Source of the DNA: Rhodospirillales bacterium
GTDB lineage: Bacteria; Pseudomonadota; Alphaproteobacteria; Rhodospirillales; WMHbin7
Direction: 5' to 3'
DNA: 64,000 nucleotides
Assembly: GCA_016215555.1 (NCBI GenBank)
Contig: JACRJC010000072.1
Span: 1 to 64,000, forward strand
Shown: in pieces, positions 1 through 64,000 of the stretch
How positions within the stretch are numbered: position 1 is the first letter of the stretch
Layout: every line of letters starts with the position of its first letter
The notes under the pieces: model-generated
Told to the model about the DNA's origin: nothing
The model's input: the letters and a program-made list of their open reading frames with translations, nothing else
Databases searched by the model: none
Position numbers and translations under genes: made by a program

Positions 1-135
1 CTCATCCTGAGGAGGGCCGAAGGCCCGTCTCGAAGGATGAGAAAGCAGCGAAGCAACGGCTCCGAATAGCAATATCCACGCATTTTCCATTTCTTCGCCG
101 CATCCTTCGAGACGCTTCGCTCCTCAGGATGAGGC
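1..135. repeat. Two copies of a dispersed palindromic (REP-like) repeat
   Basis: Positions 1-41 read as an imperfect palindrome: CTCATCCTGAGGAGGGCC, a short loop, then GGCCCGTCTCGAAGGATGAG. A second, shorter copy in inverted orientation lies at 101-135, beginning CATCCTTCGAGACG and ending TCCTCAGGATGAG. The same family recurs at 9499-9543, 9558-9602, 60249-60290 and 60312-60363. The arms CTCATCCTGAGGAG and CGTCTCGAAGGATGAG are conserved while the central hairpin varies. The function is unknown; it is probably a mobile non-coding repeat. Confidence 0.85.
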
Positions 136-162
136 GAAGAAAGCGACGGTGGAATTAAACCG

Positions 163-252
163 GACAGCCGTGGGCTTGTCCCGGCCATCCACGTTTTAGG
201 GGGGGTGCGCAAATGACGTGGATGCGCGGATCAAGTCCGCGCATGACGAACG
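163..252. repeat. Second dispersed repeat type, facing units
   Basis: Two facing units are visible. One runs from GGGCTTGTCCCGGCCATCC to ACG (about 170-195) and the other from CGTGGATGCGCGGATCAAGT to the CGCATGACGA region (about 220-250). The inner ends CCATCCACG and CGTGGATG are inverted relative to each other. A degenerate relative, CGTCATGGCTGGGTTTGACC, lies near 51279-51310. This repeat type is common between genes in alphaproteobacteria; no coding function is apparent. It lies just downstream of the HEPN gene on the minus strand. Confidence 0.6.
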
Positions 253-255
253 ACA

Positions 256-726
256 TTATTTCTCGAATTTCTTTACGTAGGCGGTCAACCTCTCCGCATA
301 GGCCGCCACGCCGGGCGCGGCGGCGAGCAGCGATGTGTAATAGTCGGCAAAGTCCTTCTCGGTCGCCAGATAGATATGTCCGGCGTCGTTGCGCAGATCG
401 CGCTGGCGATTCCAGGTTTCGATCGATTCCACCAGGCCGCGCTTGACCATCAGCGCCAGCAAATCGATGAACCGTTCCTGAGGCTCGGCCTCCAGCAGCG
501 CCAGGGCCTTGAAGGCCTGGCCCGCCATCTGTTGGCAGCGGGCATAGCGGATCGCCAAAGCGTCCAACTGTTCGCACTTGTCCGATGAAAGACCGGTCGG
601 CACCGGTCGCCCCTCGGGCAGCCATGTGCGGATGCGCGAATAGGTAAAGCGCAGATTCTGGGCCGCCGACTGCAAGGCCTGATTTGCATCCCCAAAGGCC
701 GAAAGATATTTCGATTCCCCACTCAC
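256..726 (-). CDS. HEPN-domain toxin-like protein (HepT-type)
   Basis: This 156-residue protein is the likely HEPN partner of the MNT nucleotidyltransferase just upstream. The predicted role is RNA cleavage by the HEPN domain, countered by the nucleotidyltransferase; this follows from known MNT/HEPN modules. Near residues 120-130 the sequence RNDAGH fits the HEPN RNase motif R-x4-6-H. A GTG start at 726 is chosen because it overlaps the TGA of the upstream gene (GTGA, 723-726), which implies coupled translation. Longer ATG starts exist but would lie inside the nucleotidyltransferase gene in another frame. A HEPN substrate-binding protein without toxin activity is the alternative. Confidence 0.75.
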   Translation of the reverse strand: MSGESKYLSAFGDANQALQSAAQNLRFTYSRIRTWLPEGRPVPTGLSSDKCEQLDALAIRYARCQQMAGQAFKALALLEAEPQERFIDLLALMVKRGLVESIETWNRQRDLRNDAGHIYLATEKDFADYYTSLLAAAPGVAAYAERLTAYVKKFEK

Positions 727-1019
727 AGCCGCACCCCGGTTTCCTTGGCGATGGCGTCGATGGCTTGCGGCGAATCGGAACCGTCGCGCACGATCAGATC
801 GACCTTTTCTTCCAGCAGCGCCTCCAAACGCCGGCGCGCCGCCAACCGCTTGGGCAGGCAATCAGCCACCGCGTCAGGCGTTTCGACGAACAGATCGACG
901 TCGCCGCCTTCCTTGCCCGCCGCCCTGGAGCCGAACAGCCAGATGGAAGCCCCGGGCCCGAAAGCCTCGGCCACCACATGGCGCACGGTCTCGATCTTGG
1001 CAGGCGTCAAAGCTGGCAT
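723..1019 (-). CDS. MNT-type nucleotidyltransferase, antitoxin-like (MntA family)
   Basis: This 98-residue protein has the minimal nucleotidyltransferase signature GSRAAGKEGGDVDLF (GS...DxD, metal-binding aspartates). In characterised MntA/HepT modules such a protein modifies and neutralises the HEPN toxin. The ATG at 1019 is preferred over the upstream ATG at 1040 because AGGAGA lies 8 nt before it on the minus strand. The gene overlaps the HEPN gene by 4 nt, so the two form a two-gene operon. It faces the plus-strand MNT gene at 1153 across 133 bp of shared upstream sequence. Confidence 0.8.
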   Translation of the reverse strand: MPALTPAKIETVRHVVAEAFGPGASIWLFGSRAAGKEGGDVDLFVETPDAVADCLPKRLAARRRLEALLEEKVDLIVRDGSDSPQAIDAIAKETGVRL

Positions 1020-1152
1020 TTTCACATCTCCTGCGCTCAACTATAGCATTCCTGGGAACATGGCGTCAGGGGCGAATTGCCCGCAATTGCTGGATTTGCG
1101 CACCACCTTGTCCTGTCGTATGATCGCCTTTGCAACATTACCGGTTTTAACC

Positions 1153-1452
1153 ATGCGCCCGTCGATTGCCCTTGCCAGTGACGCCAACCGAAAGGCCCTT
1201 GCCTTGCTCTCGGAACGGCACCGGCTGACCAATCTCCGGGTTTTCGGCTCGGTGGCGCGGGGCGAAGACCAGGACGGCAGCGACCTTGATCTGCTGGTCG
1301 ATCCGTTGCCAGACCTTACCACCCTCTTTGACATCGTGGCATTGAAGTCAGAGGCCGAGAGTCTGCTGGGCGTTCCGGTCGATGTACGAACGCTGGATGA
1401 CCTTCACGTCAGCATCCGCGCCCGCGTGCTGGGCGAGGCAAGGCCCCTGTGA
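1153..1452 (+). CDS. MNT-type nucleotidyltransferase, orphan
   Basis: This 99-residue minimal nucleotidyltransferase carries the motif GSVARGEDQDGSDLDLLV, with the GS and DxD catalytic elements. It belongs to the same broad family as the genes at 723 and 7011 but is clearly diverged from both. No HEPN gene follows. Instead an 18-codon reading frame opens at 1449 with a GTGA overlap, exactly where a partner would start, and stops within the start region of the next gene. It may be an orphan antitoxin or a stand-alone nucleotidyltransferase. The start is the ATG that begins the conserved region; its ribosome-binding site is weak. Confidence 0.7.
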   Translation: MRPSIALASDANRKALALLSERHRLTNLRVFGSVARGEDQDGSDLDLLVDPLPDLTTLFDIVALKSEAESLLGVPVDVRTLDDLHVSIRARVLGEARPL

Positions 1453-1505
1453 CGGCAGCCGGTCAGCGGTTTATCCTGAATGACGTTGGCCCCGTTCAGG
1501 CATGA
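1449..1505 (+). pseudogene. Possible remnant of a HEPN partner gene
   Basis: A GTG at 1449 overlaps the TGA of the upstream nucleotidyltransferase by 4 nt and opens a frame of only 18 codons ending at 1505. The GTGA coupling copies that of the intact MNT/HEPN pair at 723-726. The peptide is too short to assign to any family, so this reading is an inference from position alone. Confidence 0.25.
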
Positions 1506-2545
1506 CCCTGCGCTCCGCCTTCAAACTCATTGCCGTCAATCTGGGCCTGCTGCTGGCGGGCGCCGTTGGGCTCGAGCTGATTTTCGGCGACTGGTTCAAG
1601 GATGGGCTGGCCAGCCTCAATGTGCAGCGCGACTATGAAATCCGCTATTCGGCCAAGGGCCTGTATGAGGGGGCGGGCGAGATCGTCTATAAGCGCGACC
1701 GCTTTGGCTTTCGGGGCGATTACGGCCATGATCCGGCCCGGATCGAGCTGCTCACCATCGGCGGCAGCACGGCCAACCAGATTTATCTGCCCCAGGACCA
1801 GACCTGGCAGGCGGTGCTGGGCCGAGCCCTTGATATCCGCATCGCCTCGGCGGCCATCGACGGCCAAAGCAGCATCGGCCATCTGGCCGCTTTCGAGCGC
1901 TGGTTCCCCCAACTGCCCAATCTGAAGCCGAAATGGGTGCTGGCCTATGTGGGGCTGAACGACATTCTGGTTGGCGACAGCGCCAATGCCGACCGGCTGG
2001 AACATTTCCCGTCGCTTCAGCATCACATCCGGCGCAAAAGTGCTATCTACCGCCTGATCCAAACCGCCAAGGGCATGGCCGCCGCCAACAAGGGCCGCAT
2101 GGTTCACCACAAGGTCGATTTCGAGAACGCCGTCTGGACCACGCAACCCACCAGGGCCGACTGGGAACAAGCCCGCGCCCAGGCGCTGGAGGCCTATAAG
2201 GGCCGCGTCCGCGCCCTGATCGGCCATATCCGAGCCCTGGGAGCCCAGCCCATCCTGGTCACCCAGCGCCATGGCGACTGGCGGCTGCGCCCCGATGGCG
2301 CGGTCGAGGGCATCGTCGAGCCCAGAGCCGCCACCAACGGCGTCGATCATCGCCTTCTGATGGGGCTTTACAACAAGGCCACGCTGGAAGTCTGCCGGGC
2401 GGAGGCTGCGATCTGTCTCGACCTCGCCTCTAAGCTTGAGTTCGAGCCCGGCGACTTCTACGATCTGGTCCACAACACGCCGGCGGGAGCGGCCAGGATC
2501 GGCCAATGGCTGGCGCTAGAATTGAAGGATGTGGTCAAGCCATGA
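1502..2545 (+). CDS. SGNH/GDSL-family hydrolase, membrane-anchored
   Basis: This 347-residue protein starts with one hydrophobic segment (residues 9-28, probably an uncleaved anchor). The catalytic pattern of the SGNH superfamily is visible: GGSTAN near residue 85 (block I serine), GLNDI near 157 (block III Asn) and DLVH near the C-terminus (block V Asp and His). Such proteins are esterases or O-deacetylases of envelope carbohydrates; the substrate cannot be read from the sequence. It overlaps the RidA gene by ATGA at 2542-2545, so the two are translationally coupled. Confidence 0.7.
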   Translation: MTLRSAFKLIAVNLGLLLAGAVGLELIFGDWFKDGLASLNVQRDYEIRYSAKGLYEGAGEIVYKRDRFGFRGDYGHDPARIELLTIGGSTANQIYLPQDQTWQAVLGRALDIRIASAAIDGQSSIGHLAAFERWFPQLPNLKPKWVLAYVGLNDILVGDSANADRLEHFPSLQHHIRRKSAIYRLIQTAKGMAAANKGRMVHHKVDFENAVWTTQPTRADWEQARAQALEAYKGRVRALIGHIRALGAQPILVTQRHGDWRLRPDGAVEGIVEPRAATNGVDHRLLMGLYNKATLEVCRAEAAICLDLASKLEFEPGDFYDLVHNTPAGAARIGQWLALELKDVVKP

Positions 2546-3003
2546 GCAGCGTCGAAGACCGACTGGCCCAGCAGGGCATCGTCCTGCCCCAGGCCGCCGC
2601 CCCGGTGGCCAACTATGTGCCCTTCGTCATCACCGGCCATCTGTTGTTCGCGGCCGGTCAATTGCCGATGCAAGACGGCAAGCTGATGGCCATCGGCAAG
2701 CTGGGCGCCAATGTCAGCCTGGAAGAAGGAACGCGGGCCGCCCGCCAATGCGCCGTCAATCTGCTGGCTCAGGTCAAGGCGGCGCTTGGCGATCTCGACC
2801 GCGTGACCCGGGTCGTGCGGCTGGGCGTGTTCGTGGCGGTCGGTTCCGATTTCACCGATCATCCCAAGGTCGCCAACGGCGCTTCCGACCTCATGGCCCT
2901 GGCTTTCGGCGATGGCGGCAAGCATGTCCGCACCACGGTGGGCTGTCCGTCGCTGCCGCTGGACGCTGCCGTCGAAGCCGACGCAATCTTCGAATTTGAA
3001 TAA
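2542..3003 (+). CDS. RidA-family enamine/imine deaminase-like protein
   Basis: This 153-residue protein resembles the YjgF/YER057c/UK114 (Rid) superfamily, in the subgroup of about 150 residues. The C-terminal block RTTVGCPSLPLDAAVEADAI carries an arginine in the position of the catalytic Arg105 of E. coli RidA, followed by the conserved Glu. RidA hydrolyses reactive 2-aminoacrylate-type enamines in the cytosol. The start is the ATG that overlaps the upstream TGA by 4 nt; an earlier in-frame ATG lies inside the GDSL gene. The exact Rid subgroup is uncertain. Confidence 0.85.
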   Translation: MSSVEDRLAQQGIVLPQAAAPVANYVPFVITGHLLFAAGQLPMQDGKLMAIGKLGANVSLEEGTRAARQCAVNLLAQVKAALGDLDRVTRVVRLGVFVAVGSDFTDHPKVANGASDLMALAFGDGGKHVRTTVGCPSLPLDAAVEADAIFEFE

Positions 3004-3019
3004 GGGGGAGCTTTTGTCC

Positions 3020-3532
3020 ATGCGCCGTCTGATTGCTGTTGTTGCCCTGCTGGGGCTGGGAGCCTGCGCCCAGGCTCCGGTCGCCGAAAAAGCGCCCGAG
3101 CGCCTGACCGCCCTGCTTTCCGCCACCACCACGGCCCGCGTCGCCCCCGACAACAAATCGGCCAAGGTCATGGTGCTGCCGGCCAACACCTTGATCGCCA
3201 TCGAGGATGGCGCCGACGGCTGGTATCTGGCCGATCTTGATTCCTATGGCGATTTCGGCAAGGGTTGGCTGCCTCACGATTTCCTGACCATCGATCCGCC
3301 CAGGAAAAAGGACGGCACGGTCTGGCCCTTGCCGGCACTCTTGCAAAACGAGTCCATCCTGCGCGACGGCGCCGGCACCTGGGCCGGCAAGGTGGACACG
3401 CTGAAGGCGGGTACGCGCGTGCGGGTGGTCGAGCGCCAGTTGGACTGGTACCGCATCGACCAGCCCAAGCCGGGCTGGCTCAGGCACGACAACGCCTATA
3501 TCGACGTGCGGACCTATCTCAACGCCAGATGA
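3020..3532 (+). CDS. SH3b-like lipoprotein, hypothetical
   Basis: This 170-residue predicted lipoprotein has a basic start, a hydrophobic stretch and the lipobox LGAC with the lipidated cysteine at residue 16. Two repeated beta-rich segments follow: about residues 32-98 (TARVAPDNKSAKVMVLPA and GWYLADL), and about 112-165 (SILRDGAGTWAGKVDTLKA and DWYRIDQPKPGWLRHDNAYI). They look like tandem SH3b domains, which usually bind peptidoglycan or cell-wall ligands. The Shine-Dalgarno GGGGAG lies 9 nt upstream. A strong terminator follows at 3553, so this probably ends the GDSL-RidA-lipoprotein operon. Confidence 0.65.
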   Translation: MRRLIAVVALLGLGACAQAPVAEKAPERLTALLSATTTARVAPDNKSAKVMVLPANTLIAIEDGADGWYLADLDSYGDFGKGWLPHDFLTIDPPRKKDGTVWPLPALLQNESILRDGAGTWAGKVDTLKAGTRVRVVERQLDWYRIDQPKPGWLRHDNAYIDVRTYLNAR

Positions 3533-3552
3533 GAAACTTTCTTGAAACGCAA

Positions 3553-3582
3553 ACGGCCCCGAAGATATCCGGGGCCGTTTTG
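3553..3582 (+). terminator. Rho-independent terminator
   Basis: ACGGCCCCG (3553-3561) pairs perfectly with CGGGGCCGT (3570-3578) around an 8-nt loop and runs into TTTT. It sits 20 nt after the stop of the SH3-like lipoprotein gene and closes that operon. Confidence 0.9.
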
Positions 3583-3616
3583 CTGAAGGCTGAGGGCTGA
3601 GGGCTGACGGCTGGCG
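3582..3616. repeat. Five tandem 7-bp repeats
   Basis: The units GCTGAAG, GCTGAGG, GCTGAGG, GCTGACG and GCTGGCG follow head to tail immediately after the terminator. The rest of the 3533-3814 gap shows no gene. Confidence 0.7.
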
Positions 3617-3814
3617 GCAATTCCAGCCAATTTCCAAAATCCTCGGTCATTTTTTGCGGTCGCTAAAGGCGCTGACCGGAGGCTAGACTCCCGGCTAAGA
3701 TATTCACAATATACACGAAATAGGCGGCATTGGGCGCCATCTTGCCCTTGAAGCCTGTGGGCCGGGGTGCCATCATATGCGCGGTCGCTTGGGGGCGGCC
3801 AGTCAGGGGACAGC

Positions 3815-6800
3815 ATGACCGAGAGTTTCTTCGAACATCCGATTCTGAATTCGCCCTACGCCTATCCGGCCCGTCATTGGGAGCTGGATGCCAGCGGCCA
3901 GCCGACGAATGTCATTGCCGAACAGCGCAGGCGCTCTTCGCTCATCACCCCCATTCCCAAGGCCAAGAAGCAGCGCACGTCCAAGGACCAAGGGGAAATG
4001 GTGCTGGATGCCGGCGATGGCCTGTCCACGACCGATCAGGAATACAACCCAACCCCCATCATCAACGAAATCCGCAAGCATGTGGATGACTGGCGACGGC
4101 TGCCCAATCCCGGCCAATGGCAGGTCACGCCCGAAACCGCCCGCCTGTTGCAGCATTGGCGGCACCATAATTTCCAGGGCGTGCGGCCCTTTTTCTGCCA
4201 GGTCGAGGCGGTCGAGACCGTCATCTGGTTGACCGAGGTTGCCCCCAAACAAGGTGCGCGGGTCGCGAAATACTGGGCCCATGTCAAAGGGGCCAACGAA
4301 CAGGCCAATCCCGAGCTTCTGCGTCTGGCCCTGAAACTGGCTACCGGGGCTGGCAAAACTACCGTCATGTCGATGCTGATCGCTTGGCAGACAGTGAATG
4401 CCGTCCGCCACCCCGGAGCCAAGACCTTTTCGCGCGGTTTCCTGATCGCAGCCCCCGGCATCACCATCCGAGACCGGTTGCGCGTGCTGCTGCCCAACGA
4501 TCCCGAAAGCTATTACCGCCACCGCGAGATCGTGCCCGGCGACATGCTGGGCGATGTCGAGCGGGCCAAGATCGTGATTACCAACTACCACGCCTTCAAA
4601 CTGCGCGAACGGCTGAACCTCGCCAAGGGAACACGCGAGGCCCTGGAGGGCTGGCGCAAGGAAAAGCTGGAGACGCTGGAAACCGAAGGCCAGATGATCC
4701 AGCGCGTCATGCCCGAACTGATGGGCATGAAGAATATCGTGGTGCTGAACGACGAGGCGCATCACTGCTACCGCGAAAAGCCGCTGACGGAAGAGCAGGA
4801 AGCCTTGAAGGGCGAGGAAAAGGAAGAGGCGGAAAAGAACAACGAAGCCGCCCGCCTGTGGATTTCCGGCCTTGAGATGGTCAAGCGCAAGCTGGGCCTG
4901 CGCTCTGTTTACGACTTGTCGGCCACCCCCTTCTTCCTCAATGGCTCTGGCTATGCCGAGGGAACCCTGTTTCCCTGGACGGTCTGCGATTTCTCGCTGA
5001 TGGACGCCATCGAATGCGGCATCGTGAAGCTGCCCCGCGTGCCCGTGGCCGACAATATCCCCGGCGGCGAAATGCCGAAATTCCGCGATCTTTGGAATTA
5101 TATTGGCAAGAAGATGCCCAAGAAGGGGCGAGGCAGCGGCAAGCCCGCCGACCCCTTGGCGCTGCCCGCCGAATTGCAAACGGCCCTGGAAGCTCTTTAC
5201 GGGCATTACGAGAAAACCGACGAGGCCTGGCGTAGTGCCGGAATCAAGGTGCCGCCGGTCTTCATCGTGGTCTGCAACAATACCTCGACCTCGAAGCTGA
5301 TCTACGACTTCATCTCGGGCTTCGAGCGTGTGAACGACGACGGCTCAACCACGCTCGTCAATGGCCGGTTCGAGCTGTTTCGCAATTACGATGGCTACGG
5401 CAACCGCCTGCCCCGCCCCAACACGCTGCTGATCGACAGCGAGCAGTTGGAATCCGGAGAAGCCCTGGACAAGAATTTCCACGACATGGCCGCCGACGAA
5501 ATCGCCCAATTCAGGCGTGATATCGTCAAGCGCACCGGCGACATCAGAAAAGCCGAGAACCTAAGCGACCAAGACCTGCTGCGCGAGGTCATGAACACGG
5601 TGGGCAAGAGGGACAAACTGGGCGAGCAGGTGCGCTGCGTGGTCTCGGTCAGCATGCTGACAGAGGGCTGGGACGCCAACACCGTCACCCATATCCTGGG
5701 TGTGCGCGCCTTCGGCACCCAGCTTTTGTGCGAGCAGGTGGTGGGCCGCGCTTTACGCCGCCAGTCTTACGACCTGAATGAAGAGGGCCTGTTCAACGTC
5801 GAATATGCCGATGTTTTGGGCGTGCCGTTCGATTTCAACGCCAAGCCGGTGGTGGCCCCCGTCGGCAAGCCCAAGGAAACCATCCGAGTTCATGCCGTGC
5901 GCCCGGAACGCGATGCGCTGGAAATCATCTTCCCGCGGGTCGAGGGCTATCGGGTCGAATTGCCCCAAGAACGATTGACCGCCCAGTTCACGCCGGATTC
6001 CGTTCTGGAACTGACGCCCGATCTGGTGGGGCCGACCAGCACGACGACGCAAGGCATCATCGGCGAAGGGGTCGATCTGACCATCGAGCATCTGAACGAC
6101 ATGCGTTCATCGACCATCCTGTTCCATCTGGCCAAGCATCTTCTGTACACCAAGTTCCGCGACCCCGGCGAGGAGGCCAAGCTGCATCTGTTCGGCCAGG
6201 TCAAGCGCATCGCCAAACAATGGCTGGATGGCGGCTATCTGCGCTGCACCGGCGGCACCATGCCGGGCATGCTGGTCTATAAGGATATCGCCGATCAGGC
6301 GGCCGAGCGCATCAAGGCGGCCATCACCCTGGCCCTGGTGGGCGAGCGTCCGGTCAAGGCGATCCTGGACCCCTATAATCCCAAGGGGTCGAGTGCGCAT
6401 GTCAATTTCACGACCTCCAAGGACTTGCGCTGGCAGACTGACCCCCGATACGGCCAGGTCAATTGGGTGATCTGCGACAGCGACTGGGAGGCCGAGTTCT
6501 GCCGCGTCGCCGAGGCGCATCCACGAGTCCTCGCCTATGTGAAGAACCAGAATCTGGGCCTGGAGGTGCCGTACCTCAAGGGATCGACGCCCAGGAAATA
6601 TCTGCCCGATTTCATCTTGCGGATCGACGACGGACAGGCCTATCCCTTGAATCTGATCGTCGAGATCAAGGGCTATCGGCGCGAAGACGCCAAGGAAAAG
6701 GCCAATACCATGCAGGCCTATTGGGTGCCTGGCGTCAACAATCTGGGCAAGTTCGGCCGCTGGGCCTTCGCTGAATTCACGGCGGTCTACGAGATCGAGC

Positions 6801-6850
6801 AGAAGTTCGAGGCGTTGGTGTCGGATTTCGTGGCGGGGAAAGCGGCATGA
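3815..6850 (+). CDS. Type III-like restriction endonuclease (Res) subunit
   Basis: This 1011-residue protein combines a superfamily 2 helicase with a C-terminal nuclease. Visible motifs are Walker A ATGAGKTT (about residue 178), NDEAHH (about 312), SATPFF (about 369), the EGWDANTVTH block with QVVGRALRR (about 640), and a PD-(D/E)xK core YLPDFI...IVEIKGYR (about 930-952). The size and order match Res subunits of type III restriction enzymes. Such enzymes translocate or switch on DNA with ATP and cut when a Mod partner recognises unmodified sites. ATG 3815 follows AGGGGA by 4 nt; an ATG at 3767 lacks this signal. Its Mod partner is not adjacent: a MNT/HEPN pair intervenes. Confidence 0.88.
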   Translation: MTESFFEHPILNSPYAYPARHWELDASGQPTNVIAEQRRRSSLITPIPKAKKQRTSKDQGEMVLDAGDGLSTTDQEYNPTPIINEIRKHVDDWRRLPNPGQWQVTPETARLLQHWRHHNFQGVRPFFCQVEAVETVIWLTEVAPKQGARVAKYWAHVKGANEQANPELLRLALKLATGAGKTTVMSMLIAWQTVNAVRHPGAKTFSRGFLIAAPGITIRDRLRVLLPNDPESYYRHREIVPGDMLGDVERAKIVITNYHAFKLRERLNLAKGTREALEGWRKEKLETLETEGQMIQRVMPELMGMKNIVVLNDEAHHCYREKPLTEEQEALKGEEKEEAEKNNEAARLWISGLEMVKRKLGLRSVYDLSATPFFLNGSGYAEGTLFPWTVCDFSLMDAIECGIVKLPRVPVADNIPGGEMPKFRDLWNYIGKKMPKKGRGSGKPADPLALPAELQTALEALYGHYEKTDEAWRSAGIKVPPVFIVVCNNTSTSKLIYDFISGFERVNDDGSTTLVNGRFELFRNYDGYGNRLPRPNTLLIDSEQLESGEALDKNFHDMAADEIAQFRRDIVKRTGDIRKAENLSDQDLLREVMNTVGKRDKLGEQVRCVVSVSMLTEGWDANTVTHILGVRAFGTQLLCEQVVGRALRRQSYDLNEEGLFNVEYADVLGVPFDFNAKPVVAPVGKPKETIRVHAVRPERDALEIIFPRVEGYRVELPQERLTAQFTPDSVLELTPDLVGPTSTTTQGIIGEGVDLTIEHLNDMRSSTILFHLAKHLLYTKFRDPGEEAKLHLFGQVKRIAKQWLDGGYLRCTGGTMPGMLVYKDIADQAAERIKAAITLALVGERPVKAILDPYNPKGSSAHVNFTTSKDLRWQTDPRYGQVNWVICDSDWEAEFCRVAEAHPRVLAYVKNQNLGLEVPYLKGSTPRKYLPDFILRIDDGQAYPLNLIVEIKGYRREDAKEKANTMQAYWVPGVNNLGKFGRWAFAEFTAVYEIEQKFEALVSDFVAGKAA

Positions 6851-6954
6851 AACGCCAACCTTCAAATTGCAAAATGGCGAGAAATGCCTTAACAATGGGG
6901 GACATTCGCCCCTTGGCATTAGGCTTCGACCTCACGATCATGGTGGTTGCCGAC

Positions 6955-6993
6955 CCCCTGGGGCTTTTTTATATCGGCAAGGGACGCTATAAA
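6955..6993 (+). promoter_or_regulatory. Possible weak terminator and promoter before the MNT/HEPN pair
   Basis: A short CCCC-CT-GGGG hairpin followed by CTTTTTT lies at 6955-6970, and TATAAA (6988-6993) could be a -10 element about 18 nt before the MNT start. No clear -35 hexamer is seen. If real, this would let the toxin-antitoxin pair and mod be transcribed independently of res. Confidence 0.3.
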
Positions 6994-7010
6994 TACGCAA
7001 GGTGGATGCA

Positions 7011-7331
7011 ATGAATGCCAAGGCGCTTCCCACCGAGCTGATCGATTCGGTCGTTTCCTATTTTCATCCTCGCAGGATCATCTTGTTCGGATCGATGGCC
7101 AGGGGCGATGCGGGGCCGGATAGCGACATCGATCTGATGGTCATTATCGACGACGACGCGCCCCCCGAAAAGCGGACATTGAATGCGGGATGGGAATCAC
7201 GGCGCAATTATCGCGGCGCGGTTGACGTCATTCCTTGTCGCGAATCCATTTTCCAAAGAAAGCGCAACATTGTCGGCACCTTGGCTTTTGATGCTTCGCG
7301 CGAGGGGGTTGTTGTCTATGAGCGATCCTGA
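7011..7331 (+). CDS. MNT-type nucleotidyltransferase between res and mod
   Basis: This 106-residue minimal nucleotidyltransferase has the motif FGSMARGDAGPDSDIDLMVI, with GS and DxD. Together with the next gene it forms a MNT/HEPN pair. ATG 7011 is chosen because an AAGG element lies about 10 nt upstream; an in-frame GTG at 7002 is the alternative. Its last 14 nt overlap the HEPN gene, implying coupled expression. In such pairs the nucleotidyltransferase is usually the antitoxin, but pairs without toxin activity are also known. Confidence 0.82.
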   Translation: MNAKALPTELIDSVVSYFHPRRIILFGSMARGDAGPDSDIDLMVIIDDDAPPEKRTLNAGWESRRNYRGAVDVIPCRESIFQRKRNIVGTLAFDASREGVVVYERS

Positions 7332-7758
7332 TCCCGATGATGTCTGGAACGAAGTCTTGCGATGGCTCGCCCACGCAGATTCCGACCGCAGAACGGCAGC
7401 GGTCTGCTTGGCCGCCGATCCTTCTTTGTTGGATGCGGCCAGCTTTCACTGCCAGCAGGCTGTGGAAAAGCTGTTGAAGGGCGCTTTGGTCTGGGCGGCA
7501 GTTCCCTTTCGCAAAACCCACGATTTATCGGAACTGGGCGAGAAGGTCATCAGCGCCTATCCAGAATTCGCTGAATTTGTCGCCAGCACCGAACGATGGA
7601 CGGCCTGGAACATCGCCTACCGTTATCCGGGCGATGACACGCCCGACCTTCCGCCCAGTCCAGAAACTCTTTCCGAAGCCCTTACAATCATCGACAGGCT
7701 TTCTGCGCTGGTGCGCTTGCTTCGCCAGAACGCCCCCATGGGGAGGTTGTGCGGCTAA
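7318..7758 (+). CDS. HEPN-domain protein, partner of the MNT protein
   Basis: This 146-residue protein has the classic HEPN signatures FHCQQAVEKLLKGALV (about residues 47-62), KTHDLSEL and RYPG. It belongs to the group that accompanies MNT nucleotidyltransferases. Unlike the HEPN protein at 256-726, no obvious R-x4-6-H RNase motif is visible, so it may bind nucleotides or nucleic acid rather than cut RNA. The TAA stop overlaps the ATG of mod by one nucleotide (TAATG, 7756-7760). That links the pair tightly to the methyltransferase. Confidence 0.8.
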   Translation: MSDPDPDDVWNEVLRWLAHADSDRRTAAVCLAADPSLLDAASFHCQQAVEKLLKGALVWAAVPFRKTHDLSELGEKVISAYPEFAEFVASTERWTAWNIAYRYPGDDTPDLPPSPETLSEALTIIDRLSALVRLLRQNAPMGRLCG

Positions 7759-10688
7759 TGCCCAAGAAGCCCATCGACGTCGAGAGTTTGCGGCATAAAG
7801 AGGCCAAGCGGCGCAATATTCCGACGGCGGAATTCCAGTCGGTGATGGCCGAGGAGGAAAAGTCGCCCATCCGCCTGGCGTATGAACGGCGCAACCGCGA
7901 TCTTGATCCGCAACTGGTGTGGCGCGGCAAGGACGAGCAGGACTGGTCCGATCTGGTGGTGCAGGCCCCGCCCCTGTATATCCAGGAAAAGGTGCATCCC
8001 AAGGTTCTGATCGAGGATTTGAAGCGCGAAAGCAGGCAGCGCGCCAAAGAGAACGTGGGCGCCACCATCGACATGTTCGCCGATTTCAACGGCTATCCGG
8101 ACAAAGAGGCGGCGACCGAATTCTATCAGCACGACATCAACTGGAACAACCGCATGATCCTGGGCGATTCGCTCTCGGTCATGGCAAGCCTCGCCGAGCG
8201 CGAAGGTCTGCGCGGCCAGGTGCAATGCATCTATTTCGATCCGCCCTATGGCATCAAATTCAATTCAAACTTCCAGTGGTCGACGACCAGCCGCGACGTG
8301 AAAGACGGCAACCGGGAACACATCACCCGCGAGCCCGAGCAGGTGCGCGCCTTCCGCGACACCTGGCGCGATGGCATCCATTCGTACCTGACATACTTGC
8401 GCGACCGCCTGACCGTCGCCCGTGACCTGTTGTCGGACTCCGGCTCGATCTTCGTGCAGATCGGCGATGAGAATGTCCATCGCGTCCGGGCGCTGATGGA
8501 TGAGGTGTTTGGAGACCGAAATGCTGTTTCATTCATCACGGTTGTCAAAACAACTGGGGCAGGAAGCCCGGCTATCGGAACAAACGTTCTTGCGGCAGTA
8601 AATGATTATGTTATCTGGTACGCCAAAGACATATCTAAGGTTAAATACCGCCAAATCTATGATGAACGCATGCTGGGTGGAGAGGGGGCATCTCAATACA
8701 ATTTACTGGAGTCGCCAGATGGCACATTTGTGCAAGCCCTAAGCAAGAATGATAGTGAAAATGCAGAGTTGCTTAAGAATGGTTGGAAGATTATCGCGCA
8801 TGATAATCTTACGTCGCAAACTGGCGCAGAGACAACCCAACAGCCGATAGAATGGCTTGGTAAAAACTATAAGCCAAACAAAGGCGGGTGGAAGACAAAT
8901 GTCGATGGGTCTCGCCGCTTAAAAAAGGCCTCGCGTTTGATGGCGGTCGGAAATACGCTTAGATACAAGCGTCGTTTTTATGATTTTGGCAACATACCCA
9001 TCAATAACTTTTGGGTAAAGTTTCGCACGAGCGGATTTGCAGACACCAAGCTGTATGTTGTGCAAACAAACCCAGGAATTATCGAGCGCTGCATTCTGAT
9101 GGCGACAGATCCCGGCGATCTGGTGCTTGATCCTACTTGCGGCTCGGGCACCACGGCCTATGTCGCCGAGCAATGGGGGCGGCGCTGGATCACCATCGAC
9201 ACTTCGCGCGTCTCGCTGGCTTTGGCCCGCGCCCGCATCATGGGGGCGCGCTATCCCTTTTACCTGCTGGCCGACAGCCCTGATGGCCAGCGCAAGGAAG
9301 GCGAAGTCACCCGCACAGTGCCTAAGGAAACACCCACCCACAGCGACATCCGTCAGGGCTTCGTGTATGAACGCGTCCCCCACATCACGCTGAAATCCAT
9401 CGCCAACAACGCCGAGATCGACGTCATCTGGGACAAGTGGCAAGAGAAGCTGGAGCCCCTGCGAGCCGAGTTGAACAAGGCCCTGGGGCGCACCTCTGCC
9501 TCATCCTTCGAGACGCGCCCAAAGGGCGCTCCTCAGGATGAGGTTGTTTCCTCTTTGCCTCACCCTGAGGAGGGCCGAAGGCCCGTCTCGAAGGGCGAGG
9601 CAAAAAATGAATGGCAGGAATGGGAAATCCCCCGCGAGACCGAGAAGGCTTGGCCGGAAGCCGCCAAGAAGGCCCATGCCGCCTGGTGGGAGGCCCGCAT
9701 TGCCAGGCAGCGTGAAATCGATGCCTCGATCGCGGCCAAGGCCGAATTCGAATATCTCTACGACAAACCTTATCCTGATAACGCCAAGGTGCGCGTGGCC
9801 GGTCCCTTCACGGTAGAAAGCCTGTCGCCCCATCGTGTGCTGGCGATGGACCATGACGACGAGTTGATCGACGAACTTGAGGCCGCCGAAGGCAAGCGCA
9901 AGGCCGAACCACAAAGCGAAACAGATTTCGCCCAGATGATCCTTGAGAACTTAAAGGCGGCCGGCGTTCAGCAAGCGCATAAGCAAGACAAGATCACCTT
10001 CACCTCCCTTACCGGCTGGCCCGGCGATTTCATCTGCGCCGAGGGCCGCTTCATGGAGGGCGAGAAGGAACGCCGGGCGGGCGTGCTGATCGGCCCCGAA
10101 TTCGGCACCGTATCGCGCCCCGATCTAGTGGCGGCGGCGCGTGAGGCAGGCGATGCGGGCTTTGACGTGCTGATCGCCTGCGCCTTCAATTACGACGCCC
10201 ATTCAGCCGAGTTCGATAAGCTAGGCCGCATTCCGGTGCTGAAGGCCCGCATGAACCCCGATCTGCATATGGCCAGCGATTTGAAAACCACGGGGGCAGG
10301 AAATTTGTTCGTGGTCTTCGGCGAGCCGGATATCGAGATCATGAAGCGTGACGACAAGAAGATTCAGGTGAAGATCAAGGGCGTGGACGTCTTCCATCCC
10401 TCGACCGGCGAGATCGAATCGGGCGGACCCGACACCATCGCCGTCTGGTTCATCGACACCGACTATAACGAGGAAAGCTTCTTCGTCCGCCACGCTTATT
10501 TCCTGGGGGCCAACGATCCCTACAAGGCGCTAAAGACGACGTTAAAGGCCGAGATCGACGCCGAAGCCTGGGAAAGCCTGTACAGCGACACTTCGCGCCC
10601 CTTCGAGCGCCCCAAATCGGGCCGCATCGCCGTCAAGGTCATCAACCATCTCGGCGACGAGGTGATGAAAGTGTTCGGAGTGGGGTGA
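7758..10688 (+). CDS. Type III-like DNA methyltransferase (Mod), N6-adenine or N4-cytosine
   Basis: This 976-residue protein has motif IV DPPYGI (about residue 161) before motif I VLDPTCGSGTTAY (about 455). This is the beta-class order typical of type III Mod subunits, with the target recognition domain in between. It should methylate the recognition site with S-adenosylmethionine and direct the Res subunit at 3815. Two oddities stand out. The segment at about 8508-9112, covering the target recognition domain, is much richer in A+T than its flanks. Also, two palindromic repeats are inserted in frame at 9499-9602, adding about 35 residues without breaking the gene. The length exceeds usual Mod subunits (about 600-700), because of a long C-terminal part of unknown role. 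Confidence 0.88.
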   Translation: MPKKPIDVESLRHKEAKRRNIPTAEFQSVMAEEEKSPIRLAYERRNRDLDPQLVWRGKDEQDWSDLVVQAPPLYIQEKVHPKVLIEDLKRESRQRAKENVGATIDMFADFNGYPDKEAATEFYQHDINWNNRMILGDSLSVMASLAEREGLRGQVQCIYFDPPYGIKFNSNFQWSTTSRDVKDGNREHITREPEQVRAFRDTWRDGIHSYLTYLRDRLTVARDLLSDSGSIFVQIGDENVHRVRALMDEVFGDRNAVSFITVVKTTGAGSPAIGTNVLAAVNDYVIWYAKDISKVKYRQIYDERMLGGEGASQYNLLESPDGTFVQALSKNDSENAELLKNGWKIIAHDNLTSQTGAETTQQPIEWLGKNYKPNKGGWKTNVDGSRRLKKASRLMAVGNTLRYKRRFYDFGNIPINNFWVKFRTSGFADTKLYVVQTNPGIIERCILMATDPGDLVLDPTCGSGTTAYVAEQWGRRWITIDTSRVSLALARARIMGARYPFYLLADSPDGQRKEGEVTRTVPKETPTHSDIRQGFVYERVPHITLKSIANNAEIDVIWDKWQEKLEPLRAELNKALGRTSASSFETRPKGAPQDEVVSSLPHPEEGRRPVSKGEAKNEWQEWEIPRETEKAWPEAAKKAHAAWWEARIARQREIDASIAAKAEFEYLYDKPYPDNAKVRVAGPFTVESLSPHRVLAMDHDDELIDELEAAEGKRKAEPQSETDFAQMILENLKAAGVQQAHKQDKITFTSLTGWPGDFICAEGRFMEGEKERRAGVLIGPEFGTVSRPDLVAAAREAGDAGFDVLIACAFNYDAHSAEFDKLGRIPVLKARMNPDLHMASDLKTTGAGNLFVVFGEPDIEIMKRDDKKIQVKIKGVDVFHPSTGEIESGGPDTIAVWFIDTDYNEESFFVRHAYFLGANDPYKALKTTLKAEIDAEAWESLYSDTSRPFERPKSGRIAVKVINHLGDEVMKVFGVG
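9499..9602. repeat. Two palindromic repeats inserted in frame within mod
   Basis: One copy (9499-9543) runs CTCATCCTTCGAGACG to GCTCCTCAGGATGAGG. A second, inverted copy (9558-9602) runs CTCACCCTGAGGAGGGCC to GGCCCGTCTCGAAGGGCGAG. Both belong to the family at 1-41, 101-135 and 60.3 kb. The reading frame stays open through both, giving a Ser/Pro/Glu/Arg-rich peptide of about 35 residues. Confidence 0.88.
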
Positions 10689-10728
10689 TGGCCGTGTTTT
10701 GACCAAAATTAGCTGATTTACATTTTTC

Positions 10729-10756
10729 TTGTAAACCGCGCTAAATTTGGTATAAC
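10729..10756 (+). promoter_or_regulatory. Promoter of the ATPase gene, probably leaderless
   Basis: TTGTAA (10729-10734) and TATAAC (10751-10756) are spaced by 16 nt. The start codon ATG at 10763 lies 7 nt after the -10 box, where transcription would begin. No Shine-Dalgarno fits in the 6-nt gap. A small inverted repeat, TTTAC/GTAAA, overlaps the -35 region and could be an operator. Confidence 0.5.
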
Positions 10757-10762
10757 TTACCT

Positions 10763-11953
10763 ATGGACCCGGTCAGAAACCCCTATTCACCAGGTGCCGG
10801 CACGCCGCCGCATGAACTGGCGGGGCGTGGTGAGTTGCGCGAAACAGTTCGGATCGTGTTGGAGCGCGTCCGTGCTGGACGTCCCGCCAAAAGCGTCTTG
10901 ATGGTCGGCCTTCGCGGCGTCGGAAAAACGGTGTTGCTTGATCGAATGCGTGAAGACGCCGAGGCGATGGGCATCCAGACCATCCGAGTGGAAGCCCCCG
11001 AAAACCGTTCACTTCCAGCCATTCTCGCGCCTCAGTTAAGGCTGGCCTTGCTGCGCCTTTCTCACATCGAACAGGCCAAGGACGTTGCCCAGCGCGCATT
11101 GCGCGGCCTTGCAGGCTTTGCCAAGGCTCTGAAGGTAAAATATTCCGACATCGAGGTTGGGTTTGATTTCGAGCCGGAACCGGGGCTGGCCGACAATGGC
11201 GATTTGGAACATGATCTCCAGTCATTATTGGAAGTGGCCGGGGCGGCTGCGAAGAAGGCCGGAACCGCTCTGGCGATCTTCGTAGACGAGCTTCAATATG
11301 TTGAAGAAGAGCAATTGGCTGCCTTGATAACAGCCCTCCACCGGGTCTCGCAGCGAAGTCTGCCAATCGTGCTGGTTGGGGCGGGACTGCCCCAGTTGCC
11401 AGGAAAAATGGGCCGCGCGAAGTCGTATGCCGAGCGTTTGTTCGATTTTCCACGGATCGGGCCTTTGCCGCCGGATGCTGCCAGGCAGGCGATTGCCAAG
11501 CCTGCTGCCGATCAGGGCGTCATTGTGGAGACAGAGGCGCTAGACCGCATTGTTCAAGAAACGCGCGGCTATCCTTATTTTCTACAAGAATGGGGAAAGC
11601 ATGCTTGGGACGTTGCCGAGAACGCCAGCATAACCCTGCATGACGTTGAACGGGCAAATCATTCTGCAATAGCAGCCTTGGACGAGAGCTTCTTTCGCGT
11701 CCGCTTTGATCGGTTAACTCCTTTGGAAAAGAAATATCTGCGCGCCATGGCCGAACTTGGCCCCGGGCCGCACCGATCCGGTGATATTGCCGAACAGCTT
11801 GCCCGAGAGGTCACCTCCCTGGGACCGACCCGGGGGAAGTTGGTCGAGAAAGGCATGGTTTGGAGCCCAAGCCACGGAGACACGGCCTTTACGGTGCCGC
11901 TGTTCGACAAGTTCATGAAGAGAATCATGCCCAGCGACGATTGGAGATGTTAG
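10763..11953 (+). CDS. AAA/STAND-like ATPase, hypothetical
   Basis: This 396-residue protein has Walker A GLRGVGKT (about residues 49-56) and Walker B LAIFVDELQYV (about 171-181). The middle region LPIVLVGAGLPQLPG followed by FDFPRIGPLPPDAAR is typical of Orc1/Cdc6-like and archaeal-type AAA ATPases, and a C-terminal winged-helix-like part is likely. There is no signal peptide. It stands alone after the restriction-modification genes and 92 bp before a nuclease gene on the same strand, so an ATPase plus nuclease defence pair is conceivable. The specific function is not known. Confidence 0.65.
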   Translation: MDPVRNPYSPGAGTPPHELAGRGELRETVRIVLERVRAGRPAKSVLMVGLRGVGKTVLLDRMREDAEAMGIQTIRVEAPENRSLPAILAPQLRLALLRLSHIEQAKDVAQRALRGLAGFAKALKVKYSDIEVGFDFEPEPGLADNGDLEHDLQSLLEVAGAAAKKAGTALAIFVDELQYVEEEQLAALITALHRVSQRSLPIVLVGAGLPQLPGKMGRAKSYAERLFDFPRIGPLPPDAARQAIAKPAADQGVIVETEALDRIVQETRGYPYFLQEWGKHAWDVAENASITLHDVERANHSAIAALDESFFRVRFDRLTPLEKKYLRAMAELGPGPHRSGDIAEQLAREVTSLGPTRGKLVEKGMVWSPSHGDTAFTVPLFDKFMKRIMPSDDWRC

Positions 11954-11975
11954 GAAGATCATGCAATTTCTGTTC

Positions 11976-12199
11976 GCCCTGCACGTTCCCGCAGCGCAGC
12001 CGCCGTTGAAACGGGCGGTCGGCCAGGCATCGCTTTTCTAGCGCCATGAGAAAAAAGACCGAGTGGGACATTCAGCAGGCTGATTGCGCCACTGGGCTTC
12101 GCGATGTCACGCCGCCAGTGCCCTGCTTGAAGTGCGCCAAGCCGACGGTTCATCGCGTTTTGGCCAGCCATACCGCCGAGCGCGATTGCTGGGATGGCG
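11976..12199. repeat. Direct repeat, left copy, overlapping the 5' end of the EEP gene
   Basis: Two blocks (about 11976-12039 and 12111-12199) recur with high identity and in the same order at 13235-13392. The right copy lacks the 12040-12110 segment. The repeated part includes 11-12 codons around the first CxxC of the EEP protein. The two copies flank the EEP gene almost exactly. Confidence 0.8.
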
Positions 12200-13116
12200 A
12201 CCGGTTGGCCGGGTCTACGGCAACGTCATGGACAATTTCGCGCTGTGAAGCTTGCGGCAATATCTCCTATCTGACCCGCCATAATAGTGGCTTTGATGAA
12301 GCGCACTTTGATTACCCATTCGAAACCTGGGAGGGCCATCGACTTTCTTGGCGTTGTGAAATCCAGGGCGAAGAGATTGGCGCGGATTGCCATTCAAACG
12401 ATGCGCTACCGCTCTGGCGCTTGATGGCTTGGAACATCCGCCACGGGGGCGGCAAACGTATCAAGGACATCGTTGCTCGTATCGTTCGTCATCGCCCGGA
12501 CATTATTGTTCTGTCGGAATTTAGAAACGACGGCAATGGATCGGCACTGATAAGCGAACTTTGGAACATTGGCTTTATGTATACGCACACGCTTGAAGCC
12601 CCAGAGAAAGCCAACAGCGTCTTGATCGCTTCTCGGGACTATGTGGACCAGCCGAGGCCTTTGAATGCCGGTCTTGAGAAGCCTTATATGCTGCTGGACG
12701 TCGATGTGTTGGGCATCTCCCTGGTTGGCGTCTATATGCCCAACAACAAGGCCAAGACGCCTTATTGGGAAGCCGTTGTCGCCGCCGCCAAGGAAAGAGC
12801 CGAAAAGCCTGCCTTGTTCATTGGCGATTTCAATACTGGCAAGCATTATCTCGACGAGGCGGGTGCGACGCTTGTTTCCGCTCCCTTTATGGAGCGCATG
12901 GAAGACGTCGGCTTCACCGAGTTATGGCGTACCCGAAATCCCAAGGGCAAGGAATTCACCTGGATCAGCAATGCCGGGAATGGGTTTCGTCTCGATCATG
13001 CCTTTGCTTCGTCGTCCCTGACTGAACGGGTCGCCGACGTCTATTACTCTCATGCCGAGCGTCAAGACGGCGTTTCAGATCATTCCGCCCTGATCATCGA
13101 TTTCAGGAAGTGGTAG
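12046..13116 (+). CDS. Endonuclease/exonuclease/phosphatase (EEP) protein with N-terminal zinc ribbon
   Basis: This 356-residue protein has two parts. Residues 1-115 contain CLKC (27-30) and CEAC (67-70), which suggests a four-cysteine zinc site. Residues 125-356 carry the EEP superfamily motifs: MAWNIRHGG, IIVLSEFR (catalytic Glu), FIGDFNTG (Asp/Asn), FRLDHAF, and VSDHSALI (SDH). EEP enzymes are metal-dependent DNases, RNases or phosphatases. The zinc ribbon may bind nucleic acid; this is inferred. Its 5' end is duplicated downstream. It follows the ATPase gene on the same strand and may act with it. Confidence 0.75.
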   Translation: MRKKTEWDIQQADCATGLRDVTPPVPCLKCAKPTVHRVLASHTAERDCWDGDRLAGSTATSWTISRCEACGNISYLTRHNSGFDEAHFDYPFETWEGHRLSWRCEIQGEEIGADCHSNDALPLWRLMAWNIRHGGGKRIKDIVARIVRHRPDIIVLSEFRNDGNGSALISELWNIGFMYTHTLEAPEKANSVLIASRDYVDQPRPLNAGLEKPYMLLDVDVLGISLVGVYMPNNKAKTPYWEAVVAAAKERAEKPALFIGDFNTGKHYLDEAGATLVSAPFMERMEDVGFTELWRTRNPKGKEFTWISNAGNGFRLDHAFASSSLTERVADVYYSHAERQDGVSDHSALIIDFRKW

Positions 13117-13119
13117 GCC

Positions 13120-13413
13120 ATGCATTTCCTGATCGCCGACAGATTTAGCGCAAGCCTGCTCCGCCTGACGGCAGAAGATCAGAAGTTTGCAGATAGGATT
13201 CGAAATGACGATATTTTTGCGGGTTCGCAATGCCGCCCTGCACGTTCCCGCAGAGCAGCCCCCGTTGAAACGGGCGGTTGGCCAGGCACCGATTTTCAGC
13301 AGCCGCCAGTTCCCTGCCTGCAATGCGCCAAGCCGACAGTTCATCGCGTTCTGGCCAGCCATGCCGCCGAGCGCGATTCCTGGGATGGCGCCGTCGAGCC
13401 TGAACCCTGCTGA
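13120..13413 (+). pseudogene. Remnant: helicase-type start fused to duplicated EEP 5' sequence
   Basis: The first 22 or so codons (MHFLIADRFSASLLRLTAED) resemble the N-terminus of UvrD-family helicases that begin with a RelE-like domain; this is recognised from memory and was not searched. The similarity stops near 13197. The rest, from 13235, is the duplicated copy of the EEP 5' region (CLQCAKPTVHRVLASH), with one CxxC only, and the frame ends at 13413. It looks like a junction of two gene fragments rather than a functional gene. Confidence 0.5.
13235..13392. repeat. Direct repeat, right copy
   Basis: This is the second copy of the blocks at 11976-12039 and 12111-12199, joined here without the intervening 71 bp. 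Apart from the remnant described at 13120 nothing else is seen between 13117 and 13418. Confidence 0.8.
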
Positions 13414-13418
13414 TCGCT

Positions 13419-14150
13419 CTAATCCCAAGTGACCGTCGCCGAAAGAATGTAACCCGCTCCATAAACCGTTTTTATCAGGCGGGGATGGTGAGGATCGTCC
13501 CCCAGCTTGCGGCGCAGACGCGAGATGCGCACATCGATGCTGCGGTCGAAAGGGGCGTCGCTGCGCTCGCCCAATAGCTGGTCACGCGACAAGATGCGGT
13601 TGGGCGAACGAAGAAGGTCTACCAGAATAGCTGCCTCTGATGCGCTCAAATCGATCTGCTCGCCCTTGAGGGAGCTAAGACGGTTCATGTCAGCATCGAA
13701 AACCCAGTCGGCAAACCGCGCCTTTCCCAAATTCTGCTGATGCTCTTTGGCTGGAGCCCGGTTCCAACGGCGAAGGATGCTGCGCGCCCTTGCCACAAGT
13801 TCGCGCGGCTCGAAGGGTTTGACCATATAGTCGTCGGCGCCAAGCTCCAGCCCCAGTACACGGTCGCTGACGCCCTGGCGTCCGGTCAGGATAAGAATGG
13901 CGCAATCATGACGTTCTTCTATCTCGCGCACGACCTGGATGCCGTCAATATCCGGAAGGCCAAGATCGACAATGCACAAGGCCGGTTCCTCACGCTTGAG
14001 CTGTTTTAACAGCTCTCCCCCGGTGCGGAAATGCCTGGCTGTAAATTCGAACTCGTCCAACGATCTGCAGATCAGGCGGCCCACGTCGAAATCATCCTCG
14101 ACGACGAACACCGCCTGTTTGATCGAGGAATTCATCGCCCCACCATTCAT
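13419..14150 (-). CDS. OmpR/PhoB-family response regulator
   Basis: This 243-residue transcription regulator has a receiver domain at residues 12-125: acidic pocket EDD at 18-20, phosphoacceptor Asp62 in CIVDLGLPD, and Lys111 in VKPFEPRE. A winged-helix DNA-binding domain covers about 145-240 and includes RSIDVRISRLRRKLGDD and KTVYGAGYIL. The start at 14150 is chosen because its ATG overlaps the TGA of the histidine kinase gene by 4 nt; an ATG at 14135 is also possible. It is the cognate regulator of the upstream kinase. The target genes are unknown. Confidence 0.9.
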   Translation of the reverse strand: MNGGAMNSSIKQAVFVVEDDFDVGRLICRSLDEFEFTARHFRTGGELLKQLKREEPALCIVDLGLPDIDGIQVVREIEERHDCAILILTGRQGVSDRVLGLELGADDYMVKPFEPRELVARARSILRRWNRAPAKEHQQNLGKARFADWVFDADMNRLSSLKGEQIDLSASEAAILVDLLRSPNRILSRDQLLGERSDAPFDRSIDVRISRLRRKLGDDPHHPRLIKTVYGAGYILSATVTWD

Positions 14151-15817
14151 GGAGCCGCCTCGATCGCAGCGGCGATTTCGTCCTTGCTGAAGGGTTTGCG
14201 CAGCAATGGCAAGTCCAGGCGCTCGGCCTCTGTTCCCTCCAAACCCTCGGCATAGCCGCTGATCAGAATGATCCCAATAGCGGGATGCCGGGCTTTGACA
14301 TGTTTGGCCAAAGCCCATCCCCCCATCCCTCCGGGCATGACCACATCGCTGACCAAAACGGAAATGCCAGGGATCGTGTCCAGCATTACAGACGCTTCGT
14401 CGCCGGTGCTGGCCTCGACCACCAGATATCCCAACTCGACCAACTGGCGGCAGATGATCTTTCTTACCTCGTCCTCGTCCTCGACCAGCAGAATCAGCCG
14501 CCCCGACGTGAGTTTGGGCGGAGTCTCGACGAATGGCCGCTCGGCCGCGACAACGGGCGCGTCGCAAGACGGCAAAAGAAGCGTGACCGTCGTTCCACAA
14601 TCCGGCTGGCTGTCAATGCGAATGCCGCCCCCCGACTGGCGCACGAAACCGTAAACCATGCTCAGCCCCAGCCCGCTGCCCTTACCGAATTCCTTGCCGG
14701 TGAAGAAGGGCTCGAAAACCCGGGCCTGGGTTTCAGCATCCATGCCCATGCCGCTGTCGGCAACGCGAAAGGCCACATATTTGCCCGGCGGCACCTGATA
14801 GGCCAGCGCCTGTTCCTCGGTGGGCGTCATGGATGTCACGACGAAGCGCAACTGGCCGCCCCTCGGCATGGCGTCCCTGGCGTTGAGGGCCAGATTCAGC
14901 AACGCCCCTTCCAACTGATTGGCGTCGGCTAGGGTGAAGAGAGGCTGTTCGGGTTCGTCCAGCGTGATGCCGATGATCTCGGGCAGGGAACGCAGGAGCA
15001 ATCGAATGAAATCTCCCACCAGCTTGCCGGCATCGATGGGCCTGGGCTCCAGCGGCTGCTGGCGGGCGAAAGCCAGCAATCGGCGAACCAGATCGACGCC
15101 ACGCAGCGAAGCCTGATAGGCCGGTTCGGCGAACTCCAGCACTTCGGCATGCTTGCCGCAACGTTCCTGGAGGGCGGACAGATTGCCGACGATAATCGTC
15201 AGCAGATTGTTGAAATCGTGGGCAAGGCCGCCCGTAAGCTGGCCTACTGCCTCCATCTTCTGAGCATGAAGCAGGGCCTGAGCCATGCGCTCGCGCGCGG
15301 CGTTGGCGCGGAGCAAATCGGCATTGGCGAACTCCAGTTCCGAAGTTCGCTCGCGCACGCGCCGGTCCAACTCCTCGTTCTGCTCGCGGATCAGCCGTTC
15401 GTAATAGCGCTGCTCGGTGATGTCGGCATAGGTGGTCACGAAACCGAGATCGGGCAAGGGTTCTCCCCGCACCGCGATAACCGTGCCGTCGGGGCGCGAT
15501 CTTTCGAAATAATGGGGCTGGAAACTTGCCGCCATCCGAACGCGCTCGGCCACCAGTTCCTCGACATCTCCCGGACCGTATTCCCCCCGCAGGGCGTTGA
15601 AGCGCATGAAGTCGGCGAAGGGGGTTCCGTAGCGCGCCATGCTCATCGGGAAATCGAGCAAGGTGAAAAACCGGCGGTTCCAGCCCACCAGCTTGAGATC
15701 GGTATCGATGATGGTGAAACCCTGCCCGATGTGGTCGAGCCCGGCCTGGAGCAAAGCGAACCGGTGTCCCGGATCGGCGGAGATGGATTCACTTCTCATG
15801 GCGCTAGCCTTGTTCAT
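14147..15817 (-). CDS. PAS-domain hybrid sensor histidine kinase
   Basis: This soluble-looking 556-residue kinase has a PAS-like sensor (about residues 15-135), a coiled-coil linker (135-180), and a dimerisation domain with phosphoacceptor His200 in GGLAHDFNN. The ATPase domain has N box [16 protein letters not shown] and GSGLGLS, and a C-terminal receiver has Asp491 in [11 protein letters not shown]. It lacks transmembrane segments, so it should sense a cytoplasmic signal. It is coupled to the response regulator by an ATGA overlap. The universal stress gene lies 70 bp upstream on the same strand. The start at 15817 (MNKAS) is uncertain; 15799 is the alternative. Confidence 0.9.
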
Positions 15818-15887
15818 GATCGGCGGCGTTCCGGCTCCAGACTCTCTTCTTGCAATTCTAAACGATATTGCAGACAAGGAAAGGGGT

Positions 15888-16685
15888 TCAGCAGGCCATC
15901 AGTACCGGCAGGGTCATGTGGCGCAGGATATGGCGTGTTCCCGCTCCTCTCAGAAATGGCAGGTGATATCCCCCGTGCGCTCCCATGACCAGCAGATTGG
16001 CGCCAAGATCGAAGCTGCGGGACAGAATCAGGTCCATGACGCCGATATCCTCGCCGGCCAGGCGTTCGCTGATCGCCGTGATGCCGTGAGCGCCAAGGTG
16101 ATCGCGAAGGCTCGCTGGCACCGGCGAGGCCGTAAAGCCGTCGTTGGCGTGAACCCTTAATATTTCCACGCATTCGGCCCCCTTGATCAAGGCAAGCGAG
16201 TCATGCAGGGCACGCGCCGCCTCGCGCCCGCCATTCCAGGCGATGAGCACATTGGTGCCCACGACCGGATAGGCGCCTACCGCCGGCACGACCAGGCAGG
16301 GCCGCCCTGACTGCAAAATGACCTGTTCGACGAACTCGTCTGGCTGCGGCGCCCCCTGGACAAATTGCCCCAGCACGACCAGATCGAAAAAGCGCGCCGC
16401 GAAAACGGTTTCGGCCAGCATGGCGCCGGGTTCGCCGCATTTTAGCCGCCAGAAGCGGCCCTCCACCTTTTCCTGTCCGATGGCGGCAAGAAATACGCGT
16501 TCCGCCTGTTCGGCCGGTTCGTCGCATTCGCGCTCGTCTTGGCGAAGAGGAAAGCGTCCGGTCGGACGGAAAAACAGGGCGGTCAGCCTAGCCTCGAAGC
16601 GCTTGGCAAGCCCAAGCGCCAGATGGAGCAGCATGACGTCACGCTCGCCGCCATCTTGATGAACCAGAATATCCTTGGGCTTCAT
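15888..16685 (-). CDS. Universal stress protein, tandem UspA domains
   Basis: This 265-residue cytoplasmic protein resembles two fused UspA folds. The first half begins with KDILVHQDG. The second half, starting near residue 145, has NVLIAWNGGREAARALHDS. The C-terminal block LVMGAHGGYHLPFLRGAGTRHIL matches the G-x2-G-x9-G-S/T ATP-binding pattern of Usp proteins, with some divergence. Usp proteins respond to starvation, redox or membrane stress. The gene precedes the histidine kinase on the same strand and may be co-transcribed. A MITE sits in its upstream region and may carry or disturb its promoter. Confidence 0.85.
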   Translation of the reverse strand: MKPKDILVHQDGGERDVMLLHLALGLAKRFEARLTALFFRPTGRFPLRQDERECDEPAEQAERVFLAAIGQEKVEGRFWRLKCGEPGAMLAETVFAARFFDLVVLGQFVQGAPQPDEFVEQVILQSGRPCLVVPAVGAYPVVGTNVLIAWNGGREAARALHDSLALIKGAECVEILRVHANDGFTASPVPASLRDHLGAHGITAISERLAGEDIGVMDLILSRSFDLGANLLVMGAHGGYHLPFLRGAGTRHILRHMTLPVLMAC

Positions 16686-16702
16686 CGCCGCTCCTTTCGC
16701 TT

Positions 16703-16966
16703 ATACCAGTTTGCAGAATGAGTGACCTATTTCGCCGGAGCGATTTTCAGCGGGCAAAAGGCGCGGAACGCGCGGCTGTGTGGTTCACAGTAAGCGTTTC
16801 GCAACGCATTGCCCGCGAAAAAGCGCCCGGCCTCCGGTGGGGCCATTCGACATGCCGAGTTCGTTAGGCCGCTCGACCGATGAACCACATCGCCCTTCGC
16901 GTCCTGCCTGCCCGGACATGGCGAATGGCCACCACGAAATAAGTCACTCATTCTGCAAACTGGTAT
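16703..16966. mobile_element. MITE-like element with 32-bp terminal inverted repeats
   Basis: Bases 16703-16726 (ATACCAGTTTGCAGAATGAG onward) are the exact reverse complement of 16943-16966. The match extends to 32 bp with one mismatch (16703-16734 and 16935-16966). The 200-bp interior has no coding potential, so it is a 264-bp non-autonomous element. The right edge coincides with the TAA stop of livM (16966-16968). A short piece of the same terminal sequence, ACAAACTGGTAT, occurs at 60376-60387, suggesting a family in the genome. Confidence 0.85.
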
Positions 16967-17931
16967 TAGACATCGATGCCGCGCTTTTTCATCATCGGCC
17001 CCAGCATGCCGGCCATGCCGCGGCGGAACATCAGCACGCAAAGAATGAAGATGACGCCTTGGATGATGGTGACCCAGGAGCCGGTTTCCGAAAGATAGTT
17101 CTGGATCGCCACCACCAGGAAGGCGCCGACCGTGGGTCCGAACACCGTGCCGACGCCGCCCAACAGGGTCATCAGCACGACTTCGCCCGAGGCGTGCCAG
17201 TGAACGTCGGCCAGGGACGCCAACTGGAAGACGACGCTTTTCATCGATCCCGCCAGACCGGCCAGCGCGGCCGACAGCACGAAGGCCAGCAGCTTATATC
17301 TTTCCACCTCGTAGCCGAGGGATATCGCCCTGGGCTCGTTGTCGCGGATGGCTTTCAGCACTTGGCCGAAGGGCGAAGTGACGATGCGGTGAATGAACAG
17401 AAGCGAGGCGACAAACACCGCTAGGACGAAATAATACATGGCAAGCGAATCATTGAGATCGATGAAGCCCAACAGATGGCCGCGCGGCACGCCCTGGATG
17501 CCGTCCTCGCCATGGGTGAAGGGCGCTTGGATGGCGACAAAGAACATCATCTGCGAGAAGGCCAGCGTCACCATGGCGAAATAGATGCCCGAGCGCCGGA
17601 TGGCCAACCAGCCTGTGACCAGCCCGAGAGCGGCGGCGGTGGCGACCCCCGCCAGGATCGCCAATTCGGGGGAAAAGCCCCACTCCTTGGCGGCATGGGC
17701 GGTGACATAGGAGGCAAAGCCAAAGAACATCGCATGGCCGAAGGACAGCAGGCCGACATAACCCAGCAACAGGTTGAAAGCGGCGGCAAACAAGGCGAAG
17801 CACAAGCCCTTCATCAGGAAGATGGGATAGATGCCGAAGGGCGCCGCCAGGGCCAGCAGCAGGAGCGCCAGCACCAGCAGACGTTGAGGGGTCATGGCTC
17901 GGTTCCTGACGGGAATGGCCTTCTGGTTCAT
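16966..17931 (-). CDS. livM: Branched-chain amino acid-type ABC transporter permease (LivM)
   Basis: This 321-residue integral membrane permease has about eight to nine hydrophobic segments and the LivM hallmarks FNLLLGYVGLLSFGHAMFFG and IRDNEPRAISLGYEVERYK. It forms the channel with LivH, driven by LivG/LivF. ATG 17931 has a GGGGAG Shine-Dalgarno 9 nt upstream, and its ATG starts 4 nt after the livH stop. The stop codon lies at the edge of a MITE, so the native C-terminus may have been altered. Substrates of this permease family include amino acids, amides, urea and carboxylic acids. Confidence 0.92.
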   Translation of the reverse strand: MNQKAIPVRNRAMTPQRLLVLALLLLALAAPFGIYPIFLMKGLCFALFAAAFNLLLGYVGLLSFGHAMFFGFASYVTAHAAKEWGFSPELAILAGVATAAALGLVTGWLAIRRSGIYFAMVTLAFSQMMFFVAIQAPFTHGEDGIQGVPRGHLLGFIDLNDSLAMYYFVLAVFVASLLFIHRIVTSPFGQVLKAIRDNEPRAISLGYEVERYKLLAFVLSAALAGLAGSMKSVVFQLASLADVHWHASGEVVLMTLLGGVGTVFGPTVGAFLVVAIQNYLSETGSWVTIIQGVIFILCVLMFRRGMAGMLGPMMKKRGIDV

Positions 17932-17935
17932 GGCG

Positions 17936-18823
17936 TCAGCTCCCCTTTCCAAAAAGGCCCTGGGGCTTGATCATCAAGACGATGGCCATGACCACGAAAA
18001 TCACCGTGCTGGCCGCCTCGGGATAGAAGACCTTGGTCAGACCTTCCAAGAGGCCCAGCATGAAACCGGTGACGATGGCGCCAAGGATGGATCCCATGCC
18101 CCCGATCACGACGACGGCGAAGACGACGATGATGATATTGGACCCCATCAGCGGATTGACGGAATAGATGGGGGCCGCCAGCACGCCGGCGATGGCGGCC
18201 AGGGCCACGCCGAACCCGTAGGTCAAAGTTACCAGCACCGGCACGTTGACCCCGAAAGCCTGCACCAGTTGCGGATTCTCGGTGGCGGCGCGCAGATAGC
18301 TGCCCAGCTTGGTTTTCTCGATCAAAAGCCAAGTGCCCAGACACAGGAACAACGAGGCCAGGACGACCCAACCGCGATAGATGGGCAGATACATGAAACC
18401 GAGATTCCAGCCGCCCTGCAGTTCCTCGGGCACCGCGTAGGGCGCGCCGGAAATGCCGTAAAGCTGGCGGAATCCACCTTCTATCACCAGGGCGAGGCCG
18501 AACGTAAGCAAGAGGCCGTAAAGATGGTCGAGCTTGTAGAGCCTTGAGAGCATGGTTCGCTCTATCAGAATGCCGAGCGCACCAACCAGCAACGGCGCCA
18601 GCAAAAGAGCGGCCCAGTATCCAAGGCCGGCATGGCCGAGGACCAGCCAGGCGACGAAAGCCCCCATCATGTATTGGGCGCCGTGGGTGAAGTTGATGAT
18701 GTTGAGAAGGCCGAAGATCAGGGCCAGACCCAGGCTGAGCATGGCGTAGAAGGCGCCGTTGATCAGGCCCAGCAATAGCTGGCCGAACAAGGCCTGGATC
18801 GGGATGCCGAACAATAGGGTCAT
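17936..18823 (-). CDS. livH: Branched-chain amino acid-type ABC transporter permease (LivH)
   Basis: This 295-residue inner-membrane permease shows the LivH signatures LLLGLINGAFYAMLSLGLAL and GLLNIINFTHGA near the N-terminus and VVVIGGMGSILGA near residue 235. It pairs with LivM. A strong GC hairpin at 18864-18890 separates it from the binding-protein gene upstream, which may set a lower expression level for the permeases. It is the fifth gene of the acyl-CoA synthetase/ABC operon. Confidence 0.92.
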   Translation of the reverse strand: MTLLFGIPIQALFGQLLLGLINGAFYAMLSLGLALIFGLLNIINFTHGAQYMMGAFVAWLVLGHAGLGYWAALLLAPLLVGALGILIERTMLSRLYKLDHLYGLLLTFGLALVIEGGFRQLYGISGAPYAVPEELQGGWNLGFMYLPIYRGWVVLASLFLCLGTWLLIEKTKLGSYLRAATENPQLVQAFGVNVPVLVTLTYGFGVALAAIAGVLAAPIYSVNPLMGSNIIIVVFAVVVIGGMGSILGAIVTGFMLGLLEGLTKVFYPEAASTVIFVVMAIVLMIKPQGLFGKGS

Positions 18824-18863
18824 GGCGCGCCTTCATTGCTTGCCGCCATCGGCTGGCGGGGCC

Positions 18864-18890
18864 GGGGCGCCGACAAGGCGTCGGCGCCCC
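18864..18890. promoter_or_regulatory. Intercistronic GC hairpin after the binding-protein gene
   Basis: GGGGCGCCGAC (18864-18874) pairs perfectly with GTCGGCGCCCC (18880-18890) over a 5-nt loop. No T-run follows on the minus strand, so it is more likely an mRNA-stabilising or attenuating hairpin than a full terminator. It lies just after the stop of the periplasmic protein gene. Confidence 0.7.
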
Positions 18891-18897
18891 CTTGCGA

Positions 18898-20106
18898 TTA
18901 TTTCTTGACCAAAGGACAAGTGTTCTCGCTCAAAGGCTGGAAAGCCTCGTCGCCGGGAATGGTGCGCAGGATCTTGTAATAGTCCCACGGACCCTTCGAT
19001 TCCGCAGGCGTCTTGACCTGCGCCAGATACATGTCATGCACCATGCGGCCATTTGGACGCAACTTGCCGTTCTTGGCGAAGAAATCCTTGATCGGCAGTT
19101 CGCGCATCTTGTCGGCAACCTTGACGCCCTCGTCGGTCTTGGCGGCCTGAATGCTCTTGAGGTAATGACTGACCGCTGAATAGACGCCGGCCTGAATCAT
19201 GCTGGGCATGCGACCGTTCATCTTGGCGGCGAACCGCTTGGCGAAGGCGCGGGTCTGGTCGTCGATGTCCCAGTAGAAGCCCGTGGTCAGCATCATGCCC
19301 TGGGCGGTTTCCAGCCCCAGCGAATGGATGTCGGTAATGAAGATCAAAAGGCCGACAAGATTCTGGCTTTTGGTGATGCCGAATTCCTTGGCCTGCTTGA
19401 TGGCGTTGATGGTGTCGGCGCCGGCATTGGCCAAGCCGATGATCTTTGCCCCCGACGCCTGGGCCTGCAACAGGAACGACGAGAAATCGGCATTGGGGAA
19501 GGGATGGCGCACGCCGCCCTTAATCTCGCCGCCGTTGGCCTTGATGGCCCTCTCGGATTGCGCCTGCAAATCATGGCCGAAAGCGTAATCGGCGGTCAGA
19601 AAAAACCAACTGCTTCCGCCCTGCTTGGTGACGCTGGCGGCGGTGCCGGCTCCGGTGGCGAAGTTGTCATAGGTCCAGTGGAAGCCGGTGGGCGAGCACC
19701 AGTCGTTGGTCAGCGGCAGCGAGGCAGCCCCTGAGATGAGGTCGATCTTGCCCTTTTCCTTGGAGATTTCCCGCACGGCGCGCGCCGCCGCGGTGGTGAC
19801 CAGATCGGCAATGGCATCGACACCTTCGTTCTCATACCATTTGCGGGCGATCGCCGAAGCGATATCGGCCTTGTTCTGGTGGTCGGCGGAAACGATCTCG
19901 ATGGGCATGCCGTTGATTTTCCCGCCGGCATCCTCGGCCGCCATCTGGGCGGCAACGATATTGCCCTGGCCGGCCAGGTCGGAATAAGTGCCCGACAAAT
20001 CGGTCAGCACGCCGATCTTGACCTTGCCGTCGCTGAACTGGGCATGAGCCAAGCCAGTCGATAGGGCCAATGCGGCAACGCTCATAAGAAGCCTTTTGAT
20101 AATCAT
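18898..20106 (-). CDS. ABC transporter periplasmic substrate-binding protein (Leu/Ile/Val family)
   Basis: This 402-residue secreted protein has a signal peptide cleaved near residue 22 (GLAHA-QF). It shows the type I binding-protein fold start VKIGVLTDLSGTYSDLAGQG and the domain YAFGHDLQAQSERAIKANGG near residues 175-195. It should capture the substrate in the periplasm for LivHMGF. The linkage to an acyl-CoA synthetase suggests a carboxylic acid (aromatic, fatty or branched) rather than an amino acid; that is an inference. Members of this family vary widely in ligand. Confidence 0.9.
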   Translation of the reverse strand: MIIKRLLMSVAALALSTGLAHAQFSDGKVKIGVLTDLSGTYSDLAGQGNIVAAQMAAEDAGGKINGMPIEIVSADHQNKADIASAIARKWYENEGVDAIADLVTTAAARAVREISKEKGKIDLISGAASLPLTNDWCSPTGFHWTYDNFATGAGTAASVTKQGGSSWFFLTADYAFGHDLQAQSERAIKANGGEIKGGVRHPFPNADFSSFLLQAQASGAKIIGLANAGADTINAIKQAKEFGITKSQNLVGLLIFITDIHSLGLETAQGMMLTTGFYWDIDDQTRAFAKRFAAKMNGRMPSMIQAGVYSAVSHYLKSIQAAKTDEGVKVADKMRELPIKDFFAKNGKLRPNGRMVHDMYLAQVKTPAESKGPWDYYKILRTIPGDEAFQPLSENTCPLVKK

Positions 20107-20138
20107 GGTGACGTCCTCCCTTTCGTTATCCTGGCCGA

Positions 20139-20849
20139 TCAGACCCCCAGGTAGGCCTTGAGCTTGTCCATGCTTGCAGCCAGTTCGCCGTTGGGGATCA
20201 TGTCAATCACCCTCCCATGTTCGACCACGTAATGCCGGTCGGCGACGGTGGCGGCGAAATGAAAGTTCTGTTCGACCAGCAGAATGGTAAAACCCTTCTG
20301 CTTCAGGCTGCGGATGATGGAGCCGATATGCTGGACGATGACCGGGGCCAAGCCCTCGGTGGGTTCGTCGAGCAGCAGTAGCCTGGCCCCCGTGCGCAGT
20401 ATCCTGGCTATGGCCAGCATTTGCTGCTCGCCGCCCGACAATTTCGTGCCCTGGCTGGAGGCGCGCTCCTGCAGGCGGGGAAACAGCGCTTGCACCTCGG
20501 CCAGCGACAGCCCGCCCGCCCTGACCACCGGCGGCAGCAGCAGATTCTCGGCCACGGTCAAGGAGGCGAAGATGCCGCGCTCCTCCGGGCAAAATGCCAG
20601 GCCCATTCGAGCAATGCGGTTGGAAGGCAAATCGATCAGGTCGCGCCCCTGGTAGCGGATCGATCCTGTCCGCTTGGCGACGATGCCCATGATCGAGCGC
20701 AGGGCTGTTGTCTTGCCCACCCCGTTGCGTCCCAGCAAGGTCACGACCTCGCCCTCCGGCACCTCGAAGCTCATGCCGTGGAGAATATGGGACTCTCCGT
20801 AATAGGCGTGGAGATCCGAAACCGACAAGAGGGCGGGATGGCTATCCAT
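20139..20849 (-). CDS. livF: ABC transporter ATP-binding protein (LivF)
   Basis: This 236-residue ATPase has Walker A GRNGVGKTT (about residue 38), the signature LSGGEQQMLAIARIL, Walker B LLLLDEPTEGL and a switch histidine in the region LLVEQNFHFA. It matches LivF rather than LivG by length and by the motif PEERGIFASLTVAENL. The start is ATG 20849, because GGGAG lies 6 nt upstream and the gene overlaps the livG stop by 8 nt. An upstream ATG at 20918 lies deeper in livG. It energises transport together with LivG. Confidence 0.93.
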   Translation of the reverse strand: MDSHPALLSVSDLHAYYGESHILHGMSFEVPEGEVVTLLGRNGVGKTTALRSIMGIVAKRTGSIRYQGRDLIDLPSNRIARMGLAFCPEERGIFASLTVAENLLLPPVVRAGGLSLAEVQALFPRLQERASSQGTKLSGGEQQMLAIARILRTGARLLLLDEPTEGLAPVIVQHIGSIIRSLKQKGFTILLVEQNFHFAATVADRHYVVEHGRVIDMIPNGELAASMDKLKAYLGV

Positions 20850-21609
20850 GGCCCGCTCCCATATAGGCGTCGATGACCTCAAGATTGGCAGAGATTTCCC
20901 GATAAGGCCCCTCTGCAAGCACGCGTCCCAATTTCAGAACGGTGATGGTGTCGGATAGATCCGCCACCACGGAAAGATTATGTTCGACCATCAGCACGGT
21001 GCGTTTTGTGGCGACGCGCCTGATCAGATCGGAGGTTCGCTTGACATCCTCGGCTCCCATCCCGGCCATCGGTTCGTCGAGCAGCAGCATTTCGGGCTCG
21101 AGGGCCAGGGTGGTGGCGATTTCCAACGCCCGCTTGCGGCCATAAGAGAGTTCACCCGCCGGAATGTGTCGATATTCGGCGATGCCCACCGCCTCGATCA
21201 GATCCATGGCGCGATCATTCAGCGTTTCCAGCGAACGGCCCGAGCGCCAGAAATGGAAAGACGTTCCTTGCACGCGCTGTAGAGCGACGCGGACATTCTC
21301 CAGCACGGACAGATGGCCGAAAACGGCGGAAATCTGGAACGAGCGCACCATGCCCCGACGGGCGATGGCGGCTGATCTTTCATGCGTAATATCGCGCTTG
21401 TTATAGAAAATCTGGCCGCTCGAGGGAGCCAGAAACTTGGTCAGCAGATTGAAGCAGGTGGTTTTTCCGGCCCCATTGGGACCGATCAAGGCGTGGATCG
21501 TGTGGCGGCGCACTTTGAGATTGACGCCGGCGACGGCGACAAAACCCCTGAACTCCTTAGTCAGGTCACGGGTCTCGATGATGTAATCGCCGTTCGCCTG
21601 GTTCGCCAT
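20842..21609 (-). CDS. livG: ABC transporter ATP-binding protein (LivG)
   Basis: This 255-residue ATPase has Walker A GPNGAGKTT (about residue 43), the LivG-type segment RRGMVRSFQISAVFGHLSVL and Walker B MLLLDEPMAGM. The ABC signature is LSYGRKRALEIA, the altered form usual in LivG (LSYGxQR). It overlaps livF by 8 nt and starts 4 nt after the acyl-CoA synthetase stop, so it is co-translated with both. Confidence 0.93.
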   Translation of the reverse strand: MANQANGDYIIETRDLTKEFRGFVAVAGVNLKVRRHTIHALIGPNGAGKTTCFNLLTKFLAPSSGQIFYNKRDITHERSAAIARRGMVRSFQISAVFGHLSVLENVRVALQRVQGTSFHFWRSGRSLETLNDRAMDLIEAVGIAEYRHIPAGELSYGRKRALEIATTLALEPEMLLLDEPMAGMGAEDVKRTSDLIRRVATKRTVLMVEHNLSVVADLSDTITVLKLGRVLAEGPYREISANLEVIDAYMGAGHG

Positions 21610-21613
21610 GGCG

Positions 21614-23248
21614 TTACACGGTTCCCGGCAGCAGAGTCATGGCCCGCTTCCTAAGCTCGAATTTCTGAATCTTGCCGGTCGAGGTCTTTGGCAGAGCCGA
21701 GAAGATCACGCTACGCGGGCATTTGAACTTGGCCAGATGCTCGCGGCAAAAGGCGATCACCTCCTGTTCGCTGACGCTGGCGCCTTCACGCAGGGTGACG
21801 AAGGCGCAGGGCGTCTCGCCCCAGGTGTCGTCGGGCTTGGCCACCACGGCGGCTTCCAGGATGGCGGGATGGCGGTAAAGGATCTCCTCGACCTCGACTG
21901 AAGAAATGTTCTCGCCGCCCGAGATGATGATGTCCTTCGAGCGATCCTTGAGCTGAATGTAACCGTCCGGATGCATCACCCCCAGATCGCCGGAATGGAA
22001 CCAGCCGCCGGCGAAGGATTCCTCGGACGCCTTGTGGTTCTTGAAGTAGCCCTTCATCACTAGATTGCCGCGAAACATGATCTCGCCCATGGTCTCGCCG
22101 TCCCAGGGCACCGGCCGCATGGTCAGTGGATCGAGAACCTGAAGATCCTCTTCGACCGTGTAGGGCACGCCCTGGCGGGCCTTGAGCCGCGCCCTCTCGG
22201 GTAGCGGCAGATCGTCCCACTCTTCCTTCCAGGCGCAGACGGCGGCAGGGCCGTAGACCTCGGTCAATCCGTAGACATGCTCGATCAGGAAGCCGCGCTC
22301 GGTCATGGCGGCGATGACGGCGGCAGGTGGAGCAGCCCCCGCCGTCATCACCTTGACCGGTTGTAAAGCCGGTCTAACTTCGTCGGGTTTGGCATGGATG
22401 ATGAAGGTAAGCACGGTGGGGGCGGCGCACAGATGGTTGGCTCCGTGGTCGGCGATGGCGTCGTAAATGCCCATGGCCGAGACCTTGCGCAGGCAGATGT
22501 TGACGCCGGCCGTCGCCGCCATGGTCCAGGGAAAGCACCAGCCGTTGCAATGGAACATCGGAAGCGTCCACAGATAGCGGGGATGCAGTCCCATCTGCCA
22601 GTCGAGCGCGTTGCACAGCGCATTGAGATAGGCCCCGCGGTGATGCGTCACCACTCCCTTGGGATTGCCGGTGGTGCCCGAGGTGTAGCTGAGGGCGATG
22701 GCCTGCCACTCGTCGGCGGGCAGTTGCCAGTCGAAATCGGGATCGCCTTCGGCCAGGAACCGTTCGTATTCCGAGGCCGGGTCGGCGCCTTCCTCGTCGA
22801 TCACCACCAGCGGCGGCTTGACCGAAGCCAGAGTCAGCGCCTGGCGCGCCAATTCCAGAAAATCGGCCGAGACGAGCAGAAACTTGGCCTCGGCATGGTC
22901 GAGAATGAAGCCGATGGCGACGGCATCGAGGCGGGTGTTGATGGTGTTGAGCACGGCGCCTGCCATGGGAACGCCGAAATGCGCCTCGAACATCGCTGGA
23001 ATATTGGAACTGATGACAGACACCGTGTCATTAAGACCTATGCCGCGCTTGGAAAGCGCCGACGCCAATCGGCGGCAGCGGGCATAGCTTTCGGCCCAGG
23101 TGAAGCGCAAGTCGCCGTGGATGACCGAAGGATAGTCCGGATAGATGCGCGCCGCCCGGCGCATGAGGCTAGGCGGCGACAGCGGCACGTAATTGGCGTC
23201 GTTGCGGTCAAGACCCTGCAAATAGGGGCTATCTGCCTTTGCGGACAT
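21614..23248 (-). CDS. Acyl-CoA synthetase (AMP-forming), transporter-linked
   Basis: This 544-residue adenylate-forming ligase should activate a carboxylic acid with ATP and CoA. It has the P-loop YTSGTTGNPKGVV (residues 188-200), YGLTE near 315-320, the GWFHSGDLG motif, the hinge KDRSKDIIISGGENIS, and a C-terminal PKTSTGKIQK with the catalytic lysine. The ATG at 23248 is preceded by GGGAG 9 nt away; an earlier ATG at 23320 has no such signal. It heads the operon and ends 4 nt before livG. The substrate is probably what the Liv-type transporter imports; medium-chain or aryl acids are typical for this subfamily. Confidence 0.88.
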   Translation of the reverse strand: MSAKADSPYLQGLDRNDANYVPLSPPSLMRRAARIYPDYPSVIHGDLRFTWAESYARCRRLASALSKRGIGLNDTVSVISSNIPAMFEAHFGVPMAGAVLNTINTRLDAVAIGFILDHAEAKFLLVSADFLELARQALTLASVKPPLVVIDEEGADPASEYERFLAEGDPDFDWQLPADEWQAIALSYTSGTTGNPKGVVTHHRGAYLNALCNALDWQMGLHPRYLWTLPMFHCNGWCFPWTMAATAGVNICLRKVSAMGIYDAIADHGANHLCAAPTVLTFIIHAKPDEVRPALQPVKVMTAGAAPPAAVIAAMTERGFLIEHVYGLTEVYGPAAVCAWKEEWDDLPLPERARLKARQGVPYTVEEDLQVLDPLTMRPVPWDGETMGEIMFRGNLVMKGYFKNHKASEESFAGGWFHSGDLGVMHPDGYIQLKDRSKDIIISGGENISSVEVEEILYRHPAILEAAVVAKPDDTWGETPCAFVTLREGASVSEQEVIAFCREHLAKFKCPRSVIFSALPKTSTGKIQKFELRKRAMTLLPGTV

Positions 23249-23422
23249 CGTTCTTACTCCCTGGAACTGGCCGCCTTTATGAGGCCGACGGTTTTGTTCT
23301 GGGCAAGAATCTGCCTGCAAAGTTTTGCAGAACTATGCTTGGATTGTAACGAATTGTATCATTCCATTCAGCTTGCCGCTAACGTCATATCGTGGCTTGG
23401 CCGTGCCAGAGGGTAAGAAACA
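23249..23422. promoter_or_regulatory. Divergent promoter region of the acyl-CoA synthetase operon and lysR
   Basis: This 174-bp gap separates the minus-strand transport operon from a plus-strand LysR gene. LysR regulators commonly bind such shared regions at T-N11-A sites. An A+T-richer stretch at about 23323-23392 is the likely operator/promoter zone. No single site is convincing. Confidence 0.4.
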
Positions 23423-24415
23423 ATGCCGGACAGAACAGGACAAAGAGGTCCGACACTTGACTTGAAAAGCCTTGAGGTCTTCCTGACGATCATGGAGTCC
23501 GGCTCGATCACCCGCGCCGCCCAAAGCCTGGGCATGACTCAGTCCGCGGCCTCGCAGATTCTTTCCCGCCTGGAAGCCAGCTTGGGCAGCATTCTGTTCG
23601 ACCGGGTATCGCGGCCTCTGCGCCCGACCCGAGCGGGCGAGATCCTTCAGCAGCGGGCCCGGATCTTGATGAGTGAGGCCGAACGGACCGTCGCCCTGGT
23701 CAGGGAGGCGGATTCTTCCGTCATTCCCATCATCCGCGCAGGATTGGTCGATTCATTCGCAACCACGGTCGGACCGCATCTGGTCAAGGGGCTGCGCGGC
23801 CATGCCGACCAACTGCGCATCTGGTCGGGCATCGCCCCCAATCTCAGCCGCGATCTTTTGAACCGCTCGCTCGATCTGGTGATCGGCAGCGACCCGATGG
23901 AAGACCTGGTCGGGCTTGAGCGGCATCGCCTGTTCGTCGAGCCCCTGGTCTTGATCATGCCCAAGAGCCAAGCCAAGAACTGGAACCACCTGTCGCTTGC
24001 GGATTTGGCGGCCAGCGTTCCCATGGTTCGCTATTCCATCCGCTCCGGGCTTGGCTCGCAGATTGACCGCCATCTGCGCCGCATGAAGATCGAGGTGCCC
24101 CCTGCCCTGGAGTTCGACGCCACGGAAGCTGTCTTCGCCATGGTCGGCGCCGGAATCGGCTGGGCGATCACCACGCCGCTTTGCCTGCTTCAGGGGCGCA
24201 GCTTTATTCCGGAACTGTCGATCCTGCCTCTGCCCGGTCCGGCTGTCGCGCGCAGGCTTTACCTTGTCCTGCGCGGCGGCGAGTTGACGGTCTTGGCGGA
24301 AAGGATTGCCGACATATCCTGCAAGACTTTAAAAAACCTAACAAAGAAGGAACTGCTGCCCTTGGCTCCATGGCTGTCGAAGCACATCCGGGTCGGAGAA
24401 GGAAAGGCAGAATAA
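23423..24415 (+). CDS. LysR-family transcriptional regulator
   Basis: This 330-residue regulator has an N-terminal winged helix-turn-helix at about residues 11-70 (LKSLEVFLTIMESGSITRAA and QSAASQILSRLEASLG). An effector-binding domain (about 90-300) of the periplasmic-binding-protein type follows. It is divergent from the acyl-CoA synthetase/liv operon and upstream of, and co-directional with, the lyase/amino acid transport operon. It could therefore control either one. The spacing to the lyase is 97 bp and A+T-rich. Confidence 0.88.
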   Translation: MPDRTGQRGPTLDLKSLEVFLTIMESGSITRAAQSLGMTQSAASQILSRLEASLGSILFDRVSRPLRPTRAGEILQQRARILMSEAERTVALVREADSSVIPIIRAGLVDSFATTVGPHLVKGLRGHADQLRIWSGIAPNLSRDLLNRSLDLVIGSDPMEDLVGLERHRLFVEPLVLIMPKSQAKNWNHLSLADLAASVPMVRYSIRSGLGSQIDRHLRRMKIEVPPALEFDATEAVFAMVGAGIGWAITTPLCLLQGRSFIPELSILPLPGPAVARRLYLVLRGGELTVLAERIADISCKTLKNLTKKELLPLAPWLSKHIRVGEGKAE

Positions 24416-24512
24416 TAAGCGATTTTTATTAGATATATAAATTGTTTTAATAATATTGCCCCTCAACCAGGCTTGTCCAACCATCGCTCCCGTACACTTC
24501 AGGAGTTGGGCC

Positions 24513-25922
24513 TTGGATCAGTCTTTACCACATTCACGGATCGAGAAGGACGCGCTGGGCACGTGCGAACTGCCGGACGGAGCCCTTTATGGCATTCATG
24601 CCTTCCGCGGATCGGTGAATTTCGCCGTGTCGGGTCGCCTGCTGGGGGATGAGCCTGATTTGTTGTCCGCTCTGGTGCAAGTCAAGAAGGCGGCGGCGCT
24701 GGCCAATGGCGAACTTGGCGCTTTGGGACGGCGGGAAATGCAGGCGCTGGTTGGCGCCTGCGACGAAATCCTGGCGGGAAAACATTTAAGGAACTTCATC
24801 ATCGACCTCTTCGAGGGCTCGGGCGGCACGTCGCTCAACATGAATGTCAATGAAGTGCTGGCCAACCGCGCCCTGGAACTGATGGGCCAGAAGCCAGGCA
24901 GCTACGATCTGGTCCATCCGAACGACCACGTCAATCTTGGGCAATCCACCAACGACGTCATGCCAACGGCATTGAAGCTGGCCGCCTACGCGGCCAGCGG
25001 GCCGACCCTGGATTCGCTCACGACCCTGGCCGACAGCCTGGATAACAAGCGCCGTCAATTTTCCGACGTGCTGCGCCTGGGGCGCACCTGTCTTCAGGAT
25101 GCGCAACCGATGATGCTGGGCCAGGCCTTCGGCGGTTATGCGGCGGCGGTCCGGCGCAGCCATGACCATCTGTCGGAATTGCGAAAGCAATTGCTGGAAG
25201 TTCCCCTAGGCGGCACCGCCATCGGCACCGGCCTGGGGGCGCGGCCGGGCTATCGGCAATGTGTTCTGAAACATTTGTCGTTACTGGTGGGAGCGGAAGT
25301 CAAAGCGCCGCAGGACCCGTTCGACGCCATGCAGAACCTGGACGAAGCGGCACGCCTGTCGGCGGAACTGCGCACGGCAGCCAACATTTTGTGGAAAATC
25401 GCCAACGACCTGATCCTTCTGTCCTCTGGACCCGACGGCGGCATTGGAGAAATCGTCCTGCCCGCCTTGCAGGCCGGGTCTTCGATCATGCCGGGCAAAA
25501 TCAACCCTGTCCTGCCGATGATGGTTTGCCAGGTGGCCTTCGTCATCGCCGGCAACGATGCCGCCATTGCTCAGGCCACGCAGCAGGGACAGTTGGAAAT
25601 CAATCATTTCGAACCGATGGTCGGCGTCAAATTGCAAGAATCGCTGCGGCTGCTTGAGGCGACCGCCAATCTGTTCGCCCTGCGCTGCATTGACGGGATC
25701 GAAGCCAACGTCGAGCGAAGCCTTGCGCATCTGCTGGCGTCCAGCGCTCCAGCGACGGCCTTGGTGCCGCGCCTGGGCTATGCAAGCGTCAGCGACTTGG
25801 TGAGGCGGGCTTCGGCCGCCGGACGGCCTTTCCTGGAACTGGCGGAAGCCGAGGGACATATCGACCGGCAGCAGGCGCTGGACCTGTTGAGAAATTGTAG
25901 CGAAGGACGAATGGACGTCTAA
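24513..25922 (+). CDS. Aspartase/class II fumarase family lyase, TTG start
   Basis: This 469-residue protein belongs to the aspartase/fumarase superfamily, which makes or breaks C-N or C-O bonds next to a carboxylate, often releasing fumarate. The conserved regions are HPNDHVNLGQSTNDVMPTA (about residues 130-148) and the signature GSSIMPGKINPV (about 322-333) with the catalytic serine loop. The length fits aspartase (about 470). No ATG is usable. TTG 24513 is chosen because AGGAG lies exactly 7 nt upstream. Its operon also holds an amino acid transporter and a MmgE/PrpD protein, so the substrate may be aspartate or an N-substituted aspartate. Confidence 0.85.
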   Translation: MDQSLPHSRIEKDALGTCELPDGALYGIHAFRGSVNFAVSGRLLGDEPDLLSALVQVKKAAALANGELGALGRREMQALVGACDEILAGKHLRNFIIDLFEGSGGTSLNMNVNEVLANRALELMGQKPGSYDLVHPNDHVNLGQSTNDVMPTALKLAAYAASGPTLDSLTTLADSLDNKRRQFSDVLRLGRTCLQDAQPMMLGQAFGGYAAAVRRSHDHLSELRKQLLEVPLGGTAIGTGLGARPGYRQCVLKHLSLLVGAEVKAPQDPFDAMQNLDEAARLSAELRTAANILWKIANDLILLSSGPDGGIGEIVLPALQAGSSIMPGKINPVLPMMVCQVAFVIAGNDAAIAQATQQGQLEINHFEPMVGVKLQESLRLLEATANLFALRCIDGIEANVERSLAHLLASSAPATALVPRLGYASVSDLVRRASAAGRPFLELAEAEGHIDRQQALDLLRNCSEGRMDV

Positions 25923-25958
25923 AATACGGGCAAGACCCGGCAACAAGGGAGAAACAAC

Positions 25959-26786
25959 ATGAAATGGCAATTGATAAAGGGTGCGGCGCTTTTGTCGCTG
26001 GCATGGGGGCTGGTGGCGGGAACGGTGGTTCCAGCCATGGCAGGCACGTTTGACAAAATCAAGGAGCGCGGCAAACTGGTGGTCGGTGTCAAGTCCGACT
26101 ACAAACCCTGGGGATTCATCGACGCCGCTGGCAATCTGGCGGGCATGGAAATCGACATGGCCCATGACGTCGCCCACCGGCTGGGCGTCAAACTGGAACT
26201 GATCCCCGTGCAGACGGCCAACCGCATCGAGTTCCTGCAACAAGGAAAGATCGACCTCATCATCGCCACCATGTCCGACAATCCCAAGCGGCGCGAAACC
26301 GTGGGCATTATCGAGCCCCTGTACTATGCCGGCGGCACCAATGCTCTGCTGCGCAAAGGGGTGGGCGTTTCAAGCTGGCAGGATGTGCGCGGCAAGAAAC
26401 TGTGCGGCACCCAAGGCGCCTATTACAATAAACGTGTGGCGGAACTCTACGGCGCCGAGATCATCGCCTTCGCCGGCAATCCCGAAGCCATGAATGCGCT
26501 GCTGGGCGGCAACTGCATCGGATTCGTGCAAGACAGCACCTTCATCGGCTCGACCTTGGCCAGCGGCGACGCCAAATGGGCGGATTTCGAAATGACGCTG
26601 CCGACGGAGGACGAGCAGGGCTGGGGTATTGCCGTGCCATTGGCTGAACTGAACGGTCCCTACGGTGATTTCATGCGCAAGGTGGTGACGGATTGGCACC
26701 GTTCGGGCAAACTGATCGACATTGAACGCAAATGGGGCATCAAGGCCAGCCCCTTCCTGCAAACCATGAATAAGATGTATCGTTGA
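25959..26786 (+). CDS. Polar amino acid ABC transporter, substrate-binding protein (family 3)
   Basis: This 275-residue secreted protein has a signal peptide cleaved near residue 28 (VPAMA-GTFDK). The mature start, KIKERGKLVVGVKSDYKPWGF, followed by GNLAGMEIDMAHDVA, is the standard opening of family 3 amino-acid-binding proteins. AAGGGAG lies 8 nt before the ATG. Such proteins bind Glu, Asp, Gln, His or related polar or anionic amino acids. It lies 36 bp after the lyase gene and supplies the two permeases downstream. Confidence 0.92.
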   Translation: MKWQLIKGAALLSLAWGLVAGTVVPAMAGTFDKIKERGKLVVGVKSDYKPWGFIDAAGNLAGMEIDMAHDVAHRLGVKLELIPVQTANRIEFLQQGKIDLIIATMSDNPKRRETVGIIEPLYYAGGTNALLRKGVGVSSWQDVRGKKLCGTQGAYYNKRVAELYGAEIIAFAGNPEAMNALLGGNCIGFVQDSTFIGSTLASGDAKWADFEMTLPTEDEQGWGIAVPLAELNGPYGDFMRKVVTDWHRSGKLIDIERKWGIKASPFLQTMNKMYR

Positions 26787-26816
26787 CATGAAATCTGACT
26801 AAAAGGCCCCTGATCG

Positions 26817-27563
26817 ATGGAAACGGTGTGGGAATGGTTCCGCTGGCTTGACAAGACGCACGGAATCGACCTGTCGGTGTTTTACGACACCGGCGACCGG
26901 CACCGTTTCCTGATGGGCTTTCTGACAACGATCCTGCTTTCCCTGACCTGCCTGATGTCCAGCCTGGCCATCGGCTTTATCGGCGCCTGGGCGCAACAGT
27001 CGCAGTGGCGATGGGCGCGCCTTGCCGTTGGCGCCTTCATTCAGTTCTTCCGCAATACGCCGCCTTTGGTGCAACTATATTTCTTTTATTTTGCCATTGG
27101 CGGAATGCTGCCGAAATTTGCCGACGCTTCCGGCATGGCCAGCCCGCTGTTCGGCAGTTTCTTTTGGGCGGCGGTTTCGCTTTCGCTGTTCGGGGGCGCC
27201 TTCAACATCGAAATTTTCAGGGCGGGCATCGAGGCCGTTCCCCGCGCCACCATCGAGGCCGCCGAATCCCTGGGCTTCAGCAAGGGGCAGATCTTTCGGC
27301 TGGTCGCCTTTCCCCTGGCCCTGCGCTTCAGCCTGCGGGCGCTGAACAACAACATGGTCAATCTGGTCAAAACCACATCGCTGGCCTATGCCATCGGCGT
27401 GCCCGAGCTTCTTTACGTTTCGGCGCAAATCTGGTCGGACCAGTTGAATACCCGCGAAATGATGACCTTGCTGTTGTTCAGCTATGTCGGCTTGGTCGGG
27501 GCCATGGTGTGGGGCATGCATCGTTTGGAACGGGCCTTGCGCATGCCGGGTTACGGCCAATGA
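26817..27563 (+). CDS. Polar amino acid ABC transporter permease, subunit 1
   Basis: This 248-residue His/Glu/Gln/Arg-type permease has about five membrane segments. It contains FIQFFRNTPPLVQLYFFYF (the conserved F-R-x-T/P-P motif) and the ATPase-contact loop EAAESLGFSKGQIFRLVAFPLAL. It forms a heterodimer with the next gene product. The stop overlaps the next start as ATGA (27560-27563). Confidence 0.92.
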   Translation: METVWEWFRWLDKTHGIDLSVFYDTGDRHRFLMGFLTTILLSLTCLMSSLAIGFIGAWAQQSQWRWARLAVGAFIQFFRNTPPLVQLYFFYFAIGGMLPKFADASGMASPLFGSFFWAAVSLSLFGGAFNIEIFRAGIEAVPRATIEAAESLGFSKGQIFRLVAFPLALRFSLRALNNNMVNLVKTTSLAYAIGVPELLYVSAQIWSDQLNTREMMTLLLFSYVGLVGAMVWGMHRLERALRMPGYGQ

Positions 27564-28336
27564 CTCAGTCGCTTCTCCGCCGCTGGATTCTGCTCTTGCC
27601 GCTTGTATCGTTGGTCTTGGCCTTGCCGCACGAGGCGCTGGCGGCGCCCGGCCAGCCGGGAATTCTGGCCAGCCTGCTTAAATGGACGCCGCTGATCTTC
27701 AAAGGGTTTCTGTTGAACCTGCTGGCCAGTGTTCTGTCGATGGCGCTTGGCACCCTGTTTGGCGCTTTCCTGGGATTGGCCCAGATATCGCCAAATCGCC
27801 TCGTCGCCAAATCTGCCTGGGCGGTCACGCAGTTCTTTCGCAATGCGCCATGGCTGGTTTTGCTGTTCTACACCGTTCTGCTGATTCCGTTCGAGATCGG
27901 GATAAGCGGCGGCGTGATCCCCCTGCCCGATACGGCAAAAGCCATCCTGGGATTGGCGCTTCCCGTCATGGGCAATGTGTCTGAAATCGTGCGCGGCGCC
28001 GTGCAGTCGGTTCCTTCCGGCCAATGGGAATCGGCGCAGGCGCTGGCCTTCACGCGCCGTCAGACACTATGGATGATTATCCTGCCGCAATGTCTGAAGC
28101 GCATGCTGCCGCCTTGGATGAATCTCTATGCCGTCCTGACCATGGCCACGCCCTTGATTTCCATTGTCGGCGTCGAGGAGGCCATGACCATGACCCGCGC
28201 CGCCCTGGCCGCCGAGAACCGCAGCGAGCTTCTGGTGCCGATGTACGGCATGTTGCTGGTTTGGTTCTATTTATACTGCGCCCCCATCGCCGCCTGGACC
28301 AAGCGCCTGGAAATGCGATTTGGCGTCAAAGCCTAG
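27560..28336 (+). CDS. Polar amino acid ABC transporter permease, subunit 2
   Basis: This 258-residue permease has a signal-like hydrophobic N-terminus and the motifs VTQFFRNAPWLVLLFYTV and SAQALAFTRRQTLWMIILPQ (EAA loop). It pairs with the permease above. Its TAG stop (28334-28336) merges into the first of two palindromes that separate it from the ATPase gene. Confidence 0.92.
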   Translation: MTQSLLRRWILLLPLVSLVLALPHEALAAPGQPGILASLLKWTPLIFKGFLLNLLASVLSMALGTLFGAFLGLAQISPNRLVAKSAWAVTQFFRNAPWLVLLFYTVLLIPFEIGISGGVIPLPDTAKAILGLALPVMGNVSEIVRGAVQSVPSGQWESAQALAFTRRQTLWMIILPQCLKRMLPPWMNLYAVLTMATPLISIVGVEEAMTMTRAALAAENRSELLVPMYGMLLVWFYLYCAPIAAWTKRLEMRFGVKA

Positions 28337-28405
28337 TGTCCCGATTCGGAAGTTCGCGCGATTTGAAATCTGGCGATTTACGAACTTCCGAGTCGATGAG
28401 GACAC
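28336..28405. repeat. Palindromic element 1 between permease and ATPase genes
   Basis: GTGTCC (28336-28341) pairs with GGACAC (28400-28405), and CGGAAGTTCG (28347-28355) pairs with CGAACTTCCG (28381-28390), with GATTC/GAGTC-like bases between. The result is a 70-nt imperfect hairpin that starts in the stop codon of the permease gene. Confidence 0.7.
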
Positions 28406-28421
28406 GAGCAAACATTTATTG

Positions 28422-28497
28422 CTAGTGTGGTTTCCGGTTTCGAAGTTCCTGAAAGCGGTGCCGCATATTCACAGGAACTTCAAAACCACCACACTAG
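28422..28497. repeat. Palindromic element 2 before the ATPase gene
   Basis: CTAGTGTGG (28422-28430) pairs perfectly with CCACACTAG (28489-28497), and GAAGTTCCTG (28442-28451) pairs with CAGGAACTTC (28472-28481). It shares the TAGTGT and GAAGTTC words with element 1, so the two are relatives in tandem. Its end overlaps the Shine-Dalgarno AGGAG (28496-28500) of the ATPase gene, so folding could occlude translation. Confidence 0.75.
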
Positions 28498-28507
28498 GAG
28501 ACTGCGC

Positions 28508-29254
28508 ATGACCTGGACAGCCGACCAACCGATCGTGAAAATCTTCGACGTCCATAAGTCGTTCGGCAAGACGGAGGTGTTGAAGGGCGTGTCGATGGAC
28601 GTCGCTGCGGGCGAGGTGGTTTGCATCATCGGCCCGTCCGGCTCCGGCAAATCGACGCTGCTTCGCTGCATCAACGCTCTTGCCGTCATCGACCAGGGGT
28701 CGGTGCAGGTTGAGGGGCAGGAGGTTCACGACCCCGACCTTGACCAACTGGCCTTGCGCCGCAAAGTCGGCATGGTGTTTCAGCAATACAATCTGTTTCC
28801 ACACAAGACGGCGCTGCAGAACGTGATGATGGCGCCCCTTCATGTGCTGGGCGAGAAGCGCGGCGATGTTGAAGCTCGGGCGCGCGAGCTGATGCGCAAG
28901 GTTCGCCTGGCCGGCAAGGAAAACCATTATCCCGGCGAGTTGTCGGGCGGCCAGCAACAGCGCGTCGCCATCGCCCGTTCGCTGGCCATGCGCCCCGACA
29001 TCATGCTGTTCGATGAAGTGACGGCGGCCCTGGACCCCGAGACGGTCAAGGAAGTGCTGGTCACCATCCGCGACCTGGCCCTGGAGGGCATGACCTGCAT
29101 TCTGGTCACCCATGAGATGGGCTTTGCCCGCGAGGTTGCCGACCATGTCTATTTCACCGACCATGGCGTCATCGTCGAGCATGGTCCGCCGGAAATTCTT
29201 TTCTCGCAGCCGCAAGACCCAAGAACCAAAGAATTTCTAAGCCATGTCCTTTGA
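28508..29254 (+). CDS. Polar amino acid ABC transporter ATP-binding protein
   Basis: This 248-residue ATPase of the GlnQ/HisP type has Walker [10 protein letters not shown] (about residue 43), [17 protein letters not shown], the signature [15 protein letters not shown], Walker [15 protein letters not shown] and [14 protein letters not shown]. It completes the four-protein importer. AGGAG at 28496-28500 sits 7 nt before the ATG. Walker B has DEVTAALD in place of the usual DEPTSALD, a moderately common variant. It overlaps the MmgE/PrpD gene by 11 nt. Confidence 0.94.
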
Positions 29255-30623
29255 AAACGACGCCGCCCTCCATTTAGGCGCTTGGGTGTCCGGCCTAGGG
29301 CAGGACGATTTGCCGAGCGAGGTTCGGCAAGCCGCCAAGCGCTGCCTGATGGATGTGATCGGCGTCGCCCTGGCGGCCAGCAGCCATCCCACAGTGGCCA
29401 TGGCTGGACGGCATGCTGGAACTGTCTTTGCGCCTGGCAAGGGGCAAAGCGTGCTGGGAGGTTTGCCGCTGGCGGCGCCTGGAGCCGCCCTGGTCAACGC
29501 CACGGCGGCTCATGTGCTGGATTTCGACGACACCTGCTTTGACGGCATCGTCCATGCCTCGGCGGCGGTCTGGCCCGCCGTTCAGGCGGTGGCGGACATG
29601 ACGGACGCCTCGGGCGCTAAACTGCTGACCGCTTTCATTGCGGGTGTCGAAGTGGAATATGCCATCGGTCGAGCTTTGACTGACGGCCTATACTATCGCG
29701 GCTGGTGGAATTCGGGATTGCTGGGCGCGATCGGCGCGGCGGCGGGCGGCGCTCATGTCCTTGGGCTGGATGCGCCAACATCTGCCCATGCGCTGCGATT
29801 GGCCGCCGGTATGGCGGGCGGCATCAGGGCCGTCTTCGGCGCGTCCTCCAAGCCCATGGGCCTGGGCCATGCGTCAAAGGCCGGTGTCGAATCTGCGCTT
29901 CTGGCCCAGGGCGGCATCGGCAGTTCAAGCGGCATGTTCGAGTCAGCCAATGGCGGGTTTGCCGCCACCCTGAATGGCGGAATCTGGAAACAAGATGAGA
30001 TTTTGAAGATTGGGCGACACTTCTCGCTAGTTAGTCCGGGGATCGCCTTCAAATCCTATCCGGCCTGCTCGGCAACCCAGGCCGCCGTCGAGGCAACATT
30101 GCTGTTGCTGGACGAGGCCGCTTGCGATGGCGACAGCGTCGTTGCCGCAGCCTGCACGGTAACGCCGTTGGTCGTGGCCTGCCTGACCTATGATCGCCCA
30201 TGCAGCATCGCGGAAGCCCAGTTCAGTCTTCCCTTTGCGGTCGGCACGGCGCTGGCCAAGGGACGCTTCGACGTCTCGTGCCTGAGCGAACATTGGCTCA
30301 AGGATGCCGGGCTGCAAGCGGCCATGCAAAAGGTCACGATGACTGCAGATGAGTCTCTTTCTGGCGGCAATTCAAACTATCCGGAAGCAGCCGAAGTTGC
30401 CCTGACCTTTGCAAACGGGTCGCAGCTCAAGAAATTCCTGGGAGCCGCGACCGGAATGCCGACAAGGCCAATGTCGCAAGACAGGCTGGTGGCCAAATTC
30501 AAGTCCTGCACTCAGCCGTTGTTGGGCGACCATAGTGAAACTTTGCTGTCGCAGATTCTGGAAATCGAGCGGCTGCCTGCAGCTTCAAGCTTATGGGATT
30601 GGCGGACTGCTACGGATGCTTAA
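29244..30623 (+). CDS. MmgE/PrpD family protein
   Basis: This 459-residue protein belongs to the MmgE/PrpD superfamily (2-methylcitrate dehydratase, cis-aconitate decarboxylase, iminodisuccinate epimerase). Recognisable blocks are [20 protein letters not shown] at the start, [22 protein letters not shown] (about residues 90-112), [12 protein letters not shown] (about 204-215) and [16 protein letters not shown]. The gene is translationally linked to the ABC ATPase (11-nt overlap) and shares an operon with an aspartase-like lyase. There is no PrpB/PrpC-type neighbour, so a methylcitrate role is unlikely. An epimerase or dehydratase acting on the imported compound is the better guess. Confidence 0.85.
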
Positions 30624-30831
30624 TATTCCCTTCTGTAATGGTCGGCTCGGCTACGTCAGTCTGATGGGAAGGAGACTGCAATAGCGGCAAGCAATGAAGC
30701 CTTAATCCAAGACACTTGCCCCTGGTCACCAAACTGGGACAAAGAATCGGAGAGAGGTTGCTCGACAAGTGTCGTAACGAACTGAAATTCAATGGTTATT
30801 CTGAACTGATCAGAGTTTCCCGCTCTCTCCG

Positions 30832-30870
30832 CCACAACAAAAGGGCCCTTCCAGGGCCCTTTTGTTGTGG
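30832..30870. terminator. Strong bidirectional terminator
   Basis: A perfect 17-bp stem, CCACAACAAAAGGGCCC (30832-30848) with its complement at 30854-30870, closes over a 5-nt loop. T-rich (TTTTGTTG) arms lie on both strands. It lies 208 bp after the MmgE/PrpD stop and insulates phnC. The 30624-30831 part of the gap shows no gene. Confidence 0.85.
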
Positions 30871-30993
30871 CCTGGAGCGTGGTGAACGGGGCCTTGTTCG
30901 ACCCCGAGCGCGCGACTTGACCCGTGCTGGGGGCGGGGAGGGGCAAAGCCCCGACCCAATCCCTCTCCCCTTGCCAAAAGCCAGCCGGCCCAA

Positions 30994-31033
30994 CCGTCAT
31001 CAAACCATCACGCAAGCTTCATTCTGCTGTCAT
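30994..31033 (+). promoter_or_regulatory. Pho-box-like array upstream of phnC
   Basis: Four heptamers recur every 11 bp: CCGTCAT (30994), CCATCAC (31005), GCTTCAT (31016) and CTGTCAT (31027). The 11-bp phasing and the CTGTCAT/C unit match the known PhoB-binding half sites of proteobacteria. The last unit ends 34 bp before the phnC ATG. This predicts induction of phosphonate uptake under phosphate starvation. Confidence 0.65.
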
Positions 31034-31067
31034 CACCGGCGCGTAGAAGAACGCAGGAGTATGAACC

Positions 31068-31955
31068 ATGCTTGATTCCCCTGCGATTAGCGTTAACCGG
31101 CTGTCCAAGTCGTTCTGCCGGGACAAGAAGGCCTTGAATGACGTCTCGCTATCGATCGCCGATGGCGAGATGGTGGCGTTGATCGGCGCCTCGGGCTCCG
31201 GAAAATCGACCCTGTTGCGCCATATCGATGGCTTGGTTCAAGGCAATAAAGGGTCGTCCGACCATCGGCTGTGCTGCATCGACGTTCTGGGCCGGCGCGT
31301 CCAAAGTTGCGGCAAGATCCGCCGCGACGTGCGTCGCACCCGGGCCGATATCGGCTTCATCTTTCAGCAATTCAATCTGGTCGGGCGCCTTTCCGTCCTC
31401 ACCAATGTCTGCATGGGTTTCCTGGGCCGCATCCCGGCCTGGCGCGGCGCCGGCGCCCTGTTCACCCGCGACGAAAAGCTGCAGGCGATGGAAGCTCTGA
31501 ATCGCGTCGGCATCGCCGATCTGGCCGGACAGCGCGCCTCGACCCTGTCGGGCGGCCAACAACAACGCGCCGCCATCGCCCGCACGCTGGTTCAACGGGC
31601 GAAAATCATTCTTGCCGACGAACCGATCGCCTCGCTCGACCCGGCCTCCTCGACCCGCGTGATGGAAACTCTATCCGAAATCAATCGCCTGGATGGAATC
31701 ACGGTCGTGGTGTCGCTGCATCAGGTCGATTACGCCACGAAATACTGTCCGCGCACCATCGCCATGCGCGACGGCGAGATCGCCTTCGACGGCTTAAGCG
31801 ACAAACTGTCGCACGATTTTCTGGTCAAGCTCTACGGCTCGGACAGCGAAGAGTTGATCCTGGGCCGCAAGCTGCATCCGAAGCCGCTGCCTGATGCCGC
31901 CCAGCAAGTTCACAAACTCATGAAACACGAAGCGCTGACGCACGCCGCCGTTTAA
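31068..31955 (+). CDS. phnC: Phosphonate ABC transporter ATP-binding protein PhnC
   Basis: This 295-residue ATPase has Walker [10 protein letters not shown] (about residue 37), the PhnC-typical insert [22 protein letters not shown], the signature [14 protein letters not shown], Walker [14 protein letters not shown] and [14 protein letters not shown]. It powers phosphonate uptake through PhnE with PhnD. AGGAG lies 8 nt before the ATG. A Pho-box-like array precedes it. The C-terminus is about 25-30 residues longer than usual. Confidence 0.95.
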
Positions 31956-31983
31956 TTCAACAAACAGAAGGAGCCTGACAAAC

Positions 31984-32982
31984 ATGAAGCGCAAACTATT
32001 CTCCGTGGCCGCCGCCGCTGCCCTGGCCATTGGCCTGACGGCTCCGGTCAAGGCCGAGCCGGTCAAGGAACTCAATTTCGGCATCATCTCGACCGAGTCC
32101 TCCCAGAATCTGAAAAGCATCTGGGAACCGTTCCTGATGGAAATGAGCCGCAAGATGGGCATGCCGGTCAAGGGCTTCTACGCCTCCGACTATGCCGGCG
32201 TCATCGAAGCCATGAAGTTCAACAAGGTCGATGCGGCCTGGTTCGGCAACAAGTCGGCCATGGAAGCGGTGGACCGCGCCGGCGGCGAAGTCTTCGTGCA
32301 GTCGGTTGCCGCCGACGGCAGCCCCGGCTACTGGTCGTTGTTGGTCACGCACAAGGACAATGCGCAGATCAACACGTTGCAAGACGCGCTGAAGTGCGAT
32401 CAGTCGCTGAAGTTCGGCAACGGCGATCCCAATTCCACGTCGGGTTTTCTGGTTCCCAGCTACTACGTCTTCTCGCAGAACAATGTCGATCCCAAGAAGT
32501 GCTACAAGGCCGTCACCAACGCCAGCCATGAAGCCAACGCGTTGGCCGCCGCCAACAAGCAAGTCGATTTCGCGACCAACAACACCGAGAATCTGGACCG
32601 CCTGAAGAAGACCAATCCCGAAGCGGCCAACAACATCAAGGTGATCTGGAAGTCGCCGCTGATTCCCTCCGACCCCCTGGTCTGGCGCACCAACCTGGAC
32701 GCCAGCGACAAGGACAAGCTGAAGAAATTCTTCCTGGAATATGGAGCCGCCAAGACCGATGCCGGCGACAATGAGCGCAAGATTCTTGTCGCTCTGGGCT
32801 GGGCTCCGTTCCGCGATTCCAGCAATGCCCAGCTTTATCCCATCCGCCAGCTCGAACTGTTCAAGTCGCGCAACAAGGTGGCCACGGACGAAAAGCTGTC
32901 CGACGTCGAGAAGAAGGCCAAGTTGGCCGAAATCGACGCCAAGCTTGAGGAACTGAAGGTTCTGATGGCGGCCAAGAAGTAA
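31984..32982 (+). CDS. phnD: Phosphonate-binding periplasmic protein PhnD
   Basis: This 332-residue secreted protein has a signal peptide ending near residue 24 (VKA-EPVKELNFGIISTES). Family features include GFYASDYAGVIEAMKFNKVD with the Y-A-G-V motif, and NGDPNSTSGFLVPSYYVF with the conserved D-P-x-S-T-S-G ligand loop. It captures phosphonates such as 2-aminoethylphosphonate in the periplasm. AAGGAG lies 9 nt before the ATG, and a hairpin follows the stop. Confidence 0.95.
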   Translation: MKRKLFSVAAAAALAIGLTAPVKAEPVKELNFGIISTESSQNLKSIWEPFLMEMSRKMGMPVKGFYASDYAGVIEAMKFNKVDAAWFGNKSAMEAVDRAGGEVFVQSVAADGSPGYWSLLVTHKDNAQINTLQDALKCDQSLKFGNGDPNSTSGFLVPSYYVFSQNNVDPKKCYKAVTNASHEANALAAANKQVDFATNNTENLDRLKKTNPEAANNIKVIWKSPLIPSDPLVWRTNLDASDKDKLKKFFLEYGAAKTDAGDNERKILVALGWAPFRDSSNAQLYPIRQLELFKSRNKVATDEKLSDVEKKAKLAEIDAKLEELKVLMAAKK

Positions 32983-32992
32983 CGGCAAACGG

Positions 32993-33024
32993 TTTCGGGC
33001 GGGCCTTGCAGGGTCCGCCCGAAA
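32993..33024. promoter_or_regulatory. Intercistronic hairpin between phnD and phnE
   Basis: TTTCGGGCGG (32993-33002) pairs with CCGCCCGAAA (33015-33024) over a 12-nt loop. There is no T-run, so it probably stabilises phnD mRNA or attenuates read-through into phnE. It parallels the hairpin after the Liv binding-protein gene. Confidence 0.7.
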
Positions 33025-33048
33025 TCCATCTACGGATATACAATCGAC

Positions 33049-33837
33049 ATGTCGACCACCTTCACGCTGCCGCAACGGCCCTTCAAGCAGTCGCTGGCCT
33101 ATTATCTGGGTTGGGGCGCGCTGCTGGCGCTTTTGACGCTTTCCTGGGAAGGGGCCGACATGCGGCCCGGCGAACTGATCCGCGATTCCGCCAATATGGC
33201 GAAGTTTCTGTCGGGATTCTTCCCGCCCAGCTTCACCGAATGGCGGATGTATGCCAACGAAATGCTGATTACCGTCGAAGTGGCGGTCTGGGGATCCTTC
33301 CTGGCCGTCGTCTGTTCGATCCCGCTGGGCATTCTTTGCGCCGAAAATATGGTTCCCTGGTGGATCTGCCAGCCGGTTCGCCGCCTGATGGATGCCTGCC
33401 GCGCCATCAATGACATGGTCTTCGCCATGCTGTTCGTGGTGGCGGTCGGACTTGGCCCCTTTGCCGGCGTGCTGGCCTTATGGATCAACACCATGGGCAC
33501 GCTGGCCAAACTGTTCAGCGAGGCCGTGGAAGCCGTCGATCCAAGACCGGTCGAGGGCGTTCGCGCCACCGGCGCCAACTGGTTGCACGAGGTGGTGTTC
33601 GGCGTCATCCCGCAAGTCATGCCCTTGTGGATTTCCTATTCCCTTTACCGGTTTGAAGCCAATGTGCGCGCCGCCACCGTGCTGGGCATCGTCGGAGCCG
33701 GCGGCATCGGCCAGTCGCTGTGGGAGAATATCCGCGGCTTCAACTATGCCGATACGGCGGCCATTCTCATCATCATCATCGTCAGCGTCAGCATGATCGA
33801 CGCGCTTTCGCAATTCCTGCGCAAGAAATTCGTCTGA
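33049..33837 (+). CDS. phnE: Phosphonate ABC transporter permease PhnE
   Basis: This 262-residue permease has about five to six membrane segments and the conserved ATPase-contact loop [21 protein letters not shown], then [22 protein letters not shown]. It is a single uninterrupted gene. The stop overlaps the next ATG by one base (TGATG, 33835-33839). Confidence 0.95.
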
Positions 33838-34478
33838 TGGAAGGCGGCTCGAACCACGCCAAACCGAAGAAGCGATTGGGGGAGATCGCGCATGTCCACC
33901 CCTCGGCCAAAGTACGCGATTCGCGCCTTGGCGCCTATGTCGAGGTGGGCGAGCGCACGAATGTGATCGAATCCGAAATCGGCGACTACTCCTACGTCGT
34001 CAACGATTCCGACATCATCTATAGCCAGATCGGCAAGTTCGTCAGCATCGCCGCCAATGTCCGCATCAATCCCGGCAATCATCCGATGGCGCGGGCCAGC
34101 CAGCATCATTTCCAATATCGCAGCCAGCAGTTCGGTCTTGGCGATGACGACGAAACATTTTTCGACTGGCGGCGCGGATTCCCGGTCAGCATCGGCCACG
34201 ATAGCTGGATCGGCCACGGCGCCATCGTCATGCCGGGGGTCAGGATCGGCATCGGCGCCGTCATCGGTTCCGGTGCCGTCGTCACCAAGGATGTCGCGGA
34301 TTATACGATCATGGCCGGCGTGCCGGCCAAGCCGCTGCGGCCGCGCTTTCCCGCAGACATCCAGGAAAAACTGAAAGCCATGGCCTGGTGGGACTGGCCG
34401 CATGCGTTGTTGAAGGAAAGGTTGGAAGACTTCAGACAGCTGGCGACCAGCGACTTCTGCGCCAAGTACGCCGCCTAA
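33837..34478 (+). CDS. Hexapeptide-repeat transferase of phosphonate operons
   Basis: This 213-residue protein has left-handed beta-helix (hexapeptide) repeats: IHPSAKVRDSRLGAYVEVG-like rungs at residues 19-80, and VSIGHDSWIGHGAIVMPG with VRIGIGAVIGSGAVVTKDVA at about 117-160. It matches the acetyltransferase-like family found with phosphonate genes. The likely role is N- or O-acylation of a phosphonate or pathway intermediate; the substrate is unproven. It is translationally coupled to phnE and converges on the GNAT gene with a 4-nt overlap. Confidence 0.85.
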   Translation: MEGGSNHAKPKKRLGEIAHVHPSAKVRDSRLGAYVEVGERTNVIESEIGDYSYVVNDSDIIYSQIGKFVSIAANVRINPGNHPMARASQHHFQYRSQQFGLGDDDETFFDWRRGFPVSIGHDSWIGHGAIVMPGVRIGIGAVIGSGAVVTKDVADYTIMAGVPAKPLRPRFPADIQEKLKAMAWWDWPHALLKERLEDFRQLATSDFCAKYAA

Positions 34479-34909
34479 ATCTTCTTCCTAAGAACTGTCC
34501 AACGCTTGACTTCGGCATATCCATGGGCGTGGTAAAAGCGATGGGCGCGCTCGCGCACCACGTTCGAACCGACCAGCACCGTATCGACGCCCTTGTACCT
34601 GGCCCAGATTTCGGCTTCGGTCAGCAGCTTGGCGCCGACATTGCGGCCCCTGGCCATTTCGGCGACCACCAAGGACAGAACGATGACCTGCGGCGTTTCG
34701 ATGAACATGCGCCGATATTCGGCATGGATCAGGCCCAAGGCGTCGCCGCCCGCGGTCTCGGCCAGCAGCAGCAGATTGTCGTCATTATCCTTAAGATTTT
34801 CGAGCCTGGGCGCCAGTTCATCCGAGGTCGCGGGATATCCCAGTTCCCCGCATAATGGCGCTGCCTTGGCAAGATCGCCGTCGCTGACCGGGCGGATATT
34901 GATCTCCAT
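34475..34909 (-). CDS. GNAT acetyltransferase, PhnO-like by context
   Basis: This 144-residue GNAT protein shows VLSLVVAEMARGRNVGAKLL (acetyl-CoA site, R/Q-x-x-G-x-A/G variant ARGRNVG) and the C-terminal FYHAHGYAE strand. The last gene of the C-P lyase operon is often phnO, which acetylates aminoalkylphosphonates, so that is the likely job here. ATG 34909 follows AGGGGG by 5 nt, while the longer frame upstream is a shadow of DUF1045. It is separated from DUF1045 by 2 nt. Confidence 0.75.
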   Translation of the reverse strand: MEINIRPVSDGDLAKAAPLCGELGYPATSDELAPRLENLKDNDDNLLLLAETAGGDALGLIHAEYRRMFIETPQVIVLSLVVAEMARGRNVGAKLLTEAEIWARYKGVDTVLVGSNVVRERAHRFYHAHGYAEVKRWTVLRKKI

Positions 34910-34911
34910 GG

Positions 34912-35616
34912 TTACCCCCTGGCGAAAGGAAAACGCTCGAGAACATAAAAGGACTCGCCTCTCGATTCCTCGATCAGCAAGGTGACGGCGTCGATATAGA
35001 TGGGCTGCGGCGGCAGCTCTTGCCAAAGTAATTGCAGCGCTTCTTGCAGGATGCGTCTTTCATCCTTGTCGTCGATGCGACCGGTCAAGGTCATGTGGAA
35101 GCGGAATTCCTCGAAGACATAGGGATAACCCCAGGTCTGCAAATAAGCATCCTGGCGCAGCGTCAGGCTGGCGGCGCGGCGCTTGGCCAGTTCTTCTTGC
35201 GAGGGCAGGGCGCGGAACTCGTCGAACTGGCGGACGCAGTCCTCGGCCAGGCGATGAACCAGCGGCGCTTCGCCCGAGGGAACCAGGGCGATGAAATTGC
35301 CCAAGGCCTGCACGGTCAGGGGCGGAAGCAATATTGGCGTCTGCTCCCTTGAGAATGCCGACAGCGCATCAGAAAGCTGTTTTTTCGAATGACCGCCATT
35401 GGCCATGGCGAAGGGCGGCTTCAAGGTGGCGTGGAAACCATAGCGATGCGGATCGGCCATATATTTAAGCCGCAACTCCTCAATCTCGAGCGGCAGGCTT
35501 GCCGGCGCCATATGGCGGTTCGTATGGCAGGAGCGTCCCACCCAGGAGGCGCCGAAAAGGTCAAGCGGCGTTCCTTCCTCGGGCACGAAATAGAGGGCAT
35601 AGCGGGGCCGGTTCAT
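34912..35616 (-). CDS. DUF1045 putative 2H phosphoesterase of the phn operon
   Basis: This 234-residue protein is of the type annotated as a 'putative phosphonate metabolism protein' in phn operons. Two H-x-T motifs are visible, HATLKPPF (about residue 61) and HMTLTG (about 174), the signature of 2H phosphoesterases, which hydrolyse cyclic phosphates. The C-P lyase pathway yields a 5-phosphoribosyl 1,2-cyclic phosphate. No phnP is present in this window, so this protein is a candidate for that step or for a related one. It overlaps phnM by ATGA. Confidence 0.8.
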   Translation of the reverse strand: MNRPRYALYFVPEEGTPLDLFGASWVGRSCHTNRHMAPASLPLEIEELRLKYMADPHRYGFHATLKPPFAMANGGHSKKQLSDALSAFSREQTPILLPPLTVQALGNFIALVPSGEAPLVHRLAEDCVRQFDEFRALPSQEELAKRRAASLTLRQDAYLQTWGYPYVFEEFRFHMTLTGRIDDKDERRILQEALQLLWQELPPQPIYIDAVTLLIEESRGESFYVLERFPFARG

Positions 35617-36752
35617 AGCACGCGATGTCCCTGGCGCCAGACCTGGCAGACGACCGGCGTGTCGCCGGCCATGCGGATTTGAATCAGATCGGCGCGCTTG
35701 CCGGGGGCGATTTCGCCACGGTCCTTCATGCCCAACATGGCAGCCGGATTGGCGCTGACGGTGGCGACGGCCTCGGGCAGATCCATGAACTCCCCCTCGC
35801 CGAGAACGAAGGCGGCCTGCAGCAGGCTGGTCGGCATATAGTCGGAAGACAGGGCGTCCAACAGACCTTCCTCGGCCAATTCCAGCGCCGACACATTGCC
35901 CGAATGCGATCCGCCGCGCACGACATTTGGCGCTCCCATGACGATGCCCATGCCGGCGGCGCGGGCGGCGCGCGCCGCTTCCAGGGTGGTCGGGAATTCG
36001 CTGATGGTGACGCCGTCGATTCTGCCTTCCTCGACATGTTCGGCCGTGGTGTCGTCATGGCTGGCCAAGGGCAGATTCAAGGGGCGTGCCAGGTCCAGAA
36101 TGGCCTTGCGGTGCTTTTCCGCGAATTCCTTTTGGGCTGCAATGCGGCCAGCCATCTCGTTCTCCAATTCCAGGGCCGACAATTTTTCCAGCTTATAGAA
36201 TTTCTTGAAGGCTTCCATATTGCGCCATTGGCGTTGGCCCGGCGTGTGATCCATCAAGGACACCAGATGCACCAGGGGTTCGTCGGCATAGGGGCGGAAC
36301 ATGTCCTCGACCCCTTCGTCGGAAACCTCGCAACGCATGTGAAACAGATGTTCCGACCTTAACAGGCCGTGGCTTGACGCTTCCTTCACGGCAGCGATCG
36401 ATTCGACCAGAATGTGGCGGCGCATCTGGTTGGCGTTGTATTCGCCGACGCAGATGGCGTCCAAGACCGTCGTGATGCCGGCTCCGGCGATCTGGATGTC
36501 GTGGGCCAGGATGGCCGCCAGAGAGGATGGCCACATGACGCCCGGGCGCGGATTGAAATGCTTCTCCATATTGTCGGTATGCAGCTCGATGAAGCCCGGC
36601 ATCAGATAGTCGCCGTCGAGATTCTCGGCGCCGACGGGGATATGACGACCCGATGCGATGTCGTCGATACGTCCGTCGCGGACCAGAACATGCCCATCGA
36701 CGACCCGGTCCTTCAGAACCAGCCTGGCATTGGCAAGAATCTGCTCGCTCAT
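35613..36752 (-). CDS. phnM: PhnM, ribose 1-methylphosphonate 5-triphosphate diphosphatase
   Basis: This 379-residue amidohydrolase-fold enzyme removes pyrophosphate from the triphosphate intermediate made by PhnI, giving the substrate of PhnJ. Metal-binding elements seen are [11 protein letters not shown] (H-x-D near residue 57), HLVSLMDH and LASHDDTT. It is the same length as E. coli PhnM (378). It overlaps phnL by 4 nt (ATGA, 36749-36752) and DUF1045 by 4 nt. Confidence 0.95.
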
Positions 36753-37459
36753 GCCACGGGCTCCTTGTAGCTTTCCACTTCGAAAATGTCGTCGGCGACG
36801 GCGTCGCGGACCTCCTGATCGTGAAAGATTCCGACCAGGGCGGCGCCGTGCGATTTGGCTTCGGCAATCAGATCGACCACGACCCGCCGGTTTTTGGCGT
36901 CCAACGACGCTGTCGGCTCGTCCAACAGCAAGATCGGATAGTTGGGGGCAAATCCCCGGGCCACATTGACGCGCTGCTGTTCGCCGCCCGAGAAGGTGGC
37001 GGGCGCCAGATTCCACAGTCGTTCCGGCAGGTTCAACCGCGCTAGAAGTTCCGCCGCGCGCCGGCGCGCGCTTTCCTCATCCACGCCCAGGGCCAATAGC
37101 GGTTCGGCGACGACATCCAGGGCCGAAACCCGGGGCACGGCGCGCAGGAACTGGCTGACATGGCCCAAGGTTTCACGCCTGATTTCCAGAATGGTGCGCG
37201 CTTGCGCCTGCGTCAGATCGACCCAGTCCTTCCGGTGCCAGAGGCGGATATGTCCGCTATCGGGCAGGTAATTGCCGTACAGCGAGCGCAGCAGGGTCGA
37301 TTTGCCGGCTCCCGATGGCCCGGCCAGGGCCACGCAGCGCCCGGCATGGGCTTCGAAACTCAGATCGTTGAAAACGGGAATGCTGACCCCGCCCTGAACA
37401 TGCAGGGTAAAGGTCTTGCACAGGGCCTGGGCGGAGAGGCGAAGCGTGGCGGCGGTCAT
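36749..37459 (-). CDS. phnL: PhnL, C-P lyase ATP-binding subunit
   Basis: This 236-residue ABC-type ATPase has Walker [32 protein letters not shown] (typical of PhnL), the signature [15 protein letters not shown] and Walker [13 protein letters not shown]. PhnL is a soluble component needed for C-P lyase function, not a transporter. It overlaps phnK by 4 nt and phnM by 4 nt. Confidence 0.95.
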
Positions 37460-38235
37460 GCGGGCAACACCGATGAAACGAGTAGCTGGGTATAGGGATG
37501 ATGGGGATCGTCGAGCACCTGGTCGGTCAGGCCCGATTCAATGACGCGCCCTTCCTTCATCACCATCAGCCGATGGGCGAGCAGGCGGGCGACCCCCAGA
37601 TCGTGGGTGACGATGACGCAGGCCAGATGCATTTCGCGCACCAGGCGGCGCAACAGATCGAGCAGACGGGCCTGGACCGAGACGTCAAGCCCGCCCGTCG
37701 GCTCGTCCATGAAAACCAGGCGCGGGCCGTTGACCAGATTGCGGGCGATCTGCAGACGCTGCTGCATGCCGCCGGAAAAGGTCGAGGGCCGGTCGTCGAT
37801 GCGAAGCCCATCGATCTCGACGCGCCCCAGCCAATCGGCGGCTGTGCCTCGGATGGCGCCGTAATGCCTGGCCCCCACCGCCATCAAGCGCTCGCCGATA
37901 TTAGCGCCCGCCGAAACGCCGAAGCGCAACCCATCTCGGGGATTCTGATGAACGATGCCCCAGTCGGTGCGCATCAGCAGGCGGCGCCTGGGTTCCGACA
38001 TGGCGTGAAGATCGGCCATCTCGCCATCGCGTCCGCGATAAAGCACGACGCCCTCATCCGGCGTCGTTCGTCCCGAAAGGCAATTCAGCAGGGTCGTCTT
38101 GCCGGAACCGGATTCGCCGACGATGCCCAGCACTTCGCCCGGCCACAGATCGAAGCCGACATCCACGCAGCCGCCGCGCCCCATGAAACGCTTGCTGATT
38201 GCCTGCACGGTCAGGATCGGATCGGAATAGGTCAT
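37456..38235 (-). CDS. phnK: PhnK, C-P lyase ATP-binding subunit
   Basis: This 259-residue ABC-type ATPase has Walker [30 protein letters not shown], the signature [15 protein letters not shown] and Walker [14 protein letters not shown]. PhnK docks on the PhnJ subunits of the GHIJ core complex. ATG 38235 overlaps the phnJ stop (ATGA, 38232-38235); longer in-frame starts would lie inside phnJ. Confidence 0.95.
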
Positions 38236-39068
38236 GCGGCCCCCTTTTGCCGTTCCTGGCAGGCATCGCTGTCCGAGCAGACGTAAAGGCGCGTCCCCAC
38301 ATCGTCGGTAATCACTTCGTCGAGATAGGTGTCGGCGGCTCCGCACAGGGCGCAAGGCTGGTCCCAACGCTGAATCTCGAAGGGATAATCCTCGAAATCG
38401 AGGCTTTTCACCGATGTATAGGGCGGCACCGCATAGATGCGTTTCTCGCGCCCGGCCCCGAACAACTGAAGCGCCGGCATGCGGTCCATTTTCGGATTGT
38501 CGAATTTGGGGATGGGCGACGGCGCCATCACATAGCGGTGATGGACCAGAACCGGATAATTGTAGCTGGTGGCGATGCAGCCGAAGCGGGCGATGTCTTC
38601 GTACAATTTGACATGCATGACCCCGTAATCGGCCAGGGCGTGCATCTTGCGGGTTTCGGTTTCCCGGGGCTCCATCCAGCGCAGAGGCTCGGGGATCGGC
38701 ACCTGATAGACCAGGATCTGCCCTTCATGCAGAGGATGCTCGGGAATGCGGTGGCGGGTTTGGATGATGGTGGCGTCGATTGTGCGCTCGGTGGTGGCGA
38801 CGCCTGCCGTTTTCGAGAAGAAGCGGCGGATGGAAACGGCGTTGGTCGTATCGTCGGAGCCCTGGTCGATCACCTTCAGAATATCGCCGGGTCCGATGAC
38901 GCTGGCCGTCACTTGAATGCCGCCGGTTCCCCAGCCATAGGGTAGAGGCATTTCGCGGCTGGCGAAGGGCACTTGATAGCCGGGAATGGCCACCGCCTTC
39001 AGCAAAGCGCGGCGGATCATGCGCTTGGTCTGCTCGTCGAGATAGGCGAAGTTGTAGCCCTCAGGCAT
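38232..39068 (-). CDS. phnJ: PhnJ, radical SAM carbon-phosphorus lyase
   Basis: This 278-residue catalytic subunit cleaves the C-P bond of ribose 1-alkylphosphonate 5-phosphate. The cluster ligands are all present: Cys239, Cys242, Cys264 and Cys270 (C-x2-C-x21-C-x5-C), equivalent to 241, 244, 266 and 272 of E. coli. The glycyl-radical residue is Gly30 in AVAIPGYQVPF. ATG 39068 gives the standard MPEGYNFAYLDEQTKR start. It overlaps phnI by 8 nt. Confidence 0.97.
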   Translation of the reverse strand: MPEGYNFAYLDEQTKRMIRRALLKAVAIPGYQVPFASREMPLPYGWGTGGIQVTASVIGPGDILKVIDQGSDDTTNAVSIRRFFSKTAGVATTERTIDATIIQTRHRIPEHPLHEGQILVYQVPIPEPLRWMEPRETETRKMHALADYGVMHVKLYEDIARFGCIATSYNYPVLVHHRYVMAPSPIPKFDNPKMDRMPALQLFGAGREKRIYAVPPYTSVKSLDFEDYPFEIQRWDQPCALCGAADTYLDEVITDDVGTRLYVCSDSDACQERQKGAA

Positions 39069-40173
39069 GACCGACCTCCGTCTTGCCGCGAGCTTCATCT
39101 TTCTCGCGTTCGGCCCGAAGCTCGCGCACCATCACCAGCTCGCCCTGGAAATCGACGTAATGCGGCAATTTCAGGTGCTGCACGAAGCCCATGGCCTCGA
39201 CATTGTCGGAATGCATGAGCACGAATTCCTCGTCCTGCGCGGGGGCGGCGATCTCTTCGCCCAGTTCCTCGGCGCGAAGCGCCCGATCGACCAGGGCCAT
39301 CGACATCGCCTTGCGCTCGGATTCGCCAAAGACCAGGCCGTAGCCCCGCGTGAACATGGGCGGAATGTCCTTCGATCCCTTGAACTGATTGACCATCTCG
39401 CATTCGCTGACGGTCATGGCGCCGATGGTGACGGCAAACCCCAACTCTTCCGGGACGATGGATATCTCGACTTCGCCGATGCGGATTTCGCCGGCGAAAG
39501 GATGGTTGTTGCCGAAGCCGCGCTGGGTGGAATAGCCAAGCGCCAGCAGGAAGCCCTCGTCGCCACGGGCCAGATTCTGCAGACGTAACGCGCGCGAGGC
39601 CGGGAAGTCCAATGGCTCGCGGGTCAAATCCTCGACAGGAAATTGGTCGTCGTCGCCATGTTCGGGTTCGATCAACCCCTCCCGTCCCAGCAGCGAGGAA
39701 ACATGGGGCATGGCGACCCCAGCGTCGGCATGGGCCGGCGCCGCGACCGCTTCTTGCCGGTTGCCGGTTTCGGCCAGCGCGAAATCGAGCAGGCGGTGCG
39801 TGTAGTCGAAGGTCGGTCCCAGCACCTGTCCGCCCGGCAAATCCTTGAAGGTGGCCGAGATGCGCCGGCGCACGGCCATCAAGGCGGTGTCGATGGGTTC
39901 GCAGTCATACAGGCGCGGCAGGGTATTGCGAAAGGCGCGCAGCAGAAAAATGGCCTCGACCAGATCGCCCCTGGCCTGTTTGATGGCCAAGGCCGCCAGA
40001 CGCTTGTCGTAAAGCGATCCTTCCGCCATGACGCGATCAACGGCCAGACCCAACTGTTCGCCGATCTGTTCCAGCGACAGTTCCGGGACGCTTTCATCGC
40101 CCCGTCTGGCCTGGGCCAGCAAACGGTGGGCGGCGTCGATGGCCGCTTCGCCGCCTTTGACCGCGACATACAT
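39061..40173 (-). CDS. phnI: PhnI, nucleosidase/ribosyl-triphosphonate synthase subunit
   Basis: This 370-residue core subunit joins the phosphonate to ribose triphosphate from ATP, working with PhnG, PhnH and PhnL. It matches PhnI along its length, including SLLGREGLIE (about residue 151), LARGDEGFLLALGYSTQRGFG and EGLGFAVTIGAM-like blocks, and LKLPHYVDFQGEL near the end. Its ATG follows the phnH TGA without a gap. Confidence 0.95.
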   Translation of the reverse strand: MYVAVKGGEAAIDAAHRLLAQARRGDESVPELSLEQIGEQLGLAVDRVMAEGSLYDKRLAALAIKQARGDLVEAIFLLRAFRNTLPRLYDCEPIDTALMAVRRRISATFKDLPGGQVLGPTFDYTHRLLDFALAETGNRQEAVAAPAHADAGVAMPHVSSLLGREGLIEPEHGDDDQFPVEDLTREPLDFPASRALRLQNLARGDEGFLLALGYSTQRGFGNNHPFAGEIRIGEVEISIVPEELGFAVTIGAMTVSECEMVNQFKGSKDIPPMFTRGYGLVFGESERKAMSMALVDRALRAEELGEEIAAPAQDEEFVLMHSDNVEAMGFVQHLKLPHYVDFQGELVMVRELRAEREKDEARGKTEVGHA

Positions 40174-40764
40174 TCAAGCCTCCACCACAGTGGTGCGCGG
40201 CAGGGCCGCGACCTGGTTTTGCGTGCAGAAAATCAGATCGAGCCCCAGCGGATAAAGCGGCGCCAGATTGGCTCGGGCCTGCCAGAATTCGGGTCCGATG
40301 CCGTCGATGTCCAATCGGTTCGTGCTCTCGATGCCGGGGCCGCTCAGGGTCAGGCCCTTGCCCTCCTGCAAGCGTTCGACGCCAATCAGCAGAGTCGCCG
40401 AGCGGTCGGGATATTCCGGCGAGCCCAACGAAAAATCGTCCAGCGGCAGCAAACGATCCTGGGCGTGAAACAAGACAAAGCTCGCCATCCGATGGTCGCC
40501 AACCAGCTGAGCGCCGGTGTGAAAGCCGATCCACCCAGCCACCTCGGGGACGGCAATAGTTTCCGACAACCATAAAGGCGTATCGCGGTCAGCCAGAGCC
40601 AGCAGAATGCTGCCCAAGCCGCAACCCAGGACAGGCGGCGCCGGCGGCTGGGCCGTGATGGAAAAGAGGCGGCCGGGATGCGCCATGGCGTTCAGCACGG
40701 CGCGAAAACTGGCGTTGGCGTCGGTGACGGGATCGGCAAAGCCGGCGGCGGGAACGAAGCTCAT
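40174..40764 (-). CDS. phnH: PhnH, C-P lyase core subunit
   Basis: This 196-residue subunit of the GHIJ core complex has the typical PhnH opening FADPVTDANASFRAVLNAMA followed by HPGR, and the internal pattern PEYPDRSATLLIGVERL. ATG 40764 is chosen: GGGGAGA lies 7 nt upstream, and the ATG starts one base after the phnG stop. The longer in-frame start lies inside phnG. Confidence 0.93.
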   Translation of the reverse strand: MSFVPAAGFADPVTDANASFRAVLNAMAHPGRLFSITAQPPAPPVLGCGLGSILLALADRDTPLWLSETIAVPEVAGWIGFHTGAQLVGDHRMASFVLFHAQDRLLPLDDFSLGSPEYPDRSATLLIGVERLQEGKGLTLSGPGIESTNRLDIDGIGPEFWQARANLAPLYPLGLDLIFCTQNQVAALPRTTVVEA

Positions 40765-40765
40765 C

Positions 40766-41263
40766 TCATTCTCCCCTGACCATGGTGAAGAACTCGACAC
40801 GGCTGGCCTGCGCGGTTTCGACGCTTTGGCGCTTGGCGTCGGCCTGCGTTTTTTCTTGCGGCGCAATCAAGTCGCTTTCCAGGCGGGCGCCGTGCGGCGG
40901 CAATTGCATCAGCCCGTCGAAGAGGGCGACATACAGGGCGTGATCCTGATCGCAACCGGCCACATAGCCGTGCCCCGCCACTTCGCCGCCCTGGCCATCG
41001 TCAACGGCCAGGGAACAGCGGCAAAGACTCATCTCGCCGATATTGAAGCGCTGGCCGACGCCGCCGATCCTTCCCCGCACCAAGGCCAAACCGGTCTCGG
41101 GGGCGCGTATCAGGCGGTAATCGGGCTTGGCCTCAAGACGGCCCCAGGCTTCCTTCAGCACTTGTTTGGGCGCCTGGGCCAGAATCGCCAGCCAGCGGGC
41201 GCGGGCCGCGTTCGAGGAGGGGCCGCTGCTCCCGGCCTGAGGTCCGTTCGTGCCGTCTCGCAT
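40766..41263 (-). CDS. phnG: PhnG, C-P lyase core subunit
   Basis: This 165-residue first gene of the C-P lyase operon shows the PhnG blocks ARWLAILAQAPKQVLKEAWG (about residues 22-41), IGEMSLCRCSLAV and GHGYVAGCDQDHALYVALFDGL. ATG 41263 follows AGGTG by about 9 nt; a GTG at 41275 is the alternative. Its upstream region is shared with phnF and carries the candidate operator. Confidence 0.93.
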   Translation of the reverse strand: MRDGTNGPQAGSSGPSSNAARARWLAILAQAPKQVLKEAWGRLEAKPDYRLIRAPETGLALVRGRIGGVGQRFNIGEMSLCRCSLAVDDGQGGEVAGHGYVAGCDQDHALYVALFDGLMQLPPHGARLESDLIAPQEKTQADAKRQSVETAQASRVEFFTMVRGE

Positions 41264-41302
41264 GGGGCGGTACACCTGATTTGAAATGAAAGCCGCTCAA
41301 CT

Positions 41303-41320
41303 TGTCTAGACATCTAGACA
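41303..41320. promoter_or_regulatory. Candidate PhnF operator
   Basis: TGTCTAGACATCTAGACA consists of the palindrome TGTCTAGACA (41303-41312) plus a second TCTAGACA half (41313-41320). It lies in the 130-bp gap between divergent phnG and phnF, the expected place for a GntR-family autoregulator. Confidence 0.65.
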
Positions 41321-41393
41321 TAGCCAGACTATAAATCAGACCGGTTTGTTCCAGCAAGGCGCGGTCGGTGAAGTTTTCGTGACGGAGTTGGGG

Positions 41394-42107
41394 ATGGAAC
41401 AGGAAGGCATCGCCGTCTGGCGGCAAATCGAGCAGACGATCCTGGGCGAGATCGAGGGCAAACACTTGCCGCCAGGTGCTCGCCTGCCCAGCGAGCATGA
41501 GCTGGCCGAGCGTTTCGGCGTCAACCGCCACACGGCCAGGCATGCCTTGCAGGCCCTTTCCGAACGCGGCGTCATCCGCACAGAGAAAGGGCGCGGCAGC
41601 TTCGTCGAATCGCCGATGGTCGATTATCGCATCGCGCCTAGAACCCGCTTTTCAGAAAATATCGCCAGCCATTCGCGCACGCCTTCGGGCGAGTTGGTGC
41701 GCAGCCAGGAATTGCCAGCCGATGCGATGATCGCCGACGCCATGGGCCTTACCCCCGGCGCCCCCCTGATCCTGCTTGAAACCATGGGCATCGCCGACGG
41801 GCAGCGGATCAGCCTGGGCGCCCATTACTTCGCCAAGGCCCGCTTTGCGAAAATCCTCTCCCATTACAAGCGGCTGGGCTCGATCACCAAGGCGCTGGCG
41901 AAAATGGGAGTCGGCGACTATCTGCGTAAGACGACCAGGATTTCGGTTCGCATGCCCGATAAGCGCGAGGCCAGGCTTCTGCGCCAGCCGGCGAACGAGC
42001 CGGTCCTGATCGTCGAAAGCGTCAATGTGGATACGCAAGGTCAACCCATCGAATATGGCGTCGCCTGCATGTCGGGGGCCCGGACCCAACTGGTCATCGA
42101 TTTCTGA
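41394..42107 (+). CDS. phnF: PhnF, GntR/HutC-family regulator of phosphonate genes
   Basis: This 237-residue regulator has an N-terminal winged helix (about residues 1-70: VWRQIEQTILGEIEG, PSEHELAERFGVNRHTARHAL) and a C-terminal UTRA ligand-binding domain with LETMGIADGQRISLGAHYF and RKTTRISVRMPD. ATG 41394 has GGAG 6 nt upstream. It is divergent from phnG and followed by a PhnM paralogue, and likely represses the phn operon through the site at 41303. Confidence 0.92.
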   Translation: MEQEGIAVWRQIEQTILGEIEGKHLPPGARLPSEHELAERFGVNRHTARHALQALSERGVIRTEKGRGSFVESPMVDYRIAPRTRFSENIASHSRTPSGELVRSQELPADAMIADAMGLTPGAPLILLETMGIADGQRISLGAHYFAKARFAKILSHYKRLGSITKALAKMGVGDYLRKTTRISVRMPDKREARLLRQPANEPVLIVESVNVDTQGQPIEYGVACMSGARTQLVIDF

Positions 42108-42118
42108 TTTCACACAAA

Positions 42119-42135
42119 CGTCATCCATTTTGACG
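42119..42135. repeat. Inverted repeat before the second PhnM gene
   Basis: CGTCA-N7-TGACG occupies 42119-42135, 23 bp before the ATG at 42159 and 12 bp after phnF. It could be an operator or a small mRNA hairpin. Confidence 0.4.
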
Positions 42136-42158
42136 ATTGCTTCCGTTAGAAGCCCTCC

Positions 42159-43331
42159 ATGTTCGACACCAAGGCGGCCTCGGCTAGGCAAAATTCATTC
42201 GATCTCGTTGGCGGGCGCGTGCTGCTGCCTGAGGGCAAGATTGCCGAAACCTGCCTGTCCATTGAAAACGGCTGCATCGCCGGTATTGGCGGCGATGCGC
42301 GTCATGACCGCGTCCTGGATGTCAGAAACGCCCTGATCCTGCCCGGCATCATCGATCTGCATGGCGACGCTTTCGAACGCCAACTGATGCCGCGCCCCGG
42401 CGTCGCCTTCGACCCCGGCCTGGCCCTGATCGATACCGACCGCCAGTTGGTGACCAACGGCATTACCACCGCCTATCACGGTCTGACCTGGTCTTGGGAA
42501 CCGGGTCTGCGCGGTACCGAGGCGGCGCACGCTTTTTTGCGGGCCTTGTCCGATGTGAGGCCCCATCTTCTGGCCGACACCAGACTGCATCTGCGTCATG
42601 AGACCTACAATCTGGATGCCGAGCGGCAGATCATGGATTGGCTCAGCGGGCGGCGCGTCGATTTGCTCGCCTTCAACGACCATATGGCCCATATCGCCGA
42701 AAAGCTGGACAAGCCCGACCGTCTGGCCCAGTTCGCCGGCCGCTCGGGCCTCAGCTCCGCCGAATTCCTGGGGCTTTACAACAAGGTCAAGGAACGGGCG
42801 GACGAGGTTGAACAATCGATCATGCGTCTGGCCGACGCGGCGCGGCTCGTGCATGTGCCCATGGCCTCGCATGACGACGAGTCGAAAGTGGACCGGGCCT
42901 GGTTTCACGCGCTGGGCTGTTCGATCAGCGAATTCCCGGTCGATGAATCGACGGCCGAATTCGCCATCGCCAATCAAGATGCGGTGATCCTGGGCGCCCC
43001 CAATGTCTTGCGAGGGCAAAGTCACTGCGGCCGCTTGATGGCCGCCGACATGGCGGCGCGGGGGCTTTGCACCGCCCTGGCCTCCGATTATTACTATCCG
43101 GCTCTTCTGCAAGCGCCGTTCAAACTGGCCCGCGATGGCCTGCTCTCCTTCGCCGACGCCTGGGCCCTGGTGTCTCGCAATCCGGCCAAGGCGGTCGGAC
43201 TTCATGACCGGGGAAGGCTGGAAGCGGGACTGCGCGCCGACATCTTGATCGTCAATGACGCCAATCCCCAACTTGCGCTGTTGCAAGCCGTCGTCTGTGC
43301 GGGCCAGATGACGCAATTATCGCGGTTCTAG
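42159..43331 (+). CDS. Second PhnM-like amidohydrolase
   Basis: This 390-residue enzyme is a paralogue of PhnM. It has IDLHGDAFERQLMPRPGVAF (metal-binding H-x-D, about residue 65), FNDHMAHI, MASHDDESK (about 240), LGAPNVLRGQSHCG and LASDYYYPALLQAPF. Typical PhnM blocks are conserved, but identity to the PhnM at 35613 is visibly low. It sits after phnF, outside the phnGHIJKLM operon, and may be a triphosphate diphosphatase for another ribosyl phosphonate. It converges with the next gene (4-nt overlap). Confidence 0.85.
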   Translation: MFDTKAASARQNSFDLVGGRVLLPEGKIAETCLSIENGCIAGIGGDARHDRVLDVRNALILPGIIDLHGDAFERQLMPRPGVAFDPGLALIDTDRQLVTNGITTAYHGLTWSWEPGLRGTEAAHAFLRALSDVRPHLLADTRLHLRHETYNLDAERQIMDWLSGRRVDLLAFNDHMAHIAEKLDKPDRLAQFAGRSGLSSAEFLGLYNKVKERADEVEQSIMRLADAARLVHVPMASHDDESKVDRAWFHALGCSISEFPVDESTAEFAIANQDAVILGAPNVLRGQSHCGRLMAADMAARGLCTALASDYYYPALLQAPFKLARDGLLSFADAWALVSRNPAKAVGLHDRGRLEAGLRADILIVNDANPQLALLQAVVCAGQMTQLSRF

Positions 43332-44899
43332 CTCTGCCGCAGCGGCTTGACGTCCGGATAGGCTTGGCGAAGGGCGGCGAAGTCGGCATGCTTGGCGACG
43401 TCGCACAATAGCCGGATCAATCCGTCGGCGGAGGGGCCTTGGCGATGGCCCATGGCGACCTTCAGAAAGCTACGGCTGCTGCCGTCTGAGCGCTCATAGC
43501 CCTCAGGAATCACGATCTCGAAGCGGTGATGGCGAAAACCGAAGCTGGAGCCCAGGCAGGCGGTCAGGCCCCGGCGCAAGATTTCCGTGTGGATGACCGC
43601 CTCCAGCAGATCGCGGTTGGCCTGGCGGTCCTCGCGGTCGCGCAGATGGGCGATGACGAAGGGCGATTCCGCCCATTGCCAGCCCGACAGTTTGGACAGG
43701 CTGGGATGGGCGATGCGCGAAAACAGCCCCTCCACCTTGGCCAGGGCAGCGGCCAGCCTTGCATTGTTGGCGAAGATGGGCGCCGCATAGGCGTCCAGGC
43801 GCTGGGGATCGCTGAACCAGGGCAGATCGAGCAGGGTCATCTCGTCCAAGGACAAGGCATTGCCGAAAATTTTGCGGGCGCTGCGTATGTGGCGACGCCA
43901 TTTCTCGACGCCGTGAATGCCGGCTGGGGGGCCCTCGCGGGTGAACAGCCTGGTGATGCCGACATTCGAGAATTCCAGCCCTTCCTGGTCCAGCTTCAAG
44001 CCCGAGCGCAACTCGACGGCCAGCAGCGGGCAGGAGGGGGCCAGCGCCGCCAGCAGGTCGTCCATGCGAAAAACCGGGCCCAGCAGCGATGTGTCCAGAA
44101 TCAGCGCCAGGGGGCGACCCTGCGGACGTTTCAGAATGGCTTGGACCAGGATTTCGGGATCCAGCACCGTCTGGTTCCAGTCATACATCGACGGTTCGAC
44201 CAGCAGAATGTCGGTCTTGCCGTTGGCGACGCGCTCGAATATCTCGTCGGGCTTCTTGAAGCGGCGGCAGAAAACGCCGCGCCGGTCATGCAGGCGCAGC
44301 AGCCGCTCGGTTTCGTAATAGCCGATGAAGGAATCCCAGCGCGGCACCTCGCCCGGCGCCGATAAAAAACGGGGCAGCACCTGCAGCAGGATCGTCAGGG
44401 CGCCCATCGCGCTGCCGAACAAGCAAAACCGCGATTCCCAGCCTGGAACCGGGCGATAGCGGCTCTGGCAGCGATGTTCAAGCCCGTTGGGCGGGACGAC
44501 GCGCTCATAGATATAGTTTTTCAGATCGACGCCGAAGGGCATCGGCACGTCTTCGAGATGCGGCGGCGACTTCATCGGCCGGTCGGCGAAACTGTGGGCC
44601 AGCCGCATCCAGCAGCGGCGAAGCGCCATCGACAGGGTTTCCAGCCGGGCCTCGCCGGCCAGCGATTCCAGATCGGGGGCGGCCAGCAGCGCCTCGGCCT
44701 CGCGGCGCCAGTCGGCGAAGACGGGAACGAAGGCCGGTCTGATCCTGGTAATGGCCTCGGCCAGCGCCATCAGCTCCTGGCACTCGGCCCGGCAGGGTTG
44801 CTCATGGCCGCTCGCCACGGGTGCCGGGCTTTTACGCAGCCGCCGCAACGAATCGGCTTCCCCTTGCACTTCTACCCCTCTGCCAGCCCCATCAACCAT
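43328..44899 (-). CDS. Unrecognised protein, possibly a divergent PLP fold type I enzyme
   Basis: This 523-residue protein of unknown family has no signal peptide or membrane segment. Hints of a PLP-dependent aminotransferase-like fold are FCLFGSAMGALTILLQVL (about residues 165-185), DILLVEPSMYDWNQTV (about 243-258), ALILDTSLLGPVF (about 280-292, Asp for the pyridine nitrogen) and AVELRSGLKLDQEG (about 312-325, Lys candidate). None is decisive. It ends 4 nt inside the PhnM2 gene on the opposite strand. The start is uncertain: ATG 44899 is the first ATG, but a weak Shine-Dalgarno leaves room for a later start. Confidence 0.45.
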   Translation of the reverse strand: MVDGAGRGVEVQGEADSLRRLRKSPAPVASGHEQPCRAECQELMALAEAITRIRPAFVPVFADWRREAEALLAAPDLESLAGEARLETLSMALRRCWMRLAHSFADRPMKSPPHLEDVPMPFGVDLKNYIYERVVPPNGLEHRCQSRYRPVPGWESRFCLFGSAMGALTILLQVLPRFLSAPGEVPRWDSFIGYYETERLLRLHDRRGVFCRRFKKPDEIFERVANGKTDILLVEPSMYDWNQTVLDPEILVQAILKRPQGRPLALILDTSLLGPVFRMDDLLAALAPSCPLLAVELRSGLKLDQEGLEFSNVGITRLFTREGPPAGIHGVEKWRRHIRSARKIFGNALSLDEMTLLDLPWFSDPQRLDAYAAPIFANNARLAAALAKVEGLFSRIAHPSLSKLSGWQWAESPFVIAHLRDREDRQANRDLLEAVIHTEILRRGLTACLGSSFGFRHHRFEIVIPEGYERSDGSSRSFLKVAMGHRQGPSADGLIRLLCDVAKHADFAALRQAYPDVKPLRQS

Positions 44900-45161
44900 C
44901 TGCAAATGCTAGCCTCGCCGTCTGCGCCCGTCCAGGCCGATCCCCGACCGCCCCTTGTCGGCGCGGCCCCTCGACCTGATATGTAAGAGACATCGGCGAT
45001 GTGGAATCCTGTTAACTCTTTGATGCAAAACGCATCGGCGAGTGGGGACAGAAAAGGGGACTAGTCCTTGTTTATGGATGACGGCGGCTAAATAAAATTG
45101 TAATAACCTTGGCAATGATAGGGATTTGACGCTTAGACTGGCCGGGGGGCCGGGTGGGGTT

Positions 45162-47783
45162 ATGAAGATCAGACATGTTCAGGTGGCGCGCGGGATTCAG
45201 TGGGTTGAAATTCAAGCCCGGGATCTGCGCGTGCTCTGCGGCTGTCCCGGCGACGCCATCAAGCATCTGATCAAGCGCGGCCTGATCGTCCCGCAGACGG
45301 TCAAGGGGGTCGATTGCGAAACCGGGCCCAACGCCATTCTGCTGTCCGACCTTGCCATCCAGAATGGCGAATTCGCCAATCTGGCCGAATTCCCGGTCCT
45401 GCAGATGCTCTACAAGCAAGGCCTGCTTTTGCCGGGACATCCCAACAATACCGGCATGAAGCCGATGCTGATCGGCACGCCCGAGCAGGTGTCGTCGCAG
45501 ATGCGCTACATCTACCGCGGCAATTACGGCCTGATTTCCAAGGAAGAGATTATGCAGGCCGGCATGGGGGCGGAACAGGCCGAGGCGATGATGCGCCTGA
45601 AGCTGAAATTCGCCTTTGGGCGTATCCGCCCCACCGAGGATTTCCTGGAATGGCGGATGCTGGACGAGGAAGCGGCCGAGTTGGCGTCCGATGTTTGGAT
45701 CAGGCGCATAGCCCCCAACCGCTTCGAGATTTCCTTCGAGGACGAGACGGTCACGGTCGATCTCAATCTCGCCGCCGACGAGACCTATGAATCGGCCTAT
45801 CCCCTGGGCTTTCGCCGCTATGCGCCGGATTATTTCTCGGTCATCCATTCCGGCGAGGGCGACGGCTGGGATGTCAGCCGTCCCAGCATGTCGAGCATCG
45901 TCACCTATCAGGGGCGGGTGTATCTGATCGATGCCGGTCCCAACCTGACCCATATCCTGGCCGCACTCGGCATCGGCATCGACCAGATCGACGGCATTTT
46001 CCACACCCACGCCCATGACGACCATTTCGCCGGCCTGACCACCTTGATGCGTTCGGGCCATCGCATCCGCTATTTCGCCACGCCTTTGGTGCGCAGCACG
46101 GTGGCCAAGAAGCTGGCGGCGCTTTTGGACACCGAAGAGGACCATATCCTGCACGATTATTTCAAGGTGCATGATCTGGTCTTCGATATGTGGAACGACA
46201 TCGACGGGCTCGAGGTCAAGCCGGTCTTCTCGCCGCATCCGGTCGAGACCAACATCTTCTTGTTCCGCGCCCTGTGGGGCGGCAGCCATCGCTCCTACGC
46301 CCATTTCGCCGACATCGTTTCCCTCGACGTTCTGGCCGGCATGGTCAATGAAAACAAGGACGAGCCCGGCATTGGGCCCGAGGATTTCGAGGCCGTCAAA
46401 CAGGCTTATATGATCCCGGTCGATGTGAAGAAAATCGATATCGGCGGCGGCCTTATCCATGGCGCCGCCAAGGATTTCAAAACCGACCGTTCGGGCCGCA
46501 TCCTGCTGGCGCATCGCGCCGGCGATCTCACGCCCGAGGAAAAGGAGATCGGCTCCAGCGCCGCCTTCGGCACCTCCGACGTTCTGATCGAAGGCCAGTC
46601 CGAGGGATTGCGGCGCTTCGCCTACGCCTTTCTGGAAAAGCATCTCGAGGGCGTGCCCGTCCATCATCTGCGCACGCTTCTCAATCACGAGGTGGTGACG
46701 ATCAATCCCGGCGCCATTCTTTTGAAGGAAGGCGAGGTTCCCGACGAAATCATGCTGGTTCTGTCCGGCGCGGTCGAGAAAATCCGTACCCGCGACAATG
46801 TCTTCGCCACGGTGTCGGCGGGCGCCCTGATCGGATCCTCGACCGCCCTCCTGACCAAGCGGGCTTCGGCGCACACCTACCGCGCCAGTTCCTTCGTCGA
46901 GGCGCTGAAATTCCCCGCCGGTCTCTATGCCAGCGTCGTGCGCCACAATAAGCTGCTCGACAAGATGCTGGCCTCGTTCGATCTGCGCAATTTTCTGGAA
47001 TCGACGGCCATCTTCGGCGAAGGCGTGCCCGCCGTGGTCATGAATCACATGATCGAGGATGCCAGGCCGCATCGTTTCAAGGCCGGCGAGGTCATCGCCA
47101 GCGAGGACATGGATGTGCTCAATCTGATCCGCAAGGGCCGGGTCGAGCGGGCGGCGGGCGGCGAGGTTCTGGAGACGCTGGAGCCGCGCATGTATTTCGG
47201 CGAGGAGGAAGCGGTCTTCAAGCTTCCCGGCCAGTTCCGCCTGTCGGCGCTGGAAGATACCGACGTGCTGCAGATTTCGGGCGACCTGCTGGCCGACGTT
47301 CCGATCGTGCGCTGGAAACTGTTCGAAAGCTGGCAGAAGCGAACCAAGCAAACCGCCTATCGCCTAAGCCACAAGGGCAGCTTCCTCACCTGGCGCGATA
47401 CCTTCTCGGTGCGCATCGCCCACATGGACCTGCATCACAAGCAACTGATCGCCATCGGCAATTCGGTGCTGGAGAATTTGCGCACCGACATCCGCGGTTC
47501 CGCCCTCGTCAAATCCATGGAAGCCATGGCCGATTACGTCGATTACCACTTCCGGGCCGAGGAAGAGATGATGACGCTTTACGCCTATCCCGGCCTTGCC
47601 GTTCACAAGGAAAGGCATGCCGACCTCGAGCGGCAGGTCACGATCATGCAAAAGCAGATTCAGAAGGGCGGCCGCCCCAGCGAGCAGGAGTTCAAACACC
47701 TGTTCGAGGCCTGGATCATCCACCATATCCTGGGCGAGGATAAGGCTTTCGGCGCCTATCTGAATTCCAAGGGCATCTATTGA
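45162..47783 (+). CDS. Multidomain di-iron oxygen sensor: MBL fold, two cNMP-binding domains, hemerythrin
   Basis: This 873-residue cytoplasmic protein has a unique N-terminal part (1-200). A metallo-beta-lactamase domain follows with HTHAHDDHFAG (about 281-291), the di-metal H-x-H-x-D-H motif. Two cyclic-nucleotide-binding-like domains (about 500-600 and 605-715) come next. A C-terminal hemerythrin (about 740-870) has di-iron ligands in HMDLHH, DYHFRAEEEMM, HKERHADL and HHILGEDK. Related fusions with flavodiiron-like domains (ODP) bind oxygen in chemotaxis and stress. The precise output is unknown. ATG 45162 (MKIRHVQ) has GGTGGGG just upstream; a TTG at 45126 is unlikely. It sits beside oxyR and the rubrerythrin operon. 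Confidence 0.82.
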   Translation: MKIRHVQVARGIQWVEIQARDLRVLCGCPGDAIKHLIKRGLIVPQTVKGVDCETGPNAILLSDLAIQNGEFANLAEFPVLQMLYKQGLLLPGHPNNTGMKPMLIGTPEQVSSQMRYIYRGNYGLISKEEIMQAGMGAEQAEAMMRLKLKFAFGRIRPTEDFLEWRMLDEEAAELASDVWIRRIAPNRFEISFEDETVTVDLNLAADETYESAYPLGFRRYAPDYFSVIHSGEGDGWDVSRPSMSSIVTYQGRVYLIDAGPNLTHILAALGIGIDQIDGIFHTHAHDDHFAGLTTLMRSGHRIRYFATPLVRSTVAKKLAALLDTEEDHILHDYFKVHDLVFDMWNDIDGLEVKPVFSPHPVETNIFLFRALWGGSHRSYAHFADIVSLDVLAGMVNENKDEPGIGPEDFEAVKQAYMIPVDVKKIDIGGGLIHGAAKDFKTDRSGRILLAHRAGDLTPEEKEIGSSAAFGTSDVLIEGQSEGLRRFAYAFLEKHLEGVPVHHLRTLLNHEVVTINPGAILLKEGEVPDEIMLVLSGAVEKIRTRDNVFATVSAGALIGSSTALLTKRASAHTYRASSFVEALKFPAGLYASVVRHNKLLDKMLASFDLRNFLESTAIFGEGVPAVVMNHMIEDARPHRFKAGEVIASEDMDVLNLIRKGRVERAAGGEVLETLEPRMYFGEEEAVFKLPGQFRLSALEDTDVLQISGDLLADVPIVRWKLFESWQKRTKQTAYRLSHKGSFLTWRDTFSVRIAHMDLHHKQLIAIGNSVLENLRTDIRGSALVKSMEAMADYVDYHFRAEEEMMTLYAYPGLAVHKERHADLERQVTIMQKQIQKGGRPSEQEFKHLFEAWIIHHILGEDKAFGAYLNSKGIY

Positions 47784-48685
47784 GACTTTAGAATCTCGCC
47801 CAGCGCCTTGCCCAGCAGCTTGAATTCGGGCCTGCGCCCGGAAGTGCGCCGCCAGGCCAGGCCGATCTCGCGCGGCTCGGCCGAGGCGCTCAAAGGTCTG
47901 GTGACCAGGGAACTGGCCGCGATCATTTGCGAGCCGGCGGCCAGGTCGGGAATCAGGGTCAGGCCCAGGCCGCTGGCCACCATCTCGATCAGCGTATGCA
48001 GGCTGGTGCCCTGAAAGCGGTTGGTGCGCTGGCGCCCCGCCGCTTTGCAGGCCGACAGCGCATGGTCGCGCAGACAATGGCCGTCTTCCAGCAGCAGCAA
48101 TTCATCGACGGGAATGTCCTCGGGCGCAATCGGCTTCTTCGAGGTACCCAAGGGATGTCCGGCGGGGCAGACCAGCCAGAAAGGATCCTTGGCGATCATC
48201 AGGGTTTCGGCGCCCGGCGTGTCCATGGGGAAGGCCAGGATCAGAACGTCCAACTCGCCGGCCGTCAACTGGTCCAACAGATGCGCCGTCTGGTCCTCGC
48301 GCAAGAACAGCTTCAATTTGGGAAAGCGGTCGCGCAGGGAGGGCAGCACCTTGGGCAGCAAATAAGGTCCGATGGTGGGAATGACGCCCAATCGCAATTC
48401 GCTGCATAAGGGTTCGGCCCCGGCCCGGGCCGCCTGAACCAGCCCTTCCGCCTCGTCCAACGTGCGCCTGGCCCTCTGCGCAATCTCCAGCCCGATGGGG
48501 GTGGTGACGACCCGGCGCTTGGTGCGTTCCAGCAGCCGCACGCCCAGCATTTCCTCCAATTCCTGGATCCCGGCCGACAAGGTGGATTGGGTGACATGGC
48601 AGGCTTCGGCGGCGCGGCCGAAGTGGCGGATTTCCATCAGTTCGACCAGATAGCGAAGCTGGCGCAGGGTGGGGAGGTGCATCAT
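47777..48685 (-). CDS. oxyR: OxyR, peroxide-sensing LysR regulator
   Basis: This 302-residue LysR regulator has a helix-turn-helix at about residues 6-65. The redox pair Cys204 and Cys213 lies in DGHCLRDHALSAC, the same 9-residue spacing as Cys199 and Cys208 of E. coli OxyR. Peroxide would form the disulphide and activate it. GGAG lies 6 nt before the ATG. It is divergent from the rubrerythrin operon (117-bp gap), which is its likely target, and converges with the sensor gene (7-nt overlap). Confidence 0.93.
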   Translation of the reverse strand: MMHLPTLRQLRYLVELMEIRHFGRAAEACHVTQSTLSAGIQELEEMLGVRLLERTKRRVVTTPIGLEIAQRARRTLDEAEGLVQAARAGAEPLCSELRLGVIPTIGPYLLPKVLPSLRDRFPKLKLFLREDQTAHLLDQLTAGELDVLILAFPMDTPGAETLMIAKDPFWLVCPAGHPLGTSKKPIAPEDIPVDELLLLEDGHCLRDHALSACKAAGRQRTNRFQGTSLHTLIEMVASGLGLTLIPDLAAGSQMIAASSLVTRPLSASAEPREIGLAWRRTSGRRPEFKLLGKALGEILKSQ

Positions 48686-48695
48686 CGAATTCTCC

Positions 48696-48732
48696 GATTA
48701 CTCAATCTATAAAAACTCATTAGAACGATTTT
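48696..48732. promoter_or_regulatory. Candidate OxyR-binding region
   Basis: Quarter-sites GATT (48696), CTAT (48707), CATT (48718) and TTTT (48729) recur every 11 bp, in the layout ATAG-N7-CTAT-N7-ATAG-N7-CTAT expected for OxyR, but with mismatches. It lies in the oxyR/rubrerythrin divergent gap. Confidence 0.4.
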
Positions 48733-48802
48733 AGTCAAGAGCGTATTTTGATTTCAGGCCGGACACCGGTCCGGCCAACAGATCCCAACGATGGAGAGGA
48801 AC

Positions 48803-49222
48803 ATGGCACAGCTCAAAGGCTCCAAGACGGAAGCGAATTTGAAGGCCGCCTTCGCGGGCGAGTCGCAGGCCAACCGCCGCTATCTCTATTTCGCCCAGAA
48901 GGCCGATGTCGAGGGCTATAACGATGCCGCCGCTGTCTTCCGCTCGACCGCCGAGGGCGAGACCGGCCACGCCCACGGCCATCTCGAATTCCTGGAAGCG
49001 GTGGGCGATCCGGCGACCGGGCTTCCCATCGGGCCGACCTCGGCCAATCTGAAGGCCTCGATTGCCGGCGAAACCCACGAATATACCGACATGTATCCGG
49101 GCATGGCCAAGCAGGCCCGCGAGGAAGGGTTCGACGAAATCGCCGATTGGTTCGAAACCCTGGCCAAGGCCGAGAAATCGCATGCCGGGCGCTTCCAGCG
49201 CTCGCTGGGCGAACTGGGCTGA
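48803..49222 (+). CDS. Rubrerythrin lacking the rubredoxin domain
   Basis: This 139-residue four-helix di-iron peroxidase has [20 protein letters not shown] (Glu20), [15 protein letters not shown] (E-x2-H), [16 protein letters not shown] and [11 protein letters not shown] (E-x2-H). The C-terminal rubredoxin domain of long rubrerythrins is missing, so the electron donor must be separate; the Fe-S protein in the next gene is a candidate. It reduces hydrogen peroxide to water. ATG 48803 follows GAGAGG by 3 nt. Confidence 0.93.
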
Positions 49223-49237
49223 AAGAAGACTTGAAGC

Positions 49238-49268
49238 GGGCGGGAGGCGACGCTTCCCGCCCCTTTCC
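49238..49268 (+). terminator. Attenuator-like hairpin after rubrerythrin
   Basis: GGGCGGGA (49238-49245) pairs with TCCCGCCC (49255-49262) and is followed by TTTCCTT. It lies between the rubrerythrin gene and the Fe-S oxidoreductase gene. It could reduce read-through so that rubrerythrin is made in excess. Confidence 0.55.
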
Positions 49269-49286
49269 TTGGAGAGGGAGAAGAAA

Positions 49287-50627
49287 ATGCCCGAAGGCAG
49301 CCTGCAGCGACCGTTCCGCAAGCCGATAGCCTGGCAGGACGCGGACTTCACCGATCCGGAAAAGTTGGACAAGGAGCTTCGGCGCCAGTTCGACGTCTGC
49401 CACGGCTGCCGGCGTTGCTTCAATCTGTGCGACAGCTTCCCGCGCCTGTTCGACCTTATCGACGCCGCCAAAACCGGCGAGTTGGACAGCGTGGACAGCA
49501 GGGATTTCAAGCCGGTCGTCGATGCCTGCACGCTGTGCGACATGTGTTTCATGACCAAATGCCCCTATGTGCCGCCGCACGATTTCGACATCGACATTCC
49601 GCATCTGATGCTGCGCTACCGCGTCGCCCAGGCCAAGGAGGGCAAGGTCGGTTTCACGCATCGCCAGCTCACCGAGACCGACCGCAACGGCAAACTGAAT
49701 TGCGGCCCCCTGTCGGGCGTCGTGAACTGGGCCTCGTCTTGCGGCAATCACCTGACGCGGCCGGTCATGCAGGCGGCGCTGGGCGTTGACGCCAAGGCCG
49801 AACTGCCGAGATTCTCGAAAAAAACGCTGGTCAGAATGGCGGCGGACGAGGTCATCGAGATCAACCGCGAAGCCCCGGCCTTCGGGCGCAAGGCGGTGAT
49901 CTACGCCACCTGTTTTGCCAATTACAACCAACCCGAGATCGGCCTGGCGGCCAGGAAGGTGCTGGCCCGCAACGGCGTCGAGACCAAGATCGTCTATCCC
50001 GAATGCTGCGGCATGCCGCAACTTGAAACCGGGCAGATCGAGCGCGTGGCCGGGAAAGCCAAGCGCGTCGCCGCCGGGATGGGCAACTATATCGACGACG
50101 GCTGGGACATCGTGGCCCTGGTGCCGTCCTGCGCCCTGATGCTGAAATTCGAATGGCCTCTGATCGTGCCCAACGACCCCGGCGTCGATAAACTGGCGGC
50201 GGCGACGTTCGACATTCCGCAATATGTGATGGACATCGCCAAGCGCCAGGGCCTGGCGCCAGGACTGAAGCCGGTTCAGGGCGGCGTGACGGTCCATATC
50301 GCCTGCCATGCCAGGGCTCAGAATATGGGCCGCAAGGCCGAGGAGATGCTGAAGCTGATCCCAGAAACCGAGGTCGCGGTCATCGAGCGCTGCTCGGGCC
50401 ATGGCGGGGCCTGGGGCATCATGAAGGAGAATTTCGAGGTCGCCTTGAAAATCGGGAAACCGGTGGCCAAGCAGGCCGCCGAGAAGAAGCACGGCATCGT
50501 GGTGTCGGAATGTCCCCTCGCCAGATCGCATATCGTTCAGGGCGTCGGCGTCGCCGGCGGCGATGTCGCGGACACTGGGGAATTCACCCACCCCATCGAA
50601 ATTCTGGCCCACGCCTACGGTCTTTAA
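49287..50627 (+). CDS. Fe-S oxidoreductase, GlpC/HdrD-like, rubrerythrin-linked
   Basis: This 446-residue protein has an N-terminal dicluster ferredoxin: [15 protein letters not shown] (about residues 38-52) and [17 protein letters not shown] (about 77-93), two 4Fe-4S sites. Cysteine-rich CCG domains follow ([12 protein letters not shown] near 237 and [10 protein letters not shown] near 371). It looks like an electron carrier, and its place after rubrerythrin suggests that it donates electrons to it. AGGGAG precedes the ATG by 6 nt. It is followed 13 nt later by DUF3501. Confidence 0.85.
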
Positions 50628-50640
50628 GGAGGAGACGACG

Positions 50641-51228
50641 ATGATGCAAAAGAAAATCACCGAGGCCGACATCCTGCCCATGGAAAGCTATGGCAGCACG
50701 CGCAAGGAAAAGCGCGCCCAGATGGTGGCGCTGAAGAAGAATCGCCGCATGAGCGTCGGGCCCAACGCCACCCTCTATTTCGAGAATTTCGACACCATGC
50801 TTTATCAGGTTCACGAAATGCTGTGGACCGAGAAGGGCGGGGCCGAACAGTTGAAGGACGAGTTGGAGGCCTATAATCCCCTGGTGCCGAACGGCAGCGA
50901 GCTGGTCGCCACCTTCATGCTGGAATATGAAGACCCCGAGCGGCGCGCCGTGGCTTTGGCGGCCCTGGGCGGCATCGAGGAAACCATCGCTCTTGAAGTC
51001 GGCGGCCATTTCCTCCTCGCCGGTTGGGAGCAGGAGGTCGAACGGACGACCGAAGAAGGCAAAACCTCGTCAATTCACTTCCTGCATTTCGCTCTGACGC
51101 CGGAGGCCAGGCAAGCCTTCAAGCAGCCGGGTGCCCGGGCCGTCATCGCCATCGGGCATCCCAATTACGCGCATATGGCGGTGATTCCAGAAAACGTTCG
51201 GGCGGAAATCGCCAAGGATTTGGACTGA
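50641..51228 (+). CDS. DUF3501 protein of the rubrerythrin operon
   Basis: This 195-residue protein is of the family usually found directly after rubrerythrin and the GlpC-like Fe-S protein. Blocks visible are RRMSVGPNATLYFENFDTML, EMLWTEKGG, LVATFMLEYEDPERR and IGHPNYAHMAVIP. There is no signal peptide or membrane segment. The function is unknown, but constant co-occurrence suggests a role in peroxide defence. AAGGAGG lies 8 nt before the ATG. Confidence 0.85.
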   Translation: MMQKKITEADILPMESYGSTRKEKRAQMVALKKNRRMSVGPNATLYFENFDTMLYQVHEMLWTEKGGAEQLKDELEAYNPLVPNGSELVATFMLEYEDPERRAVALAALGGIEETIALEVGGHFLLAGWEQEVERTTEEGKTSSIHFLHFALTPEARQAFKQPGARAVIAIGHPNYAHMAVIPENVRAEIAKDLD

Positions 51229-51494
51229 ATAATAGGATTCTTCGACGTTGGAAGTGGAATTTGCCGGATGCTTCGATCCGTCATGGCTGGGTTTGACCCA
51301 CGGCTGCCCGGCTTGTTTGCGCGGCGTTCTCGGCCGCTGGCCCAGATGGTATCCGCAAAATGCGGCCCTCGAAACCGCGAAAACCGCTCAATTGACAAAT
51401 CCCGGCAAGCTGCCCGCCGTGAATACGGAGGGTTTTTCCAACAGACCCTAATATATTCGGCCAAAGAGTCGATAGCTCGAGTTTTTCACCAACG
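51229..51494. other. Intergenic stretch with a degenerate repeat
   Basis: No credible gene is seen. A degenerate relative of the dispersed repeat at 163-252 lies at about 51279-51310 (CGTCATGGCTGGGTTTGACC). The small open frames here have no ribosome-binding site or recognisable motif. Confidence 0.5.
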
Positions 51495-51496
51495 AA

Positions 51497-51519
51497 AAAG
51501 GCCCCCAGATGGGGCCTTT
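51497..51519 (-). terminator. Rho-independent terminator of the CHAP gene
   Basis: AAAGGCCCC (51497-51505) pairs with GGGGCCTTT (51511-51519) over a 5-nt loop. On the minus strand it runs into TTTTT (complement of 51495-51499). It lies about 25 bp after the CHAP protein stop. Confidence 0.85.
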
Positions 51520-51544
51520 CACGTGATTGAGCGTGGAGAAAAGC

Positions 51545-52189
51545 TTACGGCGTTTCGGTGGCGCTTTCGGCCGCGGCCAGATCGCCGCTGGGCAGGCTGT
51601 CGAGAGCCAGGGCGGGATCGGCGTCCAAACCCTCGCCCTTCAGGCTGGGCAGGACCATGTCCGAGGCCATGGTGATCTCGGCGCCTTCCTCGACCGGCGA
51701 ATAGATGAAGCCGTAGACGGGATAGCTCTTCGAGCCGAAATTCTTGGCCGGGTCGTACCAGACCCGGACTTGCGACCAGTCGTTGTTCTCCGAGACATCG
51801 ATCACGGCGACATGGGTGTTGATCTTGCCCTTGTTGCCGCCACGAGCCCAATTAGCGTGGTCGATCAGGATCTTGCGTTCATCGACGATGTTGGTGACGA
51901 CGGCGACATGGCCGCGCTTCATCTTGCCGGACTGCTTGAAAACCAGCACCGAACCGGGCTGGGGGGTCTGACCGCGCTCATACAGGCCCTGGGCGGCGTT
52001 CCACCAGCGCCAAGCGTCGCCGCGCAGGGTGATGTCGGAATTCAGGCGGGCGAAGGGCACGCACTGCCACTTCTGGGGTTGGGACTTTTCGACTTGGACT
52101 TTTTTCGAGGGGGCGGCATGGGAAGGCGAGGGGGCCGCTGCAAGGACCAGCGCAGCCAGAACGGCGAACAGCGTCGTTTTTCCCATCAT
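51545..52189 (-). CDS. Secreted CHAP-domain protein
   Basis: This 214-residue protein has a signal peptide cleaved near residue 24-26 (SPSHA-AP). The CHAP (cysteine, histidine-dependent amidohydrolase/peptidase) domain covers about 40-170: Cys43 in KWQCVPFAR, then GDAWRWWNAA, GSVLVFKQ and His94 in KRGHVAVVTNI. CHAP enzymes cleave peptidoglycan amide bonds in the periplasm or outside. The C-terminal tail is acidic and low in complexity. It is a single-gene unit with its own terminator. Confidence 0.85.
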   Translation of the reverse strand: MMGKTTLFAVLAALVLAAAPSPSHAAPSKKVQVEKSQPQKWQCVPFARLNSDITLRGDAWRWWNAAQGLYERGQTPQPGSVLVFKQSGKMKRGHVAVVTNIVDERKILIDHANWARGGNKGKINTHVAVIDVSENNDWSQVRVWYDPAKNFGSKSYPVYGFIYSPVEEGAEITMASDMVLPSLKGEGLDADPALALDSLPSGDLAAAESATETP

Positions 52190-52557
52190 GCGTCTTTCCC
52201 TTCTTCATGCGGGCGGGAGGGTATTGGTCCCTCTCCTATTTAAGCTCCTTGGTGCGGAGCCCGAATTCCCTCGATGTTGAGCCTGAGAAACCTATCTAGC
52301 GCCTCAGCGCACGATCTGTTTCAATTTGTGACAAAGCTGATTACCCCGTTTGGAAGGGGCCGGGCAAGCAAAAACCGACATTTGGCTCAAATTTTACGGA
52401 TCGGTAAGAAAACCCACGACTTGTGGATAACTTTCCAAGAGCCTACAAGTCTTGGTAAAACAGGGCTTAATCCACGAGGGTTTGATCTGTCTCAACAAAG
52501 CCATCGACGGGCTGTCTGTGCAAAAACCGGAATTCTTAACGCGACTCGCCGAAATCG
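52190..52557. other. Intergenic stretch between CHAP gene and polA with a DnaA box
   Basis: This 368-bp gap contains no convincing gene. It is A+T-richer than its surroundings and includes one perfect DnaA box (52422-52430). Two TTAAC/GTTAA elements lie near the polA stop (about 52535-52560). Confidence 0.5.
52422..52430 (-). promoter_or_regulatory. DnaA box
   Basis: TGTGGATAA is a perfect match, on the minus strand, to the consensus TTATCCACA. It is a single site in an A+T-rich gap and could regulate a flanking gene or be incidental. Confidence 0.5.
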
Positions 52558-55299
52558 TTAATGGGCTGCCCCCCAATGGAGACCGATTCCGGTGTCGGCG
52601 ACCAGGGGAACCGTCAGGCTGACCGCGCCCTCCATGACCGATTTGACCAGTTGGGCTGTCCGCTCGGCCTCGGCTTCGGGCGCTTCCACCACCAGTTCGT
52701 CATGGACCTGCAGCAGCAGGCGGGCTTGCAGGCCGGCGGCGGTCAGGGCCGGGGGCAGGCGGATCATGGCCCGCTTGATGATGTCGGCGGCCCCGCCCTG
52801 GATGGGGGCGTTGATGGCGGCGCGCTCGGCGAAGCCCCGTTCGCCCTGGTTCTTGGAGGCGATGCCGGGCACCTGGCAGCGCCGTCCGAACAGGGTGCTG
52901 ACATAGCCATTGGCCCGGGCTTCCTCTTTGGTTCTCTCCATATATGTACGGATTTCGGGGAAGCGGGCCAGATAGGCTTCGATGAAGCGGTTGGCCTCGC
53001 CCATCGGAATGCCCAATTGCTGGGCTAGGCCGAAGGCTCCCATGCCGTAGATGATGCCGAAATTGATGGCTTTGGCCTGGCGGCGCAACATCGGGTCCAT
53101 GCCCAAAATGGGCACGCCGAACACCTGCGAGGCGGTGCTGGCATGGATGTCGGCCCCTTGCGCGAAGGCCTCCTTCAGGGCTTTGACGTCGGCGACATGG
53201 GCGACCAGGCGCAGTTCGATCTGCGAATAGTCGGCGGAAATCAGCAGATGGCCGGGCTCGGCGATGAAGGCCTCGCGGATCTTGCGCCCCTCCTCGCTGC
53301 GGATGGGAATGTTCTGCAGATTGGGGTCGGACGAGGACAGGCGGCCCGTGCTGGTCACCGCCTGCGAGAAGCTGGTATGGACGCGGTTGTTCCTGTCGGC
53401 CATGCCGATCAGGGCGTCGGCATAGGTGCTTTTCAGCTTGGCCAGTTGCCGCCATTCCAACACCTTGGCCGGCAGGGCATGGCCGTCGGCGGCCAGGGCT
53501 TCCAACACCGATGCGTCGGTGCCCCAGGCCCCGGTCTTGGCGCTTTTCTTGCCGCCGGGCAGGGACATCTCGTCGAACAGGACTTCGCCCAACTGTTTGG
53601 GCGAGCCGATATTGAAGGGCCGCCCGGCCAGATCCTGGGCTTGGGCCTCGAAGCCGGCCATGCGCTTGGCGAAGTCGTCGCTAAGGGAGCGCAAGCGCGG
53701 GATATCCACCTTGATGCCGGCCTCCTCCATGGCGCCCAGCACCGGCACCAGGGGACGTTCCAGCTCCTCGTAAACAGCCAGCAGGCGCTGCTGGGCCAGG
53801 CGCGGCTTCAAAGTTTGGTGCAGGCACAAGGTGACGTCGGCATCCTCGGCGGCATAGGCCAGGGCCTTGTCCAGATCGACCTCGGCGAAGGATTTCTGAT
53901 CCTTGCCCTTGCCGCAGACCTCTTCGTATTTGATGGTCTCGCGGTCCAGATGCAGCCGGGACAACTCATCCATGCCGTGCCCGTGCAGCGATCCGTCCAG
54001 CACATAGGAAATCAGCATCGTATCGTCGATGGGGACGACGTCGATCTCGTGCCTGGCCAGGACATGGCGGTCGTATTTGATGTTCTGGCCGATCTTCAAG
54101 ACCGACGGCTCTTCCAGCAGCGGCTTCAGAATGCGAAGGGCTTCCTTCATCTCGATCTGCCGGGGCTTGGGCGAGGGGGGGCTTAAAAGGTCGCCCTGCG
54201 CCTTGGCGCCGGTATGGCCCAGCGGGATATAGCAGGCCCGGCCGGGGGCGACCGCCAGCGAAACCCCGACCAGCCCCGCCGTCAGGGCATCCAGCCCGGT
54301 GGTTTCTGTGTCCACCGCCACCAGGCCCAGATCCATGCCTTCCTTGACCCAGGCCTGCAGACGCGCTTCGTCCTGGATCAGTTCGTAGCTGGCTTCGGCG
54401 GGCGCGGGGGTTGAGACCGGCGTTGCTTCAGCCGCCGCCGCCTGGCCCATCTTGGCCGCCAGCGAACGAAATTCCATGCGGGTGAAGAAAGCGCGAAGGC
54501 GGGCCGGGTCGGGGGCCTGGCGGGCCATGGCGGCAATCGGCAGCGGGGTCGGCGAATCCTCCTTCAGGCGCACCAGATCGCGCGACATCAGGGCCTTGTC
54601 CTTGTTGGCAAGCAAGGTTTCGCGCCGCTTGGGCTGCTTGATCTCGTCGGCCCGGGCCAGCAGCGTATCCAGATCGCCATAAAAGCCGATCAATTCGGCG
54701 GCGGTTTTGACGCCGATGCCGGGCACACCGGGCACATTGTCGGTGGGGTCGCCGATCAGGGCCTGCACATCGACGACCTTGTCGGGGGCGACGCCGAATT
54801 TCAAGGCCACCTCGGCCTCGCCGATGGGTTTGTTCTTCAAAGGATCCAGCAGGCCGACGCCGGGCCTGACCAACTGCATCAGATCCTTGTCCGAGGAGAC
54901 GATGGTGACCTCGGCCCCTTGCTCGCGGCCCAGCTTCGCATAGGTGGCGATCAGGTCGTCGGCCTCGAAGCCCTCAAGCTCGACCTGGGCCACTCCGAAA
55001 GCCTCGACCGCCTCGCGGATAAGGGGGAATTGCGGCACCAGTTCTTCGGGCGCCGGCGGGCGGTGGGCCTTGTAGTCGGGATAGATGTCGTTGCGGAAGG
55101 TCTTGCGCCCGGCATCGAAGATCACCGCCAAATGGTCGGCGCCGTTCTCGGTCATCAGGCGGGTCAGCATGGTGCAAAAGCCGTAGACGGCATTGGTGGG
55201 CGTGCCGTCGGAACGGTTCATCATCGGCAGGCCGTGAAAGGCCCTGAAGATGAAACCCGAGCCGTCGATCAGATACAGATGCTTGAGGGGAGCCGACAA
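52558..55299 (-). CDS. polA: DNA polymerase I
   Basis: This 913-residue protein has three parts: a 5'-3' exonuclease (about 1-290); a 3'-5' exonuclease (about 310-500) with VAVDTETTGLD, so proofreading residues are present; and a polymerase with motif A DYSQIELRL, the O helix RRQAKAINFGIIYGMG and motif C VHDEL. It fills gaps in repair and removes RNA primers. It begins 3 nt after the zf-CHCC gene and ends at 52558. Confidence 0.97.
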   Translation of the reverse strand: MSAPLKHLYLIDGSGFIFRAFHGLPMMNRSDGTPTNAVYGFCTMLTRLMTENGADHLAVIFDAGRKTFRNDIYPDYKAHRPPAPEELVPQFPLIREAVEAFGVAQVELEGFEADDLIATYAKLGREQGAEVTIVSSDKDLMQLVRPGVGLLDPLKNKPIGEAEVALKFGVAPDKVVDVQALIGDPTDNVPGVPGIGVKTAAELIGFYGDLDTLLARADEIKQPKRRETLLANKDKALMSRDLVRLKEDSPTPLPIAAMARQAPDPARLRAFFTRMEFRSLAAKMGQAAAAEATPVSTPAPAEASYELIQDEARLQAWVKEGMDLGLVAVDTETTGLDALTAGLVGVSLAVAPGRACYIPLGHTGAKAQGDLLSPPSPKPRQIEMKEALRILKPLLEEPSVLKIGQNIKYDRHVLARHEIDVVPIDDTMLISYVLDGSLHGHGMDELSRLHLDRETIKYEEVCGKGKDQKSFAEVDLDKALAYAAEDADVTLCLHQTLKPRLAQQRLLAVYEELERPLVPVLGAMEEAGIKVDIPRLRSLSDDFAKRMAGFEAQAQDLAGRPFNIGSPKQLGEVLFDEMSLPGGKKSAKTGAWGTDASVLEALAADGHALPAKVLEWRQLAKLKSTYADALIGMADRNNRVHTSFSQAVTSTGRLSSSDPNLQNIPIRSEEGRKIREAFIAEPGHLLISADYSQIELRLVAHVADVKALKEAFAQGADIHASTASQVFGVPILGMDPMLRRQAKAINFGIIYGMGAFGLAQQLGIPMGEANRFIEAYLARFPEIRTYMERTKEEARANGYVSTLFGRRCQVPGIASKNQGERGFAERAAINAPIQGGAADIIKRAMIRLPPALTAAGLQARLLLQVHDELVVEAPEAEAERTAQLVKSVMEGAVSLTVPLVADTGIGLHWGAAH

Positions 55300-55302
55300 T
55301 GG

Positions 55303-55488
55303 TTAATGGCCGCCATCGGGCGAAACGCCGTCCTTCAGCCGGAACAGGCGTCCGCAATAGGGGCATTCGGCCTGGCGGTTGGCCTCGATCTTCAAGAAAA
55401 CCAGAGGATGGCCCAGGGCGCCCTCGCCGCCGTCGCAGCCCACGATCCCGGTTTCGACGGTCACGACATCCTGCTGTTGGGGCTTCAT
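55303..55488 (-). CDS. Zinc-finger CHCC-type small protein
   Basis: This 61-residue protein shows GCDGGEGALGHPLVFLKI, then AECPYCGRLFRL, giving the C-H-C-C zinc ligand set of the zf-CHCC family (bacterial relatives of the mitochondrial complex I subunit NDUFS6). It precedes polA by 3 nt on the same strand and is presumably co-transcribed. The role is unknown, possibly redox or complex I related. Confidence 0.85.
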   Translation of the reverse strand: MKPQQQDVVTVETGIVGCDGGEGALGHPLVFLKIEANRQAECPYCGRLFRLKDGVSPDGGH

Positions 55489-55625
55489 GGCGGTCCTCGG
55501 TTCGAAAGGGAGCTGTCGGGGGATGATAACCGATGGATGCCGGGCCGCAACAGGGCTTTCAAGGGCAACTTTGTGTGTGAACCCCCCTTGCCCCCGGGGC
55601 GGGCCAGCATGATATAGTCCCGGGC

Positions 55626-56429
55626 ATGAAAGCTCTGCGCCGCCCTTCCCTTATCGGAACCTCCGCCCTGGCCCTGGCCCTATTGACCATGGCCGCCTGC
55701 TCCTCGAAGGACGACGAATATGTCGAGCGGCCGGTCGAGGAACTCTACAACGAAGCCATGGACAGCCTGCAAAAGGGCAATCTGCCCAAGGCTGCCCACG
55801 GTTTCGACGAGGTCGAGCGCCAGCACCCCTATTCGGCCTGGGCCACCCAGGCCCAGTTGCAGGCCGCCTATACCAATTACGAGGCCCGCAAATACGACGA
55901 TGCCATCCTGGCCCTTGACCGTTTCATCCAGTTGCATCCCGGGCACCGCAACGTCGCCTACGCCTATTACCTGAAGGGTCTGTGCTATTACGACCAGATC
56001 GCCGATGTCGGGCGCGATCAAAGAATGACGGCGATGGCCCTGGAGTCGCTGTCCGAGGTGCTGACGCGCTTTCCCTCCAGCCGCTATGCCCGTGACGCCC
56101 AACTGAAGATCGATCTGACCCGTGACCATCTGGCCGGCAAGGAAATGACCGTCGGGCGCTATTACCAGCAGCAGGGCCATTTCCTGGCCGCCATCAACCG
56201 CTACAAGGTGGTGGTCGATCAATATCAGACCACCACCCACGTGCCCGAGGCCCTGCACCGCTTGGTCGAATGCTATGAATCGCTGGGCTTGACCGAGGAA
56301 GCCAAGAAGATGGCCGGCGTTCTCGGCCACAATTTCCCGGGCAGCGAATGGTATATCGACAGCTACGAGAATGTCGAAAACGTCAAGGTGCGCACCATCA
56401 AGGAAAAGCCTTGGTGGAAACCGTGGTAA
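55626..56429 (+). CDS. bamD: BamD, outer membrane assembly lipoprotein
   Basis: This 267-residue lipoprotein has the lipobox MAAC with lipidated Cys25. TPR-like repeats at about residues 38-250 include ELYNEAMDSLQKGNLPKAAH and AYYLKGLCYYDQI. It is part of the BAM complex that inserts beta-barrel proteins into the outer membrane. recN follows after 14 nt, a common arrangement in alphaproteobacteria. Confidence 0.95.
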   Translation: MKALRRPSLIGTSALALALLTMAACSSKDDEYVERPVEELYNEAMDSLQKGNLPKAAHGFDEVERQHPYSAWATQAQLQAAYTNYEARKYDDAILALDRFIQLHPGHRNVAYAYYLKGLCYYDQIADVGRDQRMTAMALESLSEVLTRFPSSRYARDAQLKIDLTRDHLAGKEMTVGRYYQQQGHFLAAINRYKVVVDQYQTTTHVPEALHRLVECYESLGLTEEAKKMAGVLGHNFPGSEWYIDSYENVENVKVRTIKEKPWWKPW

Positions 56430-56443
56430 TCTAGGACGTTCGG

Positions 56444-60237
<3,794 letters not shown>

Positions 60238-60248
60238 CCCGTAGCGGC

Positions 60249-60363
60249 CATCCTTCGAGACGGCGGCTTTGCCGCCTCCTCAGGATGAGGTCGTGGGCTT
60301 ATTTCAAGGAGTTATCCTCATGCTGAGGAGGATGCGAAGCATCCGTCTCGAAGCACGAGGATA
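60249..60363. repeat. Two copies of the dispersed palindromic repeat
   Basis: Copy one (60249-60290) runs CATCCTTCGAGACGGCGG to CCGCCTCCTCAGGATG. Copy two (60312-60363) has TCCTCATGCTGAGGAGGATG and CATCCGTCTCGAAGCACGAG. They belong to the family at 1-135 and inside mod. They lie between ligA and the small peptide gene. Confidence 0.85.
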
Positions 60364-60375
60364 AAGGCGCTTTCT

Positions 60376-60387
60376 ACAAACTGGTAT
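60376..60387. mobile_element. Fragment of a MITE terminal repeat
   Basis: ACAAACTGGTAT matches the right end of the MITE at 16703-16966 (CTGCAAACTGGTAT) apart from a G-to-A change. It is short, and could be a solo end of a decayed element. Confidence 0.4.
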
Positions 60388-60452
60388 AATTCAGCCTACA
60401 TTCAGGTGACGAGGCTTAGCTTGCGGACAGATTGGTTTGCAAGGAGCTTTTC

Positions 60453-60584
60453 ATGTTCAAAAGAACCCTGGCTTTCATTTTATTGGGCATCGTGCTGGCG
60501 GGCGCCGGCGCAGCCGCCATGGGCAATTTCGTTCCCGGCGGCGGCCATCATTCCGAACGCGGCCATGACGGGGATGACGACTGA
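60453..60584 (+). CDS. Small membrane peptide, 43 residues
   Basis: This short gene starts at 60453 with AAGGAG 6 nt upstream. It encodes 43 residues: a basic start (MFKR), one hydrophobic helix (about 5-23), then FVPGGGHHSERGHDGDDD, a His/Asp-rich tail. It may be a membrane-anchored metal-binding peptide. Its TGA overlaps the ATG of the cytochrome-like gene by one base (60582-60586), which suggests joint function. The family is unknown. Confidence 0.7.
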   Translation: MFKRTLAFILLGIVLAGAGAAAMGNFVPGGGHHSERGHDGDDD

Positions 60585-61201
60585 TGAAGACTCACACATG
60601 TCCCTCAGGCGCCGGGCGCGTTCCTTCGGAACGCTTGGCTTGCGCCGGGACGGAGCCCGGCGCGCGGGCCTTGCCCGCGTCAAAGCCGCCTGGCCAGGGG
60701 GGCAAGCCGCTTGGAATTAGCTTCAATCTGCTGCTGTTCTGGCACGGGCTGTTTGCCGGTTCCTACATCGTCGCTTTCGTAAGCGACGATGTCATGGGCA
60801 TGCATATCGCCGCCGGCTGGTTCGTGATTCTGTTGGGGACCTTCCGGCTGCTGGTGGCCTTGATGGCGCCCGAGAAATCCCCCTGGTCGCTGCCCTGGCC
60901 CAATGCGGTTCTGGTCAACGCCTTCAAGCGGCATTTGAATGCCGCCGATCCGGCCCTGCTTCAGGGCCGCAATCTGCTGATCATAGCCTCGGGCCTGCTG
61001 GTGCTGATGGGGGCGGTGCTGGCCTCGCTGTCGGGCTATCTGCCCTCCGACGACCTGCATGAAGGCATCGCCAACTTCTCGCTGGCGATCATCCTCGGCC
61101 ATATCGGTCTGATCCTGATTTCCCAGGGCTTGAAGCGCGTCAAAGCGGGCGCGTCTGGCGCTCCAGCCAAGCCTGGGTCTTCCTTTCAAGTCTCCCGCTG
61201 A
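60584..61201 (+). CDS. Cytochrome b561-like membrane protein
   Basis: This 205-residue protein has four hydrophobic segments (about residues 45-65, 72-92, 130-150, 163-184). Histidines lie in WHGLFAGSYIVAF, HIAAGWFVILLGTFRLL, HEGIANFSLAI and GHIGLILI, fitting haem b ligation as in cytochrome b561 or hydrogenase cytochrome b subunits. It probably shuttles electrons in the membrane. The first about 43 residues are unusual and could reflect a wrong start, although the TGATG coupling with the small gene supports ATG 60584. It converges with pepP, overlapping by 62 nt. Confidence 0.65.
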   Translation: MKTHTCPSGAGRVPSERLACAGTEPGARALPASKPPGQGGKPLGISFNLLLFWHGLFAGSYIVAFVSDDVMGMHIAAGWFVILLGTFRLLVALMAPEKSPWSLPWPNAVLVNAFKRHLNAADPALLQGRNLLIIASGLLVLMGAVLASLSGYLPSDDLHEGIANFSLAIILGHIGLILISQGLKRVKAGASGAPAKPGSSFQVSR

Positions 61202-62915
61202 ACGCCTTTCTTATCCCCAGATGATAGGCGTTGAGCCAGTCGCGCTCGGGTTTCGCAAGAAGCCTGGGCGCGATCAGGCGCAAATCGATGGGGGCCTTGG
61301 TCAGGATCTCGAAACGCAGCATCTCGCGCTCGCCGCCCTTGGCCTTGGCGGCGGGAACGACCAGGCCCAAGCTTTCGATGCGGATGCCAAAAGCCCCTGG
61401 CCGGTAATAGCCGGGTTCGATGGACAGAATCATGCCCTCTTCCAGCGCCGCGCCTGGGCCCGACTTGGCGATGCGTCCCGGCCCTTCATGGACGGACAGA
61501 TAGCTGCCGACGCCGTGCCCGGTGCCGTGATCGTAATCGAGCCCGGCTTGCCACAGGAATTGGCGAGCCAGGGCGTCCAACTGCAAGCCGGTGGTGCCCC
61601 TGGGAAATACCGCCGAGGCCAGGGCGATATGGCCCTTCAGCACCAGCGTGAACATCCGCTTCATATCGGGGCTTGGCGAACCCGGTCCGATGAAAACCGT
61701 GCGCGTGACGTCGGTGGTGCCGTCCAGATATTGGCCGCCGGAATCGAGCAGGAAGGGCTGGCCCGCCTTCAACAGCGCGTCGCGCCCTTTCCTGGCCCGG
61801 TAATGGACGATGGCGCCGTTGGCGCCCGCGGCGGCGATGGTGGCGAAGCTGGGGCCCTGCGCCAACTCTTCCCGGGCCCGCCAATGGTCGGCCAACTCGG
61901 CGGCGGCGCTTTCGCGCATCCCCGCCTTCAAGCCGTGCAGCGTTCGGATCAGGGCCCGTCCGTCGCGCCAATGCGCCGCCCGGGCCCCCTCGATTTCCGT
62001 CTTGTTCTTGCAAGCCTTCAGCCTCAGGCAGGGATCGGCGCCCTCGGTGATGCGAGCGCCTGAGAATTTCAAGGCGTCGTAGAGCAGCAAGGGCGTTTGC
62101 TTGGGATCGAGATGGACGCATTTGCAGGCCTGGCCCAATTCCTTCAGATGAGCCAGCAAGCTGTTGGGTGGATGCAGCCGCACATCCCGGTCGAGGAAGA
62201 AATCCAGCCGGCGATGGTCCAAGAACAGATCGACGCCGCCCAACCTGTCCAGAATTGCAAAGGCGCGCAGCAGGGGCGCATAGGGAATGTCGCGCCCGCG
62301 AATGTTCAAAAGCCAGCACAGCGTGTCGGGAGCGCAAATCAGCAGCCGGTCGGATTGTTCCCGGGCCAGCAAAGCGGCGACACGAGCCCGCTTGTCCTTC
62401 GAACTTTCGCCGGCATGGGCCAGCGGCTGGGCTTCGACCGCCGAGGCGGGCGGGGCGGGGCGGTCCGTCCACAAGCCGTCGATGGGGTTGACTTCCAGCC
62501 AGCGGAGCAGGGCGTTGGCCTTGGCGCAGGATTTCTCCAGGCCCAGGGCGCCGTCGGCGCTGACCAGCCAGGGATCGGCGCCCAGGCTTTGACCGGGCTT
62601 CAGACGGCTGGCCAGCCAGTCGTTCAGGGATTGGGCGGATGTCGGAACGATCTCGTAAAGCGCCGGATCGCCTTCCTTGGCCGCTTGCAGCGTATAGCGC
62701 CCATCGACGAACAAAAAGGCCTTGTTCTTCAAGATGACGGCCTGGCCCATCGAGCCGGTGAAGCCAGAAATCCAGGCCAGGCGGCGGTCCGAGGCCGGCA
62801 CATATTCGCTTTGGAAAGCGTCGGCGCTGGGCACCAGCAGGGCGTCCAGCTTCATCAAGGCCATCTGCTTGCGCAGTTTTTTCATTCTGGATGCGATGTC
62901 GCCGGCTGGGGTCAT
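61140..62915 (-). CDS. pepP: Aminopeptidase P (Xaa-Pro aminopeptidase, M24)
   Basis: This 591-residue metallopeptidase has N-terminal creatinase-like domains and a C-terminal pita-bread domain. Metal ligands are in LDSGGQYLDGTTDVTRTVF (Asp pair), DHGTGHGVGSYLSVHEGP (His), ILSIEPGYY (Glu) and LRFEILTKA (Glu). It removes N-terminal residues next to proline. The length is typical of the eukaryotic-like, three-domain form common in alphaproteobacteria. The 3' end overlaps the cytochrome-like gene by 62 nt on the opposite strand. Confidence 0.93.
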   Translation of the reverse strand: MTPAGDIASRMKKLRKQMALMKLDALLVPSADAFQSEYVPASDRRLAWISGFTGSMGQAVILKNKAFLFVDGRYTLQAAKEGDPALYEIVPTSAQSLNDWLASRLKPGQSLGADPWLVSADGALGLEKSCAKANALLRWLEVNPIDGLWTDRPAPPASAVEAQPLAHAGESSKDKRARVAALLAREQSDRLLICAPDTLCWLLNIRGRDIPYAPLLRAFAILDRLGGVDLFLDHRRLDFFLDRDVRLHPPNSLLAHLKELGQACKCVHLDPKQTPLLLYDALKFSGARITEGADPCLRLKACKNKTEIEGARAAHWRDGRALIRTLHGLKAGMRESAAAELADHWRAREELAQGPSFATIAAAGANGAIVHYRARKGRDALLKAGQPFLLDSGGQYLDGTTDVTRTVFIGPGSPSPDMKRMFTLVLKGHIALASAVFPRGTTGLQLDALARQFLWQAGLDYDHGTGHGVGSYLSVHEGPGRIAKSGPGAALEEGMILSIEPGYYRPGAFGIRIESLGLVVPAAKAKGGEREMLRFEILTKAPIDLRLIAPRLLAKPERDWLNAYHLGIRKAFSGRLERKTQAWLERQTRPL

Positions 62916-63050
62916 GGCCCGTCCTTTCTTCCTTGAAAATAGGGAGAAAGCAGGGGCGCGGCAATAAGGCTGGAAATATCAGCAATACTGACCTATATTA
63001 TGCTGCAGTGCAATATCGCATGCGCGAACACAACTGGAAGGCCGGACCCT

Positions 63051-63110
63051 ATGTGGCCCTATACCGACGAAGAGACCGACTGGCTGACGGACCCTGGCCT
63101 TGCGATCTGA
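63051..63110 (+). CDS. Possible 19-residue peptide
   Basis: An ATG at 63051 with GGAAGG 9 nt upstream opens a 19-codon frame (MWPYTDEETDWLTDPGLAI) ending at TGA 63108-63110. The hairpin at 63117-63140 follows. It may be a leader or a short conserved protein; this is not established. Confidence 0.3.
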   Translation: MWPYTDEETDWLTDPGLAI

Positions 63111-63170
63111 CCCCGCCTGACCGATGTCGCAATCGGTCAGAATGGTTAACGCGCCTTAACCCCTTGACAC

Positions 63171-63200
63171 TTGACATCTTGTGTGTGCAACGGCCATAGT
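63171..63200 (+). promoter_or_regulatory. Sigma70-type promoter of the amidase gene
   Basis: TTGACA (63171-63176) and CATAGT (63195-63200) are separated by 18 nt. A second TTGACA starts at 63164. The inverted repeat at 63201-63216 lies at the expected start site, about 18 bp before the ATG at 63234. Confidence 0.6.
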
Positions 63201-63233
63201 CTACCAACTTTGGTAGGGGCGGAGCCGAGTCGC

Positions 63234-64000
63234 ATGTCACCCACACGAATCCTGATGCTGGCTGGAGTAAGCGCCGTCGCGCTTGCCGTGGCCTCGGCAG
63301 GCGTGCTGGGGATGCTCGATTCCCAGCCGGTCAGGTCCGAGCGCGTGTCGCTGGCCATGCCGCCGACGCTTGACATGGTGGCCTTCGACAACGAAGAAAC
63401 CGAAATCGATGCCTCCTTCGGCCCCGCCATGCCCCTGGCCGCCCAACTGGCGGCGGGCGAAAGCGGCAATCCTTTGGCCGTGCCGCCTTCCGCGAACGAG
63501 GAAGACGAGCCGCCCCGCCCCCAGGCGGCGCCGATCCCCCTGGTTCAAGGTCCGGCCCCCCTGGCGGCGCCGGTCGAGGACAAGCCGGCTTCGTCCGCTC
63601 CAGTTCCGGCTCCCGCCCCCGCTTCAGTGCCCGTCATGTCCGACGCCCAGGCATCGGTCCAGGGCCTGCGGGTCGGGCGCAGCGGCGACAAGACCCGCGT
63701 CATCATCGATCTGTCGGGCAGCACCGATTTCGCCTATTCGGTTGGCAAGGACGGCAAGTCGGTCTCGGTCGTGCTGCCGGGCGCCGCTTGGAAGGCGGCG
63801 GCCAAGGGCAGCACCAAGGCCGGCGGCCGCATCACCGGCTATGAATATCAGGCCGTCGATGGCGGCTCGAAAGTGATTCTGTCGGCCAACGAGCCGGTGG
63901 AAGTCATTCAGGTCGAGCCGCATCCCGGCAACGGCCAAGGCTATCAATTGGTCATCGATCTGGTCGATACCCAGGGCGCTCAGGTGCGCCGTGGCGGTCT
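63234..64000 (+). CDS. AMIN-domain protein, probable N-acetylmuramoyl-L-alanine amidase (partial)
   Basis: This frame stays open to the window end (about 255 codons), so the gene is cut off. It has an N-terminal hydrophobic segment (about residues 5-26, signal peptide or anchor) and a proline/alanine-rich linker (about 75-135). An AMIN-like domain follows (from about residue 140: VQGLRVGRSGDKTRVIIDLS, YSVGKDGKSVSVVLPGA). This layout precedes the Amidase_3 catalytic domain in cell-separation amidases; that domain would lie beyond 64000. It also fits other AMIN proteins. GGAG sits about 9 nt upstream of the ATG. Confidence 0.7.
   Translation, partial: MSPTRILMLAGVSAVALAVASAGVLGMLDSQPVRSERVSLAMPPTLDMVAFDNEETEIDASFGPAMPLAAQLAAGESGNPLAVPPSANEEDEPPRPQAAPIPLVQGPAPLAAPVEDKPASSAPVPAPAPASVPVMSDAQASVQGLRVGRSGDKTRVIIDLSGSTDFAYSVGKDGKSVSVVLPGAAWKAAAKGSTKAGGRITGYEYQAVDGGSKVILSANEPVEVIQVEPHPGNGQGYQLVIDLVDTQGAQVRRGG

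Follow-up and report, generated by a model that had tools for sequence, protein, structure and literature searches.

In a 64,000-nucleotide stretch of Rhodospirillales DNA (the window), a single gene encodes an 873-aa protein in which a metallo-beta-lactamase (MBL) domain, two cyclic-nucleotide-binding (CNB) folds, and a hemerythrin (Hr) follow a conserved N-terminal region. We postulate, with moderate confidence, that this protein is an oxygen- or redox-controlled MBL-type phosphodiesterase for a cyclic nucleotide or a related phosphoester, with the CNB pair acting as a relay. In this proposal, we infer the activity, the substrate, the direction of oxygen control, and the CNB ligand.

The gene (45162..47783, plus strand) is a single ORF with an ATG start and without an internal stop. 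The ORF, family scans, and full-length homologs identify it as a complete gene with the order N-region, MBL, CNB1, CNB2, and hemerythrin. The fusion had been predicted from the sequence alone, and the ORF together with Pfam and NCBIfam scans bears it out. The N-terminal region comprises residues 1 to 200 (45162..45761, plus strand, as are all features of the gene) and is supported by alignments A1 and A2 and by columns conserved at the 95% level. The MBL-fold domain, which is class II phosphodiesterase-like, spans residues 205 to 457 (45774..46532) according to Pfam and Foldseek. CNB1 (about residues 500 to 600; 46659..46961) and CNB2 (about residues 614 to 712; 47001..47297) were placed by Pfam and by alignment to PKG, and the bacteriohemerythrin domain covers residues 741 to 868 (47382..47765).

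In Pfam scans of the 873-aa protein, Lactamase_B (E = 1.4e-10, from about residue 241) and Hemerythrin (E = 4.3e-10) scored above their curated cut-offs, and cNMP_binding matched two stretches (E = 2.9e-16; 59.6 bits versus a cut-off of 27.5). The last 128 residues scored 102.4 bits against the NCBIfam bacteriohemerythrin family NF033749 (cut-off, 84) and 96.5 bits against TIGR02481 (cut-off, 51.75). Sequence matches in the PDB were to Apyc1 (profile E = 8e-7) and a PhnP-family enzyme for the MBL part, to PKG and PKA-R for the CNB pair (profile E = 9e-32 for the tandem CNBs of PKG), and to bacteriohemerythrins (4xpx) and DcrH for the C-terminal end. Residues 1 to 200 had no match in Pfam and none by sequence in the PDB. 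An AlphaFold2 model of the whole chain, built with 109 relatives, reached a pLDDT of 93.1 and a pTM of 0.92; a second predicted model, of residues 1 to 457 alone (pLDDT, 91.6), was used for Foldseek searches.

The metal site of the MBL domain is complete. The residues H283, H285, D287, and H288 of the HxHxDH motif (HAHDDH, residues 283 to 288; 46008..46025), along with H359 (46236..46238), D384 (46311..46313), and H433 (46458..46460), are identical in 136/136 aligned sequences, so that every ligand of the di-metal center suspected in the original prediction is present. H359, which aligns with a His of Apyc1, is a probable metal ligand, and D384 is the probable bridging ligand. Judging from the alignments, the last ligand could be either H433 or H451 (46512-46514), the latter of which does not vary in alignments A1 and A2 and hardly varies in A3; whichever of the two is not the ligand may have a catalytic role similar to that in RNase Z.

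Foldseek searches with the full model placed the MBL part with RNase Z and PhnP and the CNB pair with PKA-R and PKG. With residues 1 to 457, the best match was Apyc1 (7u2r/7u2s; E = 2.6e-10; TM score, 0.63 by target length), followed by PhnP-family diphosphatases, RNase Z, ELAC1, a Brucella MBL protein with bound GMP/AMP, and YhfI. Of these, Apyc1 and YhfI belong to the class II phosphodiesterases and use an HxHxDH two-zinc site to cleave cyclic mononucleotides (PMC9117128). Given that the nearest folds are those of Apyc1, PhnP, YhfI, and RNase Z, the MBL part appears to be of the phosphodiesterase type. It shares with these enzymes the HxHxDH two-metal site and its best fold match. They are mostly single-domain proteins, however, whereas the 873-aa protein adds the N-region and regulatory domains and scores under the cut-off of Pfam Anti-Pycsar_Apyc1 (24.3 bits versus 50).

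By profile and predicted structure, the CNB folds are PKG/PKA-R-like. With the register of the phosphate-binding cassette set by profile alignment to PKG, neither CNB proved to carry the PR[ST]A motif in any of the 136 sequences; the Arg position is occupied by Ser, Ala, or Val in CNB1 and mostly by Ser, Cys, or Gly in CNB2, and CNB2 retains the cassette Glu in 131/136. In the 873-aa protein itself, CNB1 has neither the Glu nor the Arg, and CNB2 has the Glu (E681), with Gly replacing the Arg. Because the cassette Arg motif is missing from both domains, canonical cNMP binding is not supported, which weakens the earlier claim that the protein binds cyclic nucleotides. With the canonical phosphate site lost, the pair would now serve mainly as an allosteric transducer or bind another ligand.

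There is precedent in kinetoplastid PKA, in which CNBs without the cassette Arg can bind other ligands, in that case nucleosides (PMC10959531). The kinetoplastid regulatory subunits share with our protein a tandem CNB without the cassette Arg, and CNB2 here has a Glu (E683) at the position of PKA A202; unlike in those subunits, CNB1 has no matching Glu, and E683 occurs in only 10/136 relatives. We considered a kinetoplastid-type nucleoside cassette and rejected it as a family trait, since the Glu is found only in CNB2 of the subgroup to which the window protein belongs; it is a weak lead.

All seven hemerythrin ligands (HHEHHHD) are present in the 873-aa protein (H759, H796, E800, H815, H819, H855, and D860), in agreement with the second di-metal center that had been proposed, and an oxygen or redox input through this domain is plausible. 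The ligand set is complete in 96 of the 108 Hr-bearing relatives, and 12/108 are without one or more. We observed one altered iron ligand in the Hr of L067, L068, L083, L077, L044, L084, L089, and L103; the last His is changed to Asp or Glu in four cases and H815 to Gln in four, and such domains possibly have changed metal or redox properties. Known bacterial sensors with hemerythrin domains include DcrH, Bhr-DGC, and Bhr-HD-GYP, the last being the only known Hr-containing phosphodiesterase sensor according to a 2022 review (PMC9388753). These proteins and ours have in common a terminal Hr, the ligand pattern H-HxxxE-HxxxH-HxxxxD, and a fused signaling output, but their outputs are MCP, GGDEF, and HD-GYP domains, whereas here the output is the MBL-CNB core. 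The window's own genome has 16 hemerythrin places above the Pfam cut-off, and it contains other long hemerythrin ORFs of 872, 868, and 936 aa on contigs C65, C7, and C52.

Relatives in three genomes of the same genus keep the full length at 76 to 80% identity, which rules out a chance or chimeric ORF, and two of the three carry a second copy at 47 to 48% identity. A pattern scan of GTDB genomes yielded at least 540 confirmed stretches. The best 80 of these came from Alpha-, Beta-, and Gammaproteobacteria, Magnetococcia, Desulfobacteria, Nitrospirota, Nitrospinota, anammox and other Planctomycetota, Campylobacterota, and a few other groups. The core was present in 56 of 398 sampled Pseudomonadota genomes, many of them with two to four copies. 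A plasmid protein search with the 873-aa protein returned matches to the Hr part only.

The 200-residue N-terminus had been described as unique; it is in fact among the best conserved parts of the family, with invariant or near-invariant W14, C26, P29, K34, EFPVLQ (residues 76 to 81), and RGNYGL (residues 119 to 124). In the Foldseek search, the alignment with human ELAC2 extended further along residues 1 to 457, albeit weakly (TM score, 0.54 by query length). We considered whether the N-terminus is a degenerate second MBL like that of ELAC2 and discarded the idea, as a profile comparison of the N-region with the MBL part gave no similarity.

In relatives, the same core is joined to a range of inputs. 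A clade of eight has a signal peptide (by reading), SBP_bac_3, a transmembrane helix, and a coiled "signaling helix" ahead of the core; others have a response-regulator receiver and a coiled helix, and some consist of the core alone. The fused inputs were verified by Pfam in five representatives, and these long-ORF relatives were chosen for length, so their frequencies do not represent shares of the family. Locus L110 (241-3363, minus strand) encodes a receiver-core-hemerythrin fusion, which combines phosphorylation and oxygen inputs on one protein. Two further candidates for large N-terminal fusions, L023 (1,166 aa) and L037 (1,208 aa), were left out of the fusion count; by eye, their extra sequence resembles no domain and has the appearance of a non-coding frame that happens to be open. 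On a FastTree phylogeny of 136 cores, the presence of Hr changes at least 9 times, 7 of them with strong support, a count that may be slightly inflated by one or two truncated contigs scored as having no Hr.

The solute-binding and receiver fusions place the core where GGDEF or kinase outputs would stand, which suggests that Hr is one of several exchangeable inputs to a core that acts as the output. The original prediction had called the output unknown. The question is now narrowed: the N-region, MBL, and CNB core takes the output position in sensor-fused paralogs, and the MBL part groups structurally with phosphodiesterases. The missing output is most likely the MBL enzyme itself.

Class III adenylate/guanylate cyclase genes were found in all 56 core-bearing Pseudomonadota genomes and in 196 of the 342 core-less ones (Fisher P = 1e-12), an association confounded by phylogeny and genome size; its value is that the proposal passed a test in which failure was possible. 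Four class III cyclases are encoded in the window's own genome. A cyclase gene lies near the core gene in only 5/152 loci, among them L055 (4 bp downstream, same strand), L084 (50 bp away), and L032 (1.5 kb away). The L055 cyclase (10617-12410, plus strand), from a member of the Magnetococcales, is fused to a 2Fe-2S ferredoxin domain, and together with the core-Hr gene it is a possible redox-controlled make-and-break pair.

Comparison of the loci revealed no constant neighbor gene of the core. The oxyR and rubrerythrin neighborhood noted earlier is present in the window (47777-51228), where an oxyR-like LysR gene is convergent with the core gene and is followed on the plus strand by genes for rubrerythrin, a GlpC-like Fe-S/CCG protein, and DUF3501. 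It recurs within the genus (L028 keeps oxyR and the rubrerythrin-FeS-DUF3501 genes, and L081 has a rubrerythrin gene about 1 kb away) but is absent from the other loci examined. On the opposite side, a 525-aa ORF with no Pfam or NCBIfam match is divergent from the core gene (43328-44905, minus strand). Beyond it, at 39061-43331, PhnG/H/I-like ORFs (minus strand) and a GntR-family regulator with a PhnM-like amidohydrolase (plus strand), all assigned by reading, together resemble a C-P lyase (phn) cluster.

Counting against our proposal is the catalytic diversity of the MBL superfamily, in which RNase Z-like or PhnP-like phosphoesters may be the substrates. The rarity of a cyclase gene near the core gene, the lack of a constant neighbor, and the incomplete ligand sets of some Hr domains also speak against it. 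An alternative hypothesis, unlikely in our estimation yet deserving serious attention, is that the MBL part, although a hydrolase of the phosphodiesterase type, acts on another substrate, such as RNA 3' ends, cyclic ribose phosphates, cyclic dinucleotides, or a nucleotide alarmone; the protein would then be an RNase or another signal hydrolase under oxygen control. The scores of RNase Z and PhnP-family structures nearly equal that of Apyc1, and the weak whole-length likeness of residues 1 to 457 to the two-MBL human ELAC2 points the same way, but the sequence of the N-region does not detectably resemble that of the MBL part, and the signaling inputs (solute-binding, receiver, and Hr) and the universal class III cyclases fit a second-messenger substrate better. 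It is far less probable that the MBL domain, in the manner of ODP and flavodiiron proteins, senses oxygen itself through a di-iron site, so that a double oxygen sensor acts via protein contacts. Two metal sites on one chain and the many Hr-bearing hosts from redox gradients would suit such a sensor. HxExD is the metal motif of flavodiiron/ODP-type proteins, however, whereas HxHxDH is a hydrolase pattern; HxExD is absent, all 136 sequences have HxHxDH, and the nearest folds are phosphodiesterases.

A different control scheme is suggested by Dictyostelium GbpA/GbpB, which are MBL-type cGMP/cAMP phosphodiesterases of class IIb, stimulated by cyclic nucleotides and with the order MBL-CNB-CNB (PMC11988041). 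Compared by domain order, they resemble the 873-aa protein in being intracellular and in having an MBL catalytic domain followed by two CNBs. Stimulation of this type, with the CNBs binding cNMP non-canonically and feeding back on the MBL domain and with Hr as a second input, would agree with the identical order, the strong profile match to the tandem CNBs of PKG, and the widely retained Glu of CNB2. The 873-aa protein differs, though, in being bacterial, in its extra C-terminal hemerythrin (replaced by other inputs in relatives), and in its CNBs without a canonical phosphate cassette. The loss of that cassette from both CNBs, compounded here by the missing Glu of CNB1, means that stimulation as in GbpA/GbpB is not supported, and we consider it improbable. 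As for a chance fusion with no joint function, or an assembly artifact, nothing speaks for it except the unusual domain mix; it is already refuted by conservation of the full-length architecture in every group named above for the best 80 stretches (anammox members in the case of the Planctomycetota), which leaves it a negligible chance.

Under the oxygen- or redox-controlled phosphodiesterase that we favor, the protein would be a cytoplasmic signal-transduction enzyme. The di-iron site of the C-terminal hemerythrin would sense oxygen or redox state, and the signal would pass through the tandem CNB-fold linker to a catalytic unit made of the N-region and the MBL domain. This unit would be a two-metal class II (Apyc1/YhfI/RNase Z) phosphodiesterase, the substrate of which is most likely a 3',5'-cyclic mononucleotide. 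Parts of this arrangement are already known, namely, the MBL-CNB-CNB order of GbpA/GbpB and the fusion of Hr to chemoreceptors, diguanylate cyclases, and an HD-GYP enzyme. Our literature search found no report of MBL, CNB, and hemerythrin combined, although the combination may have been catalogued earlier in the supplement to a survey of 56 hemerythrin architectures (PMC4919030).

The closest architectural parallel is a eukaryotic pair, the GbpA/GbpB proteins of Dictyostelium. We tentatively suggest that the N-region, MBL, and CNB-CNB core is an uncharacterized general output module comparable to GGDEF, EAL, and HD-GYP, that is, a cyclic-nucleotide-degrading enzyme with exchangeable sensors (hemerythrin for oxygen, periplasmic solute binding, and phosphoryl transfer), the CNBs of which have turned from ligand sensors into transducers. 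Many of the hosts belong to lineages of redox gradients, including magnetotactic bacteria, iron oxidizers, sulfate reducers, and anammox bacteria. The breakdown of cAMP and cGMP in bacteria is poorly mapped compared with that of c-di-GMP, and little is known of oxygen-regulated cNMP breakdown. Present in hundreds of genomes, with several copies in each, invariant metal sites, and exchangeable sensors, this family is a candidate for the missing degradation arm.
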